From: Natronomonas aquatica
Lineage (GTDB): Archaea; Halobacteriota; Halobacteria; Halobacteriales; Haloarculaceae
DNA: 35,777 bases
Direction of reading: 5' to 3'
Assembly (NCBI RefSeq): GCF_024449025.1
Contig: NZ_JAHLKM010000025.1
Location: 1-35,777 of the forward strand
Position 1 is the first letter of the stretch, and each line of letters opens with the position of its first letter. Under the pieces are notes generated by a model. It did not search any database, was not told where the DNA came from, and worked only from the letters and a program-made list of their open reading frames with translations. Positions 1 through 35,777 of the stretch are shown one piece after another. The position numbers and the translations under genes are program-made.

Positions 1-160
1 CAGCAGAGAGATTGACAACGTGCTGTTTTCGTCCCATTGCTGTAGATACGCGCTCAGAGAGCTTAAGCTAGTGAGTAAAAATCTGAAGCTACACTCAGCA
101 TGCCGAAAAGGATCTACGCTTGCTGTAACCGCACCACGTTCGGTAATTGTGGCTAATTAG

Positions 161-1201
161 TTACTCGATCGATGGAACCAGCGCCGCATTGCCGGGATCA
201 CATCCCTCTCGGTAGTTGTCGGCCAGCCTGTGGGCCTCCTCGAGGAGTTGTCTGGCAGTTTCCTCGTCTCCATCACGTCGGTGTTCGAGGGCCATCTTAG
301 CGGTTCGATACGTTTTCAGAAGTGTCGGGAGCTGACATGATGCGTGACTGATTGGCTCTCTGTACACGGGAGGACGGCGATCTCGTTTATCGAAGTATGC
401 CTGAGCGGCAGTCACATGATCGATCGCGTTTTCATAGGCATCTATCGCTGACTGGAGATCGGTATCACGCGTGCCGTCGGAACCCCACAACAGTGCATTC
501 GGCCACTCTTTGAGCCCGTTGAGCCACGGTGTCATGAGGTCCTTGAAGTTCGCGAATACGGCGCTCTCAGTGGCAGCCCGGTCAAGATTATAGTATTCGG
601 GTGGATCGATCCCGTGGGTTTCGATTTTTTCGATCGCCTCAAGCACTTTGTTTCCTGCTTCCGTGATCCATTCGACGTACTTGGACAGCTTGTCGATATC
701 ACCAATAGCTCCATTGAGTTGCACGAATCTGATCGACTGAATATAAAGAGATGTGCGACTCTCGACGGTATCGATCATACTGTAGGAGGTGAATCTATGT
801 TCCAAGAGAGTCGCTCCGAGTTCAAGTCGCGTGAAGCGTTTTGTGTCGGTATCGTATTCCTCGCTGGCCGTCTCAAGCGCAGCTTTAACTTTCTCAGATT
901 TGTCGCTGATATCCAGCCAGTCTGGGTCCTGTTCCGTGTCTACGTAGATGATTTCGTCGTCTTCGATGACCGTTATCTCGTTGAGCATCTCGAAAGCGGT
1001 TCTGAGATTTGTTTCGGCTACGTCCAGTGGGTTCGATATCTCGTGCTGTTGTCGTTCTTCATCGGACGTACTGTTCGTCGAGGAGGTATTATCGTGTTCA
1101 GCCTTGCTGATTACGGAACTACACCCAGCAAGCGACGATCCGGCGGCGACGATACCGGTAAGCGCTTGTCGTCGTGTGATCGGTGTGTCAATTTCGTCCA
1201 T
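161..1201 (-). CDS. Tat-exported lipoprotein, function unknown
   Basis: A predicted secreted lipoprotein of about 346 residues. The N-terminus has the twin-arginine motif TRRQAL, a short hydrophobic stretch and the lipobox SLAGC, so it should be exported folded by Tat and anchored by lipidation at that Cys. A Ser/Thr/Asp-rich spacer follows. The rest is acidic and mostly helical in appearance, with regularly spaced Tyr, Leu and Ala as in TPR-like helical repeats, but I cannot assign a family. I chose the Met at 1201 because it puts the twin Arg about ten residues in; a Met four codons upstream (1213) is possible. It is transcribed away from the toxin-antitoxin pair and has no close partner on its strand. 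Confidence 0.75.
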   Translation of the reverse strand: MDEIDTPITRRQALTGIVAAGSSLAGCSSVISKAEHDNTSSTNSTSDEERQQHEISNPLDVAETNLRTAFEMLNEITVIEDDEIIYVDTEQDPDWLDISDKSEKVKAALETASEEYDTDTKRFTRLELGATLLEHRFTSYSMIDTVESRTSLYIQSIRFVQLNGAIGDIDKLSKYVEWITEAGNKVLEAIEKIETHGIDPPEYYNLDRAATESAVFANFKDLMTPWLNGLKEWPNALLWGSDGTRDTDLQSAIDAYENAIDHVTAAQAYFDKRDRRPPVYREPISHASCQLPTLLKTYRTAKMALEHRRDGDEETARQLLEEAHRLADNYREGCDPGNAALVPSIE

Positions 1202-1320
1202 CGCTGTGAGCAAGGCTGGTCTCGTTTTCTGATTTAAATCCTCGCGGGGAGTACGGGAGGGCAGTGTTCAGATAGCTCAAGCGTCCAGTCACCATCTAGG
1301 TAAATACCACCCGAAGATTA

Positions 1321-1360
1321 TTGTCTCGTGAAACGAGACACGTATCGTATGACGAGACAA
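1321..1360. promoter_or_regulatory. Three-copy TGTCTCGT operator before the nucleotidyltransferase gene
   Basis: TTGTCTCGT at 1321-1329 is matched exactly in inverse by ACGAGACAA at 1352-1360, and a third, inverted copy (ACGAGACA) lies between them at 1333-1340. The cluster sits just downstream of an AT-rich element near 1298-1306 (GGTAAATACC) that could be the TATA box. It is a plausible binding site for autoregulation by the helix-turn-helix antitoxin encoded immediately downstream. That it binds this protein is inference. Confidence 0.6.
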
Positions 1361-1378
1361 AAAGACGGGGCCCACAAG

Positions 1379-2029
1379 ATGGAGCAAGCCACCGTCGGGT
1401 TACCAATTCCGACGCCAGATCCCAACTTGTTCCGTCACACGGCCACCGACGACCTTCTCCAACTGCTGCTCGATAACCCCTACGAACAGTTCACGATCCG
1501 GGCATTGAGCCGACTTACCGACAACGCGGCCCAGTCGGTCAAGCGGGCCGTCGATGTCCTCGAAGCCAACGGGCTGGTCGTCATCGAGGCTGAGGGCAAC
1601 CGCCGGCTCGTCGGTATCAACCGCACCCGAGTGACAAAGCCCGACGATCCGGTCTTGCGCATCCCGCAGCCGGAGTTCCATCGGCCCGTCCGCGCGGCAC
1701 TCGATCAAATCCGTGACGAACTGGATGAGGTTCATGGCGTTCTCGTGTTCGGCAGCGTCGCCCGCGGACAGGCTGACCGCCAGAGCGATATCGACCTCTG
1801 GGTACTCGCTGGCGACCGCGCCGACCAGCACCGCGCCAACGAACTCGCGAAGGTACTCGGGCAAAAGCAGTTTGATGGTGACCGCTACGAGTTCCAAATC
1901 CTCGTCGAGACGCCGGAGTCGGCACACAGCCACGGTGACCGTCTCGAAGACGTTTTCGCCGACGCGATCACGCTAGGGGACAGTGACACGCTCCGCGATC
2001 TCAAACACGAGGTGATGAGTGATGCCTGA
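1379..2029 (+). CDS. MNT-type nucleotidyltransferase with N-terminal HTH (antitoxin-like)
   Basis: A minimal nucleotidyltransferase of the kind paired with HEPN toxins. After the N-terminal GLPIPTPDP segment there is a winged-helix region (about residues 20-75, with FTIRALSRLTD and a recognition-helix-like AQSVKRAVDVLEANGLV). The catalytic domain follows: the signature GSVARGQADRQSDIDLWV, near residue 125, supplies the Gly-Ser loop and the two Asp of the DxD pair. In MNT-HepT systems this enzyme modifies and neutralises the HEPN RNase; the HTH suggests it also represses the operon. I prefer the ATG at 1379 because the operator at 1321-1360 lies upstream of it. In-frame GTG 1328 and ATG 1349 are alternatives that would place the operator inside the coding region. 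Its end overlaps the next gene. Confidence 0.8.
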   Translation: MEQATVGLPIPTPDPNLFRHTATDDLLQLLLDNPYEQFTIRALSRLTDNAAQSVKRAVDVLEANGLVVIEAEGNRRLVGINRTRVTKPDDPVLRIPQPEFHRPVRAALDQIRDELDEVHGVLVFGSVARGQADRQSDIDLWVLAGDRADQHRANELAKVLGQKQFDGDRYEFQILVETPESAHSHGDRLEDVFADAITLGDSDTLRDLKHEVMSDA

Positions 2030-2534
2030 CGAGCCCGACGATCTTGCTGAAGCCATTAACCGGGCTGAGGACGCGTTCAGCGGACAACTGGGCCGACCAG
2101 ATTACGAGGAGGGGCTCGATCCGGACGAACATGATGCCGACGTGATCCAGCTACGGAAGGCGTGCCGCCTGCTGGACGCGTGTCGACTGCTCCGCGATCA
2201 CGATGGCTACCACACAAGCGTCATCGAGATGTCGTTTGCAGCCATCGAGCGCACCCTCGAGTTCTACGCGCTCGCCGCGTCGAACGACACAATCGACGAC
2301 TTCCGCGAGGGGCACGACCGCGCCTATGACCGCGGTGCCGAGCTGAACCTCGTCACGGAAGAGACTGCACTACGGCTGAAGCAGCTCTATCGCGACAATC
2401 GCGCAGCGGCGTACTACCGCGATACAGTCGCGGCTACCCAGCAGGCCGATGCGATGTTCGAGCTCGCGGTGATCATCCACGACTACATCAAGGATTTCGC
2501 AAGAGTCTCTCACGAGTGCCGGTGCCGACACTGA
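2022..2534 (+). CDS. HEPN-domain protein, HepT-like toxin partner
   Basis: A small, helical, acidic protein of 170 residues whose start overlaps the end of the nucleotidyltransferase gene by 8 bases (or 11 if the GTG at 2019 is used), so the two are surely co-translated. The middle (IQLRKACRLLDACRLLRDHDGYHTSVIEMSFAAIERTLEFYAL) has the amphipathic helices typical of HEPN domains. Near residue 125 the sequence LYRDNRAAAYYRD occupies the place of the catalytic RX4-6H motif, but with Tyr where His is expected. In HepT proteins this motif is the ribonuclease site and its Tyr is modified by the MNT partner. The toxin could therefore be inactive, or use another residue. Family placement rests on gene pairing and helix pattern. 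Confidence 0.7.
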   Translation: MPDEPDDLAEAINRAEDAFSGQLGRPDYEEGLDPDEHDADVIQLRKACRLLDACRLLRDHDGYHTSVIEMSFAAIERTLEFYALAASNDTIDDFREGHDRAYDRGAELNLVTEETALRLKQLYRDNRAAAYYRDTVAATQQADAMFELAVIIHDYIKDFARVSHECRCRH

Positions 2535-2640
2535 TCTGGTCATCGGAACGCTCGGATCCGGCAGGAAAAGTTTCCATCAAAAGAACGCATTAGAGAAGTT
2601 TAGAAACACCGCTCGCCTGCCGGTGGACACTACACTCGAT

Positions 2641-2648
2641 TTTAAATA
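2641..2648 (+). promoter_or_regulatory. TATA box upstream of small ORF and ATPase
   Basis: TTTAAATA is a near-consensus haloarchaeal TATA element. Transcription would begin about 27 bases downstream, near 2672, just before ATG codons at 2675 and 2682. It probably drives the small ORF and the large ATPase gene that follows. Confidence 0.5.
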
Positions 2649-2681
2649 CGAATTCGAGGCCATCCCTCCGTGGAATGCACA

Positions 2682-2816
2682 ATGCAAGACGAAAACGATC
2701 AGCGTGTCCCGGAACACACCCGGCTGTCGGAGCGACAGGCCACTGCAAGGCATTGGAATGTGTCCACACGGCTGTCAGCGGCGATAGACGCAGTGACCAC
2801 GCCGAAACCACACTGA
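2682..2816 (+). CDS. Possible 44-residue leaderless protein
   Basis: A short frame beginning MQDENDQRVPEHTRL and ending TPKPH. Support comes from the TATA box at 2641-2648 spaced for a leaderless transcript and from the acidic, polar start typical of haloarchaeal proteins. The alternative frame starting at 2675 (65 residues) is basic and Cys-rich, so I consider it less likely. No family is recognised. It could instead be the start of a longer gene broken by a frameshift. Confidence 0.3.
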   Translation: MQDENDQRVPEHTRLSERQATARHWNVSTRLSAAIDAVTTPKPH

Positions 2817-2887
2817 ATTCCTCGTCAACGGCAGTCAGCCAGCAGATCGAGAACGCGTGCGAATACCTCTGATCAGCTACCGTTACC

Positions 2888-5800
2888 ATGTCAACAACGA
2901 CTCCCCAATCGAGTTCACTCGATTCGTATCTCAAAGTCTCCCTGGACACTGCCCAACTCGATCCCGCCACCCTCGAATCCGCGTTTACACGCCTTCACTC
3001 GATCGGCTTCGAGACCCGCATCGAGATACGTATTGTCGCCACAGCCAATACCGTCGCGTATTATTTCGGTACGACCGACCGACAGTTCCGGACGCTCGAT
3101 CGAACGTTGTCACGCATCTTCCCCGAGGGAACCGAACTCGAACATGAAACCCCGCCGGAACTTCCCGAAAACCCCTCCGCCGCACTCGAGTTCCGCGGCC
3201 GTGGCGACCGCCGTGAGGACTGGCAAACACGGCTTCGCCCCGTCTACGATGGCCATCCAGAACGCGTCGAGTATCCGCTCGCAGCCGTCGTCGACACGAT
3301 CGCAGAGACGGACGCATCCGTCGTCTATCAGGCGATCCTCACGCCGAAACAAAACTGGCGGGCCGACGCCAAAACCCGAACGCTCCAGCTCAAACAGGGC
3401 GAGGATACGCCGAGCCAACGGTTCTTCAACTTCCTCTTCGACACCTACGAGTACGACGCGACGATCGAGGACGCCAGCCCGAGTGCGACGGCTCGCATTC
3501 ACTCGATCGAAGACACACAGCCCGAACAGTCCTTCTCGGTGTACGCCCGCGCCATCGCGACTGGCGAGGACGCCCCCGCGGTGCTGTCAGCGGTCGGGTC
3601 AGCGTTCCGGCCGATCGAAGGGCGCTTTTACGGGATTGACACGACGGTGCGACGGGACGACGATCGGGTCGACGAGATCACGGACCGCCTCGAACACGCA
3701 GCCGTCCACGAAGAGCCATCGCTCACGTCGCGTTTGACAGCCCGACTACCAATCACCGGGAATTTCGATCACGAGATCGTCACCGATCCCCTTACCGCAC
3801 CGAACTTCTGTCTGTTCGACGGAGCGTCGGTGAGCTCTGACGGGCGACGCGCCCTCGAAGCGACACCCCAAGAGCAGACGAACGTTCCCCGGCCCGACGA
3901 GTCGGTCCTCACCCAGTACGATTCGGGCATGCTGCTCGGGTATCCACTGACAAGCGACGGTCAGACTGCCGACAGCGCCGTGTCGCTTCCGCCCTCATTA
4001 CAACCGTTACACGCCGCGTGGTTCGGCAAGACCGGCTCGGGGAAATCGACCGCGCTCATCAACGCGATGCTCGACAATCACGCGGCGACGGACGGCGCCG
4101 ACATCCTCATCGACCCGAAGGGCGACGGCATGCCAATCGAGTATCTCCGTGCTCACTACGAAGAATACGGTTCGCTCGACGACGTCTATTATTTCGATTG
4201 TACGGAGACGCTACCCGCCACCTCGTTTTTCGATATTCGTGAGCAGCTCGCCGACGGGGTCGATCGCACGACCGCCGTCGAGGATGTAACCGATCACTAC
4301 ATCGAGATGCTGGTCGGCATCATGGGCGAAGAGCGCTTCGAGCAGGCGGTGCGCTCGCCCGATATCATCCGGTATCTCGTGAAGGCGCTGTTCGATCCCG
4401 TCCACGGCGACGATGCCTACACCCATCGGACGCTTCAGGAGGCCACAACCCGGATGCGGGAAACCCGTGACGCCCCACCGGTGACCGATCCCGACCTCCA
4501 GCAGATGCTGTCGGGCGTCGTCTCAAACAGCAAACGCTCCTTCGATGAACTATTACAAGGCGTCGCCAACCGGATCGAGAAGGTCCCCCTCGACGACCGG
4601 CTCGGCCGGCTGTTCAATCACGTCCCCGGAGAGGACGACCCCCAGTTCGATTTCCGGGAAGTGATCGACGAGGATGCCGCCGTGATTTTCGATACGGGCG
4701 GGCTCCGTCCCGAGAGCCGACGAGCCATCTCGCTTGTGTTGCTCTCACAGCTGTGGAGTGCGCTCCGGCGGCGAGCGGAAGGGGGTGATGAAACTGCAGA
4801 GCCGCCGCTCGTGAACCTGTATCTCGAGGAGGCTGCCGAGATCGCCCGATCGGGGCTCGTCTCGGAGTTGCTCTCCCAATCGCGCTCGTTCGGGCTTTCG
4901 ATGACGCTCGCGATGCAGTTCCCTGGGCAACTCAGACAGGCCGACAATGAAGCCTATGCCGAGGTGTTGAACAACGTCTCGACGGTCGTCTCCGGAAACG
5001 TCGCGGTCGATCCGGACCTGAAAAAACGGTTGGCGACCGAGGACATGCCACCTGAAGAGGTTGCAAATCGACTACGCGCACTCGAGCGGGGTCAGTGGTT
5101 CGTCTCGTTGCCCTCGGCGTTCGGGACGGCTGAACCTCGACCGTTTCGGGTGGAGAGTGCGCCCATTCCAGCCGGACACCCGGATCACGAGACTTCGCTG
5201 TCGGCCGCCAAGCAGACGGCGTTCGAAGCCGCCTTCGACGTGGTCCGGGATCGCTCGCGCCTCGAACACGGGATCGATCTCGCGCCGACACAGCGGCCGA
5301 CAGCGACGCCCGAGGCGACGAACGGAGACGAGCCCACGGGAGAGCCATCGTCCGACTCGAGCGCACCTGTGGGCTCGCTGTTGCCGCACACGAAGCGGCT
5401 GCCGGAGATGCTCGAGTACGACGGGGATCGCCATGCATTGTGCTGTTCGAGCTGTGAGTCCCGATACGATCCCACCCGGGAGGGCATCGAGCGGGCGATC
5501 GAGTGCTGTCACGAGCTCGCGTCGGTCGATCGGGACGACATCCCGGTGTGTGGGGTGAACCTGAAGCTCTCCCGTGACGAGCGGATTCAGAGCCGGTGTA
5601 CCGACGCTCAGTTGCGATTTTTACACGCAGTCTATGCCGCCCACCAGCGGCGGTTCGATCCGGAGTTAGAGTATGACCTTCTTACTGATAGCATGATCCA
5701 GTTGCGCGAGTACGTCGGCATCGAGAAGCCCGCGGTCGACGAACTGCTGGACGACGGCCTCCTGAGAAAGGACTGTCAGTACCCGCACGTGCTGTACACA

Positions 5801-6334
5801 GTGACGCCGGAGGGTCGATCGGAGGCGAAGATAAGACATCGAGAGGGCGTCGCTCACGGCGACGGTGTGGGCGATCTGAGCGAATCGAGTTTCCACGTCG
5901 CGATGGTCGCACTCGGCGAGCGGTATCTCGAGGAGACGTTCCTCGAGGATCCCAACTCGTCGGTCGTCGAGGTGAGTCCCTATCACGAGACTGAGGAGGG
6001 CCGGTTGGACCTGGCGGGGCTCGACGCCGATGGGGAGGTTGTCGTCGCGCTTGAAGCCGAACGCTCGAACCATGACACAAGAGAGGCGGTTCCGGAGGAT
6101 TTCGACAAGATGGCCGCACAGGAACCTGAAGCGGCGATCTGGATCGTCAACAACCGCGACGCGGCACACGACGTTCTAGAGGCATTGAACGAGCCACTGG
6201 ATGGGGATCCCCGCGTCGAGAAAACGTATAGTCGGAGTTCGCCGCCCCAGCGGCTCAGCATCGATACATCAGGGTTGACCGAGATCTACACGTTCACATA
6301 CCTCCGGGATTCTGTTCTTGGGGGAATCCGGTAG
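2888..6334 (+). CDS. VirB4/TraD-like DNA-transfer ATPase with Zn-ribbon and nuclease-like C-terminus
   Basis: A protein of 1148 residues of the HerA/FtsK superfamily, of the type found on haloarchaeal plasmids and integrated elements and thought to pump DNA or protein in conjugation. About 370 N-terminal residues precede Walker A (GKTGSGKS, near residue 380), which is followed by ILIDPKGDGMPIEYL as in TraD/TraG coupling proteins. Walker B is LVNLYLEEA near 641-649, and the later LLSQSRSFGLSMTLAMQFPGQL matches the sensor region of this family. After a Ser/Thr/Pro-rich linker there is a Cys-rich segment (CCSSCESRY...CCHEL, about 851-878), a winged-helix-like part (about 900-990) and a last domain with GRLDLAGLDADGEVVVALEAE, which resembles a PD-(D/E)xK nuclease core with ExE in place of ExK. 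No other conjugation genes are in view. The start follows a gap of about 70 bases after the small ORF. Confidence 0.8.
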   Translation: MSTTTPQSSSLDSYLKVSLDTAQLDPATLESAFTRLHSIGFETRIEIRIVATANTVAYYFGTTDRQFRTLDRTLSRIFPEGTELEHETPPELPENPSAALEFRGRGDRREDWQTRLRPVYDGHPERVEYPLAAVVDTIAETDASVVYQAILTPKQNWRADAKTRTLQLKQGEDTPSQRFFNFLFDTYEYDATIEDASPSATARIHSIEDTQPEQSFSVYARAIATGEDAPAVLSAVGSAFRPIEGRFYGIDTTVRRDDDRVDEITDRLEHAAVHEEPSLTSRLTARLPITGNFDHEIVTDPLTAPNFCLFDGASVSSDGRRALEATPQEQTNVPRPDESVLTQYDSGMLLGYPLTSDGQTADSAVSLPPSLQPLHAAWFGKTGSGKSTALINAMLDNHAATDGADILIDPKGDGMPIEYLRAHYEEYGSLDDVYYFDCTETLPATSFFDIREQLADGVDRTTAVEDVTDHYIEMLVGIMGEERFEQAVRSPDIIRYLVKALFDPVHGDDAYTHRTLQEATTRMRETRDAPPVTDPDLQQMLSGVVSNSKRSFDELLQGVANRIEKVPLDDRLGRLFNHVPGEDDPQFDFREVIDEDAAVIFDTGGLRPESRRAISLVLLSQLWSALRRRAEGGDETAEPPLVNLYLEEAAEIARSGLVSELLSQSRSFGLSMTLAMQFPGQLRQADNEAYAEVLNNVSTVVSGNVAVDPDLKKRLATEDMPPEEVANRLRALERGQWFVSLPSAFGTAEPRPFRVESAPIPAGHPDHETSLSAAKQTAFEAAFDVVRDRSRLEHGIDLAPTQRPTATPEATNGDEPTGEPSSDSSAPVGSLLPHTKRLPEMLEYDGDRHALCCSSCESRYDPTREGIERAIECCHELASVDRDDIPVCGVNLKLSRDERIQSRCTDAQLRFLHAVYAAHQRRFDPELEYDLLTDSMIQLREYVGIEKPAVDELLDDGLLRKDCQYPHVLYTVTPEGRSEAKIRHREGVAHGDGVGDLSESSFHVAMVALGERYLEETFLEDPNSSVVEVSPYHETEEGRLDLAGLDADGEVVVALEAERSNHDTREAVPEDFDKMAAQEPEAAIWIVNNRDAAHDVLEALNEPLDGDPRVEKTYSRSSPPQRLSIDTSGLTEIYTFTYLRDSVLGGIR

Positions 6335-6388
6335 GCGAAGTGGTAAGCAGAACTGAATAAGGGGCCTTCTCAGCGTTGACGACCGATA

Positions 6389-6574
6389 GATCGGTACTTC
6401 TGGTGTTTCGTCGGGACGTTCATACGGAACAAGATCTACAATCAGGCTTGGGACGAGCGGTACGCCGTCACGCTCGGGGCGGCGCTCTAGTTTTACATCT
6501 TGGTATCGGCTGTGACCTCCGTCCATAACGGCCGCGATCAGCTACCGGAAGTATCGGATTTAATGGGGGACTAG
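6389..6574 (+). pseudogene. Possible decayed gene fragment with internal stop
   Basis: One frame reads DRYFWCFVGTFIRNKIYNQ, continues to TLGAAL, meets an in-frame TAG, then continues FYILVSAVTSVHNG to PEVSDLMGD and a second TAG. The aromatic, hydrophobic text looks coding and could be the end of a membrane protein, but I recognise no family. The single internal stop and lack of a start suggest a relic. Confidence 0.3.
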
Positions 6575-6802
6575 AGTTAGTCCCGCAGGTAGCGAGTCAG
6601 CTGAATGACGTCCGACCCGCTCGAATGATTCATGTTTGGTCTGTTATGTTATCGGCGCTGACTGTCGATGGAGCCCGTCCCAACCTGCCGCTTATCTTGG
6701 TTCCGGCTGAACGCTCGTTCGTGTTAACGAGTCAGTGCTTGAGTGACGACCCACCGAGGCCAGCCAACACTGTTCGAATCGATCGGCCGGTTCCCACTCT
6801 GA

Positions 6803-6895
6803 GATGAGTGTACACCTCGAAAATACACCTCGTCTTGAGCATGGTTCGGTGGTTTCAACCTGTTTACTCCGGTGTAACGGCAGTGTACACTCATC
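6803..6895. repeat. 13-bp inverted repeat GATGAGTGTACAC
   Basis: GATGAGTGTACAC at 6803-6815 recurs exactly, inverted, as GTGTACACTCATC at 6883-6895, with 67 bases between the arms. The second arm extended (6878-6895, read on the minus strand) matches 15 of 17 bases at 7334-7350 (ATGGGTGTAAACTGCCG). Weaker relatives occur at 7368-7380 and 7394-7410. The pattern suggests protein-binding iterons. Confidence 0.6.
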
Positions 6896-7228
6896 GAAAT
6901 CTCCGCAGTAATGCACCGTGATCAGATCCCCGGACGGTCTCGTGGGTAGTTTCGATCGAACAGCCCCCTGCTGATCGAACCGGATGGAGTAGATGGGCAG
7001 TTTTAGCGTCTTTACTCCTGACATTCGGATTCGAACGCGGAATGATATTGTTGAAACGAGGGCCGAAATTCGAACTTTTGAAACTCCGATTTGACGGATA
7101 CACCCCACCAACGCGGGGATGTACCGGCATCTGAGCGATCTCGAAAACCTGCTTCGAGCCGACGAAACACGCTTCGATAATCGACTGTCTAAATCGCCCG
7201 AATTCTGGCGGTTTTTTGCCTCTTTCGG

Positions 7229-7256
7229 CGTTCCAGTTGAAACGAATGGGGGTGTT
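7229..7256 (+). promoter_or_regulatory. ORB-like origin recognition box
   Basis: The sequence has TTCCAGTTGAAAC (7231-7243) followed after CGAAT-type spacing by a run of five G (7248-7252). This is the layout of haloarchaeal origin recognition boxes bound by Orc1/Cdc6: a TTCCA-GTGGAAAC-like dyad followed by a halophile-specific G string. Only one strong copy is present, whereas active origins normally have several in inverted arrangement. The consensus used here is recalled, not computed. Confidence 0.45.
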
Positions 7257-7467
7257 TTGGCGGGCTACGACCGGGTGAATCCGGTATGTCGTCGATCAGC
7301 CACCGCGAAACAGGCCACACTGCGGAGAATAGTATGGGTGTAAACTGCCGATAAACCCATTTTCATTCTGTGTACACGGCTGATTTGTGTTTTGAGTGGG
7401 TGTACGATCTGAAATGACCTCGACTTTTAATACATGCTCAAATACGAGAAATTAATAATAGATATCA

Positions 7468-7660
7468 GAGTCACTTCCCTCTAAATCTGACCTGCTACCG
7501 GCGCTGATGATCCGCGATTAGCGGCTCTATTGATGGGCTAAAGACAGTAACAGAAGAATGATAAATAGCTAATTGATCTCCGGTGAGGGACTTCACCTTG
7601 ACAACGAATTCGGAGACTTAGAGTGACTTTGAGACGGTGGTTGATCTCGCTTTTCGTAGA
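7468..7660 (+). pseudogene. Decayed duplicate of the PrimPol 5' end
   Basis: This stretch aligns with the first 60 to 65 codons of the intact gene downstream. From 7468 it matches 7729 onward without gaps at an offset of 261 bases: GAGTCACTTCC is identical, and PSKSDLLPALMIRD answers PTESDLPAALTTRD, then two in-frame stops. From 7598 it matches 7861 onward at an offset of 263, where LTTNSET-stop-SDFET answers STTDSATWSDFET. Substitutions, stops and a net 2-base shift show it no longer codes. It is either an old tandem duplication or the remains of a related element's gene. Confidence 0.8.
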
Positions 7661-7684
7661 GTCGTACGCGTTAATCCACCCGAT

Positions 7685-7692
7685 CATTTATT
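7685..7692 (+). promoter_or_regulatory. TATA-like element of the PrimPol gene
   Basis: ATTTATTT lies about 30 bases before the start codon at 7723, the spacing expected for a leaderless or nearly leaderless transcript. Confidence 0.4.
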
Positions 7693-7722
7693 TCGGAGAA
7701 CGGGACCAGAGTACACTACTTG

Positions 7723-8928
7723 ATGTCCGAGTCACTTCCCACTGAATCCGATCTGCCGGCGGCGTTGACGACCCGCGATCAATGGCTCTGTTGGCGAGCC
7801 GAAGAGCGGGATGGAAAAATAACAAAAGTGCCGGTCGATCCCAACTCTGGAAGCTTCGCGTCGACGACGGATTCGGCGACCTGGAGCGACTTCGAGACAG
7901 CAACTGATCGGGCTCGAAACAGGTCTGCCGACGGCATTGGATTCGTCTTTACTGATGAGGACCCGATTGTCGGCGTTAATCTCGATGACTGCCGGATCCC
8001 CGAAACCGGGAAGACTCGTGAGTGGGCGACAGATATCATCGATCGGCTTGAGTCATTCACTGAAATCAGCCCCTCGGGAACCGGCTATCACGTCCTCGTC
8101 GATGGTTCACTTCCGGATGATCGAAACCGGAAGGGCGATATCGAATGCTACGAGACGGCTCGCTTTTTTACCGTCACCGGCGACCACGTCGATGGCACAC
8201 CGATGACCGTCGAATCGCGAACGGAGGCACTCGAAGCCGTTCACAGCGAGTATCTGCGTGAAGACGACTCCGAGGCGTCGACAGAGGGAAGCAACGGCGA
8301 GAAGACCACGATCGGCCGGACAGAGACTGACGCAACGCCGGGCTCGTCACTCTCCGATCAGGACCTCATCAAACGGGCGAAAAACGCCGCCAACGGTGAG
8401 AAGTTCGCCCGCCTGTGGCGAGGGAGTACAGCCGGCTACGAGAGCCACTCAGAGGCAGACATGGCGCTGTGTGCATTGCTGGCGTTCTGGACGGGCGGTG
8501 ACGCTGCCCAGATGGATCGGCTGTTCCGTGATTCTGGGCTGTGTCGTGAGAAGTGGGACGAACGGCACTTCGCGGACGGCAGCACCTACGGCGAGAAGAC
8601 GATCGAACGGGCAATCGCCGGGACTGACGAGTTCTACGAACCGACAGAGGCGTCAGAGAGGGATGCACCGAGCAACCAGACAGCCAATACGGACGTCGGA
8701 ACTGCCCCCCCGACAGCGACGTCTCTCCGGGCGGCACAACGGCGTGAGGCTGATCATCTACGCCGAATCGAAGAACTCGAATCGAAACTTCAGAATGCGA
8801 TCGATGAAATCGACCAGCTGGAAACGGAACTTGAGGCCGAGCGCGAGCGACGTCGTGAACTGAAAGCGGAATTCGATAGCAAGCATAATACCGATTCCTC
8901 CGAAGAGCGATCGTGGCTCCCGTGGTGA
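7723..8928 (+). CDS. PrimPol-like replication protein (NrS-1 polymerase-like N-domain)
   Basis: A protein of about 401 residues resembling the primase-polymerase family of archaeal and viral mobile elements. The N-terminal half carries the ordered motifs: WLCWRAEERDGKITKVPVDP, then GIGFVFTDEDPIVGVNLDDCR (motif I region), SPSGTGYHVLVDG (motif II) and ARFFTVTGDHV (motif III). In homologues I remember, motif I reads DLDDC; here residue 86 is Asn, so one metal-binding Asp seems replaced. Residues 200 to 310 form the helical region typical after the catalytic domain (DMALCALLAFWTGGDAAQMDRLFRDSGLCREKWDERH). A coiled coil (about 340-390, heptads of Leu and Glu) leads to the end SWLPW. No helicase domain is fused, so unwinding would need a partner. 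It lies beside the repeat region, which suits replication of the element. An IS630 element is inserted one base after the stop codon. Confidence 0.75.
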   Translation: MSESLPTESDLPAALTTRDQWLCWRAEERDGKITKVPVDPNSGSFASTTDSATWSDFETATDRARNRSADGIGFVFTDEDPIVGVNLDDCRIPETGKTREWATDIIDRLESFTEISPSGTGYHVLVDGSLPDDRNRKGDIECYETARFFTVTGDHVDGTPMTVESRTEALEAVHSEYLREDDSEASTEGSNGEKTTIGRTETDATPGSSLSDQDLIKRAKNAANGEKFARLWRGSTAGYESHSEADMALCALLAFWTGGDAAQMDRLFRDSGLCREKWDERHFADGSTYGEKTIERAIAGTDEFYEPTEASERDAPSNQTANTDVGTAPPTATSLRAAQRREADHLRRIEELESKLQNAIDEIDQLETELEAERERRRELKAEFDSKHNTDSSEERSWLPW

Positions 8929-8931
8929 TAC

Positions 8932-9449
8932 TCACGGACATAGATACGCGGATAGTTGTGGAGGCTCGAGATTGTCGAGTGCTGAGAGAGCAGCATCCTG
9001 CAGCTTGTCAAGATTCTCAAACAGTCGATTACCGAGAGCTTGATTGAGCTTTCTCCAGCACTCTTCCGTGGGGTTCAGCTCCGGTGAACCCCGCGGAAGG
9101 TAACACAGTTCGATTGGTGTGTCTTCAACGAACTCCTGCACTGCGTTGGCTGTGAAATACGACGCGTTATCCAGGACAACACAGATTTTCTCGCCGAATT
9201 CAGTCTGGAGAGCATCTAGCAATCGAATTGTGGTGTCGCTGTTGAAGTTCTCCTCACAGGGCAGAAAGAACGTTTCACCAGCATCACTCACCGCACCAAG
9301 CAATTTGATACTGTCCCACTTGCCCGTCACTGACAGTGACGGGCGCTCTCCCTCTGGAAACCACGCATAAATTAGCGTCGAGAGAACCTGACGCGTTTGA
9401 TCTATGGTCAGGACTGTGTATTCGTCGTCCAAATTGTTGCGCTTTTTTT
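8932..9449 (-). CDS. IS630 transposase, catalytic part (orfB frame)
   Basis: This frame encodes the DDE catalytic domain. The expected acidic residues are visible: Asp in VLTIDQTRQV, Asp in VVLDNASYFTANA, and Glu in SPELNPTEECWRKLNQAL. It ends at YLCP with its stop codon just inside the left inverted repeat. It has no credible start of its own; the text becomes transposase-like only after the seven-A run at 9443-9449 (minus strand), where it joins the upstream orfA frame by a -1 shift, giving EGFKKKRNNLDDEYTV. A frameshifted fusion product is therefore the likely enzyme. Confidence 0.75.
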
Positions 9450-9953
9450 GAACCCTTCCTGCCAGGCTTCCTGCGCACGCTCGTCGGACTTGTAGTACTC
9501 CGGCCGGGCTGTCTTCCAAGACAGACCGGCCTCGGACATCAGCCGGCGGACATGACGCTCGCAGTATTCGACGTTGAATTCTTCACGAAGGTAGTAGCGT
9601 GCAAGTGGCACAGACCACGCGGGCGCGTCGATTCCACTTTCTTCGGGTGGATTATGCAGGGCTTCAATGAACTGCTCGTGCTCTTGCTCTGTGAGTTCAG
9701 GTGATTTTCCGTCGCGTGGTTCGCCGTAGACAACTTCCTCGAACGGCTCTTCGTCGAGCCGTTCGAGTCGCTGGAACCATTTCGAGGCCCAACTGCTCGA
9801 AAACCCGTACAGCTCTGCCGCGCCTTTCTGACTCAGCTCATCGATCTCCTTGAACGTGATTGCTGCCATCAGTCGCTTTACTGCGTCTCCATCGTCCACT
9901 TTCGACAATGTTTCTCGGAGATCATCAGCAGAGACGTTTTCCAAGTTCGCCAT
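9408..9953 (-). CDS. IS630 transposase, DNA-binding part (orfA)
   Basis: The N-terminal part of the transposase, about 181 residues. It begins MANLENVSADDLRETL and contains a helix-turn-helix (KGAAELYGFSSSWASKWFQRLERL) and a second HTH-like region (LAEYYLRE-type helix followed by CERHVRRLMSEAGLSWKTARPEYYKSD), as is usual for IS630 transposases that bind their inverted repeats. The frame continues about a dozen codons past the A-run and stops after TNTQS. The DDE domain is in the -1 frame beyond 9443-9449. Either ribosomal or transcriptional slippage at the homopolymer makes a full protein, or the element carries an inactivating frameshift. Confidence 0.75.
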   Translation of the reverse strand: MANLENVSADDLRETLSKVDDGDAVKRLMAAITFKEIDELSQKGAAELYGFSSSWASKWFQRLERLDEEPFEEVVYGEPRDGKSPELTEQEHEQFIEALHNPPEESGIDAPAWSVPLARYYLREEFNVEYCERHVRRLMSEAGLSWKTARPEYYKSDERAQEAWQEGFKKSATIWTTNTQS

Positions 9954-10073
9954 ACAGAGACAAGTGGCTCAAGATACACGTATCTTTAGCCGTCAGTATG
10001 AATATACGCCCTGCATTTAGCACGCTGTTGAGCCCTATCCTATCCTGAAACAGAATACACCATAGCTCTGAAG

Positions 10074-10100
10074 CCGTACTGTCTGTACGGCGTTTTATAT
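10074..10100 (+). promoter_or_regulatory. Promoter with dyad: CCGTAC-tgtct-GTACGG and TATA box
   Basis: A 6-bp perfect dyad (10074-10079 and 10085-10090) directly abuts TTTTATAT (10093-10100). Transcription would start near 10122, four bases before the lipoprotein ATG, giving a leaderless message. The dyad covers the BRE position and could be an operator. Confidence 0.55.
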
Positions 10101-10125
10101 AGGAGACCGGGAGGAGTACCCGTGA

Positions 10126-11139
10126 ATGTTCGAAGAGCACTATACGCGACGACGTGTACTGCGTCGGGTCGGAACAGCAAGTCTGGCAACGGTACCTACC
10201 TTATCGGGCTGTCTCGGTTCGGGTGAGTCGGATACCTCCGAAACGCCTGCTTCGACGACAGACACCACGTCCGAATCACAGACGAGCGATCCAGACTCGG
10301 CAAGTGATCCAAACCCGGATGCGTGGACTGAATACGCGGCGAAACCGTACGCACAGTTCTCGCCACATCCGGACGAGATCGGGAGTTCGATGAATCATTT
10401 CACCTGTACCTTACCAGCCGTTGCCCTCCAGCACAGCGCGGCATTCGGCGACGCAGAAGGCCGATTTGCTGCGAATTGGATCGAAACTCCTCCCGGTGCC
10501 TCACCAGAGTCGACACATTTCAATATCTGGACGAACTCGACACGCTGTATCGGCGGTGCGTTCGACAAAGAGCCGGTAGTCGATCGTTTTGAGTCGTTCT
10601 CCTTCGAGAAGCTTGACCCATACAAGGAATTTGAACTGTATGCCGGCTCAACGAGCGGAATCTCTCTCCAAGTAACTGCCGTGCGAAACGGGTGGCTGTT
10701 AATAACGTTCCCGTCAGATATGCCGGAAGGGAAACAAAAGGTTCGGCACCTCATCGATCTGTGTCTCGAGGATACGACCCCGTACTACCGATCTACTGAA
10801 CCCTTCACGGATTTGGTCGAATATCTTCCACAGGGTGTTTTCACCCGCGTGTATCCGAACGTTTCCGAACTTAATCCACGGCTTCCCAGAAAGCAGATCG
10901 AAATAGCGGGAGAAGCGCTGTTGTTTGACGGCCAGTACGAACCCGCAATGGGCGTTATTGTTCTCGGATTTCGAGACGATATCGACGATCCGAGGCGTGT
11001 CATCGAAGAGTCGTCCGAGCACATGACGTCATTCACGCGTCTTTCCCTCCGAGACCACGAAACTGAGATTAGGGCGCCGTCCAACCGAATCCTCATACTG
11101 GAAGGGCCTGCCGATCCCGAAGCGGTATTCAGTGCCTGA
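10126..11139 (+). CDS. Tat-exported lipoprotein, function unknown
   Basis: A protein of 337 residues with the Tat motif TRRRVLRR, a short hydrophobic region and the lipobox TLSGC near residue 29, followed by a Ser/Thr/Asp-rich tether to about residue 65. The mature part has no repeat or enzymatic signature that I recognise. It is acidic, contains WTEYAAKPYAQFSPHPDEIGSSMNHF near its start and probably folds as an alpha/beta domain. It would sit on the outer face of the membrane. It follows the IS element and reads toward the winged-helix gene. Its strong TATA-type promoter suggests expression. Confidence 0.75.
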   Translation: MFEEHYTRRRVLRRVGTASLATVPTLSGCLGSGESDTSETPASTTDTTSESQTSDPDSASDPNPDAWTEYAAKPYAQFSPHPDEIGSSMNHFTCTLPAVALQHSAAFGDAEGRFAANWIETPPGASPESTHFNIWTNSTRCIGGAFDKEPVVDRFESFSFEKLDPYKEFELYAGSTSGISLQVTAVRNGWLLITFPSDMPEGKQKVRHLIDLCLEDTTPYYRSTEPFTDLVEYLPQGVFTRVYPNVSELNPRLPRKQIEIAGEALLFDGQYEPAMGVIVLGFRDDIDDPRRVIEESSEHMTSFTRLSLRDHETEIRAPSNRILILEGPADPEAVFSA

Positions 11140-11315
11140 TAGGGATCAAAACGAACGCGGATCTTAACGAGAGAATTCAGCTACAAAACAATAGAGACAA
11201 TCCTGTGTGCCGAACGCTATGCCCTCTTGACCTGAGATTTCAGAAACCACCCAACTAATATACAACAATAGATTAGAAGCTCGGTAGAACCCCTGCTGTC
11301 TGATAAATCATATAG

Positions 11316-11573
11316 TCAGATCTCTCGTGGGTCCGCAACGAATCGGTATAGTCCTCGATTGACTTTTTCAACCCATCCTGCATCAACCAAGCCGTTTAGC
11401 GCTCGGTTGATGTATTGCCGCCGGATGCCGAGTTCCTCCTCAAGCCGTTTCGGATTCGCGTATCCCCATGGCTGTTCTTCCTCTCTATTCTCCTTGAGCA
11501 CATCAAGGATGGCCTCTTGGCGCTCGTTTGGTTCGAAGTTCTCGTTGACCATCTTACTGGTGAGTATGCTCAT
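11316..11573 (-). CDS. Small winged-helix DNA-binding protein
   Basis: An 85-residue protein, almost entirely one winged-helix domain: helix 1 NERQEAILDVLKENRE, helix-turn-helix PKRLEEELGIRRQYINRALNGLVDAGWV, wing EKVNRGLYRFV. Such regulators are common in haloarchaeal mobile regions. It is transcribed away from the RAMP operon, from a shared intergenic region of about 100 bases before the structured RNA begins, so regulating that operon is a reasonable guess. The start could be MSILTSK (11573) or the internal Met of MVNENFEPNE (11552). Confidence 0.7.
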   Translation of the reverse strand: MSILTSKMVNENFEPNERQEAILDVLKENREEEQPWGYANPKRLEEELGIRRQYINRALNGLVDAGWVEKVNRGLYRFVADPREI

Positions 11574-11682
11574 GTTCCACTTACAGTTTCGGGAGAACTA
11601 TCAAAGTAAATCACGTTTAATGTTCTATTTAATGTTACAAAGTAACTATTAAGTGAACAGAGGATATAGGTGAGAGTGAGAA

Positions 11683-11800
11683 GTGCGGGCTGCCTCAAAG
11701 GTGAGGCCGGTGCTGGAGACACCGACCCCGCGCTTCGGTACCTGACCGAAGCATGAAGAAATCACACTGCGCCGGACTTGAAGACTCCGGCACGACGCAC
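11683..11800 (+). ncRNA. Structured RNA or leader upstream of the RAMP operon
   Basis: Within 120 bases there are four clear hairpins. GCCTCA/TGAGGC pairs 11692-11697 with 11702-11707 around AAGG. CGGTG/CACCG pairs 11708-11712 with 11720-11724 around a 7-base loop CTGGAGA. GCTTCGGT/ACCGAAGC pairs 11732-11739 with 11745-11752, a perfect 8-bp stem. GCCGGA/TCCGGC pairs 11771-11776 with 11786-11791. The 5' end GTGCGGG (11683-11689) can close the first two hairpins by pairing with CCCGCGC (11727-11733), or its GTGCG can close the whole structure with CGCAC (11796-11800). The outline recalls a tRNA with a long variable arm, but the T-loop consensus is missing, so it is not a normal tRNA. AT-rich promoter-like sequence lies at 11615-11655. 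No poly-T end follows, so it may be part of the operon mRNA. An overlapping 30-codon frame (11753-11845) is an alternative explanation for part of it. Confidence 0.6.
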
Positions 11801-11822
11801 GTAGAGTCCTCAAATCAACAAC

Positions 11823-11828
11823 GGAGGG
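11823..11828 (+). promoter_or_regulatory. Shine-Dalgarno site of the Cas7-like gene
   Basis: GGAGGG lies six bases before the ATG at 11835. A strong ribosome binding site after a leader of about 150 bases is unusual in a group where leaderless mRNAs dominate, and it decides this start. Confidence 0.7.
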
Positions 11829-11834
11829 CGGACA

Positions 11835-12701
11835 ATGCAGACTGACGAGATCGGATCCGATCTCTACGTCAGATTGCAAACCGACCTGCTGGTCATCGGC
11901 GACTCGATTATGACCGATAGACACCATGCCAGCAACGGCAACTACCAGGCGGACGACCCCCAGAACCAGATCGGCGGGATCATTCCTGCTTTCTCGCTTT
12001 CCGGCTGGCTCCGACACGGGATGGAAGCCGTCGTTCAGCAGTACGGCGGGACGGCCTGCCACCCTGGCGAGGCGAACGCGAACTTCATGCGAAGTGACGT
12101 CTACGAGCGTGATCTTGACGATGGATATCACAAGAAGGGTGCGTGCATCGACGATCCCGAAGACGACGCGGGCTGTGTGATTTTTGATCTTTTCGGCGGG
12201 TTTGGTGATATACCCGGAAAGATGATGCGTCGTCCAATCCAGTTCTCGCCGGTCCGCTCGAACGTGGACTACACCCGCGGGCAGGCCGAAGGGCACTACC
12301 GCCAGCTTAGTCGTAACGTCGTGAGCCGCAACGACGAGGATCATCGGAAACCACTTCGGAACGCCGAAATCGATGCTGTAGCGAACCTCGACGGAACGTG
12401 GCATCTCTCACTTCGAGAGATGAAACCGGCGTTCGTCGGGCTTCTCATTGAGGCCCTCGACTTTTTCGACGCTCACAAGACTGACTTCATGCACCAACTC
12501 GGCGGTGCGCGGAACTTCGGTGCTGGAATCGTCGAGTGTGCGCTCATCAATCCACTTTATGAGGAACGCGAACTGAAGCGCGTCTTCAACCGCGGAAAGG
12601 GCAATACGAACGCGATGGACGAGAAGGACGAGCAGTGGGCAGCTGAGTTTCAACCAGCCTTCGTCGACGCGCTCACGGAACGTATTTCAGAGGGGCCATA
12701 G
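11835..12701 (+). CDS. Cas7-like RAMP protein of a derived class 1 (HRAMP-like) system
   Basis: A protein of 288 residues with the hallmarks of a Cas7/RAMP backbone subunit. The first strand (LYVRLQTDLLVIGDSI) leads to a loop and the sequence IIPAFSLSGWLRHGMEAVV (about 48-66), equivalent to the IPGSSLKGxLR helix of Csm3, Csf2 and related Cas7 proteins. A Cys/His-bearing insertion follows (CHPGEAN, GACIDDPEDDAGC, about 74-115), and GGARNFGAGIVECAL (about 221-236) matches the glycine-rich loop at the end of the RRM-like fold. In known systems Cas7 subunits polymerise along guide RNA. Type III and IV relatives come to mind, but the gene company (two further RAMP-operon genes, no large subunit, no cas1/2, no array) fits the haloarchaeal HRAMP locus best. 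The structured RNA lies directly upstream. The next gene starts one base after the stop. Confidence 0.65.
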   Translation: MQTDEIGSDLYVRLQTDLLVIGDSIMTDRHHASNGNYQADDPQNQIGGIIPAFSLSGWLRHGMEAVVQQYGGTACHPGEANANFMRSDVYERDLDDGYHKKGACIDDPEDDAGCVIFDLFGGFGDIPGKMMRRPIQFSPVRSNVDYTRGQAEGHYRQLSRNVVSRNDEDHRKPLRNAEIDAVANLDGTWHLSLREMKPAFVGLLIEALDFFDAHKTDFMHQLGGARNFGAGIVECALINPLYEERELKRVFNRGKGNTNAMDEKDEQWAAEFQPAFVDALTERISEGP

Positions 12702-12702
12702 C

Positions 12703-13485
12703 ATGGCAGAGAATGCAACACTCAGTGACTTTGAGGACGACGGCAGCCAAAACGTGATGGTCACGGCTTACCGTCACGATGCCCACAAACTCAACGGAGA
12801 ATCTCACAGGAATGCACCAGAAACCCTCGACGGTGTGTCTGTCAACCAGACCGTGCCGCTCGGCGCAGACGCCGATGCATCGGCCTTGAGCAGGCCGTCT
12901 GGCGACCCCAAAAAAACAGTCGATAATCACGAGACGCACTATCGGCTCTCGCTGTTGACCGGTGAGAGTACCTACGATCCAGACGTGTTCGCTCGTTCGG
13001 TACTTTCTGAGGCTATCAGCGGTCTGCTAATCGGCTCGGATCCCCATGCGATGCATCGAACCTGGCTTGCCTCCGATGTGGCCAGCGGCTTCAACGAGAG
13101 CGTCTACCATCCGTATACGAGTCTGAAGTACCACACGCTCCTTGTGGCGGCACTGCTTGACAACTACCGCGATGGACACGCCTTCGAGGATCTGTTGTTG
13201 ATCGTCGATTCTCCACGCGAAATCGAGACGTTACGGACTATCTATACCGGGGACCGGTTCTCATTACGGATCGATACGGAAGCTGATGGCAATCCGTGGG
13301 CCCGCCTCGGGAGCCGACCGTGGCGATCGTGGGCATCTACATGGACGCGACTGACAGCTCACCCGCTGGACACTGCCCACAACGAGTACGATCGGATACT
13401 GGATGCGAACCTCCGACGAATCTGGAGTTGGTCAACAGCACTCCAGTACATCGAGGATTTCGAACAGTGGGGGATGTCGCCGTGA
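12703..13485 (+). CDS. Second protein of the RAMP operon, function unknown
   Basis: A protein of 260 residues between the two RAMP genes, with one base between it and the Cas7-like gene and a 4-base overlap with the next. It opens with a disordered acidic stretch and a strand-like MVTAYRHDAHKLNGESHRNAPETLDG. The middle has DPDVFARSVLSEAISGLLIGSDPHAMHRTWLASDV, and the C-terminal third is rich in Trp (PWRSWASTWTRL, RIWSWSTALQYIEDFEQW). I see no glycine-rich RAMP loop and no catalytic motif. Its position suits the uncharacterised conserved third component reported for HRAMP, perhaps acting as a small-subunit or adaptor. That role is inference. Confidence 0.6.
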   Translation: MAENATLSDFEDDGSQNVMVTAYRHDAHKLNGESHRNAPETLDGVSVNQTVPLGADADASALSRPSGDPKKTVDNHETHYRLSLLTGESTYDPDVFARSVLSEAISGLLIGSDPHAMHRTWLASDVASGFNESVYHPYTSLKYHTLLVAALLDNYRDGHAFEDLLLIVDSPREIETLRTIYTGDRFSLRIDTEADGNPWARLGSRPWRSWASTWTRLTAHPLDTAHNEYDRILDANLRRIWSWSTALQYIEDFEQWGMSP

Positions 13486-14390
13486 CGCGAATCCAGCAAC
13501 TACTCTGGGAGTTGGAGATGGATTACATCGGCCATCCCTACTACGTAAGCGGGAACGCGATCTTCCATGCACTCGCCGCTGAACTCGACTACGAGGTCAG
13601 TCGGCACCTGCACGCCAGCCACGGTATTTTCGTCCCCGGCGAGTACGGCACCTATCCCGACGAGCACTCTCAGGGTGGGATGAAACCCTACATGGGAACA
13701 TCACTATCAGATGTCGAAGCATACGACGACCTGTTCCTGTTTCGCCATCCCGATCAGCCGTGGCTGTTGGATAGTCGGGCACGCGACGCCCGCAACACAC
13801 ACGACATCCGTGTTCAACACCGGAACCCAGCATTGGCCCATGAGATGGTCATGGGCCAGCTCGATGACGCCCCCACAAACCGTCAGACATCGACATGGTA
13901 TCTCCACGCCTACGTGCATGCTGATGACCCGAATGTGCTCCCGCTTGACGAGGCTGCAGTTGATGGCCTCCAGTTCGGCGGCCGACGAAACTACGGCTAC
14001 GGATTGACTCGGTTACGGGACACACAAGTCATTGATCTGGAGAACTTGGATTACTCACGATTGGACGATGCCGACGAGTATCTTATTGAACTCGTGTCAC
14101 CGTTCGTGTTGACAAGCGAATATCCAAGGGCCGACGAGGATACTGTTCCGTGGTGGTGGCGTGTTGATCACGATGATGGGCTACGACGTCGTGTCGAGAA
14201 AATCGTCAAACAGCGAGATGCGTATCGTCTCGAGACGATCGACCACGGACAGGTAGTCGGATATGCTGGCGAGACGCCAATCAAGACAGCAAAAAAGGGC
14301 ATTCTTCGTGTCGGTACCCATCGAAAGTATGGATTCGGAGAGTTCCGCGTAAAACCACTCTCTTCCGCAGAACCACACCACGGGAGCTAG
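13482..14390 (+). CDS. Cas5-like (or Cas6-like) RAMP protein
   Basis: About 302 residues from a GTG start whose GTGA overlaps the previous stop, an arrangement that signals translational coupling. The next in-frame Met is at 13518 (MDYIGHPYYVSG). Longer frames upstream overlap the previous gene by almost 190 bases and are unlikely. Two glycine-rich loops of RAMP type are visible: LQFGGRRNYGYGLTRL (about 163-178) and VGTHRKYGFGEFRVKP (about 277-292), implying two RRM-like domains as in Cas5-type proteins of type III systems or in Cas6. An N-terminal HPYYVSGNAIFHALAAEL helix follows the first strand. A catalytic Cas6-type His cannot be assigned. In a Cas5 role it would cap the 5' end of a guide RNA on the Cas7 filament. 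Confidence 0.6.
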   Translation: MTRIQQLLWELEMDYIGHPYYVSGNAIFHALAAELDYEVSRHLHASHGIFVPGEYGTYPDEHSQGGMKPYMGTSLSDVEAYDDLFLFRHPDQPWLLDSRARDARNTHDIRVQHRNPALAHEMVMGQLDDAPTNRQTSTWYLHAYVHADDPNVLPLDEAAVDGLQFGGRRNYGYGLTRLRDTQVIDLENLDYSRLDDADEYLIELVSPFVLTSEYPRADEDTVPWWWRVDHDDGLRRRVEKIVKQRDAYRLETIDHGQVVGYAGETPIKTAKKGILRVGTHRKYGFGEFRVKPLSSAEPHHGS

Positions 14391-14393
14391 TCG

Positions 14394-14522
14394 ATGATGT
14401 CAGAACTGACGACCCGGTACTGCCAAAATGGTACGAACTACCAGGTTCAGCGGATGAATGCCGCGTTAGAGTCTGGCCCTTCGCGACTGTGTCAAGCTCA
14501 TCGAGTTCACAAATATATCTAA
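14394..14522 (+). pseudogene. Truncated fourth ORF of the RAMP operon
   Basis: Three bases after the previous stop a frame opens with MMSELTTRYCQNGTNYQVQRMN and runs 42 residues to VHKYI. Its stop overlaps the minus-strand stop codon of the methyltransferase gene, precisely where base composition switches to GC-rich chromosome. This looks like the 5' end of a longer operon gene cut by the recombination that set the island boundary. The missing part could be the nuclease expected in such loci. It is too short to identify. Confidence 0.45.
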
Positions 14523-15259
14523 ACCTTCCCGTCCCAGTCGATCCAGTTTTGCTCCCAGCCCTTCCGGCGCTCGGCGGCCCGGCGGGCGTGTTCGCGGTCC
14601 TCCCGTCGGGTCCGGTTCCGCTCGACGGTGTCGGCCTGCTCGCCCTCGACGAGCATCGGGTGGAAGGCGACGGTCCCGTACTCGGCGACCCGCTCGCCGC
14701 CCTCGATGGCGACGAGCTCCTGTCCGCCGCCGCCGAGCGGCATGACGAGCCGGCCTCCCGCGGCCAGCTGTTCGAGGAGCGCCCGCGGCGGCTCGACGGC
14801 CGCCGCCTCCAGTAGAATCCGGTCGTATGGGGCGTACTCGGCCAGCCCGCGGGCGCCGTCCCGGCGGTCGACGAGGACGCCCGGATACCCAGCGGTCGAG
14901 AGGTTCGAGCGGGCCTCATAGACCAGTCGCCGAGTGATGTCGATCGCGTGGACGTTGGCTTCCTCGGTGAGTTCCGCCAGTACCGCCGCGGTGTAGCCGA
15001 CGCCCGCCCCGACGACGAGAACGGTATCGTCGGGCTCGGGCGCGAGCGCCTCGAGCAGCCGGCCGGCCGCGCTCGGCGAGAGCACGCGGGTGCCCAGCCG
15101 CTCGAACGATCGGTCGGCGTAGGCGACGGACTCGTCTTCGACGAACGGCTCTCGCGGTACCGACCGCATCGCCGCGCTGACCTGCTCTGAGCTGACGACG
15201 GCCTTGGCCTCGTGTTCGAGGCTGTCGACCATGTCGTCGCGAAGCACCGCGGGGTCCAT
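14519..15259 (-). CDS. pimT2: Protein-L-isoaspartate O-methyltransferase-like protein, divergent paralogue
   Basis: About 246 residues of the PCMT family, SAM-dependent enzymes that start repair of isoaspartyl damage in proteins. The SAM-binding motif I is VLVVGAGVGYTAAVLAEL, with later family blocks VHAIDITRRLVYEARSNL and LLEQLAAGGRLVMPLGG. The usual PxGxxQTISxP substrate-site motif is altered here to LGTRVLSPSAAGRLLEAL, whereas its paralogue at 19308-20012 keeps it, so the activity may differ. The C-terminus has a charged tail ending WIDWDGKV. The start at 15259 (MDPAVLRDDMVDS) follows the family; upstream codons in the same frame are Arg-rich and unlikely. In other haloarchaea two such genes are normally neighbours. 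Here they are about 4 kb apart. It is the first chromosomal gene beyond the island. Confidence 0.8.
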   Translation of the reverse strand: MDPAVLRDDMVDSLEHEAKAVVSSEQVSAAMRSVPREPFVEDESVAYADRSFERLGTRVLSPSAAGRLLEALAPEPDDTVLVVGAGVGYTAAVLAELTEEANVHAIDITRRLVYEARSNLSTAGYPGVLVDRRDGARGLAEYAPYDRILLEAAAVEPPRALLEQLAAGGRLVMPLGGGGQELVAIEGGERVAEYGTVAFHPMLVEGEQADTVERNRTRREDREHARRAAERRKGWEQNWIDWDGKV

Positions 15260-15538
15260 ATTTCCGACTCCGTGCCGGAGCCTATTCAATCGAGCGCAAA
15301 GAGAGCGTAGTTCTCGTGTGGGTCGTTTAGCTCCGTTTCTGTGTCCGGATTCGATCGTGTCTGTCGCTATTGTATCTGCCCTGTCGAGTAGCAACCTCTA
15401 AGCAACGGTAAGGCGACACTGATTTTGAAACCACACGGCTCGACCGCTGATGAACCGACTTACATTCGGCTTGCATACTAAGTCGCCGCTATTCAACGGA
15501 GCATCAAAAAGAGGATAGAAGGGATAGACTGCTACGGT
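15260..15538. other. Intergenic stretch, no gene seen
   Basis: The GC content falls sharply around 15400. No gene, RNA or clear terminator is visible. It marks the left edge of the insert between the two methyltransferase genes. Confidence 0.4.
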
Positions 15539-16279
15539 TCACTGAACCCCTATCTGCTTTTGTGATTCGGACTCGGTCTTCGGAAGGGTGATTTCGACTA
15601 CTCCGTTGTCCCAGCTTGCGGACGCGTCGTCCACGTTACACTCAGCGGGCAATTGAATCTGTCTTTGCATGACTTTTCCACGCTCAGACATAACTGGGGC
15701 CCCCTGCTGGTCTTCTTCGTGGCTGCTGATACGCTCAGCAGACAGCGAAATAGTGCTATCATTCGCTCGAACGTCGATCGAGTCACTGTCCACTCCGGGC
15801 AAATCGGCCAAAATCAACACCTCATTGGGACGTTCTATCACGTCAACCGCCGGAGAGTATTGCTGCTGTGATAGCGTCCGTGCCTGCTGCTGTTCGAACG
15901 CAGAGAGTTGTGGTGATGTCGCCTGTTGACTGAACGACGGGGACGCCTGTTGGCTCTGTGCTTGAGACGTTTGCTGTTGTGGTTGTAGTTGCTCGGCTTG
16001 CTGTGTTTGCGCTGGCTGAGCCTGTTGACCAGCTTGTTGCTGTGCCTGTACTCGGCCGGCCTGTCGTGATTGGGCCTGTTGAGCCTGTTGTGCCTGTGTT
16101 TCCGTCAGGGGCTGGCCTGAGAGTGCAGCTTGGTACCCTGATTGGGTAACGCCTATTGATTCCACAGCCGCCTTCGCTGCCTGTGCAGCGATATTCGACA
16201 CGAGAGCCGTCAGTTCCTCTTGACTCTGCGAAGCGACTCCTTCGTTGCGGGCCGTTGAAGTCGTGCCATACTCTAACAT
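15539..16279 (-). CDS. Hsp20/alpha-crystallin protein with Gln-rich N-terminal region
   Basis: About 246 residues. The C-terminal 90 are an alpha-crystallin domain: PAVDVIERPNEVLILADLPGVDSDSIDVRANDSTISLSAER, then QLPAECNVDDASASWDNGVVEITLPKTES, as in small heat-shock chaperones that hold unfolded proteins. Residues of about 12-55 are Ala/Ser-rich and helical. Residues 55-150 are extraordinarily rich in Gln and Ala (runs such as QAQQAQQAQ, QQAGQQAQPAQTQQ), a low-complexity, prion-like linker unusual in haloarchaea, whose proteins favour Asp and Glu. I chose the Met at 16279 (MLEYGTTST). The 13 upstream codons (MIIHSIVIQRLVA) look non-coding. It is the first gene of the insert and reads alone. 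Confidence 0.8.
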   Translation of the reverse strand: MLEYGTTSTARNEGVASQSQEELTALVSNIAAQAAKAAVESIGVTQSGYQAALSGQPLTETQAQQAQQAQSRQAGRVQAQQQAGQQAQPAQTQQAEQLQPQQQTSQAQSQQASPSFSQQATSPQLSAFEQQQARTLSQQQYSPAVDVIERPNEVLILADLPGVDSDSIDVRANDSTISLSAERISSHEEDQQGAPVMSERGKVMQRQIQLPAECNVDDASASWDNGVVEITLPKTESESQKQIGVQ

Positions 16280-16553
16280 GGCAACTAGTCGTTGGATTAC
16301 TATTGAATGAATTATCACCCTCGTGTGCCAACCGAATTAAGTCAACTGCCCCGCGAAAAAGCGGTGCTCGCGTCCGCAGACAGAATTTGCGTATGCGTAT
16401 GTTGTAGAGTATGGGATTAGCGTATGGTGCACTGAGTACGAGATTGCTGCACTGGATGTCGGGTATCTCGTCCACTACCGCTGGGCAAAACCAATTACAA
16501 CCGCGAACAACGCACCCATTCGAGCGAAGTGCTATACGCAGCGGTAGCTGTTA

Positions 16554-16683
16554 GAAACGACGTACAAGACTGTCAAGCGAACGCAGGACCGCCCTGCGTT
16601 CGCGATTCTGGTACCGCCAGTTCCGTGAGATCGTTCTTCTGTTCGCTCTCGGCAATCTCAATAAACTCACCAAAACGCTATGA
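16554..16683 (+). pseudogene. C-terminal remnant of a haloarchaeal IS transposase (IS5/IS4-like)
   Basis: ETTYKTVKRTQ in one frame is followed, after a frameshift near 16587, by ALRSRFWYRQFREIVLLFALGNLNKL. This answers the usual end of haloarchaeal ISH transposases, which read roughly ...VKRTLG..VRARTWYREFREIVL...YNIK. The remainder of the element is not recognisable. A relic here shows that the interval between the methyltransferase genes has received mobile DNA. Confidence 0.6.
16577..16603. repeat. Perfect 11-bp palindrome
   Basis: GCGAACGCAGG (16577-16587) and CCTGCGTTCGC (16593-16603) are exact inverses with a 5-base loop. It lies at the frameshift of the transposase remnant, so it may be the scar of a palindromic duplication and not a functional site. 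Confidence 0.5.
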
Positions 16684-16771
16684 TCCGACTCACCTCCTGC
16701 ATTTTCAATAGAGCACTCAGCAGCTGAGTAGAGCAGAAAGATCTATTTTCAATCTCTGTGTGTCGCCCCGG

Positions 16772-16975
16772 ATGGTTATGTTTGATATCTCACGCCGACG
16801 GTTCGTGACACTGACAGGTGGCACCGTTCTCGTCGCTCTAGCTGGGTGTTCTGGCCTCGGAGATAGCGACGACGACGATTCGATAGACGGTGGTTCGATG
16901 GATGATGGGTCGATGGACGATAGGTCGATGGACGATAGGTCGATGGACAACGAAACGATGGACGATGATGGATAA
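16772..16975 (+). CDS. Short Tat lipoprotein with GSMDD tandem repeats
   Basis: A 67-residue protein: MVMFDISRRRFVTLTGG is a Tat signal, ALAGC the lipobox, and the mature part only about 40 residues long, nearly all Gly, Ser, Met and Asp. Five 15-base units (16892-16966) encode GSMDD-type repeats with drift. The Met-Asp repeats could bind metal ions such as copper or calcium, or act as an acidic surface tether; this is speculation. A TATA-like CTATTTTC at about 16743 sits right for a leaderless start at 16772. It lies just upstream of the molybdoenzyme gene on the same strand. Confidence 0.65.
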   Translation: MVMFDISRRRFVTLTGGTVLVALAGCSGLGDSDDDDSIDGGSMDDGSMDDRSMDDRSMDNETMDDDG

Positions 16976-17132
16976 TAACCAATATCTGACAGGAAACGAT
17001 TCGGCCGATATCCACAACGTTCGCCGATGGCGGGTGTATCTATCGGCCGTATCCGACAGCGCATTCCTCCGAGAGCAGACGACTGAAATCACCGAACTGG
17101 GACGAAATCTAGACGGAATTCGCAAAACATCC

Positions 17133-17140
17133 TTTAAATA
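17133..17140 (+). promoter_or_regulatory. TATA box of the molybdoenzyme gene
   Basis: TTTAAATA lies about 25 bases before the ATG at 17159, favouring that codon as a leaderless start over the one at 17150. Confidence 0.5.
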
Positions 17141-17158
17141 TCGGACCGGATGACGAGT

Positions 17159-18646
17159 ATGAACAAGTACCTCCGGGATCTGGAATCCCTTTCGTTCAGC
17201 GACCTCCTGTTCGCCGTCCTCGCTGGAGTCACGGGCGTCGCGGGATCGTACGCTGCCGCGGGGTACACCCCACGGTTCATCGTCGCTCCGATAGACGCCA
17301 CAGTCGTCCGCCTGACGCCCGGAAGCGTCGTCACCTTCGTGATTCAGAACGTCGGTGAAGCGGGGCATCTCCTGCACATCGCGCTCTCGTTTGTCGTCGC
17401 GATCGGATTGCTCGCGTTGACAGCGATTCTAGGACTTTACATCGGTCAGCGATTCGACCGCCCGGTGGTCGGTATCGGTCTGGCGGGCGTCCTCGCGTGG
17501 GGCCTTACCAGTTCGATTACGGCACAGCCATCACTCGCGGTGGGTACTGCTGTCCCCGTCACGCTGTGGACTGCTATCGGATCTACGTCGCTTTTCTCCC
17601 CTGCCCACGATCCGTCCCGCCGCCGGGTGCTCGCCTCGAGCGCAGGCGCCCTCGCATTCATCGGTGCGTCTTTTGGCTTCGGGCAGTTGTTGCGGGACAC
17701 CGAAACCGACAACAGCGGTACAGCGGAAATGGACGATGAAGTCGCCACGCTCATGCAGGACGCCGAGGCGAAGTCACTCGGTATCGAGGGTGACATTCCA
17801 GGCCTCGTGAGTTCGTTTGAGGAGTTCTACAACGTCGACATCGCGGAGTTCGATCCGGAACTGTCCCCCGAGGACTGGTCGCTGACGATCACCGGGGAAG
17901 TCGGGGCGGACGTTACGGTCACGTTCGATGAACTGACCGACATGCCGACCGAGCGTCGTTTCGTAACCCTCCGGTGTGTCGGCGAGGATCTCAACGGACA
18001 GAAACTGGACACCGCCGTTTGGACGGGGACGCCGATCAAGCCGCTGCTCGAGGAAGCTGATCCCGGGGGCGAGTGTGGCTGTGCGATGCTTCGGGCAGCG
18101 GACGATTACTTTGTCCAGTTCCCGATCGAAGCACTCGAGGATGGCTTCCTTGCCTGGGGGATGAACGGTCAGTCACTCCCACAGTCTCACGGCCATCCCG
18201 TTCGCGTATTGATCCCCGGTCACTGGGGCGAGACGAACGTCAAGTGGCTCTCCGAGATCGAGTTACTCGACGAGGAGATGGATGGGTACTGGGAACAGCG
18301 CGGGTGGCACGGAACCGGCCCGGTGAACACCGTGGCCAAACTCTGGAGTACCACCACACTCGAAGACGGAAGCGTCGAGATAGCCGGCCACGCCTACGCC
18401 GGGACACGTGGCGTCGAACGCGTCGAGGTTTCGATCGACGGCGGCGAAACCTGGCGGAACGCGGAGCTATCGGAGCCGCTACCCGGGGACGATGTGTGGC
18501 GACAGTGGCGCTACGAGTTCGAACCTGACGGGAGCCATGACGTCGTCGTGCGGGCGACCGACGGAACAGGAACCGTCCAGCCGGAAGACCGGTCGGACTC
18601 GTTCCCGAGCGGGGCCACCGGCTGGGTACGAAAGACGGTCAACTGA
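17159..18646 (+). CDS. Membrane-anchored molybdopterin oxidoreductase, sulfite oxidase family
   Basis: About 495 residues. The first 170 carry four or so hydrophobic segments (around LLFAVLAGVTGVAGSYAAAGY, LLHIALSFVVAIGLLALTAILGLYIG, VGIGLAGVLAWGLTSSI, and after SRRR, VLASSAGALAFIGASFGFGQLL). The rest is a sulfite-oxidase-type domain: WSLTITGEVGADVTVTFDELTDMP, the cofactor Cys in LRCVGEDLNG (about residue 271), and HGHPVRVLIPGHWGETNVKWLSEIEL. A C-terminal Ig-like dimerisation domain contains AGTRGVERVEVSIDGGETW. The enzyme probably faces outside and oxidises or reduces a small sulfur or nitrogen oxyanion; the substrate cannot be read from sequence. A regulator and a small membrane protein follow in the same direction. 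Confidence 0.85.
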   Translation: MNKYLRDLESLSFSDLLFAVLAGVTGVAGSYAAAGYTPRFIVAPIDATVVRLTPGSVVTFVIQNVGEAGHLLHIALSFVVAIGLLALTAILGLYIGQRFDRPVVGIGLAGVLAWGLTSSITAQPSLAVGTAVPVTLWTAIGSTSLFSPAHDPSRRRVLASSAGALAFIGASFGFGQLLRDTETDNSGTAEMDDEVATLMQDAEAKSLGIEGDIPGLVSSFEEFYNVDIAEFDPELSPEDWSLTITGEVGADVTVTFDELTDMPTERRFVTLRCVGEDLNGQKLDTAVWTGTPIKPLLEEADPGGECGCAMLRAADDYFVQFPIEALEDGFLAWGMNGQSLPQSHGHPVRVLIPGHWGETNVKWLSEIELLDEEMDGYWEQRGWHGTGPVNTVAKLWSTTTLEDGSVEIAGHAYAGTRGVERVEVSIDGGETWRNAELSEPLPGDDVWRQWRYEFEPDGSHDVVVRATDGTGTVQPEDRSDSFPSGATGWVRKTVN

Positions 18647-18689
18647 TGATCACCGAATTGATAATCGTAGGATACGTCGTCAGGGACGG

Positions 18690-18962
18690 ATGGAAAAGGC
18701 ACTCTGGTATCTTCTCGTCGGAACTCGTGGCGGCGAGAACCGTGCGCGGATCATCGCCGCACTTGACGAGCGGCCCCGGAACGCCAATCGACTTGCAGAG
18801 TGCCTCGACGTCGATTACAACACCGTGAGACACCACCTTGATATGTTACAGGAACACGACGTGATCGAATCCGGCGGCGAGGAATACGGCAAGCTGTATT
18901 TCCTGACCGATCGCTTCGAACAGCATCGAGAGACGTTCGAGACCGTTCTGGAGGCGATGTGA
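18690..18962 (+). CDS. ArsR-like winged-helix regulator
   Basis: A 90-residue winged-helix protein: MEKALWYLLVGTRGGENRARIIAALDERPRNANRLAECLDVDYNTVRHHLDMLQEHDVI, then wing EYGKLYFLTDRFEQH. The NANRLAECLDVDYNTVRHHLDML text is a textbook ArsR/MarR-like HTH. I chose the ATG at 18690; an upstream in-frame extension to 18408 lies within the molybdoenzyme gene and is unlikely. It directly abuts the next gene (stop at 18962, next ATG at 18963), an arrangement common in haloarchaea for this regulator plus small membrane protein pair. Confidence 0.8.
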   Translation: MEKALWYLLVGTRGGENRARIIAALDERPRNANRLAECLDVDYNTVRHHLDMLQEHDVIESGGEEYGKLYFLTDRFEQHRETFETVLEAM

Positions 18963-19265
18963 ATGGCCGGGTCGATGGGAACTTGGATACTGGTCGCGAC
19001 CGCCTTCTCGGTCGTGAACGTGCTCTTCTTGATGATCTTAACGGTCATCTGGGTGCGCAACTACCGAACGTTCGGATCGGGGATGACCGCAGGGCTGGCC
19101 GTGTTCGGTAGTACGATGATCTTAGAGAATTTCGTGGCTGTCTATTTCTTTTTCAGTAGCGGGATGCTCTATGTGGATTCTCCGGGTGTCCAACAGTCGG
19201 TAGCAACCCTTCGTGCTCTGCAGACGATCGCGTTAGCGTTCCTGACCTACGTCACCGCAAAGTAA
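18963..19265 (+). CDS. Small three-helix membrane protein
   Basis: 100 residues with three hydrophobic segments: WILVATAFSVVNVLFLMILTVIWV, GMTAGLAVFGSTMILENFVAVYFFF and ALQTIALAFLTYVTA. It follows the ArsR-like gene without a gap. Similar pairs (winged-helix protein plus a three-helix membrane protein of about 100 residues) are frequent in haloarchaea. I believe the family is annotated DUF7521, but function is unknown. It may sense or transport something for the regulator. Confidence 0.7.
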   Translation: MAGSMGTWILVATAFSVVNVLFLMILTVIWVRNYRTFGSGMTAGLAVFGSTMILENFVAVYFFFSSGMLYVDSPGVQQSVATLRALQTIALAFLTYVTAK

Positions 19266-19307
19266 GCTGTTTTGGGTGGCGATTCGATAGCAGAAACCCT
19301 CTCAGCG

Positions 19308-20012
19308 TTATTCACCCTGCATCGTGACGAACCGGACGGCCCCGTGGCGTTCCCGGTCGAGCCCATCGTCGGCCTTCTCGGCACGGACGAGCGTCTGCCG
19401 GCCCGTCCCGACCGGGGCGACGAGGCGCCCCCCGACCCGGAGCTGTTCGACGACCGGATCCGGGAGGTCGGGGGCCGCACAGGTGAGGTAGGCCGCGTCG
19501 TAAGGCGCGTTTTCGGCCCACCCCTCGGCGCCGTCGCCGACCCGGACGTGGACGCCGCCGTAGCCGAGACGTTCGAGCCGCTCGCGGGCCTCGGCGGCCA
19601 GCGACTCGACGTACTCGACGCTGTAGACGTTTCCGGCGCCGACGATCTCTGCTGTCACGGCGGCGTGATAGCCACAGCCGGTCCCGACTTCCAGCACCGA
19701 ATCGCCCGCCTCGAGTTCGAGGTGGTCACAGATGATCCCGACCATGTGTGGCGCCGAGATCGTCTGGCCGGCCCCGATGGGGAGCGGCCGGTCGGCGTAG
19801 GCTGTCTCGCGACGCGATTCGGGGACGAACTCGTGTCGCGGGACGGCACGCAGGGCCTCGATCGTTTCCTCGCGTTCGATCCGGCCGGCCCCGAGGAGCG
19901 AATCGACCATCCGGTCGCGGGCCGCCCCGAAGTCCGCCTCGGTCCCGTCCCTGTTCCGGTTCCCGTTCCCGTTCCCGTTTCCGTTCTCGGAGTCGCGTCC
20001 GAAAAGCGTCAT
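19308..20012 (-). CDS. pimT1: Protein-L-isoaspartate O-methyltransferase
   Basis: About 234 residues of the PCMT family. The canonical blocks are present: RHEFVPESRRETAYADRPLPIGAGQTISAPHMVGIICDHL, motif I VLEVGTGCGYHAAVTAEI, VYSVEYVESLAAEARERL, and VEQLRVGGRLVAPVG. It methylates isoaspartyl residues using SAM, beginning repair of deamidated Asn and isomerised Asp. The N-terminus (MTLFGRDSE) carries a striking Asn-Gly repeat, residues 10-18, encoded by a CCCGTT-like microsatellite at about 19945-19985. Start at 20012; longer frames run into the upstream gene. Ten bases separate it from the HVO_0476-type gene, so the two are an operon. A paralogue lies at 14519-15259, beyond the inserted segment. 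Confidence 0.9.
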   Translation of the reverse strand: MTLFGRDSENGNGNGNGNRNRDGTEADFGAARDRMVDSLLGAGRIEREETIEALRAVPRHEFVPESRRETAYADRPLPIGAGQTISAPHMVGIICDHLELEAGDSVLEVGTGCGYHAAVTAEIVGAGNVYSVEYVESLAAEARERLERLGYGGVHVRVGDGAEGWAENAPYDAAYLTCAAPDLPDPVVEQLRVGGRLVAPVGTGRQTLVRAEKADDGLDRERHGAVRFVTMQGE

Positions 20013-20022
20013 CGCGCTACCA

Positions 20023-20673
20023 TTACCAGCCCGACCACGCCCGCGTCTGTGCGTCCTGATCGCGCGCGTAGAGTCGTTTGATGTCCTTTGCCAGGACCGC
20101 ATCGCCGGCGAAGTCGTACCCCTCGCGTTCGTACCCCGTCGCGTCATCCCGGACGAGGATCCGTTCGACTTCGAACTCCTCGCCGCCGTACTCGTGGGTC
20201 CGGCCGACGACGAACTCCTCGTCGCCGGGGACCTGAATGCGGACGCTCCGGGTCTCGTCGTGGTAGCCGTCCTTCGGGTGCAGCGTCAGGTTCACCGAGA
20301 CGTTCCCGACCGCCCGGGTCCAGAGCGTCTTGACGTCGCTGGCCTCGGCCTCGTCGACGCGGGCGCCGTCGACCGACTCAAGCGAGGTGATCCGCGCCGT
20401 CAGGATGGCCTCGTCGGTCTCGACGAGGAACTCGTCGCCGGCTTCGAGCGTCTCCTCGGGCGGGATCTCGACGCGTGCCTCGGTCGATTCGTCGTCCTGT
20501 GAGACGATGACCCGCCGGTCGACCGTCGACTGTTCGTCGATGGTCGTCTTGTGGACGTGGCCGCACTCGCCACACTGGACGGTCGCCTGCCCCCCGCGGT
20601 TGAGTATTTCGTGGGCCGTCTCCGCGGCCGGCGAACAGGACGGACAGCGAACCGCGACGCGCTGGTGACTCAT
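20023..20673 (-). CDS. HVO_0476-family zinc finger protein
   Basis: 216 residues. The N-terminus has two Cys pairs typical of a zinc ribbon: CPSC near residue 10 and CGECGH near residue 36. The rest is acidic and strand-rich, with ETLEAGDEFLVETDEAILTARITSLE, DVKTLWTRAVGNVSVNLTLHP and RTHEYGGEEFEVERILV, and it ends QTRAWSGW. In haloarchaea a gene of this kind usually lies by the isoaspartyl methyltransferase genes. Its role is unknown; involvement in translation or protein quality control is a guess from context. It starts the operon with the methyltransferase, divergent from the flavoprotein gene. Confidence 0.85.
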   Translation of the reverse strand: MSHQRVAVRCPSCSPAAETAHEILNRGGQATVQCGECGHVHKTTIDEQSTVDRRVIVSQDDESTEARVEIPPEETLEAGDEFLVETDEAILTARITSLESVDGARVDEAEASDVKTLWTRAVGNVSVNLTLHPKDGYHDETRSVRIQVPGDEEFVVGRTHEYGGEEFEVERILVRDDATGYEREGYDFAGDAVLAKDIKRLYARDQDAQTRAWSGW

Positions 20674-20767
20674 TACCGCCGAATTGGCCGTCCGGACGTA
20701 TAACAGTTCTCGGTGATCCGATCAGTTTTATGCGCCGCCGAACCCCCGATGAAGATACGGCGATAGT

Positions 20768-21541
20768 ATGACCACGACACCAGCGGAGGACTCCACGACC
20801 GACTCGGCGTCGCTCGACGACTACGATGTCGTCATCGTCGGCGGCGGCGTCGCCGGGCTCTCGGCGGCCATCTTCACCGCGCGCCACGGACTAGACACGC
20901 TCGTCGTCGATTCGGGGGAGTCGATCCTCCGACGGAACGCCCACCTGGAGAACTTCCCGGGATTCCCGGCGGGGGTCAATCCCCGCCAGTTCCTCGATTT
21001 GCTCGACGAACAGGCCGACAGAGCCGGTACACACCGCCTCGAGGCGACCGTCACCCGCGTCGAACGGGTCGAAGACGGCTTCGCCGTCGGTACGGCTGAC
21101 GGGGACCGGATTCGGACCACCTACGCTGTCGCGGCGACGAAAAACGAGGTCGGCTATCTCGAGGATCTCGACGGCGTCGGCGTCATCGACCGCGGGAAGA
21201 CGTTCCTCGACACCGACGAACGCGGCCGTACCGGTGTCGACGGGCTGTACGCTGCGGGACGGCTCGCCGAAAAGCCCCATCAGGCGGTCGTCTGTGCGGG
21301 TCACGGGGCGGAGGTCTCGATCACGCTCCTGGAGGACGACGATCGCTCCTTCTATCACGACTGGGTCGCCCCCGAGGGCTACTTCACCGATCGCGGGCGT
21401 GATCTCCCGCCCGGGTGTGAGGAGATCGACGAGCCCGAGCGTGCCGAACGGGAGGCCACCTCGCTCGGCGTGATGCGCGAGCGCTTCGCCGAGACTCACC
21501 CCGACGAGCAGGTCACCCACCCGAGCCTCCGAGAAGACTGA
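20768..21541 (+). CDS. Thioredoxin-reductase-like FAD-dependent oxidoreductase
   Basis: 257 residues with the FAD-binding fold of the thioredoxin reductase family: VVIVGGGVAGLSAAIFTARHG near residue 20, ENFPGFPAGVNPRQFLDLLDEQA, and a second FAD contact TGVDGLYAAGRLAEKPHQAVVCAGHGAEVSI near 155-185. There is no CxxC redox centre, so it is not a genuine thioredoxin reductase. A complete separate NAD(P)-binding domain is also missing, giving a shorter protein than the 310 or so usual residues. The C-terminal 60 residues are acidic and extra to the family. It stands alone, divergent from the zinc-finger gene. Confidence 0.8.
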   Translation: MTTTPAEDSTTDSASLDDYDVVIVGGGVAGLSAAIFTARHGLDTLVVDSGESILRRNAHLENFPGFPAGVNPRQFLDLLDEQADRAGTHRLEATVTRVERVEDGFAVGTADGDRIRTTYAVAATKNEVGYLEDLDGVGVIDRGKTFLDTDERGRTGVDGLYAAGRLAEKPHQAVVCAGHGAEVSITLLEDDDRSFYHDWVAPEGYFTDRGRDLPPGCEEIDEPERAEREATSLGVMRERFAETHPDEQVTHPSLRED

Positions 21542-21807
21542 CATCTTTCACACGGCAAAAGTCGTCAGGTACCCCCACTGGGCCCGCCTGAACGGCGGTT
21601 TCGAGAACTTGCCCGGGACACCCGAAGCGTCCCAGCTGGCGATCTCAGTGGATCTATCACAGAAAACTCAATCATAGACCTAACGGACGAATAGTATGGG
21701 GCAGGAGACACTAACAGCTTATCGTAGTTGTACGCCCGTCGTTGATACACTCGACCTACCGACCCCAAGCCGGTCTTCGAACCCTCCCTCGCCTGATCCG
21801 GCGGCCG
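21542..21807. other. Intergenic stretch, no feature seen
   Basis: About 265 bases between two convergent genes. I find no gene, RNA or clear terminator. Confidence 0.4.
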
Positions 21808-22791
21808 TCACTCGACGGTCGGCAACTCGATCTCCTCGCCGTCGACGAACACCGTCGGCTCCCGGATGATGCCGTCGCTGTGGATCGGCGCGTCGGTGTC
21901 GCCGCCGATGCCCGCGTCGTCGCCGATCGCGATGTGAACCGTCCCGCCGGCCTTCTCGTCGAGAAGGACGCTGCCGAGGAGTTCGGTGACGCCGATGTTC
22001 GTCCCGATCCCCAATTCGGCGACGTTGTAGGCGTCCCGGCCGACCTCCTCTGCGGCCGCCTCGACGTCCGAGCGGACGGCGTCGTCCGAGATCTCGGTCA
22101 CGTAGCCGTCTTCGACCTCGATGGTGACCGTCTGGCCGTCCGCGAGTTTCCCGTGGGGGCGGATCGTCCCGTCGACGACGTAGGTGCCGTCGGCCGACTC
22201 GGGGCTGATGAACACTTCGCCGGCCGGCAGATTCGAGAAGGCGCCGGGGTCGTGGACGATCCCGGTGTCCTCCCGCCACGACCGATCGCCCACCTGTAAG
22301 GTGATGTCGGTTCCTTTCGGGGACGTGACTCGGATCTCTTCTGCGCCTTCGACCCGTTCGAGCATCGCTGCACACTCGGCGGCGATCGCGTCGTAATCGG
22401 CGTCCAGCCCGACCGTGAACACCTCTTCGGTGATCCCCGGTAGCGTCGCTCCGCGGACGCCCGCGTCCGTCGCATCCGACCGGGCGCGAGTGTGTGAGAT
22501 GCTCTTGGTCGTCGGCGCGAGAAAGGCGTCGGCCTCCCCGAGTGCCGCCGCGACGGGGGCGGGCGGTTCGGCGCCGTGTTGTGGTCCCGGCGGATACCGG
22601 ACGATCGTGGCGTCCTCGGTCGCCTCGAGTGCGGCCCCGTAGATCGCCTCGCCGATGGGGGCGCGTTTGTCGTCGGTGACGACGACGCAGGTCTCGCCGT
22701 CCTCGACCGCGAGACACTGCCCGATGGCTGTCTCGGCCGCCGCTTCGACCGCCTCGGGATCTTCGATCGTGAGTTCCTCGGACTCGCTCAT
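21808..22791 (-). CDS. Aminopeptidase (M29-like metallopeptidase)
   Basis: 327 residues. The C-terminal half contains the pattern of thermophilic-type aminopeptidases: [22 protein letters not shown], then [38 protein letters not shown], and [17 protein letters not shown], supplying Glu, His and Asp ligands for two metal ions. The N-terminal half is an alpha/beta domain with [21 protein letters not shown]. It should remove N-terminal residues from peptides in the cytoplasm. It is transcribed away from the GAPDH gene, about 120 bases apart. Confidence 0.8.
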
Positions 22792-22910
22792 GGCTCCCGG
22801 TTGGGCGGGCGACCGGAAAGACGTTCCTGTCCGGCAGCAGTCGGGACCCGCCCCGGTTCACCGACGCCGCGGAGAGAAACGGTTATTCCCGTGGATGGCG
22901 ACCCACGAGT

Positions 22911-23927
22911 ATGAACGTCCAGGTCGCGGTCAACGGCTACGGGACCATCGGGAAACGGGTCGCCGACGCCGTGACGCTCCAGCCGGACATGGAGCTGGTC
23001 GGGGTCGCGAAAACGCGCCCGAACCACGAGGCGGAACTCGCCGAATCGAAGGGGTATCCACTCTATGCGGCCATCGAGGACCGGATCGACCTGTTCGAGG
23101 AGGCGGGGATCGAACTCGCCGGCACCGTCGACGAGCTGGTCGCCGCCGCCGACGTCGTCGTCGACGCCTGTCCCTCCGGGATCGGCGCCGAAAACAAGTC
23201 CCTCTATGAGGACCACGACACGCCGGCGCTGTATCAGGGCGGCGAGGACGCCGATCTGGTCGACACCTCGTTCAACGCCCGCGGGAACTTCGCCGACGCG
23301 GTCGGTGCCGACCACGTCCGCGTCGTCTCCTGTAACACGACCGGGCTCTCGCGGTTGCTCGCGCCGCTGGAGGCGGAATACGGCGTCGAGAAGGCCCGGG
23401 TGACGCTGATCCGCCGGGGCGGGGATCCCGCCCAGAGCGGCCGCGGGCCGATCAACGATATCCTGCCGAACCCCGTACATCTCCCCTCTCACCACGGTCC
23501 GGACGTGAACACGATCTTCCCCGATCTGGACATCGACACGCTGGGGTTGAAGGTGCCCGCGACGCTGATGCACACCCACTCGGTGAACGTGACGCTCGAA
23601 TCGACTCCCGACGCCGACGCGGTCGCGGAGTTACTCGAGGGAGAAAGCCGGATCTTCCTGATCCCCGAAGGCTCCGATATCGACGGTGCGGGCGCGCTCA
23701 AGGAGTTCGCGATGGATCGCGGCCGCCCCCGGGGCGACATCTGGGAGAACTGCATCTGGCGGGAGTCGGTCTCGATGGAGGGGTCGGACCTGTATCTCTT
23801 TCAGGCGATCCACCAGGAGTCGGACGTCGTCCCCGAGAACGTCGACGCGATCCGTGCGGTGACGGGCGCCGCCGACGCCGAGGAATCGATCGCCCGGACC
23901 AACGAGACGGTGGGTGTCGGTTTTTGA
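22911..23927 (+). CDS. gap: Glyceraldehyde-3-phosphate dehydrogenase, archaeal type II
   Basis: 338 residues. The Rossmann start [20 protein letters not shown] and the catalytic Cys141 in [13 protein letters not shown] identify the phosphorylating type II GAPDH of archaea (NAD(P)-dependent oxidation of glyceraldehyde-3-phosphate to 1,3-bisphosphoglycerate, or the reverse in gluconeogenesis). Further family blocks are [32 protein letters not shown] and [12 protein letters not shown]. Full length. Haloferax has its gapB gene a few genes from an HVO_0476 homologue, so the order here agrees with conserved synteny. Confidence 0.95.
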
Positions 23928-23970
23928 CCCCGACAGAAGGCTTTTGACTGCGTCTCCCGTATCGAACCGT

Positions 23971-24363
23971 ATGCGACGTGACGACCGCGACGATCCGTTC
24001 GACGATATCTTCAGCGAGATCGAACGCATGATGGAAGGGATGGCCGGCGGGTTCGACGCCGGCGACGCCGGCTTCGGCGGCGACGCCGGCTTCGGCGGCG
24101 ACGCCCACGTCTCCGTCTACGAGACCGAAGAGGAGATCCGTGTCGTCGCTGACCTCCCCGGCGTCGAGAAAGAGGACATCCGGATCAAATGCGACGGCCG
24201 CCACGTCACGATCTCGGCCTCGACGGAGACCAGCGAGTACGAAGAGCGCATCGAGCTGCCCGCCCGGGTCGACGAGCACTCGGCGTCGGCGTCGTTCAAC
24301 AACGGCGTCCTCGAGATCGAACTCGACCGCACCGGCAGTTCGGCCGATATCGATCTCTCCTGA
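23971..24363 (+). CDS. Hsp20/alpha-crystallin small heat-shock protein
   Basis: About 130 residues. A short N-terminus (MRRDDRDDPFDDIFSEIERMMEGMAGG) is followed by a Gly/Asp/Ala repeat (DAGDAGFGGDAGFGGDA) and an alpha-crystallin domain: HVSVYETEEEIRVVADLPGVEKEDIRIKCDGRHVTISA, then ELPARVDEHSASASFNNGVLEIELDR. It lacks the C-terminal IxI/V extension that drives large oligomers. I chose 23971, since the upstream in-frame Met lies within the GAPDH gene. It is a cytoplasmic holdase chaperone and the second Hsp20 in the window. Confidence 0.85.
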   Translation: MRRDDRDDPFDDIFSEIERMMEGMAGGFDAGDAGFGGDAGFGGDAHVSVYETEEEIRVVADLPGVEKEDIRIKCDGRHVTISASTETSEYEERIELPARVDEHSASASFNNGVLEIELDRTGSSADIDLS

Positions 24364-24420
24364 CCGGTCGCGGTCGCGTGCCTTTTTGTTCCCGCCCGTC
24401 TCTTCGCTGGAACCGAGACC

Positions 24421-24771
24421 ATGAGCCGCGCACGCGAGTGGTATCGGTGGGAACGACGGGCGGCGACCGAACTGTACCTCCTGTGGGGACTGGCGGCGAT
24501 CTTCTACGGCGGCGGCGACGTCCTGACGACGATCGTCCTCGTCTATGCGGTCCCGGGGGTCGGCGAGGCGAACCCGTTCGTCCACTGGGGGCTCGCTACC
24601 TTCGGGATCCCCGGGCTGGTCGCGATGAAACTGTCCGTTTTCGGGCTGGGGGTCTCCCTGAGCTGGGTCGGCCTCGAATACCGCGATCGGCTCCTGTACT
24701 ACGCGCCGCCGCTCTGTATGTTCCTCTTCGGGCTCGGTGCGACCGTCGTCAACCTCCGTCTGATCCTCTGA
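24421..24771 (+). CDS. DUF5658-like membrane protein
   Basis: 116 residues with three to four membrane segments: LYLLWGLAAIFYGGGDVLTTIVLVYAV, LATFGIPGLVAMKLSVFGLGVSLSWVGL and LLYYAPPLCMFLFGLGATVVNLRLIL. The GGGDVLTT and GEANPFV motifs match the haloarchaeal family I recall as DUF5658; function unknown. Its 3' end overlaps the end of the convergent ATP-grasp gene by 23 bases. Confidence 0.7.
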   Translation: MSRAREWYRWERRAATELYLLWGLAAIFYGGGDVLTTIVLVYAVPGVGEANPFVHWGLATFGIPGLVAMKLSVFGLGVSLSWVGLEYRDRLLYYAPPLCMFLFGLGATVVNLRLIL

Positions 24772-25639
24772 GGGGGTCGTCGGCCGTCCGCCGGATCAGC
24801 CCCGCCAGCCGGTCGTAAAACCCCGACTCGTACTTCGTCGCCGTGTCGACGGTCGGGCGGGCGTTCGTCTCGTTGACGACGGCCCGATCGCCCGAGACGA
24901 GGATGTCGACACCCAGCCAGTCGATCCCGAGTTCCCGGGCGGCCGTCTCGGCGAGTTGCCGGAGATCGGTCGGGAGATCGACGCCCTCGGCGGTCGCGCC
25001 CCGATGGACGTTGTGTTTCCAGCGTCCGGCTTCCCGATCGGCCGCCGACAGGCGCCGTTCGACCGCGCCGGCGAACTCGCCGTCGACGACCATCGCCCGG
25101 ATATCGCGGGCTTCGGGGAGGAACTCCTGGAGGAGAAACGAGCGGTCGTCGGCCGCCCGGTAGTCGTGGACCAAAGCGAGGTAATCACAGATCCCGAGAA
25201 ACGAATCGAGATCGCCCGCCTTCGCGATCCCGACCCCGCGGGTCGTCGAGTTGGGCTTGACGACGACGGGCGGCTCGAACCGCTCGAAGGCCGCCCGCAG
25301 TTCCGGTTCGCCGGCCGGATTCGAGACGTAGACGGTCTCGGGCGTCGGTACGCCCGCCCGCCCGAGCCGGGCCAGCGCCCCTGCCTTGTTCCGGCTTCGG
25401 AGGACCGCGTCCCGTCCGTTGACCCACGGGACGTCCAACAGCGCGTCAGCGACGCCGCCCTCCATCAGTCGGGAGGGGTAGACGAACCCGGCGTCGAATT
25501 CCGTTCCGGCCAGCGGCTCCGAGAGCGGCTGGACCCGTTCGGTCGTCGGGACGTGGACCGCTTCGATCCCCCGATCGGCGAGCGGCTCGGCGATCCGATC
25601 GAGCGTTTCGGCGTCCGTCGCGACCGCGAGCCGGAGCAT
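24749..25639 (-). CDS. RimK-like ATP-grasp ligase
   Basis: About 296 residues. The ATP-grasp blocks are in order: LRSRNKAGALARLGRAGVPTPETVYV, VVVKPNSTTRGVGIAKAGD, LLQEFLPEARDIRAMVVDGEF, RRLSAADREAGRWKHNVHRGATAEGV, and the Mg-binding WLGVDILVSGDRAVVNETNARP. RimK and its relatives (LysX, MptN) add amino acids such as glutamate to a carboxylate of a protein or small molecule. The start MLRLAVATDAETLDRI at 25639 fits the family; upstream frame is Arg/Ser-rich. It follows the aspartoacylase-like gene by 37 bases on the same strand, so the two probably act on a common amide-linked compound. Confidence 0.8.
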   Translation of the reverse strand: MLRLAVATDAETLDRIAEPLADRGIEAVHVPTTERVQPLSEPLAGTEFDAGFVYPSRLMEGGVADALLDVPWVNGRDAVLRSRNKAGALARLGRAGVPTPETVYVSNPAGEPELRAAFERFEPPVVVKPNSTTRGVGIAKAGDLDSFLGICDYLALVHDYRAADDRSFLLQEFLPEARDIRAMVVDGEFAGAVERRLSAADREAGRWKHNVHRGATAEGVDLPTDLRQLAETAARELGIDWLGVDILVSGDRAVVNETNARPTVDTATKYESGFYDRLAGLIRRTADDPLRGSDGG

Positions 25640-25676
25640 ACCCCAATCTGGGCGCGGGGATCCTTGAACGCGCCGG

Positions 25677-26520
25677 TCACTCGGCGTCCGGCGGCTCGAT
25701 CGATCCGCCGAACGAGCCGTAGATCCCGAAGATGTCCTCGTAACCGTGTTCGCTCGCCAGGATCGGCACGACGCCCTCCTCCTCGACTCGGTGGGTGTAG
25801 GTGTCGTCGCGGGCGAAGACACCCCCTTTCGGGATCTCCTCGAAGTTGGCGTAGTACACGTTGGGGCTCGCCGCCTCCCTTCGGTACCTCCTCGTGGCCC
25901 TTCGCGACCCGCGTCTCGGTGAACGTCGGCTCTTCGTCGGCCAACTGTCCGTGGGCCCGGAGGAACGAAAGCGCCGCCTCGTACCCGAACTCGGCGGCCT
26001 CGTCGCTGCCCTGCCGGCCGGCCTCCAGCGAGACCGTGTGGGCGAGCACCGAATCGAGCGTCGTCCCCCGAAGCTCGCTCGAATCGACGGCGTACTCGAC
26101 GGGGAGCCCCGTTACCGTCCGCCGGACCGACTCGGTGAGCTGGCTGAATATCGCGAACGGCGGCGGCGCGCTGTGGGAGGTATGAAGCGCGAGGATCGCC
26201 TCCGCTCCGGAGAGTACCTCGATCAGCCGCGCGGCCAGCGCCGACTCGTAGACGTCGCCCGTGTCGTCGCCGGGGAAGGTCCGGTTCAGATCCACCTCCC
26301 GGTAGCGCTCGCCGGCCTCGAGGGCCGGCTCGTTGGCGATCACAAGCTGTACCGTTCCGCCCGTATCCCCGTCAGGTAGCCGCTCTGCGAGCCGTTCGAT
26401 AGCCCGCACGCCGGCCGGTTCGTCCCCGTGGATTCCCCCCACGATCGCGACGCGGGGCCGTCCCGCGCCGCGTTCGATCACCTCCATACACGACGGTACG
26501 GGTGCGTCAACTATAGACAA
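25677..26520 (-). pseudogene. Succinylglutamate desuccinylase/aspartoacylase-like gene with a frameshift
   Basis: A zinc-dependent deacylase of the AspA/AstE family: VAIVGGIHGDEPAGVRAIERL has the H-x-x-E zinc pair, LNRTFPGD the substrate Arg and ILALHTSHS the third zinc His. The frame is correct up to VAKGHEEVPKGG near 25885, then departs. The true continuation, NVYYANFEEIPKGGVFARDDTYTH to EPPDAE, is in the next frame (stop at 25677). Removing one C from the CCCC run at about 25866-25870 would rejoin them. Either the gene is freshly inactivated or the base is a sequencing error, since the downstream text shows no decay. Start at 26520 or at the internal Met at 26487. It precedes the ATP-grasp gene. 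Confidence 0.75.
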
Positions 26521-26587
26521 CTGCCCGTTCCGCCCCGGCCCGAAGTCACCCGTCCGATCCCGAAAGCAAAAAAGCGACTGTTTGGGG

Positions 26588-27103
26588 TCAGAACGCCGTC
26601 CCCTGGGAGGGCTCGTACTGGCCGACGAGCTGTGTCGAGGCGAGGACCTCGGCCTCCATCCCGGCGGTCATGTCGACGACCGCCTTCCGGGCCTCCGGCT
26701 CGAGCCCGAGTTCGGAATCGAGCGCGAGCAGTTTGAACCGGTACCGGTGGGCCCCGTCCGGCGGCGAGGGGCCGCCGAAATCCGCCTCGACGAAGTCGTT
26801 GTACCCGACCGTCGCGCCGTCTGCGGCCGGATCCCAGTCGCGCGGGATCGTCCCGACGTCAGGAGCGATGTCCCACACCAGCCAGTGGTCGAACGTGAAC
26901 CCGACGGCCCCCTTGGCGTCGGGGTCGTCGACGACGAGCACGAGCGACTCGGCTCCCTCGGGGACGTTCTCGATCCGCAGTTCGGGGTTCTCGTTTTCGT
27001 TCACGTAGCCGACGTAATCGGGCATCCCCTCGTCGTCGTCGAAGTCGGTCGCGGTTATCGATAGTATCCCTTGCTGTTCGAGATCGTCTTCGAGGAGCGA
27101 CAT
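26588..27103 (-). CDS. YbhB/YbcL-type PEBP (phosphatidylethanolamine-binding-like) protein
   Basis: 171 residues with the conserved ligand-pocket blocks LVLVVDDPDAKGAVGFTFDHWLVWDI, GTIPRDWDPAADGATVGYNDF and GGPSPPDGAHRYRFKLLAL. This family is cytoplasmic and widespread; its ligand in archaea is unknown. Full length. It starts at MSLLEDDLEQQG and stands alone, 67 bases before the aspartoacylase-like gene's start on the same strand. Confidence 0.9.
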   Translation of the reverse strand: MSLLEDDLEQQGILSITATDFDDDEGMPDYVGYVNENENPELRIENVPEGAESLVLVVDDPDAKGAVGFTFDHWLVWDIAPDVGTIPRDWDPAADGATVGYNDFVEADFGGPSPPDGAHRYRFKLLALDSELGLEPEARKAVVDMTAGMEAEVLASTQLVGQYEPSQGTAF

Positions 27104-27159
27104 CTCTCTTTGCCTCCGTAGGCGGTGACTTTACGAGGGAAAATAAATTTTAGTATCTG

Positions 27160-27696
27160 TTAGCCGGACGCCCCTTCGCTGTCCGTGACGTCCCCCGGGC
27201 TACCCTTCTCGCGGGTCGGGATCAACATCGTGCGCTCGAACTGCATCACGATGTCGCCGTCCTGGTTGTGGGCGGTCGTCTCGACGGTGACGATCCCGTC
27301 GCCCTCGCGTGATTCGCTCGGGCGCTTGTCGAGGACCTCGCTTTGGGCGTAGAGGGTATCTCCGTGAAAGACCGGGTTGGGCATGACGATGTTGCTCCAC
27401 TCGAGGTTGGCGACGGTCTTGTGGCTCACGTCGCTGACGGTCATCCCCGTCACGATCGCGAGCGTCAGCGTGGAGTTGACCAGACACTCCCCGAACTCCG
27501 TGTCCTTCCCGTATTCGTCGTTGAAGTGCAGCGGGTGGGTGTTCATCGTCAACAGCGTAAACCAGACGTTGTCCGTCTGGGTGATCGTCCGGCCGGGGCG
27601 GTGTTCGTAGATGTCGCCGACCTCGAAGTCCTCGTAGTAGCGGCCGTAGTCCTCCCGATACCGGTTCTCGCCGACCTCGATCACGTTGCGGACCAT
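27160..27696 (-). CDS. MaoC-family hydratase, mesaconyl-CoA hydratase-like
   Basis: 178 residues, a single hot-dog domain. YYEDFEVGDIYEHRPGRTITQTDNVWFTLLTMNTHPLHFND contains the MaoC active-site Asp and His (D-x-x-H-like pattern in DNVWFTLLTMNTHPLHF), followed by FGECLVNSTLTLAIVTGMTVSDVS. The DNVWFTLLTMNTHPLHF text resembles mesaconyl-CoA hydratases of the methylaspartate and ethylmalonyl-CoA pathways, although those are about twice as long. It probably hydrates an enoyl-CoA. I chose MVRNVIEVGENRYREDY at 27696. Divergent from the acyl-CoA dehydrogenase gene across about 120 bases, which suggests shared control. Confidence 0.8.
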   Translation of the reverse strand: MVRNVIEVGENRYREDYGRYYEDFEVGDIYEHRPGRTITQTDNVWFTLLTMNTHPLHFNDEYGKDTEFGECLVNSTLTLAIVTGMTVSDVSHKTVANLEWSNIVMPNPVFHGDTLYAQSEVLDKRPSESREGDGIVTVETTAHNQDGDIVMQFERTMLIPTREKGSPGDVTDSEGASG

Positions 27697-27819
27697 AGAT
27701 ACGTCCGGCCGGTCCGAGCAAGCGAGCATAAAGCCATCGACGACGCCGGGTACGCCGAAACGACCAGACGGGGCGCCGGGAGCGGTACATTCATTTCGCC
27801 GCTATCCGTCGTAGGGGTG

Positions 27820-29025
27820 ATGGCAAGCGTTTCATGGGACTTCACCCCACTGTCCTCCGAGCAGGAGCTGATCAAGCGCGAGATCGGCCGGATCTGCGGG
27901 GAGTTCGACGCCGAGTACTGGCGCGAACACGACAAAAACAAGGAGTACCCCCACGAGTTCGCCGACCTGCTCGCGGAGAACGGCTGGCTCGGCGCTTTGA
28001 TACCCGAGGAGTACGGCGGCGGCGGCATGACCACCGACGAGATGGTCGTGATGATGGAGGAAATCGCCGCAAGCGGCGGCGGCTTCGGCGCCACGCAGGC
28101 GATCCACGGCGCGATCTACACCTCCCGTCCGCTCGTCGAACACGGCGGCGAGCGTATCAGAGAGGAAATCCTCCCGAAGCTCGCGACGGGCGAGAAGACG
28201 ATCCAGTCGCTCGGGCTCACGGAGCCGAACGCGGGTTCGGAGTCGACGGCCATCGAGACGGAGGCCGAACGCGACGGCGAGGAGTACGTCGTCAACGGCC
28301 AGAAGATCTGGACCTCCCGTCTCGACGTCTCGGATTACCTGCTCTTGGTCGCCAGAACGAAGCCCCGCGAGGCGGTCGAAAAGAAGACCGACGGCATCTC
28401 GATGCTGCTCGTCGACGTCGAGGACGCCAGATCCCAGGACGCCCTCGAGATGAAGCCGATCGAGAAGACCTCGACGAACCTCTCGAGCGCCTTCGAGGTG
28501 TGGCTCGAGGACCTCCGGGTCCCCGTCGAGAACGTCATCGGCGACGAGCACGCGGGCTTTTATAACCTCCTCGACGGGCTCAACGACGAGCGGCTCGTCA
28601 TCGCCGCCGAGTGTGTCGGCCACGCGAAACTCGCGATCGACCGCGCCGTCGAGTACGCGAACGAACGGGAGGTGTTCGACCGGCGGATCGGCTCGAACCA
28701 GTCGATCCAACACCCCCTCGCCGAGGCGTACATGCGGACGCTCTCGGTGAAACAGACCGTCTACCGGACGGCCGAGATGATGGATTCGCTGAACAGAGAG
28801 CAGGTCGGGACGCTGGCGAACGCCTCGAACTACCTCGCCTCCGAGCTCGCCTTCGACGCCTCGGACGCGGCCGTCCAGACGTTCGGCGGGTTCGGGATCG
28901 CCCGCGAGTACGACGTCGAGCGGATGTTCCGGGACGCCCGGCTCGCGAAGATCGCGCCGATCTCACAGCAACTCGCGTTGAACTACGTCGGCGAGAAGGC
29001 GCTGGGCCTCCCGCGGTCGTTCTGA
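27820..29025 (+). CDS. Acyl-CoA dehydrogenase
   Basis: About 401 residues, full length. The N-terminal helical domain is followed by IQSLGLTEPNAGSESTAIETEAERDGEEYVVNGQKIWTS, the FAD-contacting strand region, and YANEREVFDRRIGSNQSIQHPLAEAYM. The end reads FGGFGIAREYDVERMFRDARLAKIAPISQQLALNYVGEKALGLPRSF. It lacks the IYEGTSEIQ motif with the usual catalytic Glu; the KIAPxS...LNYV...LGLPRSF ending belongs to a subfamily in which the base must be elsewhere. It introduces an alpha-beta double bond in an acyl-CoA and passes electrons to ETF. Start ATG 27820 (MASVSWDF) follows family length; the longer frame to 27343 is antisense to the hydratase gene. Confidence 0.9.
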   Translation: MASVSWDFTPLSSEQELIKREIGRICGEFDAEYWREHDKNKEYPHEFADLLAENGWLGALIPEEYGGGGMTTDEMVVMMEEIAASGGGFGATQAIHGAIYTSRPLVEHGGERIREEILPKLATGEKTIQSLGLTEPNAGSESTAIETEAERDGEEYVVNGQKIWTSRLDVSDYLLLVARTKPREAVEKKTDGISMLLVDVEDARSQDALEMKPIEKTSTNLSSAFEVWLEDLRVPVENVIGDEHAGFYNLLDGLNDERLVIAAECVGHAKLAIDRAVEYANEREVFDRRIGSNQSIQHPLAEAYMRTLSVKQTVYRTAEMMDSLNREQVGTLANASNYLASELAFDASDAAVQTFGGFGIAREYDVERMFRDARLAKIAPISQQLALNYVGEKALGLPRSF

Positions 29026-29064
29026 CCGTTCGCTCCGGTCGTCCCCGCGTCCGACCGTTTTAGA

Positions 29065-30471
29065 TCAGTCGTCGGCGACGGCTTCGTTTCGCGATTCCGC
29101 GAGAAGCGGTGCGGTGAGTTCTTCGACGCGCTCGTCCTCCAGCGAGCGGACGCGCTCGAGGAACTCATCGGCGGCCGCCGAGGGGAGATCGACGGTGAGG
29201 TCTCCGTATTTCTCGGTCACGTCGTCCCACGACATCCGGTTTTCGGGCTCGCCGTTGGCGTACTCGACGTGCGTTTCGAACGTTTCCCCGGCCGTCTCGA
29301 TCGTGACGTCGGCACACCACATCTCGGGGTACGCCTCGTTTACCGCCGCGGACGATCGGACGTCGGTCGTCCGCATGATCCGGCCGAACTCCTCGGTGTA
29401 GCCGTCGCTCCATTCGATGAACGAATCGACGGTCGCCTCGCCCGCGACGGCGGCCAGCGCGACCCCGAAGGGCATACTGAACTGTGCGTCGACGAACGAC
29501 TGGGGGTTCTCCTTTCGCTCGGCCGGCCGCCCGACGAGCTCTATGCCCGGATCGGCGATCTCGACGGTCGCGCTCTCGATGTCCTCGGGGGCGATCGAAG
29601 CTTCCTCGAGGATCCCGAAGACGCCGTCCAGCGGGGCGTGCATGTACCGACAGCACGGGTACGGCTTGATGCCGGTCCGGTAGAGCTCGTACTCCTCGCC
29701 GAGTCCCTCGGTCGCCAGCTCCGGTTTGGGATCGTCGCTGTAGGCGTTGAGGAAGCCGTCCTCGCCCTCGATCGGGGCCTCGGAGCCGTAGAAGCCGGCC
29801 TCGGCGAACCGGGCGGCGAGGATCCCCGAGTGGGCCGCCAGCCCGGGGTGGGCGCGTTTGTTCCAGGAGCCGTTCGCCAGGTACTGCTGGGAGCCGGCGG
29901 CCTGGCTGCCGTTGAGCCCGAAGGCGTTCGCCAGCCCCCCGGCATCGAGGCCGGCGATCTTGCCGGCGGCGGCCGTCGCGGCGAAGGTCCCACACGTCGC
30001 GGTGATGTGGAACCCCCGATCGTAGTGGGAGGCGGGGTCGACCGCCTGCCCGAGCCGGCAGTTTACCTCGTAACCGGCGACGATGGCGGCGAGCAGTTCC
30101 TCGCCGCCGACGTCCCGCTCGACCGTCTCGGCGGTCGCGATCGCCGCGGGGATGACCGAGGCGCCGGGGTGGTGTGAGGCGCCGCGGTGGGTGTCGTCGT
30201 AATCGAGGCTGTGGACGAGCGCCCCGTTCAACAGCGCGGCGTACTCGGGTTCCAGCGTCTCACCCGTCGCGAAGACGGTCGCTTCCCCGCCGTCGGCCAG
30301 CGAGTCGACGCCGTCGACGAACGCGTCGCTGGATCCGGCCCGCGATCGCGCGCCGATCGAGACCCCGATCGCATCGAGCGTCAGTTTCTTCGCGTAGTCT
30401 ACGACCTCCTCCGGGAGGTCGTCGTACGCCAGCTCGGTCACGTATTCGGCGTACGTCGTGGTGATCGTCAT
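29065..30471 (-). CDS. MmgE/PrpD family protein
   Basis: 468 residues, full length. Family blocks: MTITTTYAEYVTELAYDDLPEEVVDYAKKLTLDAIGVSIGA, then LDYDDTHRGASHHPGASVIPAAIA, AFGLNGSQAAGSQQYLANGSWNKRAHPGLAAHSGILAARFAEAG and GIKPYPCCRYMHAPLDG. Members include 2-methylcitrate dehydratase, cis-aconitate decarboxylase and iminodisuccinate epimerase, so the reaction is a lyase or isomerase step on a branched or tricarboxylic acid; which one cannot be told here. It is divergent from the MFS gene and convergent with the acyl-CoA dehydrogenase gene. The start at 30471 follows the family. Confidence 0.9.
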   Translation of the reverse strand: MTITTTYAEYVTELAYDDLPEEVVDYAKKLTLDAIGVSIGARSRAGSSDAFVDGVDSLADGGEATVFATGETLEPEYAALLNGALVHSLDYDDTHRGASHHPGASVIPAAIATAETVERDVGGEELLAAIVAGYEVNCRLGQAVDPASHYDRGFHITATCGTFAATAAAGKIAGLDAGGLANAFGLNGSQAAGSQQYLANGSWNKRAHPGLAAHSGILAARFAEAGFYGSEAPIEGEDGFLNAYSDDPKPELATEGLGEEYELYRTGIKPYPCCRYMHAPLDGVFGILEEASIAPEDIESATVEIADPGIELVGRPAERKENPQSFVDAQFSMPFGVALAAVAGEATVDSFIEWSDGYTEEFGRIMRTTDVRSSAAVNEAYPEMWCADVTIETAGETFETHVEYANGEPENRMSWDDVTEKYGDLTVDLPSAAADEFLERVRSLEDERVEELTAPLLAESRNEAVADD

Positions 30472-30599
30472 AGTTCCAGTGTCTCGCAGGATCCGTCTTA
30501 GCGTTTGGGGTCGTTGCTCACCGACGGGTCGAGGTCCGACACGATGGAGCCTGTCCCCCGCCCGTTCGGCTTCCCGATCCCCCGAGGCGTCGAACAACG

Positions 30600-30609
30600 G
30601 TTTTTTATT
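30600..30609 (+). promoter_or_regulatory. TATA box of the MFS gene
   Basis: A T-rich element ending TTTTTTATTG lies about 30 bases upstream of the ATG at 30635, consistent with a leaderless or very short-leader transcript. Confidence 0.45.
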
Positions 30610-30634
30610 GTATCGGTCTACGGAGTAGAACAAA

Positions 30635-31852
30635 ATGGACCTCCTCGGCGGCGGCAAGTGGCGTGCGCTCTTTCTCGTCGGGCTCGCCGAACTGTTCGTC
30701 ATGACGCTTTGGTTCAGCGGCACGGCGGTCGGCCCCGAACTGGCCGACGCCTGGGGGCTGACGCCGACCGAGACGGCGTGGCTGACGAACGCCGTCCAGC
30801 TCGGGTTCGTCGTCGGGGCGATCCTCTCGGCCGTGTTTACGATCGCGGACGTCATCCCCCCGCGGTATCTCGTGGCTGGGTGTGCGTTCCTCGGCGCCGG
30901 GGCGACGGCGGTCATCGCCGGCGTCGTCGAGAGCGGCCCGCCGGCGATCGCCCTCCGGTTCGTCACCGGCGTCGCCTTGGCCGGCGTCTACCCGATCGGG
31001 ATGAAGATGATGTCCTCGTGGTTCATCCGGGGTCGCGGGCTCGCCATCGGCGTCCTCGTCGGCGCGCTCACCGTCGGCTCGGGCGCTCCCCACCTGTTGC
31101 GGGCCGTCGGCGGGATCGGCGACCCCGACCGCGTCCTGTACGCCACCGCCGTGATCGCGACGGTCGGCGGCCTCCTCGCGTTGCTGTACGAGGACGGCCC
31201 CCACCAGCCCGAGACGGCGCCGTTCGACCCCGGCGCCGTCCGCCGGATGCTCTCGGACCGTGGCGTCGTCCTCGCGAACCTGGGGTACTTCGGGCACATG
31301 TGGGAACTGTACGCGGTCTGGACGTGGGTCCCGGTGTATCTCCTCGCCAGCCTCGAGGCCGGCGGGACGCCGACCCCCGAACGGTGGGCCGCGCTGCTCG
31401 CGTTCGGGACGATCGCGATCGGCGGACTCGGCGCGTGGCTCGCCGGGTCGGCCGCCGACCGGATCGGCCGATCGATCGTCACCAGCGGCTGTATGGTCGT
31501 CTCGGGGGCCGCGTGTCTCGCCGCCGGACTGGTGTACGGTGCCTCGCTCGCGGTGATCACGCCGTTCGTGCTCGTGTGGGGCTTTTTCATCGTCGCCGAT
31601 TCCGCGCAGTTTTCGGCCGCCGTCTCCGAACTCGCCGACGACAGCTACGTCGGCTCCGCGTTGACCCTCCAGACCGCCGTCGGCTACCTCGTCACGATCG
31701 CCTCGATCCAGCTGATACCGTTCGTCCGGGACGCCGTCGGCTGGCGGTGGGCGTTCGTGCCGCTCGCTCTCGGCCCGCTCGTCGGGACGGTCGCGATGCT
31801 CCGGCTCCGGGTCCGGCCGGAGGCCGACCAGCTGGCTGGCGGCCGAGGGTGA
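30635..31852 (+). CDS. MFS transporter
   Basis: 405 residues with about 12 membrane helices in two halves. The start MDLLGGGKWRALFLVGLAELFVMTLWFSGTAVGPELADAWG and the loop GMKMMSSWFIRGRGLAIGVLVGALTVGSGAPHLLRA between helices 4 and 5 are typical of the major facilitator superfamily (nitrate/oxyanion or organic-acid branches). The second half contains GAWLAGSAADRIGRSIVTSGCM. It may import the substrate of the surrounding catabolic genes. Divergent from the MmgE/PrpD gene, from which only about 160 bases separate it. Confidence 0.85.
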   Translation: MDLLGGGKWRALFLVGLAELFVMTLWFSGTAVGPELADAWGLTPTETAWLTNAVQLGFVVGAILSAVFTIADVIPPRYLVAGCAFLGAGATAVIAGVVESGPPAIALRFVTGVALAGVYPIGMKMMSSWFIRGRGLAIGVLVGALTVGSGAPHLLRAVGGIGDPDRVLYATAVIATVGGLLALLYEDGPHQPETAPFDPGAVRRMLSDRGVVLANLGYFGHMWELYAVWTWVPVYLLASLEAGGTPTPERWAALLAFGTIAIGGLGAWLAGSAADRIGRSIVTSGCMVVSGAACLAAGLVYGASLAVITPFVLVWGFFIVADSAQFSAAVSELADDSYVGSALTLQTAVGYLVTIASIQLIPFVRDAVGWRWAFVPLALGPLVGTVAMLRLRVRPEADQLAGGRG

Positions 31853-31930
31853 GGATCCGCTCGCGATGTCGCCGCGCCGTGCGGTAGCGGATACCAAACC
31901 GTTTTGCCCCGGACCCGAGAGGGGAGTAGT

Positions 31931-32803
31931 ATGCCATCGCTCGGATTCATCGGCCTCGGTTCGATGGGCGGACCGATGGCCCGGAACCTGGTATCGGCCG
32001 GACACGGCGTGACCGCTTTCGACGTCGATCCGCCCGCCATCGAGGCGGTCGCCGAGGCGGGCGCGACCGCGGCGTCGTCGGCCGGCGAGGCGGCGGCGGG
32101 CGCCGACGTCGTGTTTCTCTCGCTGCCGGGGCCGGCCAACGTCGAAGCGGTCGTCGACGAGATCGCGGCCGACCTCCGGGAGGGATCCGTCCTCGTCGAT
32201 CTCACGACGTCGACGCCCGGGACGACGAACGACGTCGCCGATCGGCTCGCCGACCGCGGCGTCGACGTCCTCGGCGCGCCGGTAAGCGGCGGCGCCTCCG
32301 GGGCACGTGACGCGACGCTCTCGATCATCGTCGGCGGCGATCGGGCGGTCTTCGAGGCCTGCGAGCCGCTTTTCCGGGACATCGGGACGGACGTCTTCCA
32401 CGTCGGCGAGGAGCCGGGCCACGGCCACGCCGTCAAACTCCTCAACAACTACCTCTCGAACGTCGCGCTGATCGCGACCTCGGAGGCGGTCATCCTCGGC
32501 GATCAGGCCGGCCTCGATCGGGAGACGCTCGTCGACGTCTTCAGCGTCTCAAGCGGGCGCAACAGCGCCAACCAGGACAAGATTCCCGACCACGTCCTGA
32601 CCGGCGGGTACGACATGGGCTTCAAACTCGGGCTCATGGAGAAGGACATGCGGCTGCTCTCGGAGTTCGCTGGCGATCAGGGGATCCCGATGCTTCTCGG
32701 CCACCTCACCCGCGACATCACGGGCTATGCGAAGACCAAGAAGGGCTACGACGGCGATATGACCCGCGTCTATGATTTCCTCGAGGAGCTGATGGTCGAG
32801 TAG
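31931..32803 (+). CDS. NAD(P)-dependent beta-hydroxyacid dehydrogenase (3-hydroxyisobutyrate dehydrogenase-like)
   Basis: 290 residues. Rossmann motif GLGSMGGPMARNL at the N-terminus, substrate loop GAPVSGGASGARDATLSIIVGG, and the catalytic Lys in GHGHAVKLLNNYLSNVALIATSEAV. The family oxidises 3-hydroxyisobutyrate, tartronate semialdehyde, 6-phosphogluconate and similar beta-hydroxyacids. Near 240 KLGLMEKDMRLL is the usual C-terminal block. It is full length, reads the same way as the MFS gene 78 bases upstream, and may be transcribed with it. The exact substrate is unknown. Confidence 0.9.
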   Translation: MPSLGFIGLGSMGGPMARNLVSAGHGVTAFDVDPPAIEAVAEAGATAASSAGEAAAGADVVFLSLPGPANVEAVVDEIAADLREGSVLVDLTTSTPGTTNDVADRLADRGVDVLGAPVSGGASGARDATLSIIVGGDRAVFEACEPLFRDIGTDVFHVGEEPGHGHAVKLLNNYLSNVALIATSEAVILGDQAGLDRETLVDVFSVSSGRNSANQDKIPDHVLTGGYDMGFKLGLMEKDMRLLSEFAGDQGIPMLLGHLTRDITGYAKTKKGYDGDMTRVYDFLEELMVE

Positions 32804-32811
32804 GCGGACTC

Positions 32812-33900
32812 TCAGAACAGCGGCGTCCCGACGCCGCGCGTTTCGGCCAGTTCGGTGAGCGCCTCGATCGCCCCGTCCGTGAGGGGGATGCCCTCCGACT
32901 CGCGGCGGCGGCGCGTGTCGTGTTCGGGTTCGCCCGGCATGAGCGCCCGATCTCCGTCCGTGGAGACGCCCGTCTCGACGGCCGAGGGGTACGCCGCGTT
33001 CCGGACCTGCCCGTGGACGGTCCGGATCACGCCTTCGATCTCCGCCCGGGTGGAGAACCGCTGTGGGTCGACGAAGACGAACATCCCCGCGTTGTTCACG
33101 TGGTCGTTGTCGTCGTCGCCGACGACCTCCCCGCGCCCGATGATGCCGCCGAACAACTCGGCACACAGCGCCAGCCCGTATCCCTTCCGTCCGGCCGTCC
33201 GCCCGCCGAGCGGTAACAGCGCGCCAGCCCCCTCCTCGAAGGCGACCGCGTCCTCGACGTGTGTCCCCGCTTCGGTGACCGTCCACTCCTCGGGGATCGT
33301 CCCCTCGTCGACGGCGCGTTTGGTGATCTTCCCGTGGGCGACCTGACTCGTCGCCATGTCAAGGACGATCGGGAACTCCAGGGCGTCGAACGTCGGGATC
33401 CCGACGGTGACCGGGTTCGTCGCGAAGACCCGATCGGCGCTCCCCGGTGGCGCGACCGTCCGGGCGGTTCCCCCGCTGTTTACGAACCCCAGCGAGACGA
33501 ACCCCTCCTCGGCGGCCCGCTCGGCCCACTCGCCGACCCGCCCGAGGTGGGTGCCGCCCCGGACGCCGACGACGGAGACGCCGGCCGCCTCGGCGCCCTC
33601 GAGACCGGCGTTCACGATACGCTCGCCGGTGAGCTGTCCGAACGCCCGGTTCCCGTCGACCGAGGCGACCGCCGGCGAGTGTCGCTCGACATCGGGCGTC
33701 GCCGTCGGGTCGATCGCCCCGTCCTCGATCATCGCCTCGTAAGTCGTCGAGAGCCGGATCACTCCGTGGGAGTTGTGCCCGCGGATCTCCGCGCCGACGA
33801 GCGAGGCCGCGACCGACGCCGCCTCCGGCTCGGGCATCCCGAACGCCTCCAGCAGTTCCGCCGTGACGTCCAGGAGCGTCTGTGGTGACACACGTCGCAT
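32812..33900 (-). CDS. Ldh2/MdhA-type malate/lactate dehydrogenase family oxidoreductase
   Basis: 362 residues, full length. Family marks: GAEIRGHNSHGVIRLSTTYEAM with the catalytic His, VVGVRGGTHLGRVGEWAERAAEEGFVSLGFVNSGG, FATNPVTVGIP, DMATSQVAHGKI and GRTAGRKGYGLALCAELFGG. These enzymes reduce 2-oxoacids (malate, sulfolactate, ureidoglycolate or 2,3-diketogulonate) with NAD(P)H. A TATA-like TTATTTAAT (minus strand, about 33921-33932) is correctly spaced for leaderless initiation at 33900. It lies downstream of the LLM gene on the same strand but seems to have its own promoter. Confidence 0.9.
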   Translation of the reverse strand: MRRVSPQTLLDVTAELLEAFGMPEPEAASVAASLVGAEIRGHNSHGVIRLSTTYEAMIEDGAIDPTATPDVERHSPAVASVDGNRAFGQLTGERIVNAGLEGAEAAGVSVVGVRGGTHLGRVGEWAERAAEEGFVSLGFVNSGGTARTVAPPGSADRVFATNPVTVGIPTFDALEFPIVLDMATSQVAHGKITKRAVDEGTIPEEWTVTEAGTHVEDAVAFEEGAGALLPLGGRTAGRKGYGLALCAELFGGIIGRGEVVGDDDNDHVNNAGMFVFVDPQRFSTRAEIEGVIRTVHGQVRNAAYPSAVETGVSTDGDRALMPGEPEHDTRRRRESEGIPLTDGAIEALTELAETRGVGTPLF

Positions 33901-33920
33901 AGGCCCGGGTAGTGGGGAGG

Positions 33921-33932
33921 GTATTAAATAAG
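33921..33932 (-). promoter_or_regulatory. TATA box of the Ldh2-type gene
   Basis: On the minus strand TTATTTAATA sits about 27 bases before the ATG at 33900. Confidence 0.5.
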
Positions 33933-33964
33933 TATGCGATCGGCTCACGAACGGACTGGGGCGC

Positions 33965-34948
33965 TCAGACGTTCGGGATGACCTCATCACCCAGCAGTTC
34001 GATGCACTCGACGGCGGCGTCGTGGTCCATCCCCGGCCAGTGGAGCCGCGGAACGATGTACTCGGCGTCGAGCTCCGCCCCGTAGCGTTCGATCTCCGCA
34101 CAGATCTCGGCGGGCGTCCCGAGCAGGAACCGGTCTTCGGCCAGCTCCTCGAACGGTCTGTGGAGGTCCGTTTCGTCCTCCATCGCCTCGTCTTGTCCCC
34201 ACTCGATGTACCGCTGGTACTTCGAGAACAGGTGCTCGCGGGCGGTCTCGATGGCCGCCCCGTGGGTCTCGGCGACGAACGTCTCCCGGATGATCGGCAC
34301 CCCGGTGTCCTCGCCCCGCTCTTTTCTGATCTCGTCGTAGTCGGCTTTCAGCTCCCCGATCTCCGCAACCGTCGAGTGGGGGTTGACGAACCACGCATCG
34401 CCCATCCGGGCGGCTCGCCGGACGGCCGATCGGGTGTTGGCCGCGATCCACACCGGCGGCCGTTCGTCGGGTCGGGGGTTGATCGTGACGCCGTCGACAG
34501 CGTAATACTCCCCCTCGTAGACGACGTCCTCCTCGGTCCAGAGTCGCTTCATCAGCTCGATCCCCTCCTCGAAGCGTCCGGCGCGTTCGGATTTCGGCAC
34601 CCCGAAGCTGTCGAACTCGACGTCCCGGTAGCCGATCCCGACGCCGGCGACCGCCCCCGCCGACATCGCATCCAGCGTGGTGAGCTGTTCGGCGATCTCG
34701 ATCGGGTGGTGCAACGGGAGCAACGAGATCCCCGGGCCGACCGTCATCGACCCCGCCTCGGCCGCGAGCCGCGAGAGCAACGGCAGCTGCTGGAGCTGGA
34801 CGTAGTCGGCCAGGTAGTGTTGGCCGGTCGTGAGCATATCGAAGCCGGCCTCGCGGGCCGTGATCGTCTGGTCGACCAGCCCCGCGAACAGTTCCTCCGC
34901 GGACCGGTTCCCTGTCGTCTGACAGTTGAGATACAGCCCGAACTTCAT
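33965..34948 (-). CDS. LLM-class flavin-dependent oxidoreductase
   Basis: 327 residues of the luciferase-like monooxygenase family, which use FMN or F420 in a TIM barrel. Recognisable blocks are MKFGLYLNCQTTGNRSAEELFAGLVDQTITAREAGFDMLTTGQHYL, MTVGPGISLLPLHHPIEIAEQLTTLDAMSAGAVAGVGIGYRDVEFDSFGV and PVWIAANTRSAVRRAARMGDAWFVNP. The C-terminus includes LLGTPAEICAEIERYGAELDAEYIVPRLHWPGM. The substrate is unknown. Haloarchaea have F420, so that cofactor is possible. The Ldh2-type gene follows in the same direction. A C-terminal LLM fragment lies just upstream on the other strand. Confidence 0.85.
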   Translation of the reverse strand: MKFGLYLNCQTTGNRSAEELFAGLVDQTITAREAGFDMLTTGQHYLADYVQLQQLPLLSRLAAEAGSMTVGPGISLLPLHHPIEIAEQLTTLDAMSAGAVAGVGIGYRDVEFDSFGVPKSERAGRFEEGIELMKRLWTEEDVVYEGEYYAVDGVTINPRPDERPPVWIAANTRSAVRRAARMGDAWFVNPHSTVAEIGELKADYDEIRKERGEDTGVPIIRETFVAETHGAAIETAREHLFSKYQRYIEWGQDEAMEDETDLHRPFEELAEDRFLLGTPAEICAEIERYGAELDAEYIVPRLHWPGMDHDAAVECIELLGDEVIPNV

Positions 34949-35078
34949 GGGTGATCGGCCCCTCGCAACCTCCGATAAAAAACCCTTCCCGGGCGGTCGC
35001 CGCGTCTATTCCCCGAGCGTCGCGCTCTGTCTTCCTCCGGGAGAACTCTTCATTACGGCTCCAGTTCACACCCACACG

Positions 35079-35486
35079 ATGTTCCCGGGATTCGAACGGA
35101 GGCGGATCGACCTCGCGGACGCGGAGATCAACCTCGAGGAGGACTGGCAGCGGTTTTCGGCGTACCTCGACGCCCAGGGCACCGATCCCGCCTCGATGGA
35201 CCGGGTGGCGCTGCAGTACCTCCATCTCGTCACCGACGAGGACCCCGAAACGGCCCGCCAGGCCCAACTGGGGGTGTACGATAACCTGCTCGGCGTGGAC
35301 CGAACCGTCGAACACGCGGCGGAGAACTGGCTCACCGGCACGATCGAGGAGGTACAGGCGACCCTCGCCGAGTACGACCGGCTCGGCTTCGACGAGGTCC
35401 TCCTCCACCCGATGAGTACACAGCCGGCAGAACTGGACCGACAGCTCCGGCTGTACCGGCGGCATCTGCTGTCGGAGTATCAGTAA
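35079..35486 (+). pseudogene. LLM-family C-terminal fragment
   Basis: 135 residues that resemble only the last third or so of an LLM flavoprotein: NLEEDWQRFSAYLDAQGTDPASMDRVALQYLHLVTDEDPETARQAQL followed by NWLTGTIEEVQATLAEYDRLGFDEVLLHPMSTQPAELDRQL. The barrel's flavin-binding N-terminal two thirds are missing, and nothing like them precedes the ATG. The fragment itself is undamaged, so it may be expressed or only recently truncated. It ends convergently with citrate synthase. Confidence 0.6.
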
Positions 35487-35582
35487 AACGAGCGGTTCGG
35501 TTCGGAAACGAACAGAGAGAGAAAACAGAGGCGAGAGAAAGAAATGAGCGCCGGGATACTCCCAGCAGTCGGCGGCCAGCGT

Positions 35583-35777
35583 CTATCGGTTTTCGAGCGG
35601 TGTGACGGTACGGTCGGTTTCGCCCACATAGCGGGCTCGCGGCCGGATCAGTCGGTTATCTTCGTACTGTTCGAGGATGTGCGCGATCCATCCGCCCACC
35701 CGGCTCATCGCGAAAATCGGCGTGTAAATGTCCACCGGAATCCCCATCTGATAGTACATCGACGCCGAGTAAAAATC
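35583..35777 (-). CDS. Citrate synthase, C-terminal part (gene runs off the window)
   Basis: The last 64 residues are visible: DFYSASMYYQMGIPVDIYTPIFAMSRVGGWIAHILEQY, then NRLIRPRARYVGE, and the end TPLENR. VDxYTPxFAxSRxxGWxAHxxEQ with the following RPRxxYxG is the signature end of citrate synthase (and of 2-methylcitrate synthase), containing the catalytic Asp and substrate Arg region. The reaction condenses acetyl-CoA with oxaloacetate. The 5' part lies beyond 35777. Confidence 0.95.
   Translation of the reverse strand, partial: DFYSASMYYQMGIPVDIYTPIFAMSRVGGWIAHILEQYEDNRLIRPRARYVGETDRTVTPLENR

Follow-up and report, generated by a model that had tools for sequence, protein, structure and literature searches.

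What is the RNA in front of the Cas7-like gene of this haloarchaeal locus? The window analysed here, a 35,777-nt stretch of DNA from Natronomonas aquatica (contig NZ_JAHLKM010000025.1), holds an HRAMP-like operon, and the original prediction, made from the letters alone, placed a multi-hairpin RNA (11683-11834) directly before its Cas7-like gene, as a possible guide or scaffold, autoregulatory protein-binding site or decoy. What two sources say of HRAMP in their relevant parts is that it is an array-less CRISPR derivative, with no RNA partner named there (PMC8730458, PMC12669027), and the system goes unmentioned in a study that screened CRISPR operons for structured RNAs (PMC9067536). The element is undescribed in the open-licence papers that we searched, and Rfam 15 returned no match at the gathering score for the window copy and five relatives, one of which (L059) also gave none at E up to 1. 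We argue that the feature is probably one copy of a class-wide, cis-acting haloarchaeal leader RNA that controls the translation start of whichever gene is attached to it.

A three-way junction and a hairpin that ends at the start codon

The stems of the original prediction are all present in the window: one of 8 bp (11732-11739/11745-11752), two of 6 bp (11692-11697/11702-11707 and 11771-11776/11786-11791), one of 5 bp (11708-11712/11720-11724) and the closing helix, P1, which extends to up to 10 bp and whose outer half competes with the 8-bp hairpin (Table 1). Across 11680-11791 they compose a three-way junction (P1/P2/P3), a second hairpin whose 5′ arm is common to the 3′ strand of P1 and which ends exactly at the AUG at 11753, and then P4. 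The start of the feature should be moved from 11683 to about 11680, and its 3′ part, up to 11834, is the remainder of a 30-codon ORF (11753-11845). By thermodynamics alone, the window fold is only moderately unusual: compared with shuffled sequences, folding energy gave z = -2.24 for 11683-11834, z = -3.46 for 11675-11755 and z = -2.67 for 11677-11800, where 12 of 1000 shuffles were as good. We therefore judge the structure real on the conservation and covariation found in its relatives, and not on folding energy.

Table 1. Features of the element and its surroundings in the window
Feature	Position	Strand	Basis or remark
Divergent small winged-HTH gene, 85 aa	11316..11573	-	Translation; Pfam MarR_2/TrmB matches
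TATA-like box TATTAA, predicted leader promoter	11647..11652	+	Sequence; ~30 nt before P1
P1 5′ strand GAAGTGCGGG	11680..11689	+	Sequence, folding; 93% of P1 cells paired in B-type alignment A7
P2 hairpin GCCTCA/TGAGGC	11692..11707	+	Sequence, folding; P2 covaries in alignment A5
P3 hairpin CGGTG-CTGGAGA-CACCG	11708..11724	+	Tip GUG(CUGGAGA)CAC typical of the family
P1 3′ strand CCCGCGCTTC	11727..11736	+	Outer half shared with anti-P1 hairpin
Anti-P1 hairpin GCTTCGGT-ACCTG-ACCGAAGC	11732..11752	+	Excludes outer P1; abuts AUG
30-codon tag ORF MKKSHCAGLEDSGTTHVESSNQQRRADNAD	11753..11845	+	Start codon presented by the element
P4 hairpin GCCGGA-CTTGAAGAC-TCCGGC	11771..11791	+	Within coding region, 18 nt past the A of AUG
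HRAMP Cas7-like (RAMP superfamily) gene under the element	11835..12701	+	Homology

Cas7-like and Cas5-like RAMP proteins, with weak Csm3/RAMP and Cmr3-like matches, mark the operon as an HRAMP locus, and no CRISPR repeat array was found in window 8900-17200. The tag ORF overlaps the cas7-like start by 11 nt, and the two are likely to be translationally coupled. Upstream of the HRAMP genes (window 2888-9519) lie genes for a TraD/TrwB-like coupling protein, a protein with an NrS-1 polymerase-type domain and a DDE transposase fragment, which suggests an integrated plasmid or similar element; a 15-bp tandem repeat, GACGATxGGTCGATG, occurs in about 5 units at 16871-16945.

Leaderless mRNAs are considered the rule in haloarchaea. 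The original prediction had nevertheless put the hairpins in a long leader, and their position relative to the predicted promoter agrees with this. Over 119 copies, AT content peaks at -31 to -28 from the start of the element (0.84 against ~0.55), and an archaeal TATA box usually lies that far ahead of the transcription start, at 28-31 nt. This would place the transcription start at P1 and give a leader of ~75 nt up to the AUG; the TATTAA of the window fits such a leadered transcript, and the element thus occupies what looks like a genuine leader. A divergent winged-HTH gene is the usual upstream partner: by eye, a small HTH-like divergent gene lies ~50-140 nt upstream of 26 of 31 HRAMP copies versus 21 of 42 others, counts that include a second family of small proteins without Pfam match. 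This second family (DDQYRGxLTEREREI..., for example at L052, L037, L032 and L150) takes the same position as the winged-HTH proteins, and the one member tested had no Pfam match.

The element heads most HRAMP operons

Homologues of the Cas7-like protein are present in 36 of 146 genomes of the family and were gathered in 27 named loci. The sequence immediately upstream of these genes looked unrelated at first, since the element usually sits at the first gene of the operon instead, up to 1.6 kb ahead of cas7. Several leaders have the hairpin tip GTG-CTGGAGA-CAC in common and, after it, a short hairpin that stops at an ATG, and in most of them folding returned the three-way junction as the lowest-energy structure. 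A second HRAMP locus in the genome of the window (contig C25) also carries the element, as GGAAGCCCAGCC ... GGCTGGGTTC ... GAACCC-ATG.

A covariance model derived from six HRAMP leaders other than that of the window (R1) scored 40-96 bits on most HRAMP operon leaders and 23.3 bits (E 0.0028) on the window copy, which belongs to a separate B-type sequence (P1 GAAGCGCGG/CCGCGCTTC, pre-AUG CGAAGC). A model trained mainly on A-type copies (R2) did not raise the window score (20.8 bits). The B-type model (R3), whose training set includes the window, gave 55-79 bits on HRAMP loci outside that set (L033, L034, L050, L019). Together, R1 or R3 place the element in 20 of the 24 HRAMP loci with enough upstream sequence, and one further locus (L041), its 5′ half masked by N, is clearly B-type by eye in the remainder; the RNA proposed for the window is hence a conserved structured RNA typical of HRAMP operons. 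In L042, L043 and L045, the sequence before cas7 yielded no element. Two plasmid loci, L326 (Halobacterium salinarum pHSAL2) and L327 (Natrinema pNATPE01), have HRAMP genes annotated only as hypothetical proteins, and at L326 the annotated first gene begins two codons after the AUG of the element. In H. salinarum 91-R6, the HRAMP genes of pHSAL2 run from HBSAL_RS12655 onward.

The original prediction made a structured RNA hinge on compensatory changes in related loci, and these are abundant. In an alignment of 68 copies (A5), standard pairs account for 94.0% of helix cells, and two-sided changes occur at 22 of 24 pairs, in 235 cells versus 68.5 in shuffles; A5 was fitted to the R1 structure and is biased in its favour, while most of the changes lie in sequences unseen by R1, a model that stems from six. 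Sliding the partner strand by 1-3 columns lowers pairing to 29-44%. P3 is paired in 99.7% of A5 cells, with two-sided changes in 4 of its 5 pairs. Among nine B-type copies, 92.4% of cells pair, as opposed to 32-51% when slid. Complementarity between the loops of P3, P2 and P4, as expected for kissing contacts, equalled that of shuffles.

Copies beyond HRAMP

Is the element particular to HRAMP? R1 finds it in 85 of the 146 family genomes. These include 30 of the 36 with a Cas7-like match, and 55 of the 85 have no detected Cas7-like homologue. Across the class, 227 of 391 genomes contain it according to R2, as do 70 of 86 genera. When the whole phylum was sampled, ten genomes were positive, all from the same order, and none of ~124 sampled genomes outside that order was positive at E 0.001; base composition may differ there, and we take this absence as a specificity control rather than as proof. 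The downstream genes encode SWIM zinc-finger proteins, HRAMP components and many unknowns, and copies outside HRAMP keep the same placement relative to promoter and AUG.

The window genome holds weak-scoring extra copies before non-HRAMP genes (C24:5931, C31:29055 and C64:4076; L174, L173 and L175), each with a hairpin ending at ATG. The C24 copy precedes a SWIM-like gene, and the proteins downstream of the C31 and C64 copies are related to each other. Elsewhere (L165, L166, L167, L168), 3-4 copies stand in tandem arrays, each before its own SWIM-like or other gene, and the proteins behind them share an N-terminal tag (MTTNELSGQE...). Pattern searches were of less use: a search of the window genome for the P3 tip with mismatches returned background only, the matches listed from a scan of viral contigs were scattered and look like chance, and a generic scan for hairpins at ATG was too loose.

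A competing helix before the AUG

The outer half of the P1 3′ strand complements the bases that immediately precede the AUG, and this holds for quite different sequences (GGGTTC/GAACCC, GGTTGTC/GACAACC, TGGTCTTC/GAAGACCA, GCTTCG/CGAAGC). In 56 of 68 copies, the resulting anti-P1 helix stops precisely where the AUG begins. Strands from one and the same copy match better than strands combined across copies, with a mean run of 5.54 against 4.78 when shuffled (maximum of 1000 shuffles, 5.13), and 82.9% of anti-P1 is paired versus 24-59% when slid. Two-sided changes affect 4 of 6 pairs (20 cells), with fewer independent ones than in P1-P3, and a simple rule finds no anti-P1 hairpin in 15 of 126 copies; a fixed, non-switching leader is thus possible. 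The energies of the P1 and anti-P1 folds differ by a median of 2.1 kcal/mol, 76% of copies lie within 5, and the window copy favours anti-P1 by 3.8 kcal/mol, all under standard parameters that do not strictly apply in the molar KCl of the cell interior. Such near-equal modelled energies fit a switch.

P4 and the N-terminal tag

A hairpin of the P4 type, centred on codons 9-10 in a single register, is present in 21% of 112 element genes versus 0.7% of 453 control ORF starts. Its stems vary by compensatory changes (GCCGGA/TCCGGC, GGCGGA/TCCGCC, GTCCGAC/GTCGGAC, GGGCTAT/GTAGCCC, GCGAACT/AGTTCGC), while the second position of codon 10 is 97% A. Behind the same leader and tag stand 23 protein families with unrelated bodies and a shared N-terminal peptide, roughly M-x-x-[SNK]-x-x-x-G-[LQ]-[QE]-x-[ST]; the P4 RNA constraint accounts in part for the similarity of their N-termini. 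In the window, the tag is a separate 30-codon ORF whose N-terminus matches first-gene tags of other HRAMP loci (MSMKTSAGLQDSGTEAES), whereas at L017 it is borne by the Cas7-like protein itself. A conserved reading frame at 11753-11845 had been named as grounds against an RNA: the frame is conserved in part, but largely because of the RNA hairpin inside it.

A candidate start-codon switch and its alternatives

How might such an element work? Judging by the TATA position, transcription would start at or just before P1, such that the element makes up the entire 5′ leader, with P1 closing the three-way junction and P2 and P3 as its arms. The outer half of the P1 3′ strand could then migrate to its partner immediately before the AUG, giving two competing folds: in one, a single-stranded stretch would precede the AUG, and in the other, a helix would be stacked against it. 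We infer that initiation is reduced in the anti-P1 fold and increased when P1 forms, and that a ligand, a protein or the ionic state may shift the balance. P4, ~18 nt past the AUG and at the edge of the initiating ribosome, would help to seat the ribosome at the AUG, in a clade where seating is independent of Shine-Dalgarno pairing. In the window, the element would drive the tag ORF, probably coupled to the cas7-like gene, and in this way set expression of the HRAMP operon. There is, in our estimate, an even chance that this constitutes a natural, class-wide start-codon RNA switch, in which a module of leader and coding-region hairpin on many genes gives a similar N-terminal tag to more than 20 unrelated protein families and places HRAMP under a common signal.

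The best-surviving alternative, albeit an unlikely one, is a constitutive translation-start element, in which leader and P4 present the AUG in a clade that makes no use of Shine-Dalgarno sequences, and nothing is switched. The fixed hairpin-AUG-hairpin geometry would suit it, as would the finding that leadered haloarchaeal mRNAs initiate without Shine-Dalgarno pairing (PMC3986360), but a static element has no need of a conserved competitor of P1 at the AUG or of near-equal fold energies. Less probable still is a processing or stability element, cut at the boundary between hairpin and AUG, so that the mRNA becomes leaderless and a distinct small RNA of ~75 nt is released. That the helices end so precisely at the AUG, and that haloarchaea translate leaderless mRNAs efficiently (PMC8241225), agrees with such a cut; no cleavage motif was found, however, and P4 is conserved downstream of the would-be site.

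The idea from which this analysis set out, an RNA dedicated to the HRAMP Cas7/Cas5-like proteins as guide, scaffold, decoy or autoregulatory site, now appears improbable. The array-less nature ascribed to HRAMP and ARAMP (PMC12669027) and the presence of the element at the head of most HRAMP operons speak for it. Yet the same architecture precedes SWIM zinc-finger and other unrelated genes, is found in the 55 family genomes mentioned above, ends at an AUG and includes codons; it is neither confined to genomes with effector genes nor organised as repeats and spacers, as a crRNA-like RNA would be. Least probable is a DNA-level site (for recombination, a cassette site or an operator) that folds by accident, as a module shuffled before many different genes beside divergent HTH genes might suggest: the A5 helices tolerate sense-strand G-U over A-C by 132:29, an excess which argues for selection on the coding-strand RNA, and spacing to TATA and AUG is fixed.

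Relation to known regulatory RNAs

The leader reading that we prefer invites comparison with translational riboswitches, which likewise have a compact junction fold, conserved loops and a P1 helix of which one strand also belongs to an alternative helix where translation begins. As in a riboswitch, a conserved structured leader lies upstream of the gene it would control, its transcription deduced from the TATA position, and the helix corresponding to the aptamer shares a strand with that of the expression platform, with weaker support for this P1/anti-P1 pairing than for P1-P3. Unlike translational riboswitches, the element has no identified Shine-Dalgarno sequence, carries a conserved hairpin in the coding region, has no Rfam match and is seen only in haloarchaea. 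Because the functionally unrelated genes downstream have no single metabolite or function in common, we do not claim membership of the riboswitches and regard the element as a candidate cis-regulatory leader RNA whose architecture at the start codon and in the coding region is unusual.

As of 2021, the only natural riboswitch determined by experiment in archaea was the fluoride riboswitch of Thermococcus kodakarensis (PMC8241225). It is likewise a leader RNA of archaea with a presumed effect on translation; its hosts differ, and no Rfam family matches the window or its relatives at the gathering score. Synthetic theophylline riboswitches in Haloferax volcanii demonstrate that haloarchaeal translation can be regulated by a structure that masks the AUG region, although these are engineered and also mask a Shine-Dalgarno sequence (PMC8241225). 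According to a transcriptome study, structured leaders do not typically control translation in haloarchaea (PMC4983044). As to HRAMP itself, most operons like that of the window carry the leader, which is nonetheless not restricted to them.

What emerges is a large family of covarying leaders, absent from Rfam, in more than half of the sampled haloarchaeal genomes and on CRISPR-derived as well as zinc-finger genes. Its architecture suggests regulated access to the start codon without Shine-Dalgarno pairing. The element may thereby help to show how such leaders function, when HRAMP is turned on and how RNA structure shapes the N-termini of proteins.
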